A stretch of 58,442 nucleotides of DNA, taken from contig CAIMUX010000118.1 in assembly GCA_903844735.1 (NCBI GenBank), positions 1-58,442 on the forward strand, written 5' to 3'. Of the stretch, positions 1 to 58,442 are shown in pieces (the first letter of the stretch is position 1; each line of letters begins with the position of its first letter). Position numbers and translations under genes: made by a program. The stretch is from Candidatus Eiseniibacteriota bacterium (GTDB lineage Bacteria > Eisenbacteria > RBG-16-71-46 > CAIMUX01). The notes beneath the pieces are model-generated. The model saw only the letters and a program-made list of their open reading frames with translations, was not told the origin of the DNA and did no database searches.

Positions 1-395
1 CAAGATCGGTGTCATTGCCCAGGACGCCCGGGGCCGCGACGAGCAGAGGTACATCCTCGTCGGTCGACAGGGTGTCGGCGACGGCGAACGGCGGATCGTT
101 GACCGGTAGGACGTGGATCCGCACGAACGCGGTGTCCGACATGCTGACCGCGTCATGCGCGACATAAGCGAAGCTGTCGGCGCCGGTGAAACTGAAAGCA
201 GGCGTGTAGAGGAAGCCGCCGTCGAGGTCGAGAGTGAGGCCACCGTGCCGGGGACCGGCCGTGACCTCGGCGGTCAACGGATCGCCGTCAAGATCGGTGT
301 CATTGCCCAGGACGCCCGGGGCCGCGACGAGCAAGGGTGTGTCCTCGTCGGTCGACAGGGTGTCGGCGACGGCGAACGGCGGCCGATTCGGAACA
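1..395. repeat. 288-bp tandem repeat encoding 96-residue Ig/cadherin-like domains
   Basis: The sequence at 1-107 recurs almost unchanged at 289-395, a period of 288 bp (96 codons) within the FG-GAP gene. It encodes successive Ig-like domains. Near-identity over about 100 bp suggests recent duplication or conversion. The array continues past the window edge, so copy number is unknown. Confidence 0.85.
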
Positions 396-1711
396 CGATA
401 CAGGTAGAACTTGCCCGCGTTCGCAAGTCCCGGTGGGTCAAAGAGGTTGGCCCCGGTGAGAAACTCCGAACGGCCGTCCCCGTCCTGATCATCAACGATG
501 GCGACCTGTGAGCCCAGCCGATCCGACTCCTGCTCACCCGTCAACACGATGTCCGCGACGGTGTCCGGTGGATTGCCGCCGAAGTACACGTAGGTACGCC
601 CAGGTCCGTATCCGCCGACATCGGGAGTCGGAGCACCAACGACGAGGTCGCCGAAACCATCGCCGTTCAAATCCCCCCCCCCGGCGACCGTGCGGCCAAA
701 GATTCCGCGCGCCACGGTGCCGGTGAGAACGAGGTCGGCGACAACGTTGGGCGACGATCCGCCGAAGTATACGTACGCCCGACCTGCGTCCTCGCCGCCT
801 GCGTCGTTGTGCATGGCTCCGATGATGACGTCATCGTGGCCATCGCCGTTCACGTCCCCGGCAGGAGCGAGCCCGTAGCCGAAGCGGTCGCCGGCTCCAC
901 CCGGGGACGTGAAGATTAGATCGACCGTGCCGTCGAAGCCGGGTCCCCCGCGGTAGAGGTAGGCGAGGCCAGCCGTGTTCGAGCCAATGAGGCAGTCGTT
1001 CCAGCCATCGCTGTCGAAGTCGCCGGCACCATTGACGAACCATCCGAACCAGCCGGCGTTCGGGGCCGCGAGAATGACATCAGGAATGCTGTCGAGCGCG
1101 GCACCGCCGCAGTACACATATGCGCGGCCGAGGTTGGTTGCGAAGTAGGGGGAGCCCACGAGAATGTCCGGGCCGTTACCGTCAAGGTCGCCCGGTCCGG
1201 CGACCGACCAGCCGAACCACTCGCCGGCTGTGGCGCCGGAGAAGATGAGGTCGGCTATCGCGTCCGGGGCCGGTCCTCCGAAAAACACGTAGGCGCGTCC
1301 CGCCTTGTCGCCGATGGCATCGTTCCAGGGCGCGCCCACCACGAGATCGTCCCAGCCGTCGCCGTTGACGTCGCCGCAGCCTCGCACCGAATTCCCGAAG
1401 TAGTCACCGGTTGCCTGCCCCTCCAGGACGAGGTCAGGCGTGGCGTCGAGCCCGGGACCGCCCCAATAGAGCCAGACCCGTCCCTTGCCAGCTGCGGGCG
1501 CGCCGACCGCGAAGTCGTCCACGCCGTCCCCATTGATGTCACCCACGTCGCTGACGAACAGGCCGAGCCAGCTGTTCCCAGTCGTCCCGGCCGGGGTGAA
1601 CAGCGGAACCGCGACCGCGGCCCAGCTATGTGACGAGCCGAACAAGCAGGTGAGAATTGCAATGGAAGTGACGACGGCGAACCGACTGCACCGGGGGTGT
1701 CGTGACGTCAA
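1..1711 (-). CDS. Secreted FG-GAP repeat protein with cadherin-like repeats (partial, runs off left edge)
   Basis: The reading frame opens with a TTG at 1711 and stays open to the window edge, so the carboxy terminus is missing. The start is chosen because an AGGCCTCC Shine-Dalgarno-like run lies just upstream and the first ~35 residues form a signal peptide (basic MTSRHPRC, then a hydrophobic core). At least seven FG-GAP/integrin-alpha-like repeats follow, each with a D(V/L)NGDG(x)DD calcium-loop motif followed by a GRxYVYxGG strand, predicting a beta-propeller. After about residue 440 come Ig/cadherin-like repeats (motifs DEDxPLLVAAPGVLGNDTD) with a period of 96 residues. The protein is probably exported and surface-exposed or adhesive; its ligand cannot be told from sequence. 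Confidence 0.85.
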   Translation of the reverse strand, partial: MTSRHPRCSRFAVVTSIAILTCLFGSSHSWAAVAVPLFTPAGTTGNSWLGLFVSDVGDINGDGVDDFAVGAPAAGKGRVWLYWGGPGLDATPDLVLEGQATGDYFGNSVRGCGDVNGDGWDDLVVGAPWNDAIGDKAGRAYVFFGGPAPDAIADLIFSGATAGEWFGWSVAGPGDLDGNGPDILVGSPYFATNLGRAYVYCGGAALDSIPDVILAAPNAGWFGWFVNGAGDFDSDGWNDCLIGSNTAGLAYLYRGGPGFDGTVDLIFTSPGGAGDRFGYGLAPAGDVNGDGHDDVIIGAMHNDAGGEDAGRAYVYFGGSSPNVVADLVLTGTVARGIFGRTVAGGGDLNGDGFGDLVVGAPTPDVGGYGPGRTYVYFGGNPPDTVADIVLTGEQESDRLGSQVAIVDDQDGDGRSEFLTGANLFDPPGLANAGKFYLYRVPNRPPFAVADTLSTDEDTPLLVAAPGVLGNDTDLDGDPLTAEVTAGPRHGGLTLDLDGGFLYTPAFSFTGADSFAYVAHDAVSMSDTAFVRIHVLPVNDPPFAVADTLSTDEDVPLLVAAPGVLGNDTDL

Positions 1712-1761
1712 TGGAGGCCTTTCTTGGGGTGGGACGAGTGCCAGCTTGATCATCTCAGACT

Positions 1762-1770
1762 AGTATAGCA
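1762..1770 (-). promoter_or_regulatory. Extended -10 promoter for the FG-GAP gene
   Basis: On the minus strand the sequence TGCTATACT gives a TATACT -10 element with the TGn extension. It would start a transcript with roughly 45 nt of leader before the TTG at 1711. No good -35 hexamer is visible, which is tolerable for an extended -10 promoter. Confidence 0.4.
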
Positions 1771-2355
1771 GATTGCTGGCTCGCAGATCATCCCTCTTGA
1801 ACTATGGGAACAGGATTCTTCCCTTGGGATTGCATTGTGCAACTGGTTCATGGCCTGCTGGACGCCCATGCCATTGGAGTGTGGCCTCAGTCGAAGGCAG
1901 CGTCGCCGCATACGATGACGGTCCGCTTGCTCGGAGCCAACCTCGGGGCAGGCCTGATCCACGGCTGTCTCGGACGCGTCAGATGGAAGTTACAGTCAGC
2001 TTTGCCGAGACTGGCATCCGCAACAAAGCGCGACAACTTCAGTTCGCGACGGACGAACCGGGACATCACCTCCCACGACGCCATTCGGGAACGTCCGCAA
2101 TATAGTCCTGCGACTCCTATCACGTCCACTCCCGCGCGGCGGTGTGGGCAGGATGCCGCTCGATCGCTCCCCCCGCTCAGAGGAGATCCAGATCCAAAGC
2201 TTGACACACGAGATCTACGTCTCATCCATGCGAGGGTCTCGCCTCGATCGCTCACGGTGACGCCACCGGCAGCATCGACGGCCTACTCCACGAGGTTGAT
2301 GTTTCGGGTGTCGCTCGGGAGTGTCAACTCGGGGATCCCTCCCCGGTCGCCGGTC
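1771..2355. other. Intergenic, no supported gene
   Basis: About 585 bp between two minus-strand genes. Plus-strand frames are open here, but their translations are arginine/serine/proline-rich without domain character or a ribosome-binding site, so I treat them as chance openings in GC-rich DNA. No repeat or terminator stands out. Confidence 0.5.
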
Positions 2356-3450
2356 CTACCTCAGCACAACGATTTTCTGTCGACCCACGACCACACCATC
2401 TCGTTCGAGTCTCGCCCAATACACACCCGCACGGCTGGCAGTCCCGCCCGACGCCGGAGCCCAAGAAAAGGTATTGGTCCCGACCTTCTCGTATCGGTTT
2501 GCCAGCACGACTTGACGTCGGCCTGCCGGGTCAAAGATCGTGACGTTGATCCAACCGGGCGTGGCAGTTTGGTAGCGCAACGTGGCATGCTTCATGACGG
2601 GGTTCGGGAAGCAGGAGATATCATCGCCCGCCGAATGGCTTGATGCATCGTTGGTCCCCGCGGGTGCCATCTCAGCCACCGTAGCGAGGAACTGGGCGAA
2701 GATCGGCCCGACCGTCTGATTGGCCAGAAGGTTCGGGTGCCAGTCGGTTCCCTCGTGGTTCGTTTCATACTCGTAGCGAAGCATGTTCTGATATGTAGAT
2801 CCGTCCGCAGGCTGGGCGAACTGATCAAAAAGGTCGAAGCAGATGATGTTCGGATGCCCGGACAGATAGGCTCCGCTCCCCAGCCAAAGAGAGAACGTGC
2901 GGGCGCGGGCGGCGTCCGCCGCGTTCGTGGCCACACGGTGCAGAGGCGGCGGAGACATCACGACGAAAATCTTCTCCGGGTGCAGGTCGAAAAAATCCCG
3001 CATGGCGAGGTACCAGGTCTGGTACTGGACGAGCATGGCCTCACTTCCAATGGCCGATGCGGGATAGCATGACTTGAAGGCGATCACCTGGTGATTTGCC
3101 ATGATCGAGTCGCGGGCGGCGTTGGGAACAGTCCACAGATAGTGCAAACCGACCGGATCTGTGTTGTCGTTGGGGATCCCGTAGGAGTGGCCGACGTAGC
3201 TGCCTGCAGGATTGCGGAGCCCCTCGGCGTTGTAGTCGTGGTCCCAGAAGGCAAGCTGTGTCCCGTGGGCTGCGTTGTAGTTGCTGAAGTACGTCCGCAT
3301 TTGTCCCTGGTCGATCAAGTCGTGCCCGGTGGAATGGTGGAGAAAGAAGAGATTCGATCGCTCTTGCGCCCTGACGGCAGTCGGAACAGCGAGAACGAGA
3401 AGAGACAGCAGGAGCATCACGGAAACCCTGCGCGAATAGCGATAGATCAT
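2356..3450 (-). CDS. Secreted protein with SGNH-like region and FlgD-type C-terminal domain
   Basis: Predicted 364 residues. The ATG at 3450 is preferred over a GTG three codons upstream because GGAGGT sits about 7 nt before it and overlaps the GTG. The protein opens with a clear signal peptide (MIYRYSRRVSVMLLLSLLVLA, cleavage near VRA-QE). The body, about residues 30-260, has FLHHSTG, a VIAFKSCYP stretch, FVVMSPPPLH and a late DWHPN. This layout resembles SGNH-hydrolase-like folds, but a canonical GDS serine block is not obvious, so catalysis is uncertain. The last ~90 residues (CFPNPV through VVLR) match the FlgD Ig-like/por-secretion-type tail of FCB-lineage secreted proteins. A cell-surface or released protein is inferred. 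Confidence 0.8.
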   Translation of the reverse strand: MIYRYSRRVSVMLLLSLLVLAVPTAVRAQERSNLFFLHHSTGHDLIDQGQMRTYFSNYNAAHGTQLAFWDHDYNAEGLRNPAGSYVGHSYGIPNDNTDPVGLHYLWTVPNAARDSIMANHQVIAFKSCYPASAIGSEAMLVQYQTWYLAMRDFFDLHPEKIFVVMSPPPLHRVATNAADAARARTFSLWLGSGAYLSGHPNIICFDLFDQFAQPADGSTYQNMLRYEYETNHEGTDWHPNLLANQTVGPIFAQFLATVAEMAPAGTNDASSHSAGDDISCFPNPVMKHATLRYQTATPGWINVTIFDPAGRRQVVLANRYEKVGTNTFSWAPASGGTASRAGVYWARLERDGVVVGRQKIVVLR

Positions 3451-3772
3451 CGTAGACACCTCCAGTTCAATAGGTTCCGGTGGTCAATCCCAGCCAAGGC
3501 GAACGGGGCCCGAGCCGTTGCCCGCACGGACAGCGGTCAGCTTCGCCAACGGGGCACCGGGGCCTCGGAGAATATATCAACTATCGGCAGCCACCGCCAG
3601 GGTAATCACCCTCGATTTCGTCATTCCGCGGGCGGGCCGGTCTCCCGACAGCCACGACCAGGACAGTCACACCCGGTTTCGCCATCCCCAGATGGACAGA
3701 GCGTGTGCTTGACCCCCTGGACGCCGACTCCCATGATGCTGATCGAACGTAGGAAAGGTTTCTATACCGAGG
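3451..3772. other. Divergent intergenic region
   Basis: About 320 bp separates the minus-strand secreted protein from the plus-strand GT39 gene. On the minus strand a TATATT near 3569-3574 could be a -10 element for the secreted protein, without a convincing -35. No other feature is evident. Confidence 0.35.
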
Positions 3773-5359
3773 ATGACCCGACGGAGCGGCATGCGGCTAA
3801 GCAATGAGAAAGCCTGGACTTCGCGCCGCGTTGACCGGGCCGTTGTCGTGCTCGTCGCAGTGCATCTGGCGATCGCGCTTTGGCTGGGCTCCTGGCTGTC
3901 GGTCTGGCAAGATGAAGGATTTACGCTGGATACCACGGGAGCCGGGCCACTCCATGCCCTGCACCAGGCTCTGTCCTTCGAGATGCAGCCCCCTCTCTAC
4001 TTCGTTCTGCTAAGCATCTGGCGTCTCGCAGACAGTTCATATTGGTTTGCCCGTGCTTTCTCCGCGCTATGCACGGCGGCCGCCCTCCTGCTGACACCTC
4101 GTCTCGCTGGGTGGATCCCGAATGCCCGCATTCGCCTGGCCCTGGTCGCCTGGCTTGCCGTGCACCCATTTGTGCTGTGGCACGGCAGCGATGCGCGGGT
4201 CTACGGCCTCGTCCTGTTCGAGGCCGCAGCCGCGATGCTCCTTTTCGACCGAGCGTTCCTGCGGCCGGCATCCTCACGGGCGGCCCACATCGGGATGATC
4301 GCCGTGATGGCCTGCGGGATCTATACCCACTACTACTTCGGTTTCCTGATACCTGCGCTCGGTACGGTGCTCTTGTTGCGCGATCGTGGACGCCTTCTTT
4401 CATTCCTCGCGGACACCGGCCTGGTGGCCGTGTTTTGTCTCCCGCTCGTCTTTGTTGTGCCGAGCCAAATCGCGGCCGGCCATGCACTCGCCTCCGAGCG
4501 CGCAGGAATCTTCCAGGCGACCACGGAACTCTGGTGGAGGCTGGAGAGCTACGTCCTGCCGGCATCCCCATCCATGCTGGCTTTCTCGTGGTTGGCGCGG
4601 ACGCGGGACATTGTTTGGAAAGTGCTGGCGTTGGGAACTGCGTTCGTCTTGATACGCCGCCGATTCTATCGACAGGAAGGGTCGGGACGGCTCCTTCTCG
4701 TGACCGCCGTTCTATTGATCGAGTTCATCATTTTGCGCTTTGCCACGCAGCCCGAGCTCTTCGCAAGCCGTCACACGACGATGCTCTTCATTCCACTGTT
4801 GGCGACCTCGGTCGTACTCGGGGCCGGCGCACATGCGCGCCTCTCTCGAATCCTCCTCGCCCTCCTACTGTCTATTACCGTAATGGCGTCATGGACGCAG
4901 TTCTCCTCTGGCACAAAGTCCTCAGATGACTGGCGGAAGGTGGCCCGCTTCCTGGAGACGCACGAGAGCCCCGGGGAGCCGGTGCTGGTCTTTCACGGCG
5001 ATCGAGTGTTGGCCCTGCGAGAGCACTACCACGGGTTCAACGCGCTCGTTCCGTTGCCGCGCCCGCTTCGTCTGGATGAACACTGGCTTGAAAACTCCGC
5101 CATCCACGACGAGCGGGAAATTGAGCAGGCTTTCGAAGAGTACAGTCCGCAGGGGCGCGCCTGGCTGCTTACGGCTGGCCCCCGAGTGTACCTAGGTGTC
5201 AAGTCCGGGGACGAGATCCTGGCGGATTGGGTGACTAGGCGGTGCATCACGTACCTCGACGAGCACGCTGGGGGCGTCCGAATCCAGCTTCTGGAGCGCC
5301 AGCCGTGGCCTGCGCAGGTCCGGACTCAGAGCGTGCCGGAGACGGTCCCGACACCTTGA
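3773..5359 (+). CDS. GT39-family (ArnT/PMT-like) membrane glycosyltransferase
   Basis: Predicted 528 residues with about ten hydrophobic segments. An N-terminal helix is followed by an extracytoplasmic loop with the acidic pair in WQDEGFTLD, the position of the catalytic acidic motif in GT39 enzymes, which move a sugar from a polyprenyl-phosphate carrier outside the membrane. ALSFEMQPPLYFVLLS right after it is typical of the family. The last ~130 residues form a soluble periplasmic tail. The start is uncertain: an in-frame ATG at 3791 has GGAG four bases upstream and may be the real one. The gene is first of three GT39 genes in a row, and its 3' end falls inside the repeated segment that duplicated the next gene. 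Acceptor and sugar unknown. Confidence 0.8.
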   Translation: MTRRSGMRLSNEKAWTSRRVDRAVVVLVAVHLAIALWLGSWLSVWQDEGFTLDTTGAGPLHALHQALSFEMQPPLYFVLLSIWRLADSSYWFARAFSALCTAAALLLTPRLAGWIPNARIRLALVAWLAVHPFVLWHGSDARVYGLVLFEAAAAMLLFDRAFLRPASSRAAHIGMIAVMACGIYTHYYFGFLIPALGTVLLLRDRGRLLSFLADTGLVAVFCLPLVFVVPSQIAAGHALASERAGIFQATTELWWRLESYVLPASPSMLAFSWLARTRDIVWKVLALGTAFVLIRRRFYRQEGSGRLLLVTAVLLIEFIILRFATQPELFASRHTTMLFIPLLATSVVLGAGAHARLSRILLALLLSITVMASWTQFSSGTKSSDDWRKVARFLETHESPGEPVLVFHGDRVLALREHYHGFNALVPLPRPLRLDEHWLENSAIHDEREIEQAFEEYSPQGRAWLLTAGPRVYLGVKSGDEILADWVTRRCITYLDEHAGGVRIQLLERQPWPAQVRTQSVPETVPTP

Positions 5360-6958
5360 CCCTGTACCGCCATCGACTGGGAGGAAGACATGACGCTCGT
5401 TCACCAGCCAACAACAACCGTCTCCATGCCCCGCTGGGTGCTCTACGTGACAATCCTCGTCCTGCTGGCGATCCGAATCCCGCACCTAGCGGCCGACCTC
5501 ACCGACCACGACTCCTGGCGCCAGACCGATACAGCGACAATCGCCCGCAATTTCATCGAGGAGCCCAACATTCTCTATCCGCGCATCAACTGGGGAGCGC
5601 CCGGGCCAGGCTACGTCGAAACCGAGTTCCAGCTTTATCCTTACGCGGTGCACCTGGTCTACCGAGTTCTCGGTGAAGACCCGCTGTACGGACGCATCCT
5701 GTCCCTGATCCTCACCGGCCTGGCCGCCCTGGTCATGTATCGGCTCGCTCGTTGGTACGGGGGGCCGTGGCTCTCGCTTCTGACAACCGTTCTCTTTCTC
5801 ACGATTCCGCTGGTCTTTCGGTATTCTCGGGCGTTCATGCCGGAGGCACTGGTTCTTCTCTTCTACCTGCTGGCCACGCTGAAGTACCTCGACTTCTTGG
5901 TCACCGAGAGATGGGAGGATGTCCTTGAAGCTGCCGCGTCCATGGCTCTGGCCATCCTGGTCAAGCCGACGAGCATCCATCTGGGCCTGTTGCTGGTTCT
6001 TCTAACCATCCTGAGACGGGGCCCTGCGTACCTGTTCAGGTCGAAATGCCTGGTCTTTGCTGCGGTATCGCTGTTGCCTGGGCTGGCCTACTATGTGCAC
6101 GCGATGCATCTGCACGCGCAGTATGGAAACACGTTTGGCGTGATCTCGGGCGGTGACTCCAAGTGGGGCAGCCTGTACTACTGGACCAGCCCCACGTTCT
6201 ACCTGAGGTGGTTTCAGACAGAACGCTGGTACCTCTTCGGCGACAAGTCCGGCACGTTCCTCGTCCTCGCCGGCGTGGTTCTCGCTCCTTCCAATCTTCG
6301 CAAGCTACTGCTTGTCTGGTTCGGAACCATCGTTGTGTACCACCTGATCGTTGCCCGCTACACCGGCTATTTTAGGGGTCTGCAATACCACGTCTATGCA
6401 GCTCCGGCCGTGGCCCTGGCGCTTACTGCGGGCCTTGCAGGCATCGTGCGGATCGCTCGCCGCATCGGCTTTCCGAGCGTCGGGTATGTAGCCGGCTGTG
6501 CCCTGGCCCTTCTGACCCTATACGCCTACATGGCGAAAGACGTGCAGCTATTCACCGCTGCCGCCGATCCCGCCCTGGCCGCCGCCGGACGGGAGCTGGC
6601 TCGCCTGTCCGCCCCCGAGGACTTTGTTGTCGTATTGTCGTCATCCGCTGCCTGCGATCCCGAAACGGGAGTACCCGACAATTTCGAACAACCCGATGTC
6701 TTCTTCCATGCGGACCGGCGCGGACGGAGCCTGGCCAGAGACCAGCTCACAGGCTCGAAGCTGGGGGAGCTCCTTGCTCGTGGCGCCATGTGGTATGTCA
6801 GTTTCCCGGAGTGGGCGACGAACCGGGATGCAGAGTTTGACCGACTAGTCGAAGAGAGAATGATCCCGGCCATCAACGGACAAGGCTTTCAAGTCTTCCG
6901 AATTGTCCCCCCTCCGGGATCGGAGAACCCGCTACAGCACCGAGCCGAGGAGCCGTAG
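5318..6958 (+). repeat. Tandem duplication, left copy
   Basis: This block, including about 70 bp of leader inside the 3' end of the upstream gene, recurs at 6976-8612 with an offset near 1660 bp. Both copies share the leader and the GGGAGGAAGAC ribosome-binding site. Divergence is uneven: stretches such as the ~60 bp starting near 6691 are identical in the other copy. Confidence 0.85.
5390..6958 (+). CDS. GT39-family membrane glycosyltransferase, paralogue 1
   Basis: Predicted 522 residues, start fixed by GGGAGG seven bases upstream. After the first transmembrane segment comes the acidic loop DLTDHDSWRQTDTATIARNF, whose Asp and Arg residues match the catalytic/substrate loop of ArnT-like transferases. 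Around ten membrane helices follow, then a periplasmic tail with an FFHADRRGRSLARDQ motif. It lies about 30 bp after the previous GT39 gene, so co-transcription is likely. Predicted to transfer a sugar from a lipid-phosphate donor at the outer face of the inner membrane. The near-copy that follows implies either dosage or diversified specificity. Confidence 0.85.
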   Translation: MTLVHQPTTTVSMPRWVLYVTILVLLAIRIPHLAADLTDHDSWRQTDTATIARNFIEEPNILYPRINWGAPGPGYVETEFQLYPYAVHLVYRVLGEDPLYGRILSLILTGLAALVMYRLARWYGGPWLSLLTTVLFLTIPLVFRYSRAFMPEALVLLFYLLATLKYLDFLVTERWEDVLEAAASMALAILVKPTSIHLGLLLVLLTILRRGPAYLFRSKCLVFAAVSLLPGLAYYVHAMHLHAQYGNTFGVISGGDSKWGSLYYWTSPTFYLRWFQTERWYLFGDKSGTFLVLAGVVLAPSNLRKLLLVWFGTIVVYHLIVARYTGYFRGLQYHVYAAPAVALALTAGLAGIVRIARRIGFPSVGYVAGCALALLTLYAYMAKDVQLFTAAADPALAAAGRELARLSAPEDFVVVLSSSAACDPETGVPDNFEQPDVFFHADRRGRSLARDQLTGSKLGELLARGAMWYVSFPEWATNRDAEFDRLVEERMIPAINGQGFQVFRIVPPPGSENPLQHRAEEP

Positions 6959-6975
6959 GTTCCACTCGTGTACGA

Positions 6976-8612
6976 TGGAAGTCCGGACTCAGGGTTTGCC
7001 GGAGACGGGCCCGGCACTTGGACCGTGTACCGCCATCGATTGGGAGGAAGACATGACGCTCGTTCACCAGCCAACAACAACCGTCTTCATGCCCCGCTGG
7101 GTGCTCTATGTGACAATCCTCGTCCTGCTGGCGATCCGGATCCCGCACCTCGCTGCCGACCTCACTGACCACGACTCCTGGCGCCAGACCGATACCGCGA
7201 CGATCGCCCGCAACTTCCTCGGGGAGCCCAACATCTTCTATCCGCGCATCAACTGGGGGGCGCCGGGGCCAGGCTACGTCGAAACCGAGTTCCAGCTCTA
7301 TCCTTACGCGGTGCACCTGGTCTACCGAGTTCTCGGTGAAAACCCTTTGTACGGACGGGTTCTCTCCCTGATCCTCACCGGCCTGGCCGCCCTGGTCATG
7401 TATCGAATGGCCCGTCGATATTGGGGCCAGTGGCTTTCGCTGCTGGCAACGATCCTCTTTCTCACAGCCCCGCTGGTCTTCCGGTATTCCCGGGCGTTCA
7501 TGCCGGAGGCCCTGGTTCTTCTCTTCTACCTGTTGGCTGCGCTGAAGTACTTTGACTTTCTGGCTACCGAGAGATGGGCGGATGTCCTGGGCGCTGCCGC
7601 ATCCATGACCATGGCGATCCTGGTCAAGCCGACAAGTATCCATCTAGGCTTGTTGTTGATAGTCCTGACCGTTCTGAAACGGGGCCCTGCGTACTTGCTC
7701 ACTCCCAAGTGCCTGGTCTTTGCGGTGGTATCGCTGCTGCCCGGGGTCGCCTACTACGCGCACGCGGCGCATCTGCACGTGCAGTACGGAAACACGTTTG
7801 GCGTGATCTCGGGTGGCGACTCGAAGTGGGGCAGTCTGCATTACTGGACCAGCCCCCGATTCTACATCGGACTGTTCCAGATGGAACGCTGGTATCTCTT
7901 CGGTGACAAGGGTGGCACGTTCCTCGTCCTGGTCGGCGTGGCTCTGGCTCCGTCCAACCTTCGCAAGCTGCTGATTCTCTGGTTCGGGACCATCGTGGTG
8001 TACTACCTGATCGTAGCGCGCTGCGCGGGCCGCTTCTGGGGTCTGCAGTATCACGTCTACGCAGCTCCGGTCGTGGCCCTGGCGCTGACTGCGGGCCTCG
8101 TCGGGATCCTACGGGTCGCTCGTCGCATCGGGTTTCCGCGCGCCGGGTATGTAGCAGGCTGTGCCCTGGCCCTCTTGACCGTGTACGCCCACGTGTCGAG
8201 GAATGTCGAGCTACTCAACGCGACCGCCGATCCAGCCCTGGCCGCTGCCGGACGTGAGTTGGCTCGTCTGTCCGCTCGCGAAGACCTCGTCATCGTCGAA
8301 TCGCGGGGTACAGCCCATGATCCCGAGACGGGAGAGATTATGAAGTTCGAGCAACCCGATGTCTTCTTCCATGCGGACCGGCGCGGACGGAGCCTGGCCA
8401 GAGACCAGCTCACCGGTTCGAAGCTGCAGGAGCTCCTTGCTCTCGGCGCCAGGTGGTTCGTCAGTTTTCCGGAGTGGGCGCAGAGCCGGGATGAGGGCTT
8501 CCTCCGGCTCGTCGAACGGGGCATGGTCCCGGCCTACCAGGGGCAGGGATTCCTGATCTACCGGGTCGTCCTGACCGGCCCGACAATCCGAAGTCCCGCA
8601 GGCAAGCTATAG
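6976..8612 (+). repeat. Tandem duplication, right copy
   Basis: Second copy of the block at 5318-6958. It begins with the same leader (CCGGACTCAG...GCCGGAGACGG) just after the stop of paralogue 1 and ends with the stop of paralogue 2. Confidence 0.85.
7053..8612 (+). CDS. GT39-family membrane glycosyltransferase, paralogue 2
   Basis: Predicted 519 residues. An upstream in-frame opening exists, but the ATG at 7053 is chosen because it aligns with paralogue 1 and carries the same GGGAGGAAGAC site. It keeps the DHDSWRQTD acidic loop and all hydrophobic segments. Differences from paralogue 1 cluster in the middle and in the periplasmic tail (for example the segment after residue 400). The TAG stop lies in the palindromic hexamer CTATAG (8607-8612), which also encodes the stop of the convergent deacetylase gene. 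Confidence 0.85.
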   Translation: MTLVHQPTTTVFMPRWVLYVTILVLLAIRIPHLAADLTDHDSWRQTDTATIARNFLGEPNIFYPRINWGAPGPGYVETEFQLYPYAVHLVYRVLGENPLYGRVLSLILTGLAALVMYRMARRYWGQWLSLLATILFLTAPLVFRYSRAFMPEALVLLFYLLAALKYFDFLATERWADVLGAAASMTMAILVKPTSIHLGLLLIVLTVLKRGPAYLLTPKCLVFAVVSLLPGVAYYAHAAHLHVQYGNTFGVISGGDSKWGSLHYWTSPRFYIGLFQMERWYLFGDKGGTFLVLVGVALAPSNLRKLLILWFGTIVVYYLIVARCAGRFWGLQYHVYAAPVVALALTAGLVGILRVARRIGFPRAGYVAGCALALLTVYAHVSRNVELLNATADPALAAAGRELARLSAREDLVIVESRGTAHDPETGEIMKFEQPDVFFHADRRGRSLARDQLTGSKLQELLALGARWFVSFPEWAQSRDEGFLRLVERGMVPAYQGQGFLIYRVVLTGPTIRSPAGKL

Positions 8613-9629
8613 CTGCACGCGCCGCGCGGCTGGGCGCTCCATCTCTTGCTCCGCCTGCCCTCCCATCGTCACAACCTGAAACCGCCGCCCGATCTCCCGC
8701 AGCACCCGCACGAAAATCGCGCGCTTCCGCTGCGCCGAAACGTCCATCCCGGGAAAGAACCGCAACTCCGGTGCATCCTCTCCCGACAAAAGATCCAGCG
8801 GATGCAGCAGAAAGCTCGGCGGGGTTCCCGTCGTGCGGCAGAGCTGCAGTGCCAGCCGCAGGTACGCCATCATCAGATCTTCGGATACGCGCCCCAGGTA
8901 GAGCAGGTAGCTGAAATGGAACGGCGTGCGCAGCAACGGGACCGTGGTCACGGGAATCTCCAGCAGTTCGCCGCCGGTCGCGGTTCGCCACACGAACGGC
9001 TTCACCGGCCGCCGCCCATCGGCGAACGAGCCGAACAAGCCCGCCCGGCGCTTCCGGTCCTCAGCACTGATCTTCGCCGTCCGGAAGTAGTACCACCGGG
9101 CCAGGGGGCCTACCCATGTGGGCAAGGTTGATGCGTCGTACCTGTACCCTCGTTCGATGAGAATGTCGACCAGGTCGGGGCTCCAACTGAATCCTGGGCC
9201 GCGGAAACCGCACGGGGTCTGACCGGTGGCCTCGACGATAGCGCGCTCGGCGCGGCCGATCTCTCGCTCCAGATCCACGCGTGGGTAAAGGTGCAGCCAC
9301 GACTCGTGCTCGTAAGAGTGGTTGCCGATCTCATGGCCGGCCTGGGCGATGCGGTGTAAGTAGGGGGCGTTGCGCGGGTCGTCGGCGTCGGCACCCACCA
9401 GGAAGACCGTAATCGTCAGATTCAACTCGGCCAGCACATCGAGGACCAGAGGCACGAAACGGGGTAGATACGTCGGACGCTCCGCCCAGGCTGGGTCCCC
9501 ATGAATCTTCATGTAGGACCAGAGGTTGTCCAAGTCGAGAGAGACGCTGGCGAGGGGCCTGTTCACACCGGTAGCGCTGGTGACGCCGGAACCGGGCGAA
9601 TCGGTAGGGGGAACCACGGTTCCAGTCAC
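8607..9629 (-). CDS. Polysaccharide deacetylase family (NodB-fold) protein
   Basis: Predicted 340 residues. The frame is open much further upstream, but the GTG at 9629 overlaps the stop of the FAD gene as GTGA, repeating the junction seen one gene earlier, so coupled translation is inferred. Motif 1 is VSLDLDNLWSY (the Asp that binds metal or acts as base). Motif 2 is EIGNHSYEHES, with the HxxxH metal ligands. GFRGPGFSWSPD is the motif 3 Arg region, and SFLLHPLDLL carries a late His. The set is intact, so an active Zn-dependent sugar deacetylase is plausible. Together with the upstream GT2 and FAD genes it likely modifies a lipid-linked sugar or exopolysaccharide. Confidence 0.85.
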   Translation of the reverse strand: MTGTVVPPTDSPGSGVTSATGVNRPLASVSLDLDNLWSYMKIHGDPAWAERPTYLPRFVPLVLDVLAELNLTITVFLVGADADDPRNAPYLHRIAQAGHEIGNHSYEHESWLHLYPRVDLEREIGRAERAIVEATGQTPCGFRGPGFSWSPDLVDILIERGYRYDASTLPTWVGPLARWYYFRTAKISAEDRKRRAGLFGSFADGRRPVKPFVWRTATGGELLEIPVTTVPLLRTPFHFSYLLYLGRVSEDLMMAYLRLALQLCRTTGTPPSFLLHPLDLLSGEDAPELRFFPGMDVSAQRKRAIFVRVLREIGRRFQVVTMGGQAEQEMERPAARRVQL

Positions 9630-10966
9630 GGGAGGCCATCCAGTCCACCCAGCACGCGGGGCAGGGCCTGCTCGACGACGCCGAGCGTCTCGTTGACGTT
9701 CAGCGTGCCGTTGGGAATCTGGGCCGAGTTGACGACAAAGACGCCCGGCAGCGAGGTCGCCACCGGTGGCATCGACTCGGTGGAGTAGTTCAAGGTCGAC
9801 AGGGCCAGAACCTGCCGGGCCCGCGCCACCTGAAAGGCGGTGATGTCGCTCTCCTCGAGGCCCGGATGCATGCGCCGCAGGGCAGGCACGAACTCGGCGC
9901 GGATCTCGGCGTCGGACCGCTCCCAGAAGGGGTCGTCCTGACCAAGGTACCGCGGCAAATAGACCAGTGACTGGCCGCCGAAGCGGGCGCGGTCCACCAG
10001 GGCGGTCATTTCGATAACGGCCGTGAAGGGCGGCCACGCGTCCGCGATATTCGTGATGTAGAACTTCGACAACGGCCGGCGGCAGAGCAACAAAGCACAA
10101 ACGATCCCCTGATAGGTAACCCCGCGGAGGCGCGCCGTCTCGGCCGCGGTGAGGTCCGGGCAGAGGCTCGCGACGAGGCCGCAAGGGACGGTCAGCACCG
10201 CGGCGTCGAACGCCTCCGGCTGGCGGCCGTCGCGCTGGATCATGACTTGCTCGCCGGCGTCAGTCTGGCCGACCCGACGGATCGCGGCGTCGGACACCAG
10301 GGTCACGCCGCGGGCGCGGGCGCGTTCCACCAGACGGCTCAGAATGGCGTCGTAGCCGTCGTCCACATGGCCGAAGAGCTCTTGTTTGTTGCCGGTGCGC
10401 CGGGCAGCGTACATGCGGGCGATGATGGCCCAGATGAAAGCGGCGCTGGCCCGCGTGTGGTTCTCGCCCAGCTTGGCGCGCAACAGCGGGCGCCACAGCC
10501 GGTCCACCGTGCGGCGGCCGCACCAGCGCTCGAGCCACGCGATCGCCGTCTGCCGCTCCAGCGCGTGCCAGTCGCGCAGACGCGAGGCATAGAGAATGGT
10601 CATGCCTAGGCGGACTTTATCCACCAACGAGATCGGCGGAAATCGCAGGAAGTCCAGCGCCGTGGAGAGCGAAAGCAGCCGATCGTCGATGTAAAACCCG
10701 GTGCGTGTGGGACTCCAGCGTAGGTGTTCGCCCAGGCCCAGCTCGTCCAGCAGTGCTCGCAGGCGCGTGTCCGAGAGCAGGATGACGTGGTAGAAGCGGT
10801 CCCAGGTATATCCGGAGATGGCATCGGACCCGGCCAACCCGCCGAAGCCCGGGGCGGCCTCGAAGACCGTCGGCCGATGTCCACGCTCCGCCAGCCTCAG
10901 CCCGAGGACCAGACCCAGCACGCCACCGCCCACGACGGCCACGGACCGGGAGGGGCGGTCGGTCAC
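9626..10966 (-). CDS. FAD-dependent amine-oxidase-like oxidoreductase
   Basis: Predicted 446 residues. The GTG start at 10966 overlaps the stop of the GT2 gene as GTGA, with AGGA six bases upstream. Residues ~8-35 form the FAD-binding Rossmann motif VVGGGVLGLVLGLRLAERGH followed by VFEAAPGFGGLAGS, typical of the protoporphyrinogen-oxidase/phytoene-desaturase/UDP-galactopyranose-mutase superfamily. The carboxy terminus has GVFVVNSAQIPNGTLNVNET, matching the second FAD-contact segment. Such genes are frequent next to DPM1-like GT2 genes in cell-envelope loci, but the substrate is unknown. UDP-galactopyranose mutase itself is unlikely, as its signature segments are not evident. Confidence 0.8.
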   Translation of the reverse strand: MTDRPSRSVAVVGGGVLGLVLGLRLAERGHRPTVFEAAPGFGGLAGSDAISGYTWDRFYHVILLSDTRLRALLDELGLGEHLRWSPTRTGFYIDDRLLSLSTALDFLRFPPISLVDKVRLGMTILYASRLRDWHALERQTAIAWLERWCGRRTVDRLWRPLLRAKLGENHTRASAAFIWAIIARMYAARRTGNKQELFGHVDDGYDAILSRLVERARARGVTLVSDAAIRRVGQTDAGEQVMIQRDGRQPEAFDAAVLTVPCGLVASLCPDLTAAETARLRGVTYQGIVCALLLCRRPLSKFYITNIADAWPPFTAVIEMTALVDRARFGGQSLVYLPRYLGQDDPFWERSDAEIRAEFVPALRRMHPGLEESDITAFQVARARQVLALSTLNYSTESMPPVATSLPGVFVVNSAQIPNGTLNVNETLGVVEQALPRVLGGLDGLP

Positions 10967-12126
10967 GAGCGTCCTGCCATCGGCGGAGCGGGCATCTCGG
11001 CTGGGGCGCCGGGCGACCCGGCCTCCTCCTGGCAGCACTCGGGGTGATCCGGAACGGGCGAAGACTCGATCACCCGGCGCCGGATCCCCGAGGCCAGGTG
11101 GAAGAGTTCCTCGAAGTTGCGCTTGCTCTGGTAAGCGAGGAATCCGAGGCTGAAGAGCTGCATGGACAGCAACGCCGCCACGCCGCCCACGACAAAAGCG
11201 TGAGGGCGCTCCTTGAACACCAGGGTTATCGCGGCAGAGAACTGGTCGTCCCAATAGCCGCCGGAAGGCACCAAAGGATACGCCTGTACCACGTTATAGA
11301 CGGTCCAGCCGGTTACATACAGGGCGCACAGGGCCAGCACAAGACCGGGTAGGACAAAGAACATGAAAGGTCGAAAGATGAAACCCGCCAGCAAGTAGGT
11401 GACAATCCCCTTGATCACCCGGAAGCTGGAGATGCGCTTGATGGCCATCTTGTGTTGCTGCGTCCAATCCAACTCTGCCGGTACTTCCACGATGCGCCCG
11501 CGCAGCAGCAGCGTCTTGTATAGGATCTCGGTGTTGATCTCCACGCCCAGGCCGCGCAGGTTCAGCGTGCGCAGGAAGTCGCCGTCATAGGCGCGCACCA
11601 TGCCGGTCAGGGTATGTACGCCGGCATGGGGACAGAGAAAGGCCAGGAACCGGTTGGCGAGGCGGCTCAGCACGGCGCGCAGGGGCGGCACGTTCGTCAA
11701 CGTGCCTCCCTTCATGAAGGGAGAAGCCACCGCGACGTGAGCCTTGGTCGCGCGCAGAGTCTCCACCAGCTTCTCGATGTGCTCGGGGGCGTAGCTGAGA
11801 TCGGTGTCCAGGACCACGACGTAGTCCCCGGCACAGTTGGCGAAGCCCGTGCGGAGCGCCTGGCCAAGACCCAGATTCACGGGGTGACGGACGGCGCTGA
11901 CCCCGCGGTGGCAGGCGGCGAAACGGTCGGCGATCCGCCAGGTGTCGTCCCCGCTGCCGTCGTCCACGACGATGATTTCGCCGCGATAGCGTCGGGCCAG
12001 AGCGCAGATGGCCGCGTGTACCCGGGCGAGGCTCTGGTCCAGCATGGCGCCCTCGTTGAACGCCGGCATCAGCACCGAGACGAACGGGCGATCGGGGGAC
12101 TCGCGGGAGACGTCGGTGGTGGGCAT
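10963..12126 (-). CDS. GT2 glycosyltransferase with C-terminal membrane helices (DPM1/GtrB-like)
   Basis: Predicted 387 residues. The ATG at 12126 is chosen because the GT-A domain begins about 12 residues later (FVSVLMPAFNEG), and the longer upstream extension looks non-coding. Motifs are EIIVVDDGSGDDT and VVLDTDLSYAPEH, with the DxD metal-binding pair. Two hydrophobic hairpins after about residue 235 (FRPFMFFVLPGLVLALCALY; FVVGGVAALLSMQLFSLGFL) place it in the polyprenyl-phosphate glycosyltransferase group, which charges undecaprenyl phosphate with one sugar. That product would suit the GT39 enzymes encoded just to the left. First gene of a three-gene coupled operon. Confidence 0.85.
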   Translation of the reverse strand: MPTTDVSRESPDRPFVSVLMPAFNEGAMLDQSLARVHAAICALARRYRGEIIVVDDGSGDDTWRIADRFAACHRGVSAVRHPVNLGLGQALRTGFANCAGDYVVVLDTDLSYAPEHIEKLVETLRATKAHVAVASPFMKGGTLTNVPPLRAVLSRLANRFLAFLCPHAGVHTLTGMVRAYDGDFLRTLNLRGLGVEINTEILYKTLLLRGRIVEVPAELDWTQQHKMAIKRISSFRVIKGIVTYLLAGFIFRPFMFFVLPGLVLALCALYVTGWTVYNVVQAYPLVPSGGYWDDQFSAAITLVFKERPHAFVVGGVAALLSMQLFSLGFLAYQSKRNFEELFHLASGIRRRVIESSPVPDHPECCQEEAGSPGAPAEMPAPPMAGRS

Positions 12127-12211
12127 CGGAATGGCTCTTTTCTCCGTCTGGCTACTCGGTCGGTAGGTCCCCAACCAACTTGTTATCAAGTATCTACTTC
12201 CGGTCAGCCGC

Positions 12212-12240
12212 AGTATGTCGTGATTGACCACGGATCGCAA
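12212..12240 (-). promoter_or_regulatory. Possible sigma-70 promoter for the GT2-FAD-deacetylase operon
   Basis: On the minus strand TTGCGA (12235-12240) is separated by 17 bp from CATACT (12212-12217). Each hexamer matches the consensus at four of six positions. The predicted leader to the ATG at 12126 is about 80 nt. Confidence 0.3.
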
Positions 12241-12349
12241 TCCCCCGTCTGCGTACGGGATCGGCGGTGGCGAGCCGGGCGCAAATCGGCTTATTGTGCG
12301 TGGCGATTGTCGAAAGGCTTGGCTGCCAAGGACACGGAGGAGCCCCAAG

Positions 12350-13447
12350 ATGACCGAGCCGCAACCCACCGTCGTGTCGGTCGTGGGAGCCCGACCGCAA
12401 TTTGTCAAGTTGGGTCCGGTGAGCCGGGCGCTCCGCCGACACGGCGTGCACGAAATCGTCGTTCACACCGGCCAGCACCACGATGCCGCGATGTCGCAGG
12501 ACTTCTTCCGGGAGCTCTCCCTGCCGGATCCGGATGTGAATCTGGGCATCCACGCGCCGGGACCGCTGGCCCAATTGGGGTCCATGGTCATAGCACTGGG
12601 CGAGGTCCTGGCGGACCACGCACCGCGGCTGGTCCTTGTCTTCGGCGACACCACCTCGACCGTCGCCGCGGCCCTGGCCGCGAGCTACCTCGGCGTCCCC
12701 GTGGCCCATGTTGAGGCCGGTATGCGTTCCTTCGACCCTGCCATGCCCGAAGAGATCGCCCGCGTCGTCACCGACCGCCTGGCTCGGCTGTGGTTCACCG
12801 CAAGCGAGACGGCCGAGGTCAACCTGCGGCGTGAGGGTCTGGGGCCAAGCGATTTCGTCGGTGATGTGATGTACGATGTGGTCCGGGAAGCCGAGCAGCG
12901 ACTCGATGACGGCAACGCCACTATGGGACGATTCGGCGTCCGCCCCGGCGAGTTCGTCCTGGCCACCGTCCACCGTGCGCGCAATACCGACGAGAAAGAC
13001 CGTCTCGAACGCATCGTGGAGATGCTGACACGCCTGCCCGTACCGGTGGTGTTTCCGGTGCACCCGCGGACCCAACAGGCGCTCCGCCGCCACGGACTTG
13101 CCGAGCGGCTCCTCGCGGGCAGCCGCGTCATCGTCACCGAACCGCTGCGCTACCTCGACACCCTGGCGCTGGCCCGCGGCGCCCGGCGCGTGTTCACCGA
13201 CTCGGGCGGACTGCAGAAGGAGGCGTTCTACCTGGGTACCCCGTGCACGACATTGCGCGAAGAAACCGAGTGGGTGGAGACCGTGGACCTAGGCTGGAAC
13301 GTGCTGGTGGGCACGGAGGTCGACCGGGCGCTGGCTACTCTGGACATGGCGCCGCCGCCACGTGTCGCTCCCGGCCCTTACGGAGACGGCACGGCGGGCG
13401 AGGCCGTCGCTCGTCGCGTTCGGCGCTGGCTGAACGAAACGGCTTAG
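12350..13447 (+). CDS. wecB: UDP-N-acetylglucosamine 2-epimerase (non-hydrolysing)
   Basis: Predicted 365 residues. The ATG at 12350 has GGAGGAG seven bases upstream. Family landmarks: VVSVVGARPQFVKL at the start, HTGQHHD, LVFGDTTSTVAAALAA, VAHVEAGMRSFDPAMPEE and the UDP-binding FTDSGGLQKEAFYLGTPC. The enzyme interconverts UDP-GlcNAc and UDP-ManNAc in the cytoplasm. It converges with the dehydrogenase gene on the other strand, and the two stops share TTAG (13444-13447). A second WecB-type gene lies at 21738, with clearly different sequence. Confidence 0.9.
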   Translation: MTEPQPTVVSVVGARPQFVKLGPVSRALRRHGVHEIVVHTGQHHDAAMSQDFFRELSLPDPDVNLGIHAPGPLAQLGSMVIALGEVLADHAPRLVLVFGDTTSTVAAALAASYLGVPVAHVEAGMRSFDPAMPEEIARVVTDRLARLWFTASETAEVNLRREGLGPSDFVGDVMYDVVREAEQRLDDGNATMGRFGVRPGEFVLATVHRARNTDEKDRLERIVEMLTRLPVPVVFPVHPRTQQALRRHGLAERLLAGSRVIVTEPLRYLDTLALARGARRVFTDSGGLQKEAFYLGTPCTTLREETEWVETVDLGWNVLVGTEVDRALATLDMAPPPRVAPGPYGDGTAGEAVARRVRRWLNETA

Positions 13448-15237
13448 TCGCCGGTGGACCACCGCGGGGCCCTCGCCACCAGACGCGAGGCGAATTGCCG
13501 CACAGCCAGCGGCTCCGGGGCCAGCGCCTCCTGGGCCGGCGCTTTCTGGGCCGGCGCTTCGTCGGCCAGCGCTTCGTAGGCCGGTGCCTCGGGATCAGCG
13601 ATGGCACAGCCGGTCGAGCAGGTCGCGGCCAGCCGCCGAATCTCCGCAAAGTCCGCGCGATTGAACGCCGAGTCGGCGTAGGCCTCGTTCAGGGCGGTGG
13701 TCAGCCGCCGCAACTCCCGCGCCACACCCACCTCGACGATCCGAAAATCCGTCGCCACCTCCTTGCAGAGTGCGTCCGGGGGCACGGCGCGACCGCGGCC
13801 GAGGCCGGCGTAGGCCATGCCCAGTGTTGCGCGTCGGTCTTTCGGCACCAGATTGCAGCCGTCAAAGAGTCCGGTGGCTCGACGCGCCTGGCTCAGCGGC
13901 TCGCTTAGTTGCCGGGCGTAGATCTGATGCGGTGCGCAGAGCATCAAGAGATCGGCGTCCTGCACCGCCGCGGCGAGATCCTGTGTGAAGGCTCCATCGA
14001 AACCGGCGCGCCTCAGGTTCTGGTCGTCCGGCCGCACAAAAGGGTCGTGCAGCACCACGGTGGCGCCGCGGGCGCGCAGCACCCGCGCCAGGGCCAGGGT
14101 GGGAGAGTTACGGGTGTCCTCCGAATCGCCCCGGTAGGCCACGCCCAACAACGCCACCCGCTTCCCGGACGGGTCGCCAAGGGTCCTCGCAGCGTGATCG
14201 GCCGCGTGGACCGGTGCCTCGTCGTTGATTGTCCGCGCGGCGAGAATGAGGCTGGCGTCGGTCTCACCCCCCAGGTCCCGGTAGCGCCACCACAACAAGA
14301 TGCCGTCCTTCGGCAGGCAATGGCCGCCCACCCCGATGGTCGGCACCAGAACACCGCCCGTCGGGACCACCGTGGCGTCCCCCGAAGCGGCATCGGTCTG
14401 CTCGATGCGCCGATTCACCCGGTCGCGCAGGGCGAAGAAGTCGATGTCCCGGGCGTCGCAGTGCCGCATCAACTCGGCGGCGAAGGCGATACGCACATCC
14501 CGATAGGCGTTCTCAAAAGTCTTGACGATCTCCGCGGTCAGGCTGTTGGTCCGCAGCAGTTGACCGCCGGTGACGATGTGCCGGTACAGGCGCTCGACCA
14601 GTCCCGGTGAGGCGGGGTGCAACCCGGCCACCAGCTTGTCCGACTCGCGGATGCGTTCGACCAGCCGCCCCGGCATCACCCGGTTGGGACTGTTGGCCAG
14701 CAGAACATCCCGGCCCTCCACGAGACCGTGCGAGGCAAAGCGCTCGCGGATGACGGTGGCCATGCTCGACGGCGCGAGCGTGGAGTCGATCACCACCAAG
14801 GGGACATTGCCCGCCGGTCGGTGCTGGAACGCCTGCGCCAACCCATCCAGGCCGGCGAAGAGAGGAGCGTAATCCGGGCCCGTCCCGTCGCGATCCGTTT
14901 GGATGCAGACCAATACTACGTCGGCATCGGCCGCCTCGCCGGGATCGTGCGTGGCCCGCAGAACGCCGTCGGCGACCGCTTGCCGCACAACCTCGTCCAG
15001 GCCGGGCTCGACACCGCCGATCACCGAACGGCCGCTGTTGATGGCGGCCACTTTCCACCCCGAGGTCGGCGAGTTTCGCTGCACCACGAGGACCTCGGCC
15101 GGCCGGTCCGTGCCGATGCGCGGTTTGGCGTCCGCGAGCAACGCGGCCATCGGCATGCCCACGATGCCCGGTCCCAGCACGGCGATCTTGCGTACCTGCC
15201 AGTTCGTGACCGTGGCTCCATCCAGTGCAAGTGGCAC
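13444..15237 (-). CDS. wecC: UDP-N-acetyl-D-mannosamine dehydrogenase-like enzyme with unusual C-terminal extension
   Basis: Predicted 597 residues against ~420 for typical WecC/UDP-ManNAc dehydrogenases. The GTG at 15237 has GGAGGAG seven bases upstream, overlapping the end of the AsnB gene. The NAD-binding motif KIAVLGPGIVGMP is near residue 20, VVIDSTLAPSSM near 155 and the catalytic cysteine motif GVGGHCLPKD near 304. The UDP-binding third domain ends near residue 480 (LGMAYAGLGRG). The remaining ~118 residues are extra: a helical stretch, a CSTGC pair, then an Ala-Pro-Glu-rich imperfect repeat encoded by short tandem DNA repeats at about 13500-13590. The enzyme should oxidise UDP-ManNAc, or a similar UDP-HexNAc, to the uronic acid. 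Assignment to UDP-ManNAc over UDP-Glc rests on overall family resemblance and the neighbouring WecB. Confidence 0.8.
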   Translation of the reverse strand: MPLALDGATVTNWQVRKIAVLGPGIVGMPMAALLADAKPRIGTDRPAEVLVVQRNSPTSGWKVAAINSGRSVIGGVEPGLDEVVRQAVADGVLRATHDPGEAADADVVLVCIQTDRDGTGPDYAPLFAGLDGLAQAFQHRPAGNVPLVVIDSTLAPSSMATVIRERFASHGLVEGRDVLLANSPNRVMPGRLVERIRESDKLVAGLHPASPGLVERLYRHIVTGGQLLRTNSLTAEIVKTFENAYRDVRIAFAAELMRHCDARDIDFFALRDRVNRRIEQTDAASGDATVVPTGGVLVPTIGVGGHCLPKDGILLWWRYRDLGGETDASLILAARTINDEAPVHAADHAARTLGDPSGKRVALLGVAYRGDSEDTRNSPTLALARVLRARGATVVLHDPFVRPDDQNLRRAGFDGAFTQDLAAAVQDADLLMLCAPHQIYARQLSEPLSQARRATGLFDGCNLVPKDRRATLGMAYAGLGRGRAVPPDALCKEVATDFRIVEVGVARELRRLTTALNEAYADSAFNRADFAEIRRLAATCSTGCAIADPEAPAYEALADEAPAQKAPAQEALAPEPLAVRQFASRLVARAPRWSTGD

Positions 15238-15239
15238 GG

Positions 15240-17132
15240 CTACGCTCCTCCGGTGCCATCGATGAACCGGCGGTGCCAGAGCTCGAGGTTCAACAAGCCC
15301 CACAGCCGCCGTCCGAACGGCTCCTCCTGGTCCAGAAGCGACTCGACGGCGGGCAGATCGAAAAGACCCCGCTCGCGGCAGACCCGTGAGAGCAGGACGT
15401 CGCGGAAGAAATCTCCCGCCTTGCCCCGCGCCCAGAGGTGCAACGGCACGGGGAAGCCCATCTTGTCTTTGCGCTCCAGGATGCTCGCGGGCAGCAGAGG
15501 TCCGGCGGCGCGCTTCAGGATGTACTTCATCTCGCCGCCCCTGAACTTCATGGCCGGCGGCATGGAGGCCACGAGCTCGGCGATGCGCCGGTCCAGCAGC
15601 GGCACCCGCGATTCCAACGACACCGCCATGCTGACCCGGTCCTCCACCTGCAGCAACGCCGGCAAGCCGGTCAGCATGTCGTAGTGGGTCATCTTGTTGT
15701 AGTAGGACTGAGTGTCGGGGTGGTTGAAGACCCGGGCGAAGCGCGCGAAGACGGCCTCGCGGTCATAGCGGGCGCGAAAGTCGGGGCTGAGGAGCTCCAT
15801 GGCTCCCTCGCTACGGTCGAGGAGGCGAAAGTAGCGGCGATCCATCGGCTCGAAGAGCTCCTCGTGCCAGAAGCGACGCAGCATCGGCACGTATCGTTTG
15901 AGGTAGGAAAGGTTCGGCAGGATGGAAGCCAGGGAGACGATGTGTTCACCCTCCTCGGTGGTCCCGAACATCGCGCCCTTGATCGCCTGCTCGAGGTAGG
16001 CGATGACGTAGCGCGCGTAGCCACCGAAGATCTCGTCGCCTCCCTGCCCGCCCAGACACACCTTGACCTGCCCGGCCGCCAGCCGCGAGACCACGTACTG
16101 GGGGAACAACCCCGGGCCCGCCGCCGGCTGGTCCATGCTGTAGATCAGCCTCGGGAGCAGGTCGATGAACTCCTCCTGCGTCGGATGGATCAACTCGAGC
16201 CGCGCGCCGCAGGCCTTCGCAACCTCCCGCGCGTAGGGACTCTCGTCGAACTCCGGACCCTCGCAGAAAGCACCCGTGAAGCAGCGCAAAGGCTCCGGAT
16301 AGCTGCGGGCCGCCAGAATGCTGACGATGCTGGAGTCCATTCCGCCGCTGAGGTAGGTGCCCAAGGGGACGTCGCTGCGCAGTTGCCGACTGACCGTGTC
16401 TTCGAGCAGCCAGCGCAGCTTGTCGATGAAGTACTCCTCGGTATGGTGGGTGTCCACGCGGAACGAAGGCTCCCAGTACCGGGTCAACGTGAGTGCCCCC
16501 GTGGCGAGGTCCACGACCAGGTACTGGCCGGGCGGCACCTCGTGGATGCCCTCGAAAAGGGTGCGCTCGCCCAAGACGTACTGGAACGTCAAATAGTCCT
16601 GCAACCCAAGTTCATCGACCCGCCCACGAACCTCGGGGTGGACCAGCAGAGCCTTGATCTCCGAGGCCAGCAGGACAGCGCTCTCGGTGACGCAGTAGTA
16701 CAGCGGCTTGATGCCGAAATGGTCACGGGCGGCGATCAGACGCCCCCGGCGAGTATCGTGCAGCACGAACGCGAACATCCCATTGAGATCGAGCAGGCAG
16801 TCCAGACCGTGCTCCAGGTAGGACCGCAGCAGGACCTCCGTGTCCGACTCGGTGGTGAAGACGTGACCCTGCTTCCGCAGGGCGTCGCGCAGTTCCAAGT
16901 AGTTGTAGATCTCACCGTTGTAGACTAAGACGGCACCGTCCGCGGCCATGGGTTGCCGGCCGCCGGCGATGTCGATGATCGCCAGGCGCCGGTGGTAGAA
17001 CCCAACGCCGCCGGCGTTGTGTTCGCCCTCGCCATCGGGACCGCGATGCACAAGGGTCTGCCCCATCCGGCGAAGGACATTGACATCCACGCTGTGGCCG
17101 GGACGGGCTGCCATGCTGACGATGCCGCACAC
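15240..17132 (-). CDS. asnB: Glutamine-dependent asparagine synthetase-like amidotransferase (complete, Cys2 present)
   Basis: Predicted 630 residues, the usual AsnB length. Met-Cys-Gly at the start supplies the N-terminal nucleophile of class II glutaminases after Met removal. HRGPDGEGEH, the YNGEIYNYLELR strand and FGIKPLYY complete that domain. The ATP-pyrophosphatase loop SGGMDSS is near residue 262. It could make asparagine, but placement directly upstream of the uronic-acid-forming dehydrogenase, with only a few bases between them, suggests amidation of a sugar uronate, as proposed for WbpS-type enzymes in O-antigen loci. That role is inference from context. Confidence 0.85.
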   Translation of the reverse strand: MCGIVSMAARPGHSVDVNVLRRMGQTLVHRGPDGEGEHNAGGVGFYHRRLAIIDIAGGRQPMAADGAVLVYNGEIYNYLELRDALRKQGHVFTTESDTEVLLRSYLEHGLDCLLDLNGMFAFVLHDTRRGRLIAARDHFGIKPLYYCVTESAVLLASEIKALLVHPEVRGRVDELGLQDYLTFQYVLGERTLFEGIHEVPPGQYLVVDLATGALTLTRYWEPSFRVDTHHTEEYFIDKLRWLLEDTVSRQLRSDVPLGTYLSGGMDSSIVSILAARSYPEPLRCFTGAFCEGPEFDESPYAREVAKACGARLELIHPTQEEFIDLLPRLIYSMDQPAAGPGLFPQYVVSRLAAGQVKVCLGGQGGDEIFGGYARYVIAYLEQAIKGAMFGTTEEGEHIVSLASILPNLSYLKRYVPMLRRFWHEELFEPMDRRYFRLLDRSEGAMELLSPDFRARYDREAVFARFARVFNHPDTQSYYNKMTHYDMLTGLPALLQVEDRVSMAVSLESRVPLLDRRIAELVASMPPAMKFRGGEMKYILKRAAGPLLPASILERKDKMGFPVPLHLWARGKAGDFFRDVLLSRVCRERGLFDLPAVESLLDQEEPFGRRLWGLLNLELWHRRFIDGTGGA

Positions 17133-17279
17133 TGTTTTGGCTCCTCGGACTACCCATGTGCGCGGCGCGGAGGGTCGGCCGATCGGGTGCCCACATTCCT
17201 GAGATCGTCCCTGACATCGGCCCCGGGACGGGGTTTGTCCAGGGCAATCCGCGGCTTCCCTCCGGCCGCGGTTGCCAGG

Positions 17280-17480
17280 CTAGCGGCGGGACGATACCAC
17301 AAGCGGTTCCGCGCTGTGTCCGTACTCGATGAACTCCTCGGCGATCTTGTCCTCGCCCCACTCGGGATGATCCCCGGAGATGTGTCGGATGAAGGCACGA
17401 TGCTCAGGCGGAATGCGGGGCTGGCCAGCGTGGCGGTCTCGTGAACGACGTGCTGGAGATGACCTACGAGGTTTACGCGG
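17280..17480 (-). pseudogene. Integrase-core transposase fragment
   Basis: One minus-strand frame reads GQPRIPPEHRAFIRHISG and then DHPEWGEDKIAEEF before losing similarity and stopping at 17280. This is the linker and first catalytic-core stretch of DDE integrase-type transposases (IS481/IS3-like). No start, no DDE triad and no terminal repeats remain. It sits beside the toxin-antitoxin pair. Confidence 0.55.
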
Positions 17481-17627
17481 ACCACGACCAGAGGCTCACC
17501 GCCAAGAGAAAGAGCGAATGAGCCGGATCTATGATTGCCGAGCGACCTCGGGGCGGTTCACAATGATCTCGCAAACAGAGGATTCTTCTTCACGCAATGC
17601 CGGCAAGATGGAGGCGGAGTCGTCAAA

Positions 17628-17954
17628 ATGGACAGGAGCCTGCTCTACCAACGACTCGGAATGAACTCGGCCGCACTGGAGCGCTTCTGCGCCCTATGGA
17701 AGATCACAGAACTGGCCGTGTTCGGATCCATCCTCCGGGACGACTTTCGAACCGAAAGTGACCTGGATCTGCTGATCACCTTTGCGGCCGATGCTCCCTG
17801 GAGCCTCTGGGATTTCATTGCGATGAAGCAGGAGTTCGAACGGCTCGCCGGACGTTCCGCGGATCTGATAGAAAAGAGTGCGCTTCGGAATCCCTATTTG
17901 CGGCATGAGGTTCTGAGAACCCAGGAGGTCATCTATGCATCTTCTGCCGCCTGA
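17628..17954 (+). CDS. mntA: MntA-type minimal nucleotidyltransferase antitoxin
   Basis: Predicted 108 residues. The ATG at 17628 has GGAG eight bases upstream and precedes the conserved core. The core carries AVFGSILRDDF, then SDLDLLITF, the GS(x)10D(x)D metal-binding signature of MNT nucleotidyltransferases, and a later DLIEKSALRNP. Its end overlaps the next gene by 20 bp, the standard MntA-HepT arrangement. In characterised pairs MntA neutralises HepT by attaching AMP residues to a tyrosine of the toxin. Function here is inferred from motif and neighbour. Confidence 0.85.
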   Translation: MDRSLLYQRLGMNSAALERFCALWKITELAVFGSILRDDFRTESDLDLLITFAADAPWSLWDFIAMKQEFERLAGRSADLIEKSALRNPYLRHEVLRTQEVIYASSAA

Positions 17955-18288
17955 TGCCGCGTATCTCTGGGACATCGTGGAGGCCGCGGAGGCAATCCAA
18001 GGCTACATTGCGGGGCTCGACTTGGTTCGGTATGCGCAGGATCGCCAGGTCCGGTCCGCCGTAGAACGAGAATTGGAGATCATCGGAGAAGCCGCCCGCC
18101 GGCTCAGCGTCGAGTTTCGCTCCCAGCACCCGGAAGTCCCCTGGACATCTATCGTGGCGCAGCGGAATGCGCTGGCGCATGAGTATCAGCGAATCGAACA
18201 TGCGCGAATCTGGAAGGTCATCACCGAATCGCTGCCTCAACTGGAGCAGGGTCTTCGCCCGCTTCTGCCGCCCCCGCCGTCGTCGTAG
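17935..18288 (+). CDS. hepT: HepT-type HEPN toxin (predicted RNase)
   Basis: Predicted 117 residues. The ATG at 17935 follows CAGGAGGTCATCT. The all-helical HEPN domain contains RNALAHEY near residue 80, which matches the RX4HXY active site: Arg and His for RNA cleavage and Tyr as the AMPylation target of MntA. ELEIIGEAARRLS is the other conserved helix. The last residues are a Pro/Ser tail. With mntA this is a complete MNT-HEPN module, flanked on both sides by dead transposase pieces, suggesting arrival with mobile DNA. Confidence 0.88.
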   Translation: MHLLPPDAAYLWDIVEAAEAIQGYIAGLDLVRYAQDRQVRSAVERELEIIGEAARRLSVEFRSQHPEVPWTSIVAQRNALAHEYQRIEHARIWKVITESLPQLEQGLRPLLPPPPSS

Positions 18289-18289
18289 G

Positions 18290-18500
18290 TGGCCGCTGCT
18301 GATCCGAAAGCACCCGGTGGAGCCTCTTCAGCAGCAGTTGATGATCTTTCTCAGGCTGGGTGTACCGGGGAGGAACAAGCAGTCGGCGTCGGTGGTGGGC
18401 AAGTGGACGTCGACCATCTGGGTCGCGGTCATCCTCTCGATCATGGCCCGGCTGGTCAGCCCGGAATGGCAGGAGCTCGGCCCGGTTCTTAGCCAAAGGA
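18290..18500 (-). pseudogene. Frameshifted C-terminal fragment of a transposase
   Basis: Two minus-strand frames together reconstruct a recognisable transposase tail: SRAMIERMTATQ then MVDVHLPTTD in one frame, continuing as RYTQPEKDHQLLLKRL in another. The junction is near 18360-18390. The pattern resembles the carboxy end of DDE transposases, but I cannot name the family with certainty. No catalytic part remains. Confidence 0.45.
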
Positions 18501-18566
18501 AGGCGCGCCAAGGCAAGTGACGTGGCGGGGCGCTTCGGGGTTCCTATCGGACCAGGACCAGCGCCC

Positions 18567-19934
18567 TCACTCCCCACTCAGCCCCAGGGCGCTGATCCGC
18601 TTGTGAAGGCGCGTCCGTTCGACCCCGAGCTCGGCAGCCGCGCGCGCGACACTCCCCTTGTGACGGTCCAGGGCCGCCTGGATCAGATCGCGCTCCACGG
18701 CCTCCAGCACCTCGGGCAGGGGTAGTCCCCGGTGGGGACTCGCGGTCGCAGCGGGCGATGAGGTGGCAGAGTCCGGTGTCTGTCGGGTCATCTCCATCGG
18801 CAGAGCCTCGGGTCCGACCTCGGCGCCACGGCGGAGGATCACGAGCCGCTCGATGATGTTCTTCAGTTCCCGAATGTTCCCCGGCCAGGCGTAGGCCTCG
18901 AGGATCCGCCAGCTCTCCGCTTGCAGTCTCGGCGCCGGCAACTCGTCACGCGCGGCGCAGCGGGCGAGGAAGAGCTCGCCGAGGAGGCGCACGTCACCGA
19001 TCCGTTCGCGCAGCGGCGGCACCACGATGGGTATCACGTTCAGACGGAAGAGCAGATCCGCGCGGAAGAGCCCCGCGGCCACCCTCCCCGGCAGATCCTG
19101 GTTCGTCGCGGCCAGGACCCGCACATCGACCTTGGTCGTGCGCGTGCTGCCCACGGGTTCGTACTCGCCTTCCTGCAAGACGCGCAGAACCTTGGCCTGC
19201 GCGGCGAGACTCATGTCCCCGACCTCGTCCAGAAAGAGGGTGCCGCCGTCGGCCGCGGCGAAGCGTCCCTCGCGCGCCGCGACGGAGCCGGTGTACGCCC
19301 CCTTGACCGCTCCGAAGAGCTCGGCCTCGATCAGGTCGTTGGCGATGGCGGCGCAGTTCACCCGCACGAACGGCTTTTCGACCCGGGAGCTGAGGCGGTG
19401 CAGGACGCGCGCCACCAGCTCTTTGCCGGTGCCGCTCTCCCCAAGAATCAAGACCCGTGCGTTGGTCGGGGCGACGCGGGTGATCGTCTCGCGCAGGGCG
19501 TCCATGGGGGCGCTCTCGCCCACCAGGTCGTCCACCTCGGCGGCGCGCAGACGCGCCAGCTCCCGCAGCCGTCCCGTCTCGATGGCGTTGCGTGCGAGCA
19601 GCAGAATCCGATCGCGGGAGAACGGCTTCTCCACGAACTCAAAGGCGCCGAGGCGCGTCGCCTCGACTGCGCGCTCGATGGTGCCGTGGCCGGTGAACAT
19701 GACCACAGGCAGATCCGGCCGCTGGGTGCGCAGGCGCCGCAAAACCTCCATTCCGTTGAGCCTCGGGAGCTCTATGTCGAGGAAGACGGCCGCCGGTGGC
19801 TCGGCCTCCACCGAGGCCAGGGCCTCCTCACCGTCCCCGGCACAGACCACTCGGAAGCCTTCTCCGCCGAGGACGATTTCGAGGCTCCGCCGAATGTCTT
19901 GTTCGTCGTCGACCACCAAGATCCGCTCATTCAC
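18567..19934 (-). CDS. NtrC-type sigma-54 activator response regulator
   Basis: Predicted 455 residues. The GTG at 19934 follows GGAGG by six bases, and the receiver domain starts at once (ILVVDDEQD). The phospho-acceptor Asp is in VFLDIELPRLNGME near residue 52, the switch Thr in VVMFTGHG and the Lys in FVEKPF. The AAA+ domain has Walker A GESGTGKE, Walker B GGTLFLDEVGD and the sensor/R-finger region. The sigma-54 contact loop reads GAYTGS instead of the usual GAFTGA. A Fis-type helix-turn-helix ends the protein (GSVARAAAELGVERTRLHKR). No histidine kinase gene is adjacent. Target genes are unknown; the divergent intergenic region with a strong palindrome is a candidate site. Confidence 0.9.
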   Translation of the reverse strand: MNERILVVDDEQDIRRSLEIVLGGEGFRVVCAGDGEEALASVEAEPPAAVFLDIELPRLNGMEVLRRLRTQRPDLPVVMFTGHGTIERAVEATRLGAFEFVEKPFSRDRILLLARNAIETGRLRELARLRAAEVDDLVGESAPMDALRETITRVAPTNARVLILGESGTGKELVARVLHRLSSRVEKPFVRVNCAAIANDLIEAELFGAVKGAYTGSVAAREGRFAAADGGTLFLDEVGDMSLAAQAKVLRVLQEGEYEPVGSTRTTKVDVRVLAATNQDLPGRVAAGLFRADLLFRLNVIPIVVPPLRERIGDVRLLGELFLARCAARDELPAPRLQAESWRILEAYAWPGNIRELKNIIERLVILRRGAEVGPEALPMEMTRQTPDSATSSPAATASPHRGLPLPEVLEAVERDLIQAALDRHKGSVARAAAELGVERTRLHKRISALGLSGE

Positions 19935-20122
19935 GCAATGCCTCCGGGGAAGTCCGGGCCAACCCTGCCCAGGATCAGGCCACCGCGATGATAGCACTCG
20001 GACATCACCCACCGCAGCGCCCCATGCTGACAGCAGGCCCGGACACGATCTCCCCGAAGCATCTCCTCGAACGGTCTTGGGCCGCGAAGTTCGGCCTTCG
20101 TGAACCACCTGTGCCAAAAACC

Positions 20123-20156
20123 GTGAAAAAAGGGCACACGTGTGCCGTTCTTTCAC
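20123..20156. promoter_or_regulatory. 34-bp palindrome, candidate operator
   Basis: A perfect 14-bp palindrome GGCACACGTGTGCC (20133-20146) is framed by outer arms GTGAAA (20123-20128) and TTTCAC (20151-20156) at equal distances. The whole is a near-perfect inverted repeat. It lies 190 bp upstream of the response-regulator start, in the divergent region. A dimeric transcription factor site is the simplest reading. A terminator is less likely because no T-run follows on either strand. Confidence 0.5.
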
Positions 20157-20471
20157 AAGCGTAACTCCCCTCGCGCGGATCGTTCCGGACGCGCAGGCCA
20201 GCCCGACGACACCCCGCGCCGCACGATTCCGTGCCAACTCCGACAGACCCAACCGGTTGCGCCTCTCTCCCGCGCCCCGGTCAACAAACCTTCAAAATGC
20301 GGACCGATTTGGCGCGCTTATCGCGAGGGCCAGGACATGCGAACCGATCGAATGCCAAAGCCGAGCCGGGCGGACATGGTCCGACGCACTGCTCCCCACG
20401 TTGCTCCGCATCCGCGCGATTCGTTCCCCGCGCTCAGCCCTCTGCCTTCCGAGCCCAAGCGTTGGTTTGCC

Positions 20472-20766
20472 ATGCAGAGCCCTCTTCAACCCCAGGCTAC
20501 GCGCGAGTCGGCCTTGATGACGCCGCTTCAGACCCAACCTACGCGTGAGTTGACCTTGATGACGCCGCCTCAGACCCAACCTACGCGTGAGTTGGCCTTG
20601 ATGACGCCGCTTCAGACCCAACCTACGCGTGAGTTGGCCTTGATGACGCCGCTTCAGACCCAACCTACGCGTGAGTTGGCCCTGATGACGCCGCCTCAGA
20701 CCCAACCCACGCGTGAGTTGGCCTTGGTGACGCCGCTTCAACCCCAACCTACGCGTGAGTTGGCTA
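20472..20766. repeat. 42-bp minisatellite, about seven tandem units
   Basis: The unit (core ACCCAACCTACGCGTGAGTT then GGCCTTGATGACGCCGCTTC) repeats about seven times with few substitutions. Read on the plus strand it would encode a 14-residue unit TPLQTQPTRELALM. Because 42 is a multiple of three, openness in all frames is not evidence of coding. There are no variable spacers, so it is not CRISPR. Confidence 0.85.
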
Positions 20767-20936
20767 TGCACACGATGTTCGGGGGGCCTGTTCCGGCTGG
20801 CCTGCCTTGGTCCCCCGAGATCCCAGAGAAGCGGACGACCAGTCCGGATGGGCCGATGAGACCGCGACTCTGGAGTTACCAACCGGACCCGACGGGAGAG
20901 GCCGCCCACGGGTCCAGAATCATCAGGAGGTTTCCC

Positions 20937-21665
20937 ATGCGACTCCCACAGACCACCTCAAGTTCCCAGACGTTGCTGGACGTCCACAGCACGTACCACC
21001 TCGCCCGGCTGAAGGGCGATCCGGCCTGCGCTGATCTGGAGAGCCTCTTTGGCCTGGCGCACGACAGCCTGAAGGCGACCATCGACGAGTACCGGGCGGC
21101 CCGGCTCGCGGCGATGACGGCCATGGCTGTTCGCGACGGGCAGGAGGCGGCACTCAACGACGCGGTCCGCGACTTCTCCTTGGTCGTGCTCGGCACGGTC
21201 CACAACGTCCGCACTTCGCCGATCTTCGTCACCTACTTCCCCGGCGGCACGACCGAGATCACCACGGCCTCGCTGGAAGCGAAGCTGACCCTCGTCGGCT
21301 CGCTCCTGGTCAAGCTCGGCGCCGAGACCGACCCCGGCCTCAAGGCGTTCGAGGCGACGCTGCGAGCTGCCCATGATGGGATGCGCGCCGCCGTGCAGGC
21401 CCACCACGACGCTCTCGATACGCGCGCGCAGTGCCGGAGCGTCGCCCGCGCCGAGATCGTTCGCTGGCTGGGCGCCTATCGTCGCAGCCACAAGGATCTG
21501 GAGCGGAAGTTCTACCTGGACCCGAGGCGGGTGGAGTCCTACTTCAAGACGCCGGCGAACGGGAAGCGGGATGATGGAAGCGGGGAGGATGCCGTGGCCG
21601 CGGAGCAGCCCCCGGGCAGCTTGGCGGCGATGCCTGCGCCCAGCGCGGTGAGCGGCGCGGCCTGA
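20937..21665 (+). CDS. Conserved helical protein of unknown function
   Basis: Predicted 242 residues. The ATG at 20937 is chosen for a near-perfect CAGGAGGT six bases upstream. The frame stays open upstream through the minisatellite back to 20142, so a longer product with an N-terminal repeat region cannot be excluded. The body is rich in Ala, Leu and charged residues and looks like an alpha-helical bundle (SLFGLAHDSLKATIDEYRAA; FEATLRAAHDGMRAAVQAHH). A central FVTYFPGGTTEI turn and a YFKTP near the end break the helices; the tail is Ala/Pro-rich. No domain recognised. Confidence 0.65.
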   Translation: MRLPQTTSSSQTLLDVHSTYHLARLKGDPACADLESLFGLAHDSLKATIDEYRAARLAAMTAMAVRDGQEAALNDAVRDFSLVVLGTVHNVRTSPIFVTYFPGGTTEITTASLEAKLTLVGSLLVKLGAETDPGLKAFEATLRAAHDGMRAAVQAHHDALDTRAQCRSVARAEIVRWLGAYRRSHKDLERKFYLDPRRVESYFKTPANGKRDDGSGEDAVAAEQPPGSLAAMPAPSAVSGAA

Positions 21666-21737
21666 TACGCAACGGGCGTGAGCCCAGACCGGCGCGGCCG
21701 ATCCCGGGAAAGCGGGGCGGTCGCGCCGCCGATGAGA

Positions 21738-22874
21738 TCAATGTTTTCCGACGAACCCCTCCAGCGCATCCGCGATCCGCTCGGAGGCGTGACCATCGCC
21801 GAACGGGTTGGCCACCCTGGCCATGCTCTCCCAGGCCTGCTGGTCCTCGATGAGTCGCCCCGCCTCGGTCAGGATGCGATCCGGGTCGGTGCCCACCAGG
21901 CGCGCCGTGCCTGCCTCGATCCCCTCCTGACGTTCCGTCGTCTCACGCATAACGAGAACCGGCCGGCCAAGTGAGGGCGCTTCTTCCTGGATCCCTCCCG
22001 AATCGGTGAGAGCGATCCGACAGCGGTCGAGCAGCCAGACCAGGGAGATATAGTCCACGGGCTCTATCAGGTGCATGTTGGGCAACCCTCCAAGGAGGCG
22101 CTGCACCGGTTCGCGAACGCGCGGGTTCAGGTGGACGGGATAGACGAGGTCCACCTCCGGGTGTGCCCGGGCCAGGGCGGCGATTCCGTGGCCGATTCCC
22201 TCGAGTCCTGGACCGAATGACTCACGCCGGTGGCCGGTGATCAGGACCAGGGGGGCGCCGGGTCGCAGAAAAGGGAAGGCCGAGGAGACCCTCGTCTGCA
22301 GGCTGGCGTCGGATCGTAGCCGAGCGACCGTGGCCAGGAGCGCATCGATCACGGTATTGCCGGTGACGTGAACCCGTTCTGCCGCCACACCTTCACGGAG
22401 AAGATTCTGTTGCGCCCTCTGCGTTGGGGCAAAATGGAGATCCGCCAGGACGGAAATGAGCCGTCGGTTGGCTTCCTCTGGAAATGGCCGAGAGAGGTCG
22501 CCGGTGCGGAGCCCTGCCTCCACGTGGGCCACCGGTATCCGTTCATGAAAGGCGGCCAGGGCGGCGACGAACGCGGTTGTGGTGTCCCCTTGCACTAGAA
22601 TTAGATCGGGACGCTCTCTTTGCAGAACGGACGGCAGCTTCGCGAGCACCGCGGAGGCGACCTCTGACAGCGTTTGTCCTGGGTTCATGAGATCCAGATC
22701 AGTGTCGGCGACTAGGGAAAACGCCGCTAAGGCCTGATCCAGCATGGAGCGGTGCTGGGCCGTGGCGCAAATGTGGGTATGAAACCGCCGCGGACGGCGA
22801 CGGAGTTCGTGGACGACCGGAGCCATTTTGATGGCCTCCGGTCTTGTGCCCACCACGATGAGAGTGCGAATCAT
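21738..22874 (-). CDS. wecB: UDP-N-acetylglucosamine 2-epimerase (non-hydrolysing), second copy
   Basis: Predicted 378 residues, full length. Landmarks: LIVVGTRPEAIKMAPVV, CATAQHRSMLDQ, ILVQGDTTTAFVAALAAF, VAHVEAGLRTGD, PEEANRRL, TGHRRESFG and ALTDSGGIQEEAPSLGRPVLV. The catalytic and UDP-contact motifs are intact and closer to classical WecB/MnaA than the copy at 12350. It makes UDP-ManNAc for surface polysaccharide. It stands alone on the minus strand, divergent from a glycosyltransferase gene. Confidence 0.92.
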   Translation of the reverse strand: MIRTLIVVGTRPEAIKMAPVVHELRRRPRRFHTHICATAQHRSMLDQALAAFSLVADTDLDLMNPGQTLSEVASAVLAKLPSVLQRERPDLILVQGDTTTAFVAALAAFHERIPVAHVEAGLRTGDLSRPFPEEANRRLISVLADLHFAPTQRAQQNLLREGVAAERVHVTGNTVIDALLATVARLRSDASLQTRVSSAFPFLRPGAPLVLITGHRRESFGPGLEGIGHGIAALARAHPEVDLVYPVHLNPRVREPVQRLLGGLPNMHLIEPVDYISLVWLLDRCRIALTDSGGIQEEAPSLGRPVLVMRETTERQEGIEAGTARLVGTDPDRILTEAGRLIEDQQAWESMARVANPFGDGHASERIADALEGFVGKH

Positions 22875-23212
22875 CTAAGAGCGTCCCCTTCCGGGTCGTC
22901 TAGCGGCGCGTGTCCAACGGCCCGAGGGGTCGAATCCGGTGCTCTCGAGAATCCACCTCTTGCCCTCGGAATGACCGGATATCCCACAGACAGCCTGGGA
23001 GCAGCATCGCACGGGCTCGCCTGCGAAGAAACCCGGAACAGTGCACGTCTCAGGTCTGTGCCCAGCGCGGGCTCGGGGGCGGTCCAAAGAGACGTTGCTC
23101 TAAGTCTCGACATAGTAGATAAATGTGAAGTAGCTCCGGCTCGGTCGAGTACCGGTCCCCAGTCTCGCCGATGGAGGAGGGCCGCGGGGCGCGTCGCGAG
23201 GGGGTAGGCGAT
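22875..23212. other. Divergent intergenic region
   Basis: About 340 bp between wecB (minus) and a GT4 gene (plus). AT content rises around 23100-23135, a plausible place for promoters, but no pair of hexamers with good spacing can be supported. Confidence 0.35.
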
Positions 23213-24451
23213 ATGGTCGTCACGACGATGAAGAACGGACGCGACTTCTCAAACGCAAGCCCCTTGCCCTTCGAGCTCGTCGTCTTCTCCGATGACTGGC
23301 ACGGACTGCCATTCAGTTGCAAGCACCTCGTCAAGCACTTCCTTCCCGACGTGCCGGTCACCTGGGCGGATACCATAGGGCTCCGCTCACCGAAGCTGAA
23401 CATCTACGACATCCGCCGCGCACACCACAAGGTCGTCGGTTGGTTGGGACCCAAGCAAAAGACCATCAACTCCGAGTTGCCGGCGAATCTCCGTATCGTC
23501 GACCCCTTGCAGGTTCCGTACAATCACATCGCACTGGTCCGGGGACTAAACCGGCGCAACCTGATCCGTGCCGTCGGTCCAAGACGTCCAGGGTATGCGC
23601 GCGTCTTTCTCACGACCTGGCCGTTTCTTGGCAATCTAGTCGGCAGGCTTGATGAAGATCTCAGTATCTACTATCGCGTCGATGATTTCTCGGAGTTCCC
23701 CGGCGTACGGCGCGGTCACATCCGGGCTCTGGAAGCAGAACTAATCGGCAGGGTTGACCTCGTCGTCGGCAGCGCCGAGACCCTGGCCGACGTTTCGCGC
23801 TTCGGCAAGATCGGTAGGTATCTTCCACACGGCGTGGACTACGAGCACTTCGCCGAGAGTCCAGAGCACGCCTGCGCCCTGCCGATTCTGGAGATCCCTC
23901 GTCCTCGAATCGGTTTCTTCGGCCTGCTCAGCTCCTGGATCGACTTCGATCTGGTGGCAAGGGTTGCCGCACTCCGACCGGACTGGTCGTTCGTTTTCCT
24001 CGGGCCCTCGCAACTTCCCGACAGCCAGCTACCCCGCGTTCCCAACCTGCACTTTCTCGGCCCTGTTCCGTATGCGGCGCTTCCCGCTAGTGCCCGTCAC
24101 TTCGATGTTGGGCTCATCCCATTTCGGGTCAGTCCGCTCACCCTTGCGGTGAACCCGCTGAAGGTGATGGAGTACTTCGCCATGGGCTTGCCGGTGGTGA
24201 GCACATCACTTCCGGAGGTGATGAAGCATGGTGATCTTGTACGCATTGCTGACGATCCTGAAGGCTTTGCGGCAGCGATCCGCCAGGTCATTGATAGCGA
24301 CTGCGACGCCCGCCGCATCGAACGCCGGACGCTGGCTCAGTCCCACGGTTGGGTCTTGAAAGCGATTCAGCTCCGGCAGTGGATCGAACAGGCAATACAC
24401 GACAAGTCGCAGGAGACCCCGCCACCTCGCGACCGGTTTGCAACTCACTGA
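23213..24451 (+). CDS. GT4-type glycosyltransferase (TuaH-like)
   Basis: Predicted 412 residues from the ATG at 23213, which has GAGGGGG about eight bases upstream; an ATG at 23228 is an alternative. The N-terminal half has FSDDWHGLPFS and YYRVDDFSEFPG, the latter typical of TuaH-like glycosyltransferases. The C-terminal half has PRIGFFGLLSSWIDFDL, FLGP, HFDVGLIPF and the donor-binding NPLKVMEYFAMGLPVVST, the GT-B fold glutamate motif. A cytoplasmic, probably membrane-associated enzyme that adds one sugar to a lipid-linked intermediate. Converges with the polymerase gene. Confidence 0.85.
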   Translation: MVVTTMKNGRDFSNASPLPFELVVFSDDWHGLPFSCKHLVKHFLPDVPVTWADTIGLRSPKLNIYDIRRAHHKVVGWLGPKQKTINSELPANLRIVDPLQVPYNHIALVRGLNRRNLIRAVGPRRPGYARVFLTTWPFLGNLVGRLDEDLSIYYRVDDFSEFPGVRRGHIRALEAELIGRVDLVVGSAETLADVSRFGKIGRYLPHGVDYEHFAESPEHACALPILEIPRPRIGFFGLLSSWIDFDLVARVAALRPDWSFVFLGPSQLPDSQLPRVPNLHFLGPVPYAALPASARHFDVGLIPFRVSPLTLAVNPLKVMEYFAMGLPVVSTSLPEVMKHGDLVRIADDPEGFAAAIRQVIDSDCDARRIERRTLAQSHGWVLKAIQLRQWIEQAIHDKSQETPPPRDRFATH

Positions 24452-24524
24452 TCAGGGGCGTGTCCCACATGGCCCACGACTCTGCCTGTGGCCCCCGGTC
24501 CGATGATCACCCTTGAGATCCAGG

Positions 24525-25949
24525 TCAAGGAGCGAGCCGACCTTCAGTGTCTGCTGGAACCAAACTCAGCGTGGCCTCCGAGGTTGGCACGATCATGTTC
24601 AGCAGGCAGAGCGCGAGCCCGGCGGCGAACCACCAATAGATCTCGTACAGGTCCATCCCGAACACACCAAGAACCAAGCGCACGAGAACGAACCCGCCAG
24701 CCGCCCGGCAGACCGCGAGTAACAGATCCAGGTCCCGCCTGTGGCCGACAAGGGCCACGCGGCGTCGTTCGTCGTCCGACTCCGTCTGCAGCGCCCGATC
24801 CACGCTGTCCTGTTGTTCACGAAATCTGCGATACGCTTTGCGGTAGGAACTGAGGATCGCGCCGATCAATGCCAGGAAGACGATCAGCCCTTGAATCCCG
24901 AGGTTCGTGGCGACCTCAAGGTATAGATTGTGCGTGTCCTGGAAGCGTCCGAATTTTTCCATGCGGACTGCTGGGAAGGAGCCAACGCCGATGCCAGCGG
25001 GGTTCTCCAAAAAGATCGCGAGCGCGTCTTCCTGTATCTCAATTCTCGTTGCCCTGGATCCACTTCCACCCTTTGAACCAGACGCCTGGGGGCCGCCGAT
25101 GCTGAGAAACCGATCCTTGTACTGCTGAGGTGTGAACACAAGTCCGATAGAGCCAAGGATCAGCCCGAAGGTGAGCCATCGAGCCTTGCGCCTAGACACT
25201 GCAAACCAATAGATCAGAAAGGCCAGGAATCCAACGTAGCCGGTTCGGGACCCCGAATATAGGACGCAGATGATCGAGGTTGCCAGCAGGGCCAGCAGGG
25301 CACAACGCAGGAACCATCCACGCCAGACTGGAAGCAGGAAGACTACGAATGTCACTGCGCCCATCGCCAGCCCGGCGAGGCTGTTGGGGTGGCGATAAAT
25401 GGGCACAGCGCCGTGCAGTCGCATGACCCCCTGATTCTCCCAAACCAGGCCGCCAGAGATCAGGCCTCGCACCGACTCCTGTGTGATGTAGAAACAGGAT
25501 AATAGGAAGGCGTACAGAAAGAATGTAAGGCGATGGGGCGACTGGATGAGCACCATCATGAAGAAGGTCAGACATGCGAATTTGGCGACTCTGTCCACGA
25601 ATATATTCTGCGCGCTAGCTTGGTCTGCCGCAAACGGTACCTGTATAATTATGGCGACAAAGAGGCACACAATCATGAGGATGACCATCTTCGCCCGGCC
25701 CAGGTCCGGGCGTTGAACGATTAGCAATCCCGCGCAGGCGACGGTCAGCAGAAGCCCCAGCGAGAACTCGCTGCGGATGGCCCTGAAGATCGCACGTCTG
25801 ACGCCCCATTGCATGTACCTATCCATGACGAAGATGAGAAACGGACCGAAGACTAGCCAGGTGTGCTCGGTATAGCGGGGCCAAGGCGAAGTCGCTCTCG
25901 GAGCAGTCGTGCGACGAGATGCGAGGTCTACTGCGTTTCCGTTGGTCAT
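24525..25949 (-). CDS. O-antigen ligase/polymerase family membrane protein (Wzy_C type)
   Basis: Predicted 474 residues, start supported by GGAG seven bases upstream. About eleven to twelve hydrophobic segments. A large extracytoplasmic loop contains HGAVPIYRHPNSLAG, and a second loop has ENPAGIGVGSFPA followed by FQDTHNLYLEVATNLGIQGL, the conserved THNxYL feature of the Wzy_C/WaaL superfamily. It may polymerise repeat units or ligate chains in the periplasm; sequence alone does not separate the two, but with a Wzx flippase at 41171 polymerase is more likely. Confidence 0.85.
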   Translation of the reverse strand: MTNGNAVDLASRRTTAPRATSPWPRYTEHTWLVFGPFLIFVMDRYMQWGVRRAIFRAIRSEFSLGLLLTVACAGLLIVQRPDLGRAKMVILMIVCLFVAIIIQVPFAADQASAQNIFVDRVAKFACLTFFMMVLIQSPHRLTFFLYAFLLSCFYITQESVRGLISGGLVWENQGVMRLHGAVPIYRHPNSLAGLAMGAVTFVVFLLPVWRGWFLRCALLALLATSIICVLYSGSRTGYVGFLAFLIYWFAVSRRKARWLTFGLILGSIGLVFTPQQYKDRFLSIGGPQASGSKGGSGSRATRIEIQEDALAIFLENPAGIGVGSFPAVRMEKFGRFQDTHNLYLEVATNLGIQGLIVFLALIGAILSSYRKAYRRFREQQDSVDRALQTESDDERRRVALVGHRRDLDLLLAVCRAAGGFVLVRLVLGVFGMDLYEIYWWFAAGLALCLLNMIVPTSEATLSLVPADTEGRLAP

Positions 25950-26437
25950 GCTTGGTCTCCGTATCCCGCTGCTGAGGTCTGCCAGCCTGCCCTGATCTTA
26001 TGGTGGGCGGCGGCAGTCGTGTTGAGATTGTGGTGGGTCACAACTCCTTCAACGGCGGTGTCATTGTAGATACAAGTAGTCGCAACTCGCGCGAAGCGGG
26101 CTTTCAGCAGGGATCCGGGCATGATGGGCGGGGAGATTCCGATGCTACCCGGGCGGCGGTTCCTCCCGGGGCTTCGTGAAGCATCATCGCTCCGGGCCGC
26201 ATCACGGTCGGAGGGCCCAGGTGGAATCCGCCGCCGCGCTCAGTAGGCGTCCGATAGTCGGCTGGAGTCACTCGGCAGGATCGTCAGCGATCGCCCTTCC
26301 CGCTGGAGGTCTCGATAGGATCTGTGAATCAAATCGCCGCCGTTCGGTCGGGCAATGAGTTACCATCCCCCCGCGAAGGGTACATTTCGTGATGACCTAA
26401 TCAGGCGACGTACGCAAGTCGTCACGTGGAGTGCTTC
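25950..26437. other. Divergent intergenic region, no gene seen
   Basis: About 490 bp between the polymerase gene (minus) and the acetyltransferase gene (plus). GC-rich, with small local inverted repeats around 26120-26180, none strong enough to call. It probably holds promoters for both directions. Confidence 0.35.
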
Positions 26438-26995
26438 ATGTTCGACATATTCAGGACGGATGTCGGCAACAGGCGTCGCTATGGCTGCACGGACTCTACC
26501 TTGCGGCTCTTGGTGAACCAGCAAGGACTGTGGACCATAGCGTGTTACTGCGCTGGAAATTATCTGGCGAGACACACATTGCCGCCGATCCTGCACCAGA
26601 TGGTGATGATTCCCTCTCACGTGTGGCAAAAGTCCGTGGAAATGACGACCGGGATCTCCATCCCGCTCGACTGCACGATCAGCCCGGGGCCGCACATTGG
26701 CCACGTCGGAGGCATCATCCTTCGTCCGGGCGTGAAGATCGGTAGTGACTGCAATCCTTCCCAGGGTGTCACACTCGGGCTTGGAGCCAGTAAGGGGATC
26801 TGGGGCGCCCCCACGCTCGGGATTCGAGTCTATGTGGCCCCCGATGCCAAGGTCATCGGGCCGGTTCACCTTGCGGACGGCACCGTCGTGGGCGCCAAGA
26901 CGGTGGTGATCCATAGCACTTCGGAAAGCGACCTGGTCGCGGGCGTGCCCGCCAGAGTCATCTCTGACAAGGGCAGCGGGGCCTACATCCGATGA
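26438..26995 (+). CDS. Serine acetyltransferase-like (LbH) O-acetyltransferase
   Basis: Predicted 185 residues from the ATG at 26438 (GGAG seven bases upstream); a GTG at 26426 is possible. The second half is a left-handed beta-helix of hexapeptides (GPHIGHVGGIILRPGVKIG; VYVAPDAKVIGPVHLADGTV), close to CysE with HIGH at the active-site turn. It is shorter than CysE (~270 residues), like the many CysE-related enzymes in polysaccharide loci that acetylate sugars. Overlaps the next gene by ATGA, so translation is coupled. Confidence 0.85.
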   Translation: MFDIFRTDVGNRRRYGCTDSTLRLLVNQQGLWTIACYCAGNYLARHTLPPILHQMVMIPSHVWQKSVEMTTGISIPLDCTISPGPHIGHVGGIILRPGVKIGSDCNPSQGVTLGLGASKGIWGAPTLGIRVYVAPDAKVIGPVHLADGTVVGAKTVVIHSTSESDLVAGVPARVISDKGSGAYIR

Positions 26996-28137
26996 GCCGA
27001 GGATGCTCCTGCGATACCACGACCCGCCGGGGAACAACGGCGGCCCAGGCAAGAATACTGTTTTGCATCGACAGCATACATCGCGGTGGGACGGAGTCCC
27101 AGCTCATCGGTCTAATCAATCGGCTTGACCGCCGCCGGTTCTCGCCTCGCCTGTGCACTCTGCGATCCTCGGAGAGCTACATCGAAGATGCTGAGTGCCC
27201 ACGGCTGGAGTTGGACACCCCACGACTTTTCTCGCCAACCGGAGCTCTACGCCTGCGCCGTTTGACTCGCTATCTACGCCAGGAGGGAGTCGACGTGGTG
27301 CAGACATTCTTCCAGGACTCGACGGTGCTCGGCATGGCCGCCGCACGCCTGGCTTGCGTGCCCGTCAGGCTGGTGGCATTCCGTGACCTGGGCTTCTGGC
27401 GCAACCCCCGGCAGGAGTTCCTGATGCGTCGCGCCTACCCCCTGGCGACGGGATTCCTGGCCAATTCCCAAGCGGTCAAGGATCGTGTTTGCACGCGGGA
27501 CCGTCTGGATCCCTCCCGGGTCCGTGTCATCCACAACGGTATTGATAGCAGCCGGTTCCGCTTCGTGGAACATCCCGAAGACGAAGTCGCGATCGGCATT
27601 GTTGGCAACCTGAACCGGCGAGTCAAACGAGCAGATCTCTTCCTGCGCGCTGCTGCGCGAGTGGCTGCGCGATATCCCGGGGTGACCTGGCATCTCATCG
27701 GCGATGGCGAGTTGCGGCCCCAGTACGAGGCCCTGGCGGCCGAACTGGGCATTGCCGGCCACACCGTGTTCACGGGCCGACTCGCTGACGTGCCGACCTA
27801 CCTGCAAAGGCTCGCCATTGGCGTGATCTGTTCTGACTCGGAGGGATTCAGCAACGCAATTCTTGAGTATATGCTCAGCGGTTGCGCGGTGGTCGCCACG
27901 GCGGTTGGCGGCAATCTCGAAGCCGTGCACGATGGAAAAACCGGATTGCTTGTACCTCCAGGCGACGAGGTCGCTCTCGCGAATGCCCTGAGCCATCTGG
28001 TGGAGGAGAGGGCGGTCCGGTTGAGGATCGCGCGAAATGCCCGTGCTATGGTTGAGCGGGAGTTCGGTTGGGCAAGGTGCCTCGCGGACCATGAAGAGTA
28101 CTATCTTTCCTCGCTGCTGGCCGCAGGCGCGGCCTAA
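26992..28137 (+). CDS. GT4 glycosyltransferase
   Basis: Predicted 381 residues, start at the ATGA overlap with the acetyltransferase gene. ILFCIDSIHRGGTESQLIGL is the acceptor-side glycine loop. VIHNGIDSSRF and IGIVGNLNRRVKRADLFLRA mark the start of the donor domain. DSEGFSNAILEYMLSGCAVVAT is the EX7E-type donor-binding motif (Glu in SEGF and Glu in EYM). A retaining GT-B enzyme acting on a lipid-linked glycan is predicted; sugar unknown. Middle gene of a three-gene plus-strand operon. Confidence 0.9.
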   Translation: MSRGCSCDTTTRRGTTAAQARILFCIDSIHRGGTESQLIGLINRLDRRRFSPRLCTLRSSESYIEDAECPRLELDTPRLFSPTGALRLRRLTRYLRQEGVDVVQTFFQDSTVLGMAAARLACVPVRLVAFRDLGFWRNPRQEFLMRRAYPLATGFLANSQAVKDRVCTRDRLDPSRVRVIHNGIDSSRFRFVEHPEDEVAIGIVGNLNRRVKRADLFLRAAARVAARYPGVTWHLIGDGELRPQYEALAAELGIAGHTVFTGRLADVPTYLQRLAIGVICSDSEGFSNAILEYMLSGCAVVATAVGGNLEAVHDGKTGLLVPPGDEVALANALSHLVEERAVRLRIARNARAMVEREFGWARCLADHEEYYLSSLLAAGAA

Positions 28138-28171
28138 GGAGCGAGTCACCAGTTCATGAGGACACTTCGCA

Positions 28172-29536
28172 ATGCGCTTCCCCGACTGGATGGTGGGCCG
28201 ATTGTTCGAGCCCGCCTGGGATTTCTACGAGGGCAGCGTGCGTCTGCGTACCTATCGGGAGCTGGCGCGCCATCAGTTCGACGCGCCGGCTGTCCTGGAG
28301 GTCCGGAGGCAGGAACGTCTGAATGCGCTGGTCCGCCATGCCGCCGCGGCCTCGCCCTTCCACCGCAGGCGCCTCGAGGTGGCGGGGATCGATCCGGCGA
28401 CTGTGCGGTCGATATCTGACCTGGGCAACCTGCCCTTGCTGACCAAGGCGGATGTGCGAGGAAGTATCGAGGAGATCCTGGCCGCAAGCCACCCGCGCGC
28501 GAATCTCGTTTCGGCCAAGACAGGTGGCTCCACCGGCACTGCAATGCACGTCTTCTGTGATTGGCGCGGCTTCGGGATGCGCCAGGGTGCCGCCTTGCTC
28601 GCCGATACCTGGAGTGGCTGGCGGCTCGGTCAGCCCATGGGCGCGGTCTGGGGCAACCCACCTCGGGCCGACACCTTCCGCCGACGCTTGCGAAGGGTCT
28701 TGAAGGACCGCTTCTTCTACCTGGACACCATGCGCCTGGACGGGGCTGCGGTGCGGGAGTTTGCTGCCCGCTGGCGCCACCTTCGTCCCAGTCTCCTCTA
28801 TGGTCACGCCCACTCACTCTACTTGCTGGCCACAATGCTCGAGGAAATGGGGGAGGTCCTGCGGCCGCGGGCCATCGTGGCCACCAGCATGATGCTCCTG
28901 CAACCAGAGCGAAACATCATCGAGCGTGTTTTCGCGGTTCCGGTTACCAACCGCTATGGTTGCGAGGAGGTCGGCCTGATTGCCTGTGAGTGCGAGCGGC
29001 ATGTGGGCCTGCACATCAATGCAGAGCATGTTGCGCTAGAAGTCCTCCGCGATGACGGCACACCCTGCGATCCTGGCGAGGATGGCCGCATCGTCGTCAC
29101 CGAGTTCGTCAACTTCGGCATGCCGATGCTGCGCTATGAAGTCGGAGACCGCGGCGTGCTGCATGACCGGCCCTGCCCTTGCGGACGTCCTCACCCGCTG
29201 TTGCGAACTGTGACCGGGCGCACGGCCGACTTCTTGGTAGCTGCCGACGGGAGCCGGGTGGCAGGGATCTCGCTCATCGAAAACACGCTTACTCGGTACC
29301 CTGGTATCGCGCAATTGCAGGTGGTGCAGGAGGATGTCGGACGCATCGACCTGAACGTGGTGCGCGCCGCTGGCTGGGACGAGGCTGTTGAGAAGGCGTT
29401 GGTGCTGGCTTTCCGCGAGTCCTTGGGTGGTGATCCGTCCGTGATCCTGCACTTCCGGGACGCTATCCCCCCTGAGCCCAACGGCAAGTATCGGTTCTCC
29501 ATCTGTCGGGTGCCCGGGGTGCGGACTGGGGTTTGA
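28172..29536 (+). CDS. CapK/PaaK-like adenylate-forming enzyme
   Basis: Predicted 454 residues. GAGGA lies eight bases before the ATG. The ATP-binding loop SAKTGGSTGTAMH is near residue 113. NRYGCEEVGLIACECERHVGLH carries a Cys/His cluster typical of CapK proteins, and LRYEVGDRG and the CPCGRPHPLLRTVTGRTADF hinge follow. This matches the phenylacetate-CoA ligase superfamily branch found in capsule loci. The reaction in capsule loci is not established; activation of a carboxylate for attachment to a sugar is a common suggestion. A homologue with the same layout is at 55212. Confidence 0.88.
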   Translation: MRFPDWMVGRLFEPAWDFYEGSVRLRTYRELARHQFDAPAVLEVRRQERLNALVRHAAAASPFHRRRLEVAGIDPATVRSISDLGNLPLLTKADVRGSIEEILAASHPRANLVSAKTGGSTGTAMHVFCDWRGFGMRQGAALLADTWSGWRLGQPMGAVWGNPPRADTFRRRLRRVLKDRFFYLDTMRLDGAAVREFAARWRHLRPSLLYGHAHSLYLLATMLEEMGEVLRPRAIVATSMMLLQPERNIIERVFAVPVTNRYGCEEVGLIACECERHVGLHINAEHVALEVLRDDGTPCDPGEDGRIVVTEFVNFGMPMLRYEVGDRGVLHDRPCPCGRPHPLLRTVTGRTADFLVAADGSRVAGISLIENTLTRYPGIAQLQVVQEDVGRIDLNVVRAAGWDEAVEKALVLAFRESLGGDPSVILHFRDAIPPEPNGKYRFSICRVPGVRTGV

Positions 29537-29594
29537 GCACCTTCGCCCTTCCGGCTACCTTGACGACGAAAACTTGAGGGTGAGTCCGATCCCG

Positions 29595-31361
29595 CTACCG
29601 GTGAAACCATTCCAGCAGCAGATAGAGATGGAACGCCAACATGGTTTCCGAGGTCGTGAACCGCTTGATGTGTTTCTCCCGATACCAACGGCTCCGGTAT
29701 AGGCGGTAGCTGTAACGGTCGTGGAGCCCGTTCTCGATACGGTGCCTCCAACTGGGTTGCCGGACTTCCTCAAGCGCGGGAGCGAAGGCGTCGATCACCG
29801 AACGGCAAGCGGTCAGGTCGAGGAGACCGCCCAGATCGTGGCCGGAGTCCAGGTGGGCCAGAGTCCTTTCTCGCACGAAGGGCGCCATGTAGTGATAGTA
29901 ATGGGCTATGCTGCTAACGTGATTACGGCCGTAGGCGAAGAGCCGGGGGTAGAAGCTGCGAAGGCTTTCGATGAAGAGGCTCTTGTGGCAGCGCAGGTGG
30001 CGGGGAACCGTCGTGTAGTGCCGCAGGACGATCCCGGCCAGCAGCGGTCGCCTCACCTGGATGTGCTCCTCGTCACTGATGCCCAGGCCGAGGATGTACC
30101 GATTGATCCCACCCATTTGCCAGAGGTAGTCCCTGCGCTCGGTCCAGCCGTCATTCTTGCAGTGACGGACGACGCTGTCGATCTGCTCGCGGTAGAGCAC
30201 GTCGGCCTTCGCTCGTAGGTCCGGAGCCAGCACGGCCTTGACATGATCAGCGAGCGGGAACGGAACGATCTTGGCGATGGACAGTTCCTCGGAGAGGGCG
30301 GGGGGGCCCGAGCCCCAGGTGACGTCCCCCTTGAGCATGAAATCGAGACTGCCAAAGAAGTCGGGATCAAGTCCGTTCTGACCGAAGTTCTCGGGGTTGT
30401 TGGCCGTGGTCAGCTCGCCCTTGTGTAGGCCGTCCAGCCATGCTTCGGGGCCGATGCTGGGATTCCGGCGGCAGAACCGGTAGGGGAGACCCAGATCCCG
30501 AGCCATCGTTCGTGCCAGAAACGTGTCGCTGCCTGGAATCTCGTCGCTTACGCCGTTGGTAACCACCATGGCCGGCGGCCGGCCCAGTTCCACCGAGGCG
30601 CCGAGCAGGCTACGGCTGTCCCAGCCTCCGCTCAGAAAGATGCCGCCGTGCCCGGACCCCGGCCCGGTGAGCAGGTCGGTCGCTTCTCGTATGCTCTCGC
30701 CCAGCCTGCGACATAGCGTGGCAGGCGAGCTTTCCAGATCTGGCTGGTAGACCAGATTCCAGTATCTTCCTTGGGACAGAGTGCCGCTGTGCAGATCGAA
30801 GGTCAGGATCGTGGCGGGAGTCAGGAAGTTGGCAGCGCGCCAAGGCGTGTTGGGGCCCAGGTAGTGTCCCACCGACAGGAAGTTGACGACAGCGCCGGGG
30901 TTGAGGCCCGCTTCGCGAACTGTCGCAGGCAGGAGACCTAGCCGTGGTGCGACGGCCAAGGCACCATCGTGGTGGTGCCAATAGACCGCCAGGGTGCCGA
31001 CTCGATCATTGAAGAGCCGGGCGTGTCCGCTGGCCCGGTCCAGTTCGAGAACGCAGAAGGCGCCCTCCAGGCGGTCCAGCGCCGCATCGCCATCGCGCCG
31101 GAAGATCGCGGCCAGATCGGCTGCCAGCAACTGCTGGCCGGTCAGTGGATCGGCGCAGTGGCCGTAGAGGACAAGGACGTATTCGCCGGCCGTGTGACAG
31201 GAGACGTGCGCTGGACCGCGATGTCTCAGATAGGCGCCGAGCATGGCGGTCTTGTCCCGATAGAGTTCGCGAGGACAGTAACGCGGCCACGACACAGAAT
31301 CGGGCAGCGCGGTCGCGTCGAGCGTGCGGCCGGAGGTGATCAGGCCGTAGATTCCGGGCAC
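29595..31361 (-). CDS. Asparagine synthetase-like protein lacking the N-terminal cysteine
   Basis: Predicted 588 residues; GTG start with AGGAG about eight bases upstream. The first ~180 residues keep the class II amidotransferase fold (LRHRGPAHV, LDRLEGAFCVLELD, FNDRVGTLAVYW), but the protein begins Met-Pro-Gly, so the catalytic Cys2 is absent and glutamine hydrolysis is not expected. The ATP-pyrophosphatase loop FLSGGWDSRSLLG near residue 240 is intact. It may use free ammonia, an amine or an amino acid as nucleophile, as the cysteine-less AsnB-like lactam and isopeptide synthetases do. Located among polysaccharide genes beside a racemase. Confidence 0.85.
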   Translation of the reverse strand: MPGIYGLITSGRTLDATALPDSVSWPRYCPRELYRDKTAMLGAYLRHRGPAHVSCHTAGEYVLVLYGHCADPLTGQQLLAADLAAIFRRDGDAALDRLEGAFCVLELDRASGHARLFNDRVGTLAVYWHHHDGALAVAPRLGLLPATVREAGLNPGAVVNFLSVGHYLGPNTPWRAANFLTPATILTFDLHSGTLSQGRYWNLVYQPDLESSPATLCRRLGESIREATDLLTGPGSGHGGIFLSGGWDSRSLLGASVELGRPPAMVVTNGVSDEIPGSDTFLARTMARDLGLPYRFCRRNPSIGPEAWLDGLHKGELTTANNPENFGQNGLDPDFFGSLDFMLKGDVTWGSGPPALSEELSIAKIVPFPLADHVKAVLAPDLRAKADVLYREQIDSVVRHCKNDGWTERRDYLWQMGGINRYILGLGISDEEHIQVRRPLLAGIVLRHYTTVPRHLRCHKSLFIESLRSFYPRLFAYGRNHVSSIAHYYHYMAPFVRERTLAHLDSGHDLGGLLDLTACRSVIDAFAPALEEVRQPSWRHRIENGLHDRYSYRLYRSRWYREKHIKRFTTSETMLAFHLYLLLEWFHR

Positions 31362-31581
31362 GGATGTCTCTCCTCTTACCCCAGGTGTTTTCTCAGAACG
31401 GGCTGGAGCCTAGTCGAAGTCCAGGGTAGTGTCTATCGCCAAAGGGGGAGTGAATCGTTCATGTCCGACCTCCCGGGTGTCGAAGACATGACCGGGCTGC
31501 AGGAGTCATTCCACGATGCGGTTGACCCCGGTAGCATTGTCCCCTCGGCCCCTGACCCGACGCACGCCAAGGAGCACGAGC

Positions 31582-32313
31582 ATGCCCGAGAAGCCATTGG
31601 TCCCTGGGATCATCGGTGGGGCTGGCCCCGGGGCGACGGCCCAGCTCTATCTGGACATCATGATCCGCAGCCGCCGGGTTTCCCCGCATCGACGGCCGCC
31701 GGTGCTCATTGCCAGCCTGGACATCGATCTGGCCATGGAGGATCGGCTTCTGCGCGAAGGGGTCGGAATCGAGGGGTACTGGGACTCCCTCCTGGCCGCG
31801 GCGCGCGCCCTCATTGTTGCCGGCGCGGATTTCTTGGCCATTCCCTGCAACACTCTGCATGTCCTGCTGCCCAGACTGGAGACGGCCGTCACTGTTCCGG
31901 TGCTCAGCATCGTGGACGCTGTGGCCCAGGAAGTGGAAGCCGCGGGCTGCCGGCGTGTCGGGCTGCTGTCTACTGCAAGCACCCTCCACACCGGCCTTTA
32001 CGGGGACGGTCTGCGGGCACGCGGGATAGAGGTGGTGTGTATAGGGCTGGCACTGCAGGACTCCCTGCAGGCGCGAATCCGGGACGAGGTGGGGCAACGC
32101 ACGCAGTCCGAGGTCCCCGATCTCGCCGATGAGATCGGGCGTCTCTTCCAAGCCGAAGGAGCCGACGCGATCGTCGCCGGATGCACTGAGCTGAAGGCCT
32201 TCATGGCTGACTGGGTCCTTCCCATGCCCGTGATCGACAGCCTGGACGCCCTTGGGTCCCACATTGTGCGTGTGATGACGCACGACCACCGGTGGCAAGT
32301 TCCGCGACCTTGA
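31582..32313 (+). CDS. Aspartate/glutamate racemase family protein
   Basis: Predicted 243 residues. The ATG at 31582 has GGAG eight bases upstream; the open frame extends 22 codons further but without family sequence. Features: IIGGAGPGATAQLYLDIM at the start, the first catalytic cysteine in FLAIPCNTLHV (~residue 90) and the second in IVAGCTELKAF (~200). Both cysteines of the two-base, cofactor-independent racemase mechanism are present. It should interconvert L- and D-Asp or Glu, or a close analogue. It is divergent from the cysteine-less AsnB-like gene and far from peptidoglycan genes, so a supply of D-amino acid for surface decoration is possible (inference). Confidence 0.88.
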   Translation: MPEKPLVPGIIGGAGPGATAQLYLDIMIRSRRVSPHRRPPVLIASLDIDLAMEDRLLREGVGIEGYWDSLLAAARALIVAGADFLAIPCNTLHVLLPRLETAVTVPVLSIVDAVAQEVEAAGCRRVGLLSTASTLHTGLYGDGLRARGIEVVCIGLALQDSLQARIRDEVGQRTQSEVPDLADEIGRLFQAEGADAIVAGCTELKAFMADWVLPMPVIDSLDALGSHIVRVMTHDHRWQVPRP

Positions 32314-32619
32314 ACGACACATCTCTTTCTGCATCTGTCGGTTACGACTTCGGAAGCTGGCCAAATCGGGCGGCCGGGCCGCGGGTGTTTTCGAAAGATC
32401 CGGAGCTAAAAGCTCGAGTTGCCTCTCGAGTGGAGCACCCTTTGATCTCTACGGCCATCGTTCCAATCTGAGTCCAGAATGCAGGGTGGGACAGGGCACG
32501 CCGCAACCTCGCGGGCGGCCGGCGGGCAGGGCTTGCGGCGTCCCTCGTGTTGGTCTACGTTTGGTTGACCATCTGGGTCGGCCGTGGGCGGGAGTATCGG
32601 GAGTCCGGGACGGGAGCAA
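32314..32619. other. Intergenic region, no gene seen
   Basis: About 305 bp between the racemase and methyltransferase genes on the same strand. A local inverted repeat GAGTTGCCTCTCGAG-like is present near 32412-32430, too weak to call a terminator. No coding signal. Confidence 0.35.
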
Positions 32620-33765
32620 ATGAGCGGGATCGGCACAATCGTTCGCCGTGGAATCCGGGCTTTGAGCGAGGGCCCCGCCGGTCGGGCCGGCCGTTACTTT
32701 TGTCACGGCTGCAATCGATTGCTGCCTGAGAGCTATGTCAATTGGGTTATCCGCCGTATGGCGGCCGAACGGCTGAGCCACTTCCGGACGGCCTGGACCG
32801 CGGTGCTGCATCATCCGATGCACCTGGAGTTGCCTCGCTTCGATCGGCAACAGATCGAGGATATGGTCCTATGGGCACGGGAACGCTTCCTTGAGGCCGA
32901 TTTCTACTTTCTGTCGGACCAGTCCCCCGGATCCATCCCCTATCCTTTTGTCCGGGAGGGCATTCTCTGGCTGCAGGATGCCCGGATGGCTGAGGACCGG
33001 AATCGCCCCCGGGTCTTCTTCTGCGTTTTCGAGAGCGACGAGAAGCTGGCCGATGTTCTTCATGCGATCATGGGCCTGCCTGACTCTTACTACTACACGC
33101 CCAAGGCGTATCTGCCGACGGCCCGCGTCTTCCATCGGGACGACGTGGCCTGGCGGGTGCTCCGGGAGTCGGTTCCGCCCCCGGACAATCTCGACACTTT
33201 TGACCTGGCCGACTACGAGAACATAATCCAGGCCCTGCAGGTTACCCGGGATCTGCCGGGGGTCTATGTCGAGATCGGCGTTTACAAGGGCGCCAGTGCC
33301 GAGCTGGCCTTGAACTACATGCGCCAGGCCGGCATTCAACGACACACTTTTCTGTTGGATCTGTTTGAGGGTTTTTCCTACCCAGCGGCCAAGGCCAGTC
33401 CGGATGCATTCTGGGTGGGCCAGTTCGGTAGCACGTCCCTGGCCGTAGTCACCACGCGTCTGGCCGGCTTCGCGGGCAAAAGCCTGGTGAAATGCAACAT
33501 CGTCACCGACGACCTTCCCGAAGGACTCAACGACATCGCCGTAGCCAACATCGACGTGGACATCTATGAGGCCGTGGCCGCCGCCTTGAGCAAGATAGCG
33601 CCTCGAATGGTCAAGGGTGGGATCATCCTGGTCGAGGATCAAGGGCACACGCCCAACATCGCGGGGGGCTATCTGGGGCTGAGAGATTTTCTGGCCGGCC
33701 CTCTGGGGCGGGAGTTCATCCCCTGGAACCTAACCTCGGGCCAGGCACTGCTCATCCGCAGGTAG
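32620..33765 (+). CDS. TylF/macrocin O-methyltransferase-like SAM enzyme with N-terminal extension
   Basis: Predicted 381 residues. The ATG at 32620 has GGGAG only three bases away; a GTG at 32584 is an alternative. The last ~190 residues are the methyltransferase: YVEIGVYKGASAELAL (SAM glycine loop), TFLLDLFEGFSYP, DDLPEGLNDIAVANIDVDIY and MVKGGIILVEDQGH. The DxD/metal-binding layout matches TylF-type Mg-dependent sugar O-methyltransferases. The first ~190 residues do not resemble a domain I can name; they contain FCHGCNRLLP, two cysteines that may bind metal. Likely methylates a sugar of the surface glycan. Confidence 0.82.
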   Translation: MSGIGTIVRRGIRALSEGPAGRAGRYFCHGCNRLLPESYVNWVIRRMAAERLSHFRTAWTAVLHHPMHLELPRFDRQQIEDMVLWARERFLEADFYFLSDQSPGSIPYPFVREGILWLQDARMAEDRNRPRVFFCVFESDEKLADVLHAIMGLPDSYYYTPKAYLPTARVFHRDDVAWRVLRESVPPPDNLDTFDLADYENIIQALQVTRDLPGVYVEIGVYKGASAELALNYMRQAGIQRHTFLLDLFEGFSYPAAKASPDAFWVGQFGSTSLAVVTTRLAGFAGKSLVKCNIVTDDLPEGLNDIAVANIDVDIYEAVAAALSKIAPRMVKGGIILVEDQGHTPNIAGGYLGLRDFLAGPLGREFIPWNLTSGQALLIRR

Positions 33766-34368
33766 GACGTCAGCGAGGAGCCCTCATTGTGCTGGCGGCC
33801 GCTCTTTTCGGCTGGGGACCGATGTCGAGGCCGGGGGCCAGTTGACTCTGCTGCCTGTTGGGCAGAATCTCCGGCTCTCCGCTACGGACACCACGGACGT
33901 CGATGCGTCGTTGTGCATGATTGATTCTCAATGGCGTCGAGTACGCGGACAACATGTCCGCACACGACCGTTGCCAAAGTAGCACTCTGCGCCGATTACG
34001 GTTTTGTATGACGATTGTGCGTGTAGCAGGTTCTGGCCGCCTCTGCTATCGTCACGGCCCGTCCTGCCACTCAACCGTCGCACGTCCGCTACCGCCCGCC
34101 CCCTCCGTATGCGCTTCTGGTCAACAAGGGCCGCGATGCTCGCCTACCGGCCTCGGCTGCTGAAGGCGGCGGGTGTGAGCCAGGTTCAATGCTGGCTCAT
34201 TGCACTCTCCCGCTCCTTACTGGCTGCCGGAGATGCTTGCGGATCTGACCGTCTCACCCTTCGAAGAATCTAGGGTGTGCGAGACCGTACCCTTCGCTGT
34301 GGCAAGCCAACCTGTCGTTGGCATGTGCGTGGGACCGGGTCCGGGAGTCCCGGCATCCAGGCTTGCCA
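33766..34368. other. Intergenic, no supported gene
   Basis: About 600 bp. A small stem (GAGCCAG at 34177-34183 with CTGGCTC at 34192-34198, 8-nt loop) could help terminate one of the flanking transcripts, but there is no T-run. Translations in all frames are featureless. Confidence 0.4.
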
Positions 34369-36246
34369 TCAGGGATCGATACCGAGCGGCACGATCGGAT
34401 CGGTCGGCCGGTCTGTCGCTTCGATAAACTGGCGAATGAAGAGCTCGACGAGCAAGATGGTGCCCACGACGTTCCACACATGACGGCCCGTCCGCAGATC
34501 GTGACAAAGGCGCCGCAGCCCCAGCGGGCGCCAGAATCCGCGCTCCATGCAGCGTTCGGATAGGACGATACCGTCCACGAAGTCACGGACGGGGCGCCAC
34601 CGTCGGTACCACTGTCCGTAAATCGGAAACGACAACCCATAGGGCAGGTTGATCCGGCCCCGCGACAGCAGGCAAAGCATGTCCTTCATGCGGGCCCTGC
34701 GTCGCAGTCGCCGCATCCCCTGCTCGTGGGCAAGCGGCAAGCCCTCGCGAACGGGAATGACGATGCCGTCCTTGACACGTGGAATCTTCGTAACGATCGG
34801 CATGTGATTCTGCGCCCACCGGATCTGGGCTACTCTGTCCAGCAAGCCAGTTGCTTCCAGGGTTGCACCGAGATCGAACACATCCTTGTCAAGAAATGGG
34901 GACACCACATCAGTCCACGGTAGGACTTGGCCGAGGAGGCAGGGAATTGTGAATGCCTCTACTCGGAAGCGCCATTTGAAATCGAGCAAGTTCTCATAGC
35001 GACCGGAAAAACCGATCCTTTCCATGATGTCGATCACTGACCGTTCCGGAACGGCGGTTACGCGATCTGTCAGCTCAGCGGTGAAGGCAGATTGCATGTC
35101 ACGGTCAGGCCGAAAGATTAGTCCCTTGGCGAAAAAGCGGCGGCAGGCCGCTTCGATCGAATCAGAGGAGGCGTCGATCAGGTCAACAGCGTCGAATGCG
35201 CCGCCGAAAATCGCCTCCCCCAGCATGCCGTGAAGCTGTGGACCGGGTGGGAGGTGGCCGCCGAAAGCTGCGCCAACGTAGTGCATGTGGTTCGGCAGGA
35301 CCCGCCCCTCGGTGAACCAGACCATTTTCCCAAACCAATCCGCCATCCCTTCGCCTTCGATCCTGAGGACACGAATCGGGACATTCAGAAGCTCCGCCGT
35401 CCGTTCTGCCATTCGAACATCCACCGAGCCATCTTCCCCAGTGGTGAACGCTTCCAGTTTCATACCCGCTCGCTGGGCCGCTGCGCACAGGAGTCTCGAG
35501 TCGAGCCCGCCGCTGAGTGAAATGGAGAATCGAGGCGAGACGCCTGCATAGCGGCTCAAGGAGCGCTGAACCAGTGAGTCGTACTCCGCGACTGCCTCGT
35601 CATCCACAGGGCGATTGCGCGGATACCCCGGTGTCGGGAGCGGAGTGATTTGTAGCCCCGTCTCGCCGAATGCGAGCCGGTGGTGACCCGGCAGCCGCCG
35701 GACTCCCGCCACCAGCGTGTGGGGTTGGCTCAAGTAACCGATGGCCATCATTTCCGCCACTGCATCGAGATCGACAGCGTCATGCCCAGGTTCGACCAAG
35801 AGCCTGATCTCGGAACTCACGAGCAGTGTCTCGCCTCTCCGGCGGTAGTACACGGGAACGGTGCCGAATCGGTCGGTCAGTACGGTGAGCTCCCGGGCGC
35901 GGTCGTCGCAATGGGCTAGGACGAAACAGCCGCCGAAATTGGGAGTTTCTCCGGGCGCGAGGTCGCGCCAAGCGGTGAGAATCGACGCTGGGTCGGCCAA
36001 TTGCGCGGCGTGCGAATCCACCCAGCACGAACCGCTGCAGAGCAGTACCCGGTCGCCGTCCTGCGCGATCCCACCGCTCGGCAAACTCCCATGGTGGACT
36101 GAGATGCCGATCAAAGAATCCGTGGAAATCCGGTCCGCTGGCTGGCCGGGAAGAACAGTAAGCCGATTCGCGGCTCGGTCGGCGAAGACCTCCCGACTTT
36201 CCCTGTCCAGCCCGGCTGGACGATAGCACAGGAACAACCCGATCAT
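34369..36246 (-). CDS. Second asparagine synthetase-like protein lacking the N-terminal cysteine
   Basis: Predicted 625 residues, starting MIGLFLCYRP, so again no Cys2; glutaminase activity is not expected. The degenerate glutaminase-like domain still shows FGGCFVLAHCD and TDRFGTVPVYYRR. The synthetase domain has FSISLSGGLDSRLLCAA near residue 242 and GEDGSVDVRMAERTAELLNV after it. The C-terminal ~100 residues are Arg/Trp-rich and longer than in AsnB. Sequence differs strongly from the 29595 protein, so this is an old paralogue, not a recent copy. Ligase using a non-glutamine amine donor is inferred; asparagine synthesis itself is unlikely with AsnB at 15240. Confidence 0.82.
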   Translation of the reverse strand: MIGLFLCYRPAGLDRESREVFADRAANRLTVLPGQPADRISTDSLIGISVHHGSLPSGGIAQDGDRVLLCSGSCWVDSHAAQLADPASILTAWRDLAPGETPNFGGCFVLAHCDDRARELTVLTDRFGTVPVYYRRRGETLLVSSEIRLLVEPGHDAVDLDAVAEMMAIGYLSQPHTLVAGVRRLPGHHRLAFGETGLQITPLPTPGYPRNRPVDDEAVAEYDSLVQRSLSRYAGVSPRFSISLSGGLDSRLLCAAAQRAGMKLEAFTTGEDGSVDVRMAERTAELLNVPIRVLRIEGEGMADWFGKMVWFTEGRVLPNHMHYVGAAFGGHLPPGPQLHGMLGEAIFGGAFDAVDLIDASSDSIEAACRRFFAKGLIFRPDRDMQSAFTAELTDRVTAVPERSVIDIMERIGFSGRYENLLDFKWRFRVEAFTIPCLLGQVLPWTDVVSPFLDKDVFDLGATLEATGLLDRVAQIRWAQNHMPIVTKIPRVKDGIVIPVREGLPLAHEQGMRRLRRRARMKDMLCLLSRGRINLPYGLSFPIYGQWYRRWRPVRDFVDGIVLSERCMERGFWRPLGLRRLCHDLRTGRHVWNVVGTILLVELFIRQFIEATDRPTDPIVPLGIDP

Positions 36247-37031
36247 GCGGAGGATGCTAATCGCGGTCGATCATTGAGTCAAAGTCCTTTTCAGAGCAGC
36301 GGTCGGCAGCCGCCTATCCCGGAAGACCGTCGGAAATCCCTGGGGGCGCACGTCAATGCGCAGTCAACTATCGATCCCGAAAGACCCTAACTCATTGTCT
36401 ATTTGCTAATTGTAGAATGCTGCATGGCCTCGCACCGATCATGGCGTGGCCCTTCTCAATGGTCAACCCGCCTGCGCAGCAGCGTCAACCCCGCGGGATC
36501 TCATCACGCTCCGCACCTCGATGCAGAGCGAAACCTCGGCCCTTCGCTCGGCTGGTCGTCATCCAGCGAACTGTCGGGCGGTCCCAAATCCTACCCGAGG
36601 ACACCGGCTCCTGTTGTGTTGGCTTCCCGGGAACGGCCCCGCTGGCACGGCGCTGCTTCTCGTCCGACCGCAAACGGTCATCATGTGGAGGCGAAAGGAG
36701 CTTCGGAAAGGCCAGGGAGAGCGGAGCCAGTGGGGCGACCAAAACACGGTCCTCAGTTCACCGAAACGTTCTCGACCGTTCTCGGCATTTTGTCGACGGT
36801 GATTCCTTCCCGGGGCGCTCCGCGCCGTTGGAGAGCCAGGGAAGTTCGGGATCGAGGTTACCAACTCAACCCGGAAGCGGTATGCGGCCCGTCGTCGAAA
36901 GCCACGGCCTTCCCCTTGGGGTGCCAACCTGAGAGACCACTTCAGAGGGATCGCCGTGGCGAACTTCTGGAAGAGGCTTCCCTACCCGGGAACGAGCAGA
37001 CATGCTCAGGCCGGTCGGTACGCAGCACGAT

Positions 37032-37130
37032 CCCGTCAAAGTTGCGCCGACCTGGCTGTCTGGCCGGGCGAAGCGCTGCCGCCGTTAGGGGCGCCCGGCC
37101 CAACGGCCTGGTCGGCGCGACGTTGACGGG
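37032..37130. repeat. 39-bp imperfect inverted repeat with 21-nt loop
   Basis: The arm 37032-37070 (starting CCCGTCAAAGTTGCGCCGAC) is matched at 33 of 39 positions by the reverse complement of 37092-37130. The loop is 37071-37091. The structure is far larger than a normal terminator. It may be a small non-autonomous element or a structured RNA end. Confidence 0.8.
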
Positions 37131-37373
37131 ACCGTGCCCTCTTTGGGGGCATGCTTGGCCACGCTCGCCCGGATCCGGGAGATCTCCTCGGCTCCGGACT
37201 CAAAGCCCTGGACGCAGACGGTCTTCGCGGCGGCGTGAGCGCGCTCTCTGCCCCGGTGATCCACCCCTGCAGGGTAGAATCCCAGAAGAATAACGTCAGC
37301 GGTAATCTGAAGCAAAATCAGAGCATAGAGTTCTGGCTACATGACGTGGTCCTGGGTACCATGGGGACGTCTG

Positions 37374-37402
37374 TTGACCTCAAAGTACGATCCTGACAGA
37401 AT
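37374..37402 (+). promoter_or_regulatory. Sigma-70-like promoter for the deacetylase-GT2-GNAT-LbH-wzx operon
   Basis: TTGACC (37374-37379) and CAGAAT (37397-37402) are spaced by exactly 17 bp, five and four matches to consensus. A start near 37409 leaves a leader of about 22 nt before the ATG at 37431. The five genes that follow are closely spaced on the same strand. Confidence 0.5.
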
Positions 37403-37430
37403 GGGAGAATGCTTCTGATTCTGGAGACTC

Positions 37431-38543
37431 ATGCCGGACACCGGCCCACATCCTTGGTCGTCGGGCGGCCGGGCGGACTCGGGGCTGATGCCGTTCAAGC
37501 GTAGACTTCGGGGCTGGCTCTTGGCATGCCCGGGCTTCCAGGCTCTGTGTCGTATGTTGACGCGAGAGCATGTGCGTACCTTGATGTACCATCGGTTCTC
37601 TGGGGATGCCAGCCCGGATGGCCGGAGCATGCACGCTGCACGGCTGCGCGAGCAGGTCGACTGGATGCGCCGCCACCATGATTTGTGGCGGCCTGACGAC
37701 CACCTCGACCTTGTCCTGGGACGGCGACGCCCCGGCCGCTGCCCGGTCGTCGTGACGGTGGATGATGGCTATGCCGACTTCTGCTCGATCGCGTTCCCGA
37801 TCTTCCGGGAGCACGGGATTCCGGTCATGCTGTTCGTTACCACGGGGTTCGTGGACGGAACGATCTGGCTCTGGTGGGATCGGCTGGCCTGGATGTTGGC
37901 GCACGCTTCCCCCGGGCGTGGCACAGCCGACATTGGCGGGCACGAAGTGGCCTGGGACCTGAGGAACGATCGGGGACAGACGGCCGCCTGGCACGCCATT
38001 GCCGATCGCTGCCGCTTCGTCCCTGACACACAGAAGGAGGATTCGTTGCGCGCATTGGGTGAAGCCCTCGGCGTGGTTCTGCCCACCCAGGTCCCGCCGG
38101 AGTATGCGTCCGTCACCTGGGAGCAGGTTCGCACCATGGCCGCCGAAGGCCTTCAATTGGGCGCCCACAGTGTGACCCACCCAATTCTATCGCGGGTCTC
38201 GCCTGACGAGCTCACGGCCGAAATCGTCGGCTCGCGCCGCCGCCTTCAGGAGGTCGTGGGGATCGACACTGCCTGGTTTTGCTACCCGCAGGGAGGACCT
38301 GCTGACTTCACGCCTGCAGTGCAGGAATCCGTGCGTGAGGCCGGATTCCGCGGCTGCTACGTGGCTTGGCAGATCGATCGTCGGCCGCCGGACCCGTATG
38401 CGTTGCCGCGCTACGGTGCCTCGACGGACGGATTGGAGTTCCGTTGGACACTGTGCGGAGCGGCGTGGCTGACCCTCTGTCTCCGTCGCTGGCTTGGTGT
38501 GAGGACCGAACTCGGAGACTGGTACTGGGGGGGCACAAGATGA
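37431..38543 (+). CDS. Polysaccharide deacetylase (NodB domain)
   Basis: Predicted 370 residues from 37431 (GGAG four bases upstream); an ATG at 37488 is possible. TLMYHRFSGD is the entry motif of the PgaB/IcaB-like branch. VVVTVDDGYADF provides the catalytic DD, LGAHSVTHPILS the HxxxH metal ligands and FCYPQGGPADF the motif 3 turn. All ligands are present. No signal peptide is obvious, so it may act on a cytoplasmic lipid-linked sugar or be exported another way. First gene of the operon to 42694. Confidence 0.87.
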   Translation: MPDTGPHPWSSGGRADSGLMPFKRRLRGWLLACPGFQALCRMLTREHVRTLMYHRFSGDASPDGRSMHAARLREQVDWMRRHHDLWRPDDHLDLVLGRRRPGRCPVVVTVDDGYADFCSIAFPIFREHGIPVMLFVTTGFVDGTIWLWWDRLAWMLAHASPGRGTADIGGHEVAWDLRNDRGQTAAWHAIADRCRFVPDTQKEDSLRALGEALGVVLPTQVPPEYASVTWEQVRTMAAEGLQLGAHSVTHPILSRVSPDELTAEIVGSRRRLQEVVGIDTAWFCYPQGGPADFTPAVQESVREAGFRGCYVAWQIDRRPPDPYALPRYGASTDGLEFRWTLCGAAWLTLCLRRWLGVRTELGDWYWGGTR

Positions 38544-38586
38544 GGCATCGACCTTGGACGAACCAGGTAACTCTGCGGGGGAGCGG

Positions 38587-39489
38587 ATGATCGAAACGCC
38601 GCTCGTGTCAGTCGTGATTGCCGCCTACAACATGGGGCAGTACATTCGCGAGGCCATCGATTCGGTGCTCGCCCAGGACTGGCCAGCAGTCGAGGTGGTG
38701 CTGGTCGATGACGGTTCGACGGATGAGACCGCGTGCGCTCTGGACGCATACGCGGACGAACCTCGTGTCACAGTAATCCGTCAGGCCAACGCAGGTCAGA
38801 CGAAGGCCAAGAACGCCGGCCTGCGCGTGGCCCGCGGTGAGTACGTGGGGTTTTGCGATGCGGACAACGTGTGGCTGCCCGGAAAGCTACGCCGGCAGGT
38901 GCCGCTGCTCCAGGCGAATCCCGGGGCCGGTGTCGTCTACGGCGACGTGGCGCTGATCGGACCGGCCGGGGAGTCGCTGCCCGCGCCGCGAGTGAAGCGC
39001 TGGGGCGGTCGTATCAGTGGCCGCCTGCTCGCCGACAACTTCGTCACCTTCAACACCACCCTTACACCGCGCCGGGTCCTGGAGGAGTTCGGTGGCTTCG
39101 ACGAGTCGTTGCGGATGGCCATCGATTACGATTTGTGGCTGCGCGTTTCGACCAAATACGAGTTCCTCTATGTGCGTGAAACATTGGTGCAGTATCGAAT
39201 CTGGGGTGGGCAGATGTCGCATCGCACCGGCGAGCGCCTGGACAGCTACTTCCGCTTGCTCGAGCGGTTCCTGGAACGCTACCCCGACAGCGTTTCCCAG
39301 GCCGACGTGGCGGGCGCCTACGCCCATACCTACATCACGCGCGGGATCTGGCGTGCCCGGGAAGGTGATCGAGCGGCCGCCTGGCGTGACCTGTTGCTCG
39401 CCTGTCGGCGTCGCCCAATCGACATCCGTCTCTGGCGGGTCGCCGCCTCTCTGGCTCTTGGCCGCCTTGGTCCGCGGGGACGTACATGA
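38587..39489 (+). CDS. GT2 glycosyltransferase
   Basis: Predicted 300 residues. The ATG at 38587 starts right before the GT-A core; GGGGGAG lies three bases upstream. PLVSVVIAAYNMGQYIREAIDSV, EVVLVDDGSTDET and GFCDADNVWLPGK are the nucleotide-sugar and DxD metal motifs. MAIDYDLWLRVS is the acceptor-side ED/DxDLW region. Soluble or peripheral inverting transferase, one of several chain-building enzymes. The stop overlaps the next start as ATGA. Confidence 0.9.
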   Translation: MIETPLVSVVIAAYNMGQYIREAIDSVLAQDWPAVEVVLVDDGSTDETACALDAYADEPRVTVIRQANAGQTKAKNAGLRVARGEYVGFCDADNVWLPGKLRRQVPLLQANPGAGVVYGDVALIGPAGESLPAPRVKRWGGRISGRLLADNFVTFNTTLTPRRVLEEFGGFDESLRMAIDYDLWLRVSTKYEFLYVRETLVQYRIWGGQMSHRTGERLDSYFRLLERFLERYPDSVSQADVAGAYAHTYITRGIWRAREGDRAAAWRDLLLACRRRPIDIRLWRVAASLALGRLGPRGRT

Positions 39490-40501
39490 GCCTGGCTCTT
39501 GGGTGGGCCACCCAGGCTGATATGCCCGCGCTGCGTTCGTTTCTGATGAGCGTTTATGGACAGGGGGCCGTCCAGACCGCTCCCGGTCGCTGGGACTGGC
39601 TCGGAGGAGGTCATCCGCGCGGCATGCACGTCGCACTGGCTCGCGCCTCGGGGACAATCGTCGGCTCCTGCTGCCATATCCCGATGCGCATCACAGTGGG
39701 TACACGGGAGATAAGCGCAGCGTATGGGCTCGATCTCATCGTTGATCCGTCAAGGAGAGGCCAGGGCGTGGGCAAGGCCTTGCTGGCGTTGCGCCTGGAT
39801 CGCTTTCGGGTCAGTCTCTCCACGGGGCAGTCGCCGGCGATGGCCGGGCTCTACGCCAGGGCCGGCGGACGAGATTGCGGACCGGTGGTGCGCGCATTGC
39901 GAGTGCGCCGCCCGACGGTGGCTGCCGCGCCGCGCGCGCTGGCGCGTGATTTCGTTGCCTGGGGGTTGGGCGTGGCACGGGGGGGCGCGGCGGTACGCGA
40001 CAAGCGCTGTCGGTCGCTGAAGCGGGGAGACGCCCGCAGGTCCTCGGCACGCGCCTGAGGCCCGACGAGGCAGGTCCGTGCCGGGACGCCGCGGGCTTCG
40101 CCTGGCGTTACGGAGGATCCGTCTATGCGGATCACACTTGCTGGGAAGTGACGGCCGACCTTCGGCCCGGCTTGGTGGTGACGCGACAGGAGGGTGATTC
40201 CGAGATTATTGTCGATGTCTTTGCGGTTCCCGACGATCTGCCGGCTGTCCTTCGGGCGACGGCCTGCACGTCTACGGCCTCCCGCCTTATCGCTGACTTG
40301 CACGGTTCACGCCTCGCGGCGGCGTTCAGAGCCGCCGGTTGGTTCGTGCGCCCCCGAGATGCGCGCTTTGTTGTCCTGGCGAAGGACCCGGAACTGCTGA
40401 CAGAACTCGCGCGCCGGCCATGGGCCTTCTTCGCGGGGGAATCGGATCTCGACCTGTTGCGCTACCCGGCGCCTCCGGGCGGCGGAAGAAGGGAGTTGTG
40501 A
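39486..40501 (+). pseudogene. GNAT-family N-acetyltransferase, frameshifted
   Basis: The first reading frame (from the ATGA overlap at 39486) encodes a GNAT core: GTREISAAYGLDLIVDPSRRGQGVGKALLALR contains the R/Q-x-x-G-x-G/A acetyl-CoA loop. It stops at 40058. Similarity then continues in another frame (FAWRYGGSVYADHTCW to the TGA at 40499-40501). A run of seven G at 39979-39985 lies between; one extra base there would restore a ~338-residue protein, the expected size. It may be a real mutation, a sequencing or assembly error, or a slippage site. The intact product would N-acylate an amino sugar. Confidence 0.7.
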
Positions 40502-41160
40502 TGGGCATTCTCCGCCATGTGCTGGGCAAGACGCGGCTCTACCGGGCCTTGGCGTACGCCCATGGGGCATCAATGCGAGCGGATTCTGCCCGCCGCTACC
40601 GGCCGGAGCATTTCGCCCGCTACGGCGATGGAGTACGAATCGACTCCGGGGTTCACATCACGCACCCGTCACGCGTGGTGATCGGCGATGGAACCACGAT
40701 CCAGAGCCAAGTCGCCCTGCACTCGCAGGGTGGACTGCACATCGGACGGTACGTGGGAATAGGTTACCGTTCGGTCATCGTCACCTTTCAGCATCGCTAT
40801 CGCAACGCGAGAACGATCCCCTTCGACAATGGAATCTTTCTCCAACCGGTTCTGATCCGCGACTATGCCTGGATTGGCTGGGGTTCAATGATACTGCCGG
40901 GCGTGGAGATAGGCGAGGGTGCAATCCTCGGCATGGGTTCTGTGGCGACCAGGAGTGTCCCTCCGCTGGCCATCGTGCACGGCAACCCCGCCCAAGTGAT
41001 CGGTTACCGCAGCAGTGAACATTTCGCGCGATGTAAGGCGGAAGGAAGGGTGACTCCCCACCGAATCGGTGAACTCTTCGGGACATTTGAGGAGATCATT
41101 CCGCTGATGACGAAGCAGCGCTGCGAGCTAGAGTTGCGCGAGTTGGGCCTAATCGAGTAA
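40501..41160 (+). CDS. Left-handed beta-helix acyltransferase (WcaF/maltose-acetyltransferase-like)
   Basis: Predicted 219 residues. The ATG at 40501 overlaps the preceding stop (TGATG) and has GGGAG seven bases upstream. Hexapeptide repeats run from HITHPSRVVIGDGTTIQSQ to GVEIGEGAILGMGSVATRSV, with HRYRN near the active-site His and HGNPAQVIGYR as the terminal turn of the family. Acetyl-CoA-dependent O-acetylation of a sugar is predicted. A C-terminal ~60-residue helical tail is additional. Confidence 0.87.
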   Translation: MGILRHVLGKTRLYRALAYAHGASMRADSARRYRPEHFARYGDGVRIDSGVHITHPSRVVIGDGTTIQSQVALHSQGGLHIGRYVGIGYRSVIVTFQHRYRNARTIPFDNGIFLQPVLIRDYAWIGWGSMILPGVEIGEGAILGMGSVATRSVPPLAIVHGNPAQVIGYRSSEHFARCKAEGRVTPHRIGELFGTFEEIIPLMTKQRCELELRELGLIE

Positions 41161-41170
41161 GAGACAAGAT

Positions 41171-42694
41171 ATGTTCGTGCGCATACGAGCAGCGATCCGT
41201 CGCAGCCAGGAGTACCTACCCGAGGAGATCGCCGCCCATGCAGTGGGCGGCCATGTAGTTAGCGGCGGCATCTGGTCTGGAGCCGGACTGGCGGCCACAA
41301 TTGTGCTGCAGTTCATCCGCAGCATGATCTTCGCCCGGCTGTTACCTCCGGCCGCCTTCGGCGCCCTGAGCCTGGCCAACGTCTTCACTCAGTTCATCTT
41401 GCTGTTTGCGAACTTCGGCTTCAACTCAAGTATTGTCTATTGGCGCCGGCTCACGAAACAGGACCTCTCCACCTGTTGGTGGGGTAACCTCATGGTGGAC
41501 CTGGCGGCGGCGGTCCTTTGTTGTCTATTTGCGTTCACCGGTGCCCGCTTCCTCGATTCGCCTGAAGTGAGGTGGGTGATCGTGCTCCTCTCCGCACAGT
41601 TTGTGATTGCGAGTGTGGGGAGCATACACTCCGCCCTCATGCGTCGGCAGTTCAAGTTCAAGACCACAGCGCTGGTGGGCGTCTGGGGTGCTCTAACGAC
41701 GTTCGCTGTGGGTTGGCTCCTAGTGGGCGCACTCCACCTGGGCGTGTTCGGGCTGATCGGCGGCATGATTGCCGGCACGGCAGTTTCAACTCTACTTCAA
41801 ATCGGGTCAATGCCATGGCTGCCCTCCGGTGACTTCTCCTGGCGAGTGCTGAAAGAGCACGCCAACTACGGCCGTTGGTTTCTGGCCGTGAATGTCGTGA
41901 CCTATGGTAACCAGAACATCGACCGCGCTCTGATCGGGACTACGCTCAGCAACACCCAACTCGGATACTACGACTACGCGAGTAGTCTGCCAATGCACGT
42001 GACGATCCAACTCTCGACCGTGCTAAGCACCGTTCTATTCCCGGCATTTGCAGGTCTGCAGGAAGATCTAGCGGAGTTGCGACGGGTGTTGCTTCGGGTG
42101 ATGCGCTTCAATGCCTTGATCATCTACCCGATTCTAGTCGGCCTGATGCTGACTGCACCTGAGTTCGTGCAGGTGGCCTACGGCTCAACCTGGGCGCCCA
42201 TCGTAGGACCCACTCGCGTCTTCTGCCTGTTCGGAATGATCCGTGTGCTGATTAACCCTTCCTATGCACTCTGCGGCGGTGTGGGCAAGCCGCACCTTCC
42301 GTTCAAGTGGAGCCTGATCGCACTTCCGTTCAACGCGGCCCTCCTCTGGTGGGGTGCGCGGGTGGGTGGCCTCATGGGAGTCGCCCTCGCGAAGCTCTTT
42401 CTGCCTGTGTTTACTCTGTTCACGTTGGTCGTCGAGATCACCCGCATCGTCGGGATACCCATCCGCCAGATCGGCCTGACCGCGTTCCCGGCGACGTGCT
42501 GTGCGGCTGTGATGGCTGTTGCGGTGCTCGCTGTGCGGTATGTGCCCGGCATCCGCGCCTTGCCTTCGCTTTCTCTTCTTCTGCTTGAGGTTGCAGTTGG
42601 GCTGGTAGCTTATCTCGGCGCGCTGCGTCTTTTCTACAGCAAGGATTTCAAGGGAATCGTCGGATTGCTGAAACGGATCCGATTGAGAGATTGA
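41171..42694 (+). CDS. wzx: Wzx-type polysaccharide flippase (MOP superfamily)
   Basis: Predicted 507 residues with about 14 hydrophobic segments and no large soluble domain. The opening after a short basic tail (GGIWSGAGLAATIVLQFIRS MIFARLLPPAAFG) is the standard beginning of RfbX/Wzx and lipopolysaccharide-exporter proteins. NQNIDRALIGTTLSNTQLG is the conserved loop between helices 7 and 8 of this branch. It would move lipid-linked repeat units across the inner membrane for the polymerase at 24525. Last gene of the operon, and the border of the mobile-element zone. Confidence 0.9.
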   Translation: MFVRIRAAIRRSQEYLPEEIAAHAVGGHVVSGGIWSGAGLAATIVLQFIRSMIFARLLPPAAFGALSLANVFTQFILLFANFGFNSSIVYWRRLTKQDLSTCWWGNLMVDLAAAVLCCLFAFTGARFLDSPEVRWVIVLLSAQFVIASVGSIHSALMRRQFKFKTTALVGVWGALTTFAVGWLLVGALHLGVFGLIGGMIAGTAVSTLLQIGSMPWLPSGDFSWRVLKEHANYGRWFLAVNVVTYGNQNIDRALIGTTLSNTQLGYYDYASSLPMHVTIQLSTVLSTVLFPAFAGLQEDLAELRRVLLRVMRFNALIIYPILVGLMLTAPEFVQVAYGSTWAPIVGPTRVFCLFGMIRVLINPSYALCGGVGKPHLPFKWSLIALPFNAALLWWGARVGGLMGVALAKLFLPVFTLFTLVVEITRIVGIPIRQIGLTAFPATCCAAVMAVAVLAVRYVPGIRALPSLSLLLLEVAVGLVAYLGALRLFYSKDFKGIVGLLKRIRLRD

Positions 42695-42869
42695 GCGCAT
42701 GTCCCCGCGCCCCCCGTCGTGACAATCTGAGGCGGCCCTTGAGGACCACGAAACACCGGACGCGCTGCTGCGCATCGCAGGGTAAGCGGTAGACGCAGCG
42801 CATCCCCCCCGACGCCGTCCTGAGGGTGGTTTCCGGCGTAGCTGAGTTTGGCAGTCGCCCCTTCGCAGC

Positions 42870-42971
42870 TCAGCTGGTGTCGGGCGCCCGAGGCTTCCAG
42901 TTTTCGGGCAGCAGGGATTCGATCTGGTTGATGGTCATCGTCGGGAGGCGCCGGAGCACATCGGCCGTGCC
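42870..42971 (-). pseudogene. IS66 transposase (TnpC) C-terminal fragment
   Basis: A minus-strand frame ends with ADVLRRLPTMTINQIESLLP then ENWKP before a TGA at 42870. This is the usual end of IS66 TnpC. Nothing of the catalytic core remains. Confidence 0.65.
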
Positions 42972-43068
42972 CCTTCGGCAACGCTGCCTAAAGGTATCCA
43001 CTCGGCGAACCCATGTAGCCCCCGGCCCATGTAACTGAGACGATCCCGACCTCGAGAGGAGGTGCGGG

Positions 43069-43281
43069 ATGAAGACTGGATCGGATCGAGGGGAGGTCCT
43101 GCGGGCGGCGTTGCGAGAAGGCTACTGGCGCGCCGAGTCGGCGAAGCTGATCGTGAAGGCGTGGGAGCAGAGCGGCGAGAGTCTGGCCGCCTTCGCGCGG
43201 CGGCATGGTCTGCGCCGGGAACGCCTGGCCCGGTGGCGGGACCGGCGTATCCACTCGGGCATCCCATCCCCGGTCAGCTGA
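43069..43281 (+). pseudogene. IS66-type TnpA (helix-turn-helix) fragment
   Basis: The ORF of 70 residues has a strong GAGGAGGTGCGGG site. Residues 19-58 (YWRAESAKLIVKAWEQSGES, FARRHGLRRERLARWRDR) match the DNA-binding accessory protein TnpA of IS66. After RDR the sequence becomes unrelated (RIHSGIPSPVS), so the 3' half is lost. Confidence 0.6.
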
Positions 43282-43327
43282 TTGCCCCTACCCACGTCCG
43301 TCCGCCCCCCCGCCGACCGGGGATGGG

Positions 43328-43678
43328 GTGCCCGAGCGGATACCGCGCAACAGCGAGATCACGTCGCTCCGACGCCGGGATGTGGAACTCGGCACGGGTG
43401 CCCACGTCCGTTGCCTCGGAAAGGGCCGCAAGACACGGTGCACGCCTCTACACCCGGATGTCCTCACCGTCCTCAAGGAGTGGCTAGCGCAGGACGGCGC
43501 GGATCCAGAAGATCCCGGCTTCCCGAGTTCGCGTGGCGGGCGCCTCAGTGCCGATGCGCTCCAGCGACTCGTCACGCGACATGCGGCCGCCGCCGCACAG
43601 GCATGTCCTTCCCTCAAGGGGAAGACCGTGACGCCTCACACGCTTCGACACTATGTGCCGTCCCTGACTATGTCTTGA
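43328..43678 (+). pseudogene. Tyrosine recombinase C-terminal catalytic fragment
   Basis: Reads PRNSEITSLRRRDVELGTG, LGKGRKTRCTPLHPDV and KGKTVTPHTLRHYVP. These are box I Arg/Glu, the beta-hairpin Lys and the HxLRH of phage-type integrases. It stops before the nucleophilic tyrosine and lacks the N-terminal domain. Confidence 0.7.
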
Positions 43679-43779
43679 TTCGGCCCGTGGACCTCATTCC
43701 CTCGGCCTACCTGAGGAACGTCCCCGACATAATCTGGACCCCTTCAGTCATCCCCGTGCAGGGGAGAAAGGAGTCCACG

Positions 43780-44007
43780 ATGAAGATCATCATCAAGGAC
43801 GACACTGTTCTATTGCGAGCACCGGAGGGTCCGCTTGCGGCGCACATCAGCACCTTTGCCCAATCGTTGCGTGCGCAGGGGTATGCCGTGAGCTCGATCC
43901 ACCGGCAGGTTCTGCTTGCTGCGTGCTTCATGTTGATGGTCTTCCCGAACCGTAGAAATCCGAACAGATCGCCGAGAAGTGGGCGGCAGGAAGAGTCGTT
44001 GCTTTGA
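43780..44007 (+). pseudogene. Tyrosine recombinase N-terminal fragment
   Basis: Start ATG after AAAGGAGTCCACG. MKIIIKDDTVLLRAPEGPL then ISTFAQSLRAQGYAVSSIHR is the core-binding (SAM-like) domain of site-specific integrases. Similarity ends near residue 50 (AACF), followed by unrelated residues to the stop. It belongs to a different integrase from the C-terminal piece just upstream. Confidence 0.65.
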
Positions 44008-44176
44008 TCGGGATTCCGGGTTAGACCCTTTCCAGCCTGGGGACCGAAAAGGGTGAGAGCCCGGAGCTAGTCCCTCCGAGCCCTCGAACCGAACCACTGG
44101 GGACGCGATCCGGTGAGCGCACTCTGCCGGAAGTCCTCGGCCTTGTCCAGCCCTATGTGTTCCCGGCCGGGGGCAC

Positions 44177-44516
44177 GTGGAATCCCTTCGACTTGCGACC
44201 TGTGCTCGACCCGCCTGCGGAAAGCTCTTCGCTCTCTGCCGCTTCTGTGACCGCGGACACCGCTACTGCTCCGCCTTCTGCTCTGGCGTGGCCCGTTGGA
44301 CGAGTCTGTGTGGCGCCGGATCGCGGTATCAGCGCGGTCTCGAGGGGAGGAAGAAGCACGCCGCCCGCCAGAACCGCTATCGCCTTCGGTGCCGACAACG
44401 AAAAGAAGTGACGCATCAGGGTACTCAAGTCCCTCCCGAGACTCGCATGGTCCCGGAAGTTCCGGTTGGCGCGGCCATAGGGGACGCGACCCCGACCGGA
44501 GGGAGGGAGAGGAACC
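44177..44516 (+). pseudogene. Cys-rich, basic mobile-element-associated protein, interrupted by a group II intron
   Basis: From a GTG at 44177 the frame encodes CARPACGKLFALCRFCDRGH then RYCSAFC, a zinc-ribbon-like arrangement of cysteines, followed by a basic region (RGLEGRKKHAARQNRYRLRC) and EVTHQGT. Similar modules occur at 47457-48008 and 57879-58133. The frame runs into the GTGCG start of a group II intron at 44517, and no 3' exon can be found because the intron's own 3' half is missing. DNA or RNA binding is a guess from composition. Confidence 0.55.
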
Positions 44517-45585
44517 GTGCGCCTGGCATGGGCGCAAGACAGGAGGTGCAAGTCCTCTGGGGACCCTAACGGAGGGAACCCCACACCGAAGAGACAGGGG
44601 CGCTGGTCCGGAGCACCGGACCGTGGTTTTGGCGACGGTTCCGTGAGGAGCCGAAGGCGAATCCATTCCGCGAGGGAGGGTCCGATGGAAGTCTAAGGTG
44701 CTGTGCCGTACCGAGCGAAAGCGAAGTGCCGTGAGGCGTGTGTTCTCGGGTGAGCCGGCGGTCAGCGGCGAAGCCCGATATCCGTTGGGAGGACATGCGT
44801 AGGGGCGACGGGGATGGCACGAAGTCTTGCGTTCTTACCCAGGGAGATCTCCCGGCCTCCGTCTCGGGCAACCGAGGGCGGTAGTCACCGAGGACGAAAG
44901 GACGAGATGGCGAAGGGACGGGAGAAGTCGGATGGTCGCGTAGTACCGGAAGACCGCCGAAAGGCGGCCCCAAGTGCCCTGCGGCACGGAGGGAAGGCGA
45001 TCACGGCGGAGCAAGCGGTGGGACAGCTTGGATTGTTTCGTGAGACAGCCGACAGCCCGCAAGGGGCCACCGGAGGATCGGGTGTGGGCCAACCCACATC
45101 TGTCCCGCGCGTGGTGCCGAAGTCACGGACCAAGAAGGGAGAGTCCCCACCCGCGATGACGATGGAGGAGGTGGCGAGAGACGAGAACCTGAGGAAGGCA
45201 TTCCAGTCCGTAGCGTCGAACAAGGGCGCCCCCGGACCGGACCGACAGAGCATCAGCGAAGTGCGAGAGCACCTCGAAGAGACTCTGGCGGTTCTCCACC
45301 GCGAACTACTGGCAGGAATCTATCGTCCCGGGGACATCCGCCGGGTCTGGATCCCCAAGGCAGGAGGCGGCCAGAGAGGCCTTGGCATACCCAACGTGGT
45401 CGACCGAGTAGTACAACAGGCGGTGCACCAGGTGCTCAGCCCAAACTACGATCCGAGCTTCCACGAGAGCAGCCACGGTTTCCGACCCGGGCGCAGTTGT
45501 CACACGGCCATCGCGGAGGCCAAGAAGCATCTGGAGGAAGGGTTCGAATGGGTAGTGGATCTGGACTTGGAGAAATTCTTGGATA
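44517..45585 (+). mobile_element. Group II intron, 3'-truncated
   Basis: GTGCGCCTGGCATGGGCGCA at 44517 is the typical 5' boundary and domain I start of bacterial group II introns, followed by AGGTGCAAGTCCTCT and GAGGGAACCCCACACCGAAG. About 390 nt of structured RNA lead into the reverse-transcriptase ORF. The ORF breaks off near 45585, so domains V and VI and the 3' splice site are lost. The element should be inactive. Confidence 0.75.
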
Positions 45586-45704
45586 CCTCGCCACACTACA
45601 CCCCCTTTCATGAAGTGCCCTCGAAGAGCCCGGGCTGGTTGACCAACAGCTTGATGCGCAATCCCTTGCGCCTTCCACGGCTTATGTGTAGCGCTTCGAG
45701 CTGA
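44907..45704 (+). pseudogene. Group II intron reverse transcriptase/maturase, truncated
   Basis: The ATG at 44907 has AAGGA five bases upstream; an in-frame ATG at 44814 also exists. RT blocks 0-2 are visible: NKGAPGPDRQS, HRELLAGIYRPGDIRRVWIP, RGLGIPNVVDRVVQQA, SHGFRPGRSCHTAI and WVVDLDLEKF. Similarity ends there, before the catalytic YADD, at about 45585. The last ~40 codons read antisense into the serine recombinase gene. Inactive. Confidence 0.82.
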
Positions 45705-47470
45705 CCGCGCTTTACACGCTGCAACACCGACTGGCGCGAGAGGCCAAGGGTGCGCATGGCGTCGACGATCGGCACGTAGCCATCAGGTTCACCAGCAACG
45801 AAACGGGCGCGGAGTTCCTCGGTGATCTTGATGCGCCACGGTGCGCCCGGCGTGAACTGCTCACCGATGACGATGCCGTCATTCAGGCAGCGATGAAGCG
45901 TCGACGTCGCTACGCCCAGGATCCGCGCCGCTTCCTTGACCGTAACCGGCTCCGCCCCTGACTGCGTGGTCGGGCGCTGCCACCGAGGGAGATCCCAGTA
46001 CTGCCGCAAGCCGCTCACACTGGTTGCCGTGAAGCGTTCTCCGTGCACAGTTCGCCGGCCCTGCCGGTTCAGAATGCCGGCGATGACGGCATTGGAGTAG
46101 TGGGGCGCGAGGCGTCGCACCAGATCGATCGTCTCTTCGGCAGTTCGCATCGTCGGCACCTTCACTGTTCGCGCGACGACATCGAGCTCCGTGATCATCC
46201 CGCCGCGCCAGCGCAGCGTCAGATGCGCGTTGGACTCCTTCCGGGCGACCGCGATGCAGACCTCCTCGAGCAACGTCTGCAACAACTCCTTGCGATCGCG
46301 GTCCGTCGTGGTGGGAGCTGACCAGACCTTCCGAAGATCGGTGCCGAGCATCTGAAGATGTCGGCGCTCGACCTCGGTCAGACCTCGTGGACGCGTCCTC
46401 TCTCGGTCGTCAAGCTCCGACTTCGCCGCGGCCAGCTCGTGGAGCCGGGTCTCCCATTCGGCCTCGAGGCCCCGCGCCACGAGGCGATTCTCGGGCTCAA
46501 CCTGTCGATAGCGGCGTTCGGCTCTCTCGGCCTCGTACTGCGCACGTTCCACCTGTAGCCGCCATTGGGCAAGCGCGATGTCCCGATCCGCTTCCAGGAC
46601 ACGCTCGGCCTCGAAGGCGGCCTCGATCCCGGCCGGCGTGATCTCGTCCAGGAAAGCTTCCGTTACGGCACGGTCGATCCGCACGCCGCTGATGCGCAAG
46701 CAGTAGAACGCTCGACCACTGACCAGCGTGCTGCCCGGGCAGTGATAGCCAGGCGTCGAGTGGCTGCCTTGGTAGTAGACTTTGAGCTTGCGCCCGCAGC
46801 TCCCGCAGGTGGCAAGCCCTTGCAGCAACGCCGCACCCTCCCGGATGGCGCCGCCTGGTTGATGCGGCCGGGGATGGGCATTGCGAGAGATACGGACCTG
46901 GTTCATCTCGTAGGTCTCCCAGTCGATGAAACCACGATGGTGATCCCGGATCAACACCTGCCATTCCGACCGCGGCAACAGCCGTGACTTCTTCCGCACG
47001 CGGCCGGTCTGGTCAATACACCGTTCGTGCCGCGACCTGCCGTATCGGTAGGCTCCTGCGTAGACCGGGCTGGTAAGAACTCCATGGAGCGCGTGGTAGG
47101 TAGGAGAGATCCACCGAAGGGCCGACCGTGCGTGCGGCCGAGAGGGAAATAAGAGCTTCTGGCCCCGGAACCAGATCCAGACCTGGCGGACCGAGCCGGT
47201 TTCCGAGAACTTCTCGAAGACCGTGCGAACGGCAGCCGTGACGGCCTCGTCGGGATCAAAGAGGACCTCGCCATCGTTGTCTCCCCAAACCAGACCGATG
47301 GGCAGTCCCCGTCGGAGCTCCCCCCGCGCGGCCTTGTTCCGGATGCCACCATCCAGGCGTGCGCGGAGGACGTGAAGCTCGGCTTCCGACATCGTACCCT
47401 TCAGGCCGAGGAGAAGCCGATCGTTGTAAAGCCCGGGATGGTAGAGACCGTCCTCCTCAGCAGCGGGCAC
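45608..47470 (-). pseudogene. Large serine recombinase lacking its catalytic N-terminus
   Basis: Frame of 620 residues. It begins in the end of the resolvase domain (DGLYHPGLYNDRLLLGLKGT, EAELHVLRARL), so the ~120 residues with the catalytic serine are missing, and an in-frame stop lies just upstream. The recombinase domain, a zinc ribbon (LATCGSCGRKLKVYYQG ... GYHCPG) and a long coiled coil at about residues 285-400 follow. The C-terminus holds two excisionase-like helix-turn-helix segments (VKEAARILGVATSTLHRCL; IVDAMRTLGLSRQSVLQRV). It truncates the intron at one end and abuts the Cys-rich gene at the other. Confidence 0.82.
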
Positions 47471-48008
47471 AAAACGCCTCTACCACGGCTTCCGGGGTCT
47501 GTTGTCTCACAGAATCGGCCGCGGACCGATAGCTTGATCTATCACTTTCTGCGCCGGGCTCCGCCGACCGGTCGCCCACACCGACTCGGCCGCGGTAGGC
47601 AGCCATGGCGGCCGCGCGACGTAGCCGACCCTGTCGCTTGGATAGGTATCTCTCTTGCGCCGCTCGACACTGACGACGCCGGGCTTGCCTCCGGCACGGA
47701 TCCGAGCAGTAACGCTGACCACGAAAGCATCGACGACACAGGTGGAACCGCGCCCCGCACTCCTGGCAGTCGATCGCCCAAAGCAGATCCGACACCCTCG
47801 CGACTTGACCACGAGGGGATCTGGACGACCACGGCCGATCCGGCTGCTTCGCCAGGTACGTCACTTGCGCCGCCCGGCACTGACGCCGCCGGGCCTGCCG
47901 CCGGCACGTGTCCGAGCAGTAACGGTGACCACGGAAGCAGCGACCGCTCAGAAAGAACCGCGCCCCACACTCCTGGCAGTCGATCGCCCGAAGCAGATCC
48001 GACACCAT
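47457..48008 (-). CDS. Cys-rich basic protein with two tandem zinc-ribbon-like modules
   Basis: Predicted 183 residues from the ATG at 48008; the ribosome-binding site is weak. Two modules of about 70 residues carry DCQECGARFFLSGRC/RGHRYCSDTC and DCQECGARFHLCRRC/RGQRYCSDPC, each followed by RRQARRRQCRAAQ. The first lacks one cysteine (LSGRC against LCRRC). The carboxy end overlaps the truncated recombinase by 14 bp. The DNA of the modules is a recent direct duplication. Unknown function; a nucleic-acid-binding accessory of mobile DNA is plausible. Confidence 0.6.
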   Translation of the reverse strand: MVSDLLRAIDCQECGARFFLSGRCFRGHRYCSDTCRRQARRRQCRAAQVTYLAKQPDRPWSSRSPRGQVARVSDLLWAIDCQECGARFHLCRRCFRGQRYCSDPCRRQARRRQCRAAQERYLSKRQGRLRRAAAMAAYRGRVGVGDRSAEPGAESDRSSYRSAADSVRQQTPEAVVEAFCARC

Positions 48009-48045
48009 AGCGGCTTGACCGCGAGGGGATCTGGACGACCACGGC
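47620..48045. repeat. 210-bp direct duplication inside the Cys-rich gene
   Basis: GAGGGGATCTGGACGACCAC occurs at 47813 and 48023 and the flanking module sequence repeats with it, giving a 210-bp (70-codon) period. The similarity is high but not perfect, with changes concentrated around the third cysteine. Confidence 0.75.
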
Positions 48046-48576
48046 CGGCTGTGGGACCATGATCAGGCTGGTCACGTCCGCGACAATCCGTGATCGGCAC
48101 CGGGGGTGCGGAGTTGCTGCTCCGTACCCCCACCTCTCGGCTCCAACCTGCTTCTTAGCAGATCCTCGGATCAGACGATGCCTGAAAATGCCAAGGGGGG
48201 GCGACGCTACCGCCGCAGGGGGGGCGTTTCAGACCGGCGCTCGCAGAAGTTCATGAGGCTCCCTCCTTTCGGTTGACTTGGCCGTCGACCAGCATACCAA
48301 GTTGGGATGTTGAGGAGGGGGCCTCCATGAGTATCAATGGCGTTTACGCTTGACTCTGCGGATGCCAAGACGCATGATGCGGTCCGTCCAGGTGGGACTT
48401 GCCATCAAGGTCCGTCGTCAATGGAGGGGGATACTTCCCTGTATGCGGTCTGGAAATGCCTTCAGGAGATGAGTGTCGCGGCATCCTAGGCCCGCGCTAA
48501 TGACCGGCCCGCAGTTACTCTACCCCCGTGCGAGCAGGCGGAAGCGAGCGCTGGAACAGCGCTGCGCTGTCAGACA
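48009..48576. other. Intergenic, no gene; inverted repeat at 48252-48329
   Basis: About 570 bp. CATGAGGCTCCCTCCT (48252-48267) is imperfectly matched in inverted orientation by AGGAGGGGGCCTCCATG (48313-48329), with a 45-bp spacer. It may be an element end or a leftover attachment region. No coding frame is supported. Confidence 0.4.
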
Positions 48577-49572
48577 GTGAAGAAAGTCTGGATCACCTGG
48601 GAGCGACAGCGCCGGTCAGTCGAACTCTCCCGAGCCTTGGATGCCAGACTCTTCGTCCTGCTCGAGCGATCGTCTGATATCAAGAATCGGTGGGTACGAT
48701 ACTTCACGCTTGGGCTCCGAACCATTCGAGTGCTCTGCTCCGAGCGACACGAGCTCGTCTTCGCACAGAACCCCTCGATGGCTTTGGCCTTTCAGCTGTG
48801 CCTATTGCGGCGCGTGTTGGGCTTTGTTCTAGTTATCGATCGACACTCCAACTTCAAGTTCAACTTGACCGCGGGTCTGAAGTGGCGCCTCTTTCAGTGG
48901 GTCAGCCGCTTCACAGTTCGGCATGCTGACTTGACGATCGTCACCAACAAACAACTACGTGAGGTTGTCGAAGCCTGGGGTGGCTGCTCCTTCGTCTTGC
49001 AGGACAAGCTTCCGGATCTTCCGTTGGCGCGGCGGATAGAGCTTCCTGGTGAGAAGAACATCGTCGTCATTAGCACTTTTGCCGATGACGAGCCGATCTC
49101 GGAGGTCCTCGACGCAGCCGCAATGCTTCCAGCGCGGTTCGTGGTACATATCACCGGGAATTCGAAGGGCTACCCGCGGCAGGAACAGTTAGCCGTGCTT
49201 CCAAGGAATGTGCGCCTTACGAGTTTCCTGCCCGAGGCCGACTATCAAAGTCTGCTCATTTCGGCTGACGTCATCGTCGTGTTGACGTGCCAAGATCACA
49301 CCCTTACGTGCGGGGCGTACGAGTCCGTGGCTTTGGGGCGGCCGTCTGTCCTGTCCGACACCGTTGCGATTCGCGAGTACTTCGCGGCTGGCGCCGTCTA
49401 CACCCTGCCGACCGCCGAAGGGATTCGAGAGGCGATCATGGAGGCTCTCCTGCGAGAAAGTATTCTCGAGATCGAGGTGGCGGAGTTGCGAGGACGCCTG
49501 GTCGAAGCGTGGGAACGGCGATTCGAGGAGCTGCAACGAAAGATACTCGCTCTCCTGATGACCGGCCGTTGA
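48577..49572 (+). CDS. GT4-like glycosyltransferase
   Basis: Predicted 331 residues from a GTG; no clear ribosome-binding site, so the start is uncertain. VWITWERQRRSVELSRALDA at the beginning, VFAQNPSMALAFQLCLLRRV and VIDRHSNFKFN form the acceptor half. DLTIVTNKQL, IVVISTFADDEPISEVLDAA and TCGAYESVALGRPSVLSD, with its donor-binding glutamate, form the second half. It resembles GT-B enzymes acting on lipid-linked sugars. An isolated survivor surrounded by mobile-element debris. Confidence 0.8.
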   Translation: MKKVWITWERQRRSVELSRALDARLFVLLERSSDIKNRWVRYFTLGLRTIRVLCSERHELVFAQNPSMALAFQLCLLRRVLGFVLVIDRHSNFKFNLTAGLKWRLFQWVSRFTVRHADLTIVTNKQLREVVEAWGGCSFVLQDKLPDLPLARRIELPGEKNIVVISTFADDEPISEVLDAAAMLPARFVVHITGNSKGYPRQEQLAVLPRNVRLTSFLPEADYQSLLISADVIVVLTCQDHTLTCGAYESVALGRPSVLSDTVAIREYFAAGAVYTLPTAEGIREAIMEALLRESILEIEVAELRGRLVEAWERRFEELQRKILALLMTGR

Positions 49573-50086
49573 GCGATCTCACGCTGGCATTTGTCGGATA
49601 GGATGGAAGTGGCCACCGGGGATGGTATGGCAATGCCGAAACCGGCCGCTAGCTCAGCAAGTCAGATACCACCCGTATTGCGGATGGTTTGATGAAGGCC
49701 TTTCGACGGGGCCACCACAGCCCGCCCCCCGATGCGCCCCAGGACCAAGCGTCTCTGACGGGTCATCCGCGTCTCCTGCTATTCTCCTTCGCGGGCAATG
49801 CCCGATCTCTGAAAGGCGTCGTCCCCTCCACACTCTGGGTAACGGGATCCGGACCATCGGAGTGCACGCCGTGAAGGCAGAACCTGTTCGAGTCAGGCCG
49901 TCGGGGCGGTGGCTTCCCCTTTGAGTGAAATCGACATGAACCGAAGTCTGTGTCCTTTCGGCAGCTCTGCGGAGGGCCGCTTCAGCAGGGACGCACGGCA
50001 GCCTCCGCGCCGTCGTTCCCGGCCGGCGGGAACAACGGGCGGCCTTCTGGGCCGGTCGGTGGAGAGCGTCGGGTGCCCCGCCGTGA
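49573..50086. other. Intergenic/decayed DNA, no gene recognised
   Basis: About 510 bp with only low-complexity Arg/Pro-rich frames. It lies between a glycosyltransferase and an IS66 remnant and may contain decayed transposon sequence that I cannot identify. Confidence 0.4.
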
Positions 50087-50242
50087 TCACCCCGGCGGGC
50101 TGGGCCCCGTGGTGATCTGGGCCAGGGTTGCCTGACGTTCCAGGGCATCCAAGCGCTTGGGGTTCTGGACCAGTCGGCGGGCGTGCCGCTGAAGGCCCAC
50201 GAGGTAATCGAACCGGTTCACGTGGTTTAGTTCGGCCGTGTG
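50087..50242 (-). pseudogene. IS66-like transposase C-terminal fragment
   Basis: The minus-strand frame HTAELNHVNRFDYLVGLQRH, then ARRLVQNPKR, up to a TGA at 50087 resembles the final domain of IS66 transposases (TAELNGxNPFDYLxxLQRH). It is truncated upstream at a 12-bp hairpin. Confidence 0.5.
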
Positions 50243-50245
50243 GTG

Positions 50246-50274
50246 TCAGAGATGTGGTGTCTCCACATCTCTGA
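50246..50274. repeat. Perfect 12-bp hairpin with 5-nt loop
   Basis: TCAGAGATGTGG (50246-50257), loop TGTCT, CCACATCTCTGA (50263-50274). It sits exactly between an IS66-like remnant and the ISL3 remnant, so it could be the joined ends of two elements or an intrinsic terminator without a T-run. Confidence 0.75.
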
Positions 50275-50280
50275 TCTTGA

Positions 50281-51061
50281 ACTAGACCACTACGCGGTGG
50301 ACAGCCTCGCCCCCCGGCCATCCGTCGTCAGGCTCTCCCGGTGAGAGAACAGCGAGTGCTTCTGGCCCTTGATGAAGCGTCGGTCCTTGTCCGTCAGACG
50401 GGCGTACTCGGCCCCGCGCACCCTGTCCAAGGCTTCTCCCAGGTGGCGAAGGATGTGGTGGAGCCTGTCGAGGAGGATAGCGGTCTGGGGCCCATGCTTT
50501 CGCCTTGACCGTCGAGTTGCGGAAGGGCTTCCACATATCCATGACCGCCAGCCGTATTCGCTTGCTCGTTGCCGGCCCCAACCACGGGAAGAACCTGTCT
50601 TCCTACGAGCGGCTCCTACCCCCAAACCAGATCGGCCGATGCCGTTCCAAGTCGCTGACCACGATCCGGTAGGTGGGCCCTTTGCGGATTTGCGGATCGA
50701 TATCTCGTCGACTCTGACCACCTTGGGTGCGGGAGTCCTCGCTCGACGGAGTTGCTTCCTCATCTACTGCTCGTCGAGCTCCTTGATCGTTCTCCAGTCC
50801 AGGCGCGTTTCCTCGGCCACGTTCTTGATCGTCATGGTTCGGCAGCGACGGTTCACGAAGAAGGCGAAGCGTTTCGTGCAGATCGGATTGTTCGCCAGCC
50901 AGTCCAGCATCTCCTGCTTCACTTTGCCGCAGTCCCTGCACTCGACGCGGCGGATCTCCAGCTCTATGTAGACCCGAGTGTCCCCGAAAGGCAGGTCCCG
51001 TACTCGACGCAGCTTGCGGTCGTACCAGGTTCGATCAGCACGGCCGCGGATGCCGCAGACT
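50281..51061 (-). pseudogene. ISL3-family transposase, broken by an amber codon and frameshifts
   Basis: Pieces in several frames align in order: VCGIRGRADRTWYDRKLRRV, CRDCGKVKQEMLDWL, RRCRTMTIKNVAEE, then a TAG where family members usually have Tyr, MRKQLRRARTPAPKVVRVDE, ISIRKGPTYRIVVSDLERH and LTDKDRRFIKGQK. The zinc-finger N-terminus and parts of the DDE domain are recognisable, but a large central part is deleted. Dead. Confidence 0.75.
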
Positions 51062-51087
51062 GAGCTCTTCCCGCCGATGAAGGCGGA

Positions 51088-52652
51088 TGGGTGCAGATTC
51101 CATATCTCACGTCAGGCCGCCTTCAAGACGGTCAGATGCCTGACCTGATACGTGACGAGGACGGGTGTCTTGAACGCCTCGCTGAGCAAGCCCCACGCCC
51201 GCTCCCACCGATCGCTCTGGATCAGACTGCGCAAGGTCAGGATGGCTTGCCCGCCGGAAGACAGCCAGCGCATCTCCGAACGCTTCATGCGCTGGGCCAC
51301 GAGCGTCTTGCACGCCGCCTCCAACACGTCGCTGCCGATCGGGAGATTCTGGCTCAAGTACGTCGCGTAGCGCATGCGAGCGCGTTGGTTGCGGAAGTAT
51401 CTGAGTTCCCGGGTAACCACCTTGCGGCCTGTGCCTCGCTTCCGCAGATAGGTGAGCACGCGGATCACCTGATCCACTCCTCGCTCGGATTCCTTCAGGA
51501 TCAGGCGATGTTTCTCGAACGCGGCTCTACTTCCCAGGCTGTACTCCCCGTAGGCGGCATCCAGGGCACTCTTCAGGTGCTCCGCGGCGTGAAAGAAGTC
51601 GAGGATCTCCTCACCGGCCGGCTCCAGGGAGCTCAGGAACTCCCAGTTACACGCGGCCCCGTCGGCGATCTTGACCAACTGCAGATCCGGTCGGCTCGCC
51701 AGGACCGAACGAAGCTCCGCCTCGATTTGTGCACACAAGGTCACCTTCTTCACTTCCGGCATCCGTGCCCAGCGCAGGGTCGAGAGTCGGTCGCCTTCGG
51801 CATTGTAGAAGCTCAGCGTCGCACAGCCGACCTCCCGGTATCCGGCCGGACCCGTGGGGCGCTTCCCCTCTGTCTGCTCTTGCTTCGCCGCCCCCTCACC
51901 GTCGCGCATCGGCGCCAACACCCCGTCGAGGGAGATCGCCACCGTCGTCGCCTCGACCGGGATCGTCTCGCCCTGACGCACCGTGGCCTCGAAGGCCACC
52001 CGGTTCGTCTCCCAGACGGCCGACAGAGTCTTCGGCAGATGGTCCAGGCTGGTCTTCGACGGATCCATTCCCGTCATCTCCCGCAGCAGCGTCTCGGCCT
52101 CCCCGGGCGTGACATGGGCGACCAGGTTTGCCGCCTCCCGTGCCGCTCGCGGGGTCCAGAAGCCCCCCACCGTCCCGACACGTTCCTCCAGCGGACAGAT
52201 CGCACGGCCGTCCCCGCCGCGGGGGCGATACAGCTCGCGCTCCAGGGTCACCGGACCGCACGCGCTCATGTAGGTCTGGCGGCAACGCAGGGCCCGGCGG
52301 TAGGTGACGTCCTCCACCTCGATCTCCGGTGCGGTCACATCGTAACGGGCCAGCTCCTCCGCCAGGATCTCACGCCCCAGGCCCATCAGCAGACCCCGCA
52401 CGGCCAGCTCGAAATCGGCGAAGGTTCCCAAACTCCCGGCGGGCTGAGACCGGACCTCCGTGACAAACTGTTCCAGGCGGCGGAAAACGGGGCTTTGCCT
52501 GAGATCGGGCTTGTGCGATCCTTCCATTGGAGCATCCTCCTGGTAAGCGGTGAATGTTTAACAGCTTCCACCATTCTTACCGGAAGGCTCTGCTCCATTT
52601 CAACCCCTTCTTCAGGCCCCCTCAGGGGGCGAAATGCAAAATCTGCACCCAG
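51088..52652 (-). mobile_element. ISKra4-type insertion sequence with apparent 8-bp target duplication
   Basis: The 12-bp terminal repeats TGGGTGCAGATT (51088-51099) and its complement (52640-52651) bracket one transposase gene. GGCGGATG flanks both sides (51082-51089 and 52653-52660; exact ends uncertain by a few bases). Removing the element with one copy restores a continuous frame in the host remnant, supporting a true target-site duplication. The only apparently intact IS in the window. Confidence 0.8.
51112..52527 (-). CDS. ISKra4-family transposase
   Basis: Predicted 471 residues, full length, ATG at 52527 after AGGAGGATGCTCC. The N-terminal ~200 residues are helical with TYRRALRCRQTYMSACGPVT typical of the family. 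The catalytic part shows ISLDGVLAPMRDGE (first Asp), VKIADGAACNWEFL (second Asp) and GSDVLEAACKTLVAQRMKRS (Glu), fitting a DDE triad. FHAAEHLKSALDAAYGEYS is another family signature. No frameshift seen, so the element may still be mobile. Confidence 0.9.
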   Translation of the reverse strand: MEGSHKPDLRQSPVFRRLEQFVTEVRSQPAGSLGTFADFELAVRGLLMGLGREILAEELARYDVTAPEIEVEDVTYRRALRCRQTYMSACGPVTLERELYRPRGGDGRAICPLEERVGTVGGFWTPRAAREAANLVAHVTPGEAETLLREMTGMDPSKTSLDHLPKTLSAVWETNRVAFEATVRQGETIPVEATTVAISLDGVLAPMRDGEGAAKQEQTEGKRPTGPAGYREVGCATLSFYNAEGDRLSTLRWARMPEVKKVTLCAQIEAELRSVLASRPDLQLVKIADGAACNWEFLSSLEPAGEEILDFFHAAEHLKSALDAAYGEYSLGSRAAFEKHRLILKESERGVDQVIRVLTYLRKRGTGRKVVTRELRYFRNQRARMRYATYLSQNLPIGSDVLEAACKTLVAQRMKRSEMRWLSSGGQAILTLRSLIQSDRWERAWGLLSEAFKTPVLVTYQVRHLTVLKAA

Positions 52653-52762
52653 GGCGGATGACCCTTGCTTACGGGTCACCGAAGCTGCCGGGCACCGCCA
52701 GGCTTGGACGAAAGCCGGGAAAGCGGTAGGCTTCCCACAGGCGTCGATGTCTCTGCGTCCTG
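52653..52762 (-). pseudogene. Transposon-associated fragment (YRFPGFRP type) split by ISKra4
   Basis: The minus-strand frame reads RTQRHRRLWEAYRFPGFRPS then LAVPGSFGDP, a stop, and ARVIR. Across the ISKra4 insertion it continues as LHRREELS at 51061-51089. The YRFPGFRP...FGDPxARVI pattern recurs upstream of transposase genes in other genomes. Here it is interrupted both by a stop and by the insertion. Confidence 0.5.
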
Positions 52763-52870
52763 GAATCGCGCCAGATTTCCTTGACCCATAGAACGTCGGA
52801 ATCACGCCCCTGGGGACCTCAAAATGCAGTCTTTCATGCTTCGGTCACCCACTCCCGGCGGGATCCGGAA

Positions 52871-54253
52871 TCAGGGAAGAGGCAGGAGGGCGGCAGCGAG
52901 CCCCTCGTAATCCTTCGCGAAACGGGCGTAGGTGCCGGGCTCTATGTAGCAGAGATTGGGTGCGTTGCGCTTGCCGACGATGTCGCGCGTCCACGGACGA
53001 TCCTCCGCGAGTGCGAGCCGCTTCAAGGCCTCGTTCACTTTCCGCGACGCATTCACGTAGCCAAATTCCTCGCGAGCGTAGGCCGCGGGGTCGAAGCGAT
53101 CCCGACCGTCGATCACGGCGACCAGAACGTCAGCGAGGTCGGGGTCCGCGGCCAACCGCCCCGTGCGCGCATTCACGTGGGTGAGGTCGATCCCCTTGTG
53201 GTCCACGTAGACGACCGCGGGTGTGCCGACGAAGAAGCTCTCGTAAACCGCACGGTTGCTGCCCTCCTGCTTCGAGAGCAAGACCGACACGCGCGATCGA
53301 GCGACGAGGCGGGCCACTTCCTGGTGGGGGATCTTCTCGTGGAACGTAATCTGCTCGGCGATCCCGTGTTTGTCGGCCATCGAAGCTACCGTCACGCGCG
53401 TCCACACTGCGGGGGATCCGATCAGGCCGACCGACAGGCGTCGTCCCTTGGCGCGGATCGCCGCGACGGCGTCGAAGAGCGTCTGGTGGCGCTTCAGAGG
53501 ATGCCACATTGCGACCATGATCACGTCGTAGAGGAAGGGCTCGTCGGCGGGCTTGGGAACGAAAACCGCGGGATCGACCCACTCCCCGGACCCCATGCGG
53601 ATCGGCACGAGATTCGTCCCGAGGCGCTCGAAGAATGCAAAGTCCTGGGCTCGCGGAGCCATAATGATGGCGCTCACGTCGGCGCCGATCCAGGGCAGGA
53701 AGCGCCCGTCCTCCGCACCCCAGTTGCTCGTCTCGAGCACGAACTGCCAGCGCTTCGCGAGCGCCTCGAGATCGAACACCGCCGCGAGCGCCTCGATTCC
53801 CTCGTGGTACTTGACGTGAATCACGCCCTTCTCGCGAGTGGCGTCGTCGGGTGACTTCAAGATCATCAAATCGCCCTGACGTTCGGGATCCAACTCTTCG
53901 CGAGGGTACCGCAAACGCACGCGGTGATCCAGCGGGAACGCCCCGAATTTCGCCCGCAGGTCGCGGGCTGTGTGCGAACGAAGGAAGTCCAGGCGCAACG
54001 CATTGTCGCGCACTGGGAGGAGCGCACCATTTTGACGCGTGGCGCCGTCGATCAGGGCTAGCGCGCGCGCCGCGCGCTGTCGCCCGAGTCCGTCCTCACC
54101 GAGGTGTTTCCAGCCGTGGAGCAGGCGGCGCGTCGCCTCGAACGGGTGACCCGCGCGCGCGCAGGCACGACTCGATAGCCCCTCCGCGCGGGCGTAGACC
54201 CAGCGGAGGAACGACGACTTGCCGACGCGCTCCTTCCAGTCGAGGCGGTTCAC
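52871..54253 (-). CDS. GT4-like glycosyltransferase
   Basis: Predicted 460 residues from a GTG overlapping the upstream short frame as GTGA. The donor-binding half is recognisable: VIMVAMWHPLKRHQTLFDAV, LSVGLIGSPAVW, ITFHEKIPHQEVARLV and LLSKQEGSNRAVYESFFVGT, the last carrying the two glutamates of the GT4 motif. The first ~200 residues are less typical (YPREELDPERQGDLMILKSP). It may glycosylate a surface polymer. Lies between two mobile-element patches. Confidence 0.8.
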   Translation of the reverse strand: MNRLDWKERVGKSSFLRWVYARAEGLSSRACARAGHPFEATRRLLHGWKHLGEDGLGRQRAARALALIDGATRQNGALLPVRDNALRLDFLRSHTARDLRAKFGAFPLDHRVRLRYPREELDPERQGDLMILKSPDDATREKGVIHVKYHEGIEALAAVFDLEALAKRWQFVLETSNWGAEDGRFLPWIGADVSAIIMAPRAQDFAFFERLGTNLVPIRMGSGEWVDPAVFVPKPADEPFLYDVIMVAMWHPLKRHQTLFDAVAAIRAKGRRLSVGLIGSPAVWTRVTVASMADKHGIAEQITFHEKIPHQEVARLVARSRVSVLLSKQEGSNRAVYESFFVGTPAVVYVDHKGIDLTHVNARTGRLAADPDLADVLVAVIDGRDRFDPAAYAREEFGYVNASRKVNEALKRLALAEDRPWTRDIVGKRNAPNLCYIEPGTYARFAKDYEGLAAALLPLP

Positions 54254-54477
54254 TCGGCAACCCCGACGGTGCTGGGCGAAAGTCGGCGCCCCGCGGTCGA
54301 GCGCAGAATCTCACTGAGCCACGCCTTCTCACATGAGGGGGACGCGACGGCCAACCGCTGGAAACGCCGACGAGGCAGGGTCGCGGCGATCGTCGACGTG
54401 GACCGCTCCACTTCTGCGTTCGGATGGGACCGCATGTCGAGCAGCCAACAAGCCACTTCACCGCTCCTGACCGCCAC
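54250..54477 (-). CDS. Short ORF of unknown function coupled to the GT4 gene
   Basis: A 75-residue frame directly preceded by a stop and ending in a GTGA overlap with the glycosyltransferase start. Contents (DMRSHPNAEVERSTSTIAAT; CEKAWLSEILRSTAGRR) are not recognised. The coupling suggests a real gene or the 3' remnant of one; composition alone would not support it. Confidence 0.3.
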   Translation of the reverse strand: MAVRSGEVACWLLDMRSHPNAEVERSTSTIAATLPRRRFQRLAVASPSCEKAWLSEILRSTAGRRLSPSTVGVAE

Positions 54478-54817
54478 TCAGCTCCGTGCGAGTGACCGTA
54501 AATGATGACATGGACTCGTCCCGTAGCTCGCGCCAAACCACATTACGGGCCGGGGACCCAGAGGAGCCTCGGATAGATCGTACCATCATTGCCATTGATT
54601 CAGCCAAGTGATTACTCCAGCCCATCGCGGTAACCGATGCCGAGGGAATTCGGTCAGCGATTCCGGCGGAAGGCGGGCACCCCTTCGATCGGTCGATGCC
54701 GACGTTCCGATCGAGCCCGGCCGTCGTTTTGTAGGAGAACGGTTCCCCGGGGGGCCACCGACGGCGACGCGGGACAACCTGGTACGCTTTCCCCTTGTCA
54801 GCCGAGAAGGGTAAAGC
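54478..54817. other. Intergenic, no gene seen
   Basis: About 340 bp before the IS21 fragment. It should contain the left end of the IS21-type element, but the tandem end repeats seen at 57257-57346 are not visible here. Confidence 0.4.
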
Positions 54818-55108
54818 GTGCCGGCAAGTAGGTTATCCATGCGGAAGATCCGCGATGTCCTGCGCCGACGAGTGTATGGAGGACGCAGCCACGGCGAGAT
54901 CGCTCGGAGCTTGGGCTTGGGGCGCGCAACGATCGCGGAGTACTTCCGCCGGGCCGAAAAGGCGGAGGTCAGATGGCCGGTGACGGTGGACCTGCAGCAG
55001 GGTACCCTGGATCGACCCCTGTTTCCGGAAGTCATTCCGATCACCGTACCACCCCGACCGTCGCTGGACTGGGCCGCGGTCCACCGGGAGCCCTCCGGCG
55101 CCTCGGAG
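54818..55108 (+). pseudogene. IS21-family IstA transposase, N-terminal fragment
   Basis: From a GTG after AGAAGGGTAAAGC: MPASRLSMRKIRDVLRRRVY then GGRSHGEIARSLGLGRATIA, the helix-turn-helix of IstA, followed by SLDWAAVHREPS. Similarity ends near residue 95 where IS200 right-end sequence approaches; the DDE core is absent. The frame remains open to 55255 through unrelated sequence. Confidence 0.72.
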
Positions 55109-55177
55109 CAAGACTCACTTCTCCGTCCGCCGGGATCAAGCAGTCGATGGTGGTGCCGTGGAGTGTCCCTTTCCGAC

Positions 55178-55233
55178 AGCCCCCCTCGGGGGGCCTTCCT
55201 CAAGCCACGCCCTATGGGTGTGGTGCTGACTCA
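55178..55233 (+). repeat. Orphan IS200-type right end with two hairpins
   Basis: A GC hairpin (GCCCCCC/GGGGGGC at about 55180) is followed by a second one, CCACGCCC-TAT-GGGTGTGG (55205-55223). The block GGGGCCTTCCTCA...CTGACTC matches the right end of the IS200-like remnant at 57661-57713. No transposase gene is attached to this copy. Confidence 0.7.
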
Positions 55234-56585
55234 GGCTCCCCACGGTAGCCGATGATGAGACGCAGCTTGCCCGATCGCTCGCGCTCAATGGACGCGACCT
55301 CCGCGAACTCCACGCGGGCCGTCGGATCGAAACGACCCTGGACTTGTGAACGCACGAACTCGCGGGCTCGTTCGTCATAGCCGCCGCCTGGCACGATACG
55401 GATCAAAAAGTCGTCGTAGCCGCGCTGTTCCACTTGGAATTGTTCGATGCCCAGATCGAGGCGCATCGCCTCTTCAAAGATGTACATCATGAACTCGCCG
55501 TGGAATCTCCGGCCGTAGCGAGTCGTGACGAAATCGTACGCGCGACCGTAGATTTTCTCCAGCAGCGTCAGCGTGCGTCCGCAGGAACATGGCGTGGTCG
55601 CAATTACACCATAGTCCCCCGTACGGTAGCGGACCAGCGGCATCGCGTAGTTGTTCAACTCCGTGATTACCAGCTCGCCCAAATTGCCTGGTTCGCACGG
55701 CTGCTGCCCGTCGACCACCTCTAGCAAAAGGTTTTCATCGTTGACATGCAGACCGCCCCGCTCGCACTCGTGCGCGATCGTGCCCAGCTCGCCGCAGCCG
55801 TACTCGTTGTAGACGGGTACCCCAAATGTTTCGGCCAACAGGGCGCGCTGCGCCTCGCCGAGAACCTCGGAGGTCGTGATGATGCATCGCAGATCGGGCC
55901 ACGCCGTGGCGCCGCGCTGGCGCACGTGCTCCGCGAAGGAGGTGAGCATGGAAACGTAGCCGTAGAAGTAGCGCGGCCGGAACCGGTGCAGATCCGCCGC
56001 GTAGCGGTCCATGTCCGAGGGACCGAAGGCGAAGGCCGACAGGCGGCGGCGATTGCATACTGCGTCGACCAGTCGTGCCTGACTGCGATCGCGCGCGGCG
56101 AACGGCACGCCCCAGAAGCGCGCCTGACGGTCCGCCACGCCGACGCCGGCCCAGCTGTAGCCGCGCCAGGTCGCCGCGAGCTCGTGGAGCATGCTGCCGC
56201 GCGTCTTCCAGATCGTCACGGGCACGCCGGTGGATCCGCCCGTCGTCTTGCGGCGCAGGGGGCCCAGTTGATCGCGGCTGAGAAAGTCGGCAGCCCGCGC
56301 CTGAATGTCGGTCTTATGGATGAAGGGCAGACACGCCACGTCAGCAACATCCGCTAGCGGGTGAGCGTCCCACGCTGCGAGCGACCGATATGCCGGCACC
56401 GAGCGCGCCGCGTGCCGTACCAGGGCGCGCAGCCGCTCGGCCTGATGCGCCAGAACTTTGGCACGTGGCCAGTGCTGGCTCGCCTGGAGCCCGCGGATCT
56501 GCGAGGCAATATCTCCAGCGTACAGCCAAGTCACAGGGTAGTAGATCAGAAGTCTGGAGAGCCGTTCCTGTAAGTTCATCGGCAT
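55212..56585 (-). CDS. CapK/PaaK-like adenylate-forming enzyme, 3' end replaced by IS200 sequence
   Basis: Predicted 457 residues. ATG at 56585 with AAGGA nearby, or the second ATG two codons on. ATP loop RRKTTGGSTGVPVTIWK near residue 115. VYNEYGCGELGTIAHECERG has the cysteine/histidine cluster. LVRYRTGDYGVI and TPCSCGRTLTLLEKIYGRAY give the hinge. The final codons (ESAPHP and the stop) are read from the IS200 right end, so the native terminus was cut by a few to several residues. Same family and order of motifs as the protein at 28172, with moderate divergence. Confidence 0.85.
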   Translation of the reverse strand: MPMNLQERLSRLLIYYPVTWLYAGDIASQIRGLQASQHWPRAKVLAHQAERLRALVRHAARSVPAYRSLAAWDAHPLADVADVACLPFIHKTDIQARAADFLSRDQLGPLRRKTTGGSTGVPVTIWKTRGSMLHELAATWRGYSWAGVGVADRQARFWGVPFAARDRSQARLVDAVCNRRRLSAFAFGPSDMDRYAADLHRFRPRYFYGYVSMLTSFAEHVRQRGATAWPDLRCIITTSEVLGEAQRALLAETFGVPVYNEYGCGELGTIAHECERGGLHVNDENLLLEVVDGQQPCEPGNLGELVITELNNYAMPLVRYRTGDYGVIATTPCSCGRTLTLLEKIYGRAYDFVTTRYGRRFHGEFMMYIFEEAMRLDLGIEQFQVEQRGYDDFLIRIVPGGGYDERAREFVRSQVQGRFDPTARVEFAEVASIERERSGKLRLIIGYRGEPESAPHP

Positions 56586-56901
56586 GTGTCCTTCTCGTGC
56601 GCGCCGCGATCCCCGTCACCGGCCGTTCCACTCAACGCGACCGCGGGGCGGCGGTGCCCCGCGGTCGCGATCCAGGCCGGCGCTCGCCGGTCACCGTACA
56701 GATTGGCCGTCTGCATCGGGCGGACATAGGTCGCGGGATCCTCCAACAGCCGCTCTGTTTCCGCGACGCTGGCCTCATCATTGCCTCCCGCCGGGCGGAA
56801 ATTCCCCGATTCGCGCCCCATGTCGGTCTTCATGAGTATGGGACCCCCTGTCTTCAGAACCATGCCCCACTGCACCGGGGTCGCGACAAGGCCAGGGTGC
56901 C

Positions 56902-57075
56902 CTACTTCCCTCCTTTCTGTCCAGTCTTCTGGGGCCGTCCGGGCTTGAGGCGGCCGCGGTATGACTCGCCCTCGATCTGCAGGTCGTAGGCGGTGCTGGT
57001 GAAGCGGTCGATGGCCCTCTGGGCGCGGACGGGATCGGCGAAGGTGGCGAGCCACTCGTCGGGTCCGCGGTTTAA
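56902..57075 (-). pseudogene. IS21-family IstB helper ATPase, C-terminal fragment
   Basis: The minus-strand frame EWLATFADPVRAQRAIDRFT then STAYDLQIEGESYRGRLKP, to a TAG at 56902, matches the end of IstB. The AAA+ core is absent. Orientation is opposite to the IstA fragment at 54818, so the two need not come from one element. Confidence 0.65.
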
Positions 57076-57095
57076 TGCGGAGTGGGTGTTTATGC

Positions 57096-57122
57096 GGGGC
57101 CCCCTCCTCGGAGGCCCCGCAA
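57096..57122. repeat. GC-rich hairpin
   Basis: GCGGGGCC and GGCCCCGC are separated by a short C/T-rich loop. It resembles the first of the two hairpins at the IS200 right ends and could be a third remnant or a terminator. Confidence 0.45.
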
Positions 57123-57256
57123 GTGGGTTATTTCTCCGGCTTCGTGCTCCGCATTACGGGCCGCGAGGTGGCGTGGCGATCAGGGAGTCGGTACGGCCAA
57201 ATCTTGAGACCTTGACTCACAGTAGGAACTCACACCCGCGTCGCTGCGCTCCGCTT

Positions 57257-57346
57257 GGTGGCCGCTTGCCCTCGGACCAAGTGGCCGGAATCAATCGGAA
57301 TGGGTGGCCGCTTTCCTTCGGATCAGGCGGCCGGAATCGCCGGAAC
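57257..57346. repeat. Two 46-bp direct repeats, IS21-type element end
   Basis: GGTGGCCGCTTGCCCTCGGA (57257) and GGTGGCCGCTTTCCTTCGGA (57303) begin two similar units, each containing GGCCGGAATC. Such repeated motifs are known at the ends of IS21 elements, where IstA binds. Adjacent to the IstB fragment on one side and the IS200 remnant on the other. Confidence 0.6.
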
Positions 57347-57652
57347 CACCAGGGAGCTGTGTGACCAGCCGGGAGTGGAGCTGGTGGAAGGGCACGCGAT
57401 GGCGGACCATGTGCACATGTGCCTGATCATCCCGCCGAAGTTCAGCGTGTCTTCCACGATCGGGTTTCGAAGGGCAAGAGCGCCGTTCGGGTTCACCGGG
57501 AGTTGCTCCGCGAGCCCCGTATGACCGGGCTGCACTTCTGGGCCACGGGATACTGCGTGAGTACGGTGGGACTGGACGAGGAGCGCATCCGGAAGTACAT
57601 CCGCGAGCAGGAGGAGCCTGCGGCAAGACAGGGAGAACTGGATCTGAAGTAG
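57342..57652 (+). pseudogene. IS200-type TnpA (HUH/Y1 transposase), truncated and frameshifted
   Basis: GVELVEGHAMADHVHMCLII then PPKFSVSSTIGF contains the HUH motif (HVH) of Y1 transposases. The sequence continues after a one-base deletion near 57468 in another frame: KGKSAVRVHRELLREPRMTG, LHFWATGYCVSTVGLDEERI, EQEEPAARQGELDLK and stop. The YCVSTVG stretch is conserved in the family. The first ~30 residues are missing. A right-end double hairpin follows directly. Confidence 0.8.
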
Positions 57653-57660
57653 GGACTATG

Positions 57661-57713
57661 GGCCCCAGCGGGGCCTTCCTCAGGCCACGCCCTATGGGCG
57701 TGGTCCTGACTCC
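57661..57713 (+). repeat. IS200-type right end with two hairpins
   Basis: GGCCCC-AGC-GGGGCC (57661-57675) is followed by CCACGCCC-TAT-GGGCGTGG (57685-57703), then CTGACTC. Nearly the same block is at 55178-55233; the G to A/T differences in stems preserve pairing through a G-U pair. Confidence 0.72.
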
Positions 57714-57878
57714 TTGTGTGCCAATGTGTTGTGACCGCACTGCGTCTCGCACCCCCTCCCAGAGTACTTGACCCACAACTTCAAGAACCACAGCCAGTTC
57801 CAGACCCACTGCGTCTCGCGCGGCCAACCAGCCTATCTGGCGCATCGCTGGGGTGGAAACGGGGGAAGTCGGCGGCGG
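57714..57878. other. Short region without a supported gene
   Basis: GC-rich DNA between the IS200 right end and the Cys-rich ORF. A plus-strand frame reads THNFKNHSQFQTHC but is too short and isolated to name. Confidence 0.35.
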
Positions 57879-58133
57879 TCAAGGCGGTGGGCGCAACGGT
57901 GGGGGGGCGGCCGGAGTCGTCGGGGGCGGCAATGGCGGCGGACGCAAGCGAAGCCAGCGGCGCAGGCGGTCTTCCCGATCGTAGTCCGGGTTGTCCTCGT
58001 GCCAGGTCGCGCAGGCGCGCCGGTGCCGTTCCCGCTGACAGGAGTCCGAACCGCAGGTCCGATGCCGACGTCCCACCCGTGGATCGCGACGAAACAACTT
58101 CCGACAAATCTCGCGCGGACGCTTCGAAGACAT
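57879..58133 (-). CDS. Small Cys-containing basic protein, mobile-element-associated
   Basis: Predicted 84 residues; the ATG at 58133 follows GAAGGGAGGGCGGT. CRKLFRRDPRVGRRHRTCGS then DSCQRERHRRACATWHEDNP holds a CxxxxC pair and dense arginines, related in pattern to RYCSDPCRRQARRRQCRAAQ at 47457-48008. The remainder is Pro-rich and may be frameshifted sequence. Proteins of this kind recur beside transposases in other genomes; function unknown. Confidence 0.6.
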   Translation of the reverse strand: MSSKRPREICRKLFRRDPRVGRRHRTCGSDSCQRERHRRACATWHEDNPDYDREDRLRRWLRLRPPPLPPPTTPAAPPPLRPPP

Positions 58134-58442
58134 ACCGCCCTCCCTTCCGTCAGGGAGGGTGAGGGATCACGACAAACTCAGGAAGGATCGGCAGAGAGAC
58201 GGTGAGTCATTTCTCGTGAGAGCAGAAGGGGGTCAATTCTGTCGAGCGCCGAAAGATCGTGAGAAAATCGCCCTAAACCTGGGCCATGATCGTGGGAAAT
58301 GACATTTGCGATCCTTTCATCCCGGATTTCGCGGGCCTCGGGCACTGTCGTCGGCGCGTGGCCTGACTGCTGCGTGAGAGAAATGTACGAAACGCCAGTA
58401 AAACAGGGGTGAAAACAAACTCCTCCCGTGGTATGAAAGGGG
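58134..58442. other. Right edge, no gene seen
   Basis: About 310 bp with lower GC and no open frame with coding character. It may be the promoter region of a gene beyond the window. Confidence 0.4.

Follow-up and report, generated by a model that had tools for sequence, protein, structure and literature searches.

Two predicted glutaminase-dead AsnB-fold proteins in a co-inherited surface-glycan cassette with an amino acid racemase and a methyltransferase in Candidatus Eiseniibacteriota

Two AsnB-fold proteins (A1, 'type I', and A2, 'type II'), an amino acid racemase and a methyltransferase are co-inherited as a cassette within a surface-glycan locus of the Wzx/Wzy type in an uncultured Candidatus Eiseniibacteriota bacterium. 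The window, that is, the whole stretch of DNA analysed, is 58,442 nt of contig CAIMUX010000118.1 (GCA_903844735.1), and its features are collected in Table 1. The leading reading, a tentative one, is that the cassette attaches an amino acid to a lipid-linked repeat unit, with A2 as the ligase and A1 as its partner or as an altered ligase. Enzymes with the AsnB fold have been recruited time and again for new chemistry that yields amides, lactams or nitriles, and to our knowledge few ligases have been assigned to the attachment of amino acids to bacterial polysaccharides. A glutaminase-dead, often paired set of such proteins with its own racemase in a glycan locus points to a so far unassigned amino-acid route onto polysaccharides. 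With only four genes, the cassette lends itself to direct testing by expression.

Table 1. Features of the glycan locus in the window (positions in nt)
Feature	Position	Strand	Remarks
UDP-GlcNAc 2-epimerase, second	12224..13447	+	PF02350
UDP-sugar dehydrogenase, UDP-ManNAc type (uronic acid source)	13444..15303	-	TIGR03026 246.5 bits (cut-off 189.8)
Canonical Cys2 AsnB (XrtA-amidotransferase-like)	15240..17132	-	TIGR01536 497.4 bits (cut-off 267.1), MCGI start
UDP-GlcNAc 2-epimerase	21738..22874	-	PF02350
Wzy-type polymerase / O-antigen ligase	24525..25949	-	PF04932
Hexapeptide acyltransferase (CysE/EpsC-like)	26426..26995	+	
Glycosyltransferase	26992..28137	+	TIGR03088 155.6 bits, under cut-off
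CapK/PaaK-like adenylate-forming enzyme, adjoins A1	28172..29536	+	NF045666 128 bits (under cut-off 300)
A1, AsnB-fold protein, 'type I'	29595..31361	-	588 aa, MPGIYG, SGGWDSR
Asp/Glu-type amino acid racemase	31582..32313	+	TIGR00035, PF01177, both catalytic Cys
TylF/NovP-like methyltransferase	32620..33765	+	PF05711
A2, AsnB-fold protein, 'type II'	34369..36246	-	625 aa, MIGLFL, SGGLDSR
Polysaccharide deacetylase	37431..38543	+	PF01522
Glycosyltransferase family 2	38554..39489	+	PF00535
GNAT acetyltransferase	39486..40058	+	PF13508
Hexapeptide acetyltransferase (WcaF-like)	40339..41160	+	
Wzx-type flippase	41171..42694	+	PF13440 225.6 bits

The cassette was compared between the window's genome and 46 other genomes of the class (47 in total). 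Strong matches of A1, the racemase and the methyltransferase are confined to the same two of these genomes, the second being Ca. Eisenbacteria RS_17_35 (G009), which belongs to a different family and is the one relative carrying the cassette (n = 1). The identities in G009 are 70% for A1, 66% for the racemase, 71% for the methyltransferase and 76% for a C-terminal piece of A2, the last being the sole close A2 match outside the window, and close homologues of the cassette genes were not found in the other 45 class genomes. The methyltransferase, the racemase and A1 of G009 lie within 3.3 kb, and in both genomes the racemase and the methyltransferase adjoin A1; the G009 cassette is split over two contig fragments, the ends of which cut A1 and A2. 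Homologues of the Wzy-type protein (57%) and the Wzx-type protein (61%) are found on the G009 cassette contig and on its A2 contig, respectively. Since A1, the racemase, the methyltransferase and A2 recur jointly in G009, the cassette is co-inherited, and the functional tie of the AsnB-like pair to the racemase and the methyltransferase, as put forward in the original prediction, is supported. The co-occurrence expected there was recovered for A1, the racemase, the methyltransferase and the A2 piece, but not for an intact CapK-like gene, which in G009 is a 5′-deleted fragment with an in-frame stop. A search of genome contigs with the A1 alignment returned two already known relatives and nothing further.

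The open reading frames, the SGG(W/L)DSR loops and the Met-Pro and Met-Ile starts are as first described. A1 starts at a GTG with a clear ribosome site upstream (AAGAGGAGAGACATCC-GTG) and opens MPGIYGLI; A2 starts at an ATG, for which an obvious Shine-Dalgarno sequence was not found, and opens MIGLFLCY. The Cys2 nucleophile is absent, its place being taken by Pro2 in A1 and Ile2 in A2. An alternative upstream start with Met-Cys was ruled out for both genes by reading the open frames, as Met-Cys is absent from the 16 further in-frame open codons above A1 and from the 8 above A2. The glutamine-pocket motifs are missing as well, as seen in the alignment to the canonical AsnB of the window, in which the reference positions are those around R49, NGE at 72–74 and SDTE at 96–99: the R49 column is empty in A1 and A2, NGE has become YGH in A1 and SGS in A2, and SDTE is absent from both, with a D in A2 at the D97 column. 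Because both Cys2 and these motifs are lost, the glutaminase site is taken to be dead, that is to say, A1 and A2 are, judged from their sequences, glutaminase-dead AsnB-fold proteins, and the Cys2 loss claimed earlier is real. Their scores to TIGR01536 (32.0 bits for A1 and 72.7 bits for A2) are both under the curated cut-off, and the Cys2-bearing AsnB of the window serves as an internal control. Since the window holds this Cys2-bearing AsnB and the SGGxDSR set is separate on the tree, the Cys2 loss in A1 and A2 goes beyond chance.

The ATP-pyrophosphate loop SGGxDS is present in both proteins, and its G, G, D, S and R do not vary among the 12 type I rows and the 4 type II rows of the alignments. 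As for the conserved RxK lysine, the alignments show that A1 and the whole A1 clade are without it; in A2, RVKDGI (IPRVKDG) falls at RxKxGF in hhalign and in alignment A5, but not in a third alignment; the catalytic lysine is probably kept. In the GDE motif, A2 has Glu at the canonical Asp position, and neither A1 nor A2 retains the motif's own Glu. The structures were predicted with AF2 at medium confidence (pLDDT about 70), and both models match AsnB-fold proteins: the A1 model (pTM 0.75) has TsnB9 (7ylz, E 6.6e-15) as its best PDB match, and the A2 model (pTM 0.76) has beta-lactam synthetase (1m1z, E 1.4e-17) as its best Foldseek match. Canonical AsnB proteins from viral contigs were added in order to deepen the structure alignments. 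A2 is a putative ligase, and the earlier notion of two ligases is uncertain because the A1 clade has no RxK lysine.

This loss, together with that of the Glu of GDE in both proteins, would also suit the view that A1 and A2 are catalytically degenerate AsnB paralogues that bind ATP and have a structural or regulatory role when the glycan is assembled, with the racemase and the methyltransferase independent of them. Such a view is considered unlikely, since the ATP loop residues are invariant in both types, the lysine is probably kept in A2, and co-inheritance with the racemase suggests that A1 and A2 carry out chemistry.

The racemase start at 31582 is correct (AAGGAGCACGAGC-ATG), as is the earlier statement that both catalytic cysteines are kept: the pair (IPCNT, AGCTEL) aligns with P. 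horikoshii aspartate racemase (1jfl) and is also kept in the G009 homologue. It scores 106.3 bits to TIGR00035 (cut-off 93.1), 117.8 bits to PF01177 and 130.6 bits to the CuyB cysteate racemase (NF052483), the last being under the cut-off of 190. The methyltransferase probably starts at ATG 32620, and its ORF is readable from GTG 32584. The match to PF05711 (41.9 bits, cut-off 23) is confined to its C-terminal half, and a Pfam match is absent from the N-terminal ~200 aa. Its PDB matches are NovP and MycF-type enzymes, giving a likeness to sugar O-methyltransferases.

In the favoured reading, in which an amino acid is joined to the repeat unit, the racemase would convert an acidic amino acid to its D-form, as its family suggests. 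A2 would then adenylate a carboxylate, either that of a uronic acid, for which 2-epimerase and dehydrogenase genes are at hand, or that of the amino acid itself, and an amine other than glutamine-derived ammonia would attack the activated carboxylate to form an amide, following a logic of the beta-lactam-synthetase type. A1, having the ATP loop without the lysine, may serve as a partner subunit or as a ligase whose mechanism has changed. The TylF-like enzyme would O-methylate a sugar of the glycan repeat unit, the polysaccharide deacetylase could expose an amine, and the canonical AsnB of the window presumably carries out ordinary glutamine-dependent amidation.

The glycan setting originally proposed is supported by the 2-epimerases (392 bits and 292 bits to PF02350), the UDP-sugar dehydrogenase, the deacetylase, Wzx and Wzy in the window. 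A related deacetylase adjoins an A1-like gene in genome G053 (tblastn E 2e-31, L048:11273-12109). The CapK-like enzyme has PDB matches to phenylacetate-CoA ligases and scores below every curated cut-off; the adenylation motifs TGGSTG, RYGCEE, RYEVGD and NGK are in its sequence and partly in the PaaK alignments. Because the G009 copy is broken, CapK is probably dispensable and the enzyme probably accessory to the cassette, which weakens the earlier suggestion that it provides a needed activating step.

Beta-lactam and carbapenam synthetases are AsnB-fold enzymes with a dead glutaminase that use an amine nucleophile other than ammonia. The fold and the dead glutaminase (1m1z, 1jgt, 1q15) are shared with A1 and A2, whereas the latter differ in the SGGxDSR loop, in having 13–18% identity over the model, in the missing RxK lysine of A1, and in lying in a glycan locus rather than an antibiotic cluster; clavam or carbapenem biosynthesis genes were not found among the scanned neighbours, which are glycan genes. 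Among solved structures, the hydroxyamidotransferase TsnB9 (7ylz) comes nearest to the SGGxDSR profile in sequence (E 4.6e-23, in an alignment that spans only residues 100–277) and to A1 in fold; TsnB9 itself has GGLDSS.

The exopolysaccharide cluster psc1 of Rubrivivax gelatinosus contains several AsnB genes, CapK, a deacetylase, FemAB and Wzx/Wzy, and a racemase is not seen in the passages of the description that were examined; the likeness to the A1/A2 locus is one of gene content (PMC3684757). Such a cluster would fit an exopolysaccharide locus that has simply gathered AsnB paralogues, with the racemase as an unrelated neighbour. This explanation is given a low probability, as close homologues of the racemase and the methyltransferase occur only in the two A1-bearing class genomes, beside A1. 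The claim of an undescribed system is thus half right: loci with several AsnB genes, CapK and FemAB are already known (PMC3684757), but a description of the Cys-less SGGxDSR pair was not found in the papers searched, nor was one of AsnB together with a racemase in a glycan setting.

WbpS/WbqG and the XrtA/PEP-CTERM amidotransferase are also AsnB-family proteins of surface-glycan loci, but unlike A1 and A2 they are of the glutamine-dependent type; the TIGR03108 scores are 46.1 bits for A1 and 45.2 bits for A2, against a cut-off of 816.9. In Porphyromonas gingivalis and Tannerella forsythia, the Wbp/Vim pathway makes amino-acid-bearing uronic-acid sugars and has a deacetylase; in P. gingivalis it includes the AsnB-family WbpS, which converts a uronic acid into a uronamide, and the proposed transferase that puts Ser or Gly onto the sugar is VimA, an N-acetyltransferase-like protein (PMC7468200). 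This logic resembles that of the A1/A2 locus in the uronic acid, the deacetylase, the amino acid put onto sugar and the AsnB member. A VimA-like Acetyltransf_6 protein and WbpB/WbpE enzymes were not found among the scanned window proteins. Compared with the Wbp/Vim set, the window has a small GNAT and a deacetylase. That WbpS forms a uronamide, and that the AsnB-family PesC can take free ammonia instead of glutamine (PMC13060819), would agree with A1 and A2 being ammonia-dependent amidotransferases that use free NH3 to make a simple uronamide, or asparagine; this has a low probability, since the window already has a canonical Cys2 AsnB, so that two more copies and a racemase would be redundant.

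An equally low probability is given to the synthesis by A1 and A2 of an internal-lactam acyl group (e.g., a methylated pyroglutamate-type acid) for an amino sugar, with CapK as the activating enzyme. The beta-lactam synthetase match of A2, the racemase and methyltransferase in the cassette, and the nearby CapK, GNAT and hexapeptide transferases are consistent with it, but the methyltransferase is like sugar O-methyltransferases and CapK is broken in G009. Finally, that A1 and A2 are lasso or macrolactam peptide cyclases acting on a small ribosomal peptide is largely refuted and hardly credible: AsnB-like RiPP enzymes are known (PMC13060819) and A2 matches NF033561 with 41 bits and NF033535 with 35 bits, but these scores lie far under the cut-offs (300 and 525), A1 has no match, and the reading was rejected since neither a lasso leader peptidase nor a PqqD-like protein was found among the scanned window proteins, nor an intergenic small ORF conserved in G009, where just the edges of known genes appeared.

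A1 and A2 fall into an SGGxDSR set that is apart from canonical AsnB, mostly DSS, on the tree. Profile A7 at E 1e-40 drew mostly canonical AsnB over positions 1–320, and therefore mainly full-length matches were followed. Two or three SGGxDSR genes share a single locus in six genomes, and other members adjoin Wzx; G218 and G271 have FemAB-like proteins close by, and G148 has two CapK-like genes near its SGGxDSR protein. In G053, a type I and type II pair shares a glycan locus with a deacetylase, a protein resembling FemAB/GNAT and a weak match to ATP-grasp. A racemase homologue was not found in the examined stretches of G053 and G218, which counts against the favoured reading, and a search across the phylum of G218 (3 genomes) found nothing. 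The idea that all Cys-less AsnB-like proteins carry SGGxDSR was discarded, being countered by L016 (MSGIFG) and L037 with SGGxDSS, and by G150 with SGGWDSK.

In five genomes of another phylum, the type I genes are found close to secreted proteins and not glycan genes, a further point against the favoured reading; T9SS tails are present in both of the two such proteins tested. The window's genome encodes a T9SS-tail protein inside the window and two exosortases elsewhere. There is a slim chance that the Cys-less SGGxDSR proteins are a glutaminase-dead amide-synthetase family that acts in pairs and makes the amino-acid-bearing sugar, or modifies the cargo, through which T9SS- or exosortase-sorted proteins become anchored at the surface. 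The pairing would be of type I with type II in glycan loci and of tandem type I paralogues elsewhere. The T9SS-tailed neighbours, the T9SS-tail protein of the window, the two exosortases and the known T9SS linking sugar, which bears an amino acid (PMC7468200), are pointers in this direction. Viral contigs gave a single weak SGGLDSR match.

The loss of the glutaminase site was assessed by comparing the two AsnB-like proteins A1 and A2 with the canonical AsnB of the window (MCGI, 497 bits to TIGR01536) and with AsnBs from viral contigs. In the alignment with these canonical AsnBs, Cys2 and the glutamine-pocket motifs are missing from both proteins, the SGGxDS loop is intact in both, and the position after the loop is Arg, where the canonical rows have Ser, Thr or Ala. 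The original prediction had described Met-Pro and Met-Ile starts with a preserved ATP loop, and this description was borne out (see the table). It had also named an alternative upstream start as a possible source of Met-Cys; none is present upstream in the open frame of either A1 or A2, and the GTG start of A1 is preceded by a good ribosome site. Judged from the sequence, the glutaminase is dead in both proteins.

Across the 12 type I (A1-like) and 4 type II (A2-like) rows, G, G, D, S and R of the loop never vary; therefore, nucleotide binding is probably kept in the SGGxDSR proteins. The canonical GDE motif is GDV in A1 and GEA in A2. RVKDG of A2 falls on the canonical RxKxGF lysine by hhalign and in alignment A5, although a broader alignment places it elsewhere, and A2 probably retains this lysine; A1 and its clade have none. 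As for the structural check that had been proposed, the AlphaFold2 models of A1 (pLDDT 70.8, pTM 0.75) and A2 (pLDDT 69.2, pTM 0.76) both have AsnB-fold proteins at the top of their match lists, the best matches being TsnB9 (7ylz, E 6.6e-15) and beta-lactam synthetase (1m1z, E 1.4e-17), respectively.

SGGxDSR relatives without Cys2 recur in G009 (A1), G053 (two), G218, G271, G148 and five genomes of family f257, and one further relative, in G027, has an unresolved N-terminus. Cys2 is also lost outside this set, at loci L016 and L037 with SGGxDSS and in the relative from G150 with SGGWDSK. On the tree, the SGGxDSR rows (n = 17) are split from the sampled canonical AsnBs with full support, several branches being very long. 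Type I unites A1, one G053 protein and the f257 proteins (support 100/99), and type II unites A2 with the other G053 protein and that of G027 (87/77), G218 joining weakly. One gene of each type per locus is found in the window's genome (G000) and G053, whereas G394, G395, G397 and G398 each have a run of two or three neighbouring type I genes. Pro occupies residue 2 in A1 of G000 and G009, in G053b, G397, G398, G395 (twice), G150, G148, G271 and G081, and Ser, Ala or other residues in the remaining members. Pro in place of the lost Cys2 thus spans several genomes (N-termini at window 31361; L157–L161, L178–L181), and once Met is cleaved off these proteins could have a free proline at the N-terminus.

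Coordinates of the cassette genes and capK in the window and of the in-frame TGA sites in relatives
Feature	Position	Strand	Remark
capK	28172-29536	+	first in gene order
A1	29595-31361	-	GTG start, MPGIYG
Racemase	31582-32313	+	
Methyltransferase	about 32620-33765	+	
A2	34369-36246	-	MIGLFL
In-frame TGA, L158	5154-5156, 6820-6822		
In-frame TGA, L160	16807	-	
In-frame TGA, L161	7155, 9077	-	

The window is contig C118 of a genome of 5.4 Mb, and the cassette is surrounded there by surface-glycan genes, namely 2-epimerases, a UDP-sugar dehydrogenase, glycosyltransferases, a deacetylase, acetyltransferases, Wzy and Wzx. Of the 47 class genomes, only G000 and G009 (Candidatus Eisenbacteria MAG, JAGMDA010000306), which belong to different families, carry A1, racemase and methyltransferase genes that are closely related; G035 gives one extra racemase match (32% identical). 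One G009 contig has Wzy and, within 3.3 kb of each other, the methyltransferase, racemase and A1; another contig carries A2, a capK remnant and Wzx. This A2, a 103-residue C-terminal piece (76% identical), is the single close match of the window's A2 outside the window. If chance alone assigned the racemase to one of the 46 other genomes, and likewise the methyltransferase, both would agree with A1 in about 1 of 2100 cases by our own arithmetic. The expected co-occurrence therefore holds for A1, the racemase, the methyltransferase and the A2 piece, but not for an intact capK: the G009 homologue (L047:11501-12166, -), directly behind A2, is a 5'-deleted fragment with its first half gone and an in-frame stop. 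This speaks against an essential role for CapK, although caution is due because the MAG of G009 is fragmented.

Several other features were observed. The N-terminal region of the methyltransferase (about 200 aa, window about 32620-33210) has no Pfam match and is well conserved in G009. A second CapK/PaaK-like enzyme is encoded at 55212-56585 (-) (NF045666, 148.5 bits, under the cut-off). A partial reverse transcriptase, a large serine recombinase and an ISKra4-like transposase lie beside the glycan region (44814-47470, 51112-52527), and the protein at 2356-3459 (-) has a T9SS type A sorting tail (TIGR04183, 27.8 bits, above the cut-off of 23). Two exosortases (PF09721) are encoded elsewhere in G000 (C25:16946-17701, C2:112736-113494), with no link to the glycan locus seen here.

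Uronic-acid sugars bearing amino acids are known from the Wbp/Vim pathway, where a deacetylase and an AsnB member help to make them (PMC7468200), and published exopolysaccharide loci likewise include several AsnB genes, CapK and FemAB (PMC3684757). An ATP-dependent amide ligase that would attach a racemised acidic amino acid to one of the sugars in the glycan repeat unit is consistent with the co-inherited racemase, the uronic-acid genes, the preserved ATP loop and the resemblance in fold to beta-lactam synthetase; the ligase activity, its substrate and acceptor, and the roles of A1 and the methyltransferase are what we infer. The amino-acid decoration originally proposed is partly supported: the gene anatomy, the glutaminase loss, the co-inheritance with racemase and methyltransferase, the recurrence of the SGGxDSR set and the glycan setting are shown, and the case for CapK as a needed step is weakened.

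Among the relatives, G053 has both types in one glycan locus, which also encodes a deacetylase, a GNAT/FemAB-like protein, a DegT aminotransferase and a protein that matches ATP-grasp weakly. The SGGxDSR protein adjoins Wzx in G218 and G271, with a FemAB-like protein nearby, and in G148, with two CapK-like genes downstream. In f257, genes for secreted proteins are found close to the type I genes; FG-GAP-like sequence is present in many of these proteins, and a T9SS sorting tail in both of the two that were tested.

The secreted FG-GAP proteins encoded close to type I pairs share an in-frame TGA with a Cys codon directly after it, e.g., SYG-TGA-C-IGATP; this feature is conserved, and the proteins may be regarded as a candidate selenoprotein family; the one TGA-bearing protein tested has a T9SS tail. 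Downstream of the TGA in these genes is a near-invariant hairpin, CCACG-GAT-CGTGG, whose folding energy does not stand out from that of shuffled sequences. Genes with an AIR-synthase domain, SelD-like in our reading, are located near the TGA-bearing genes (L158:2079-3023, L160:17583-18566).
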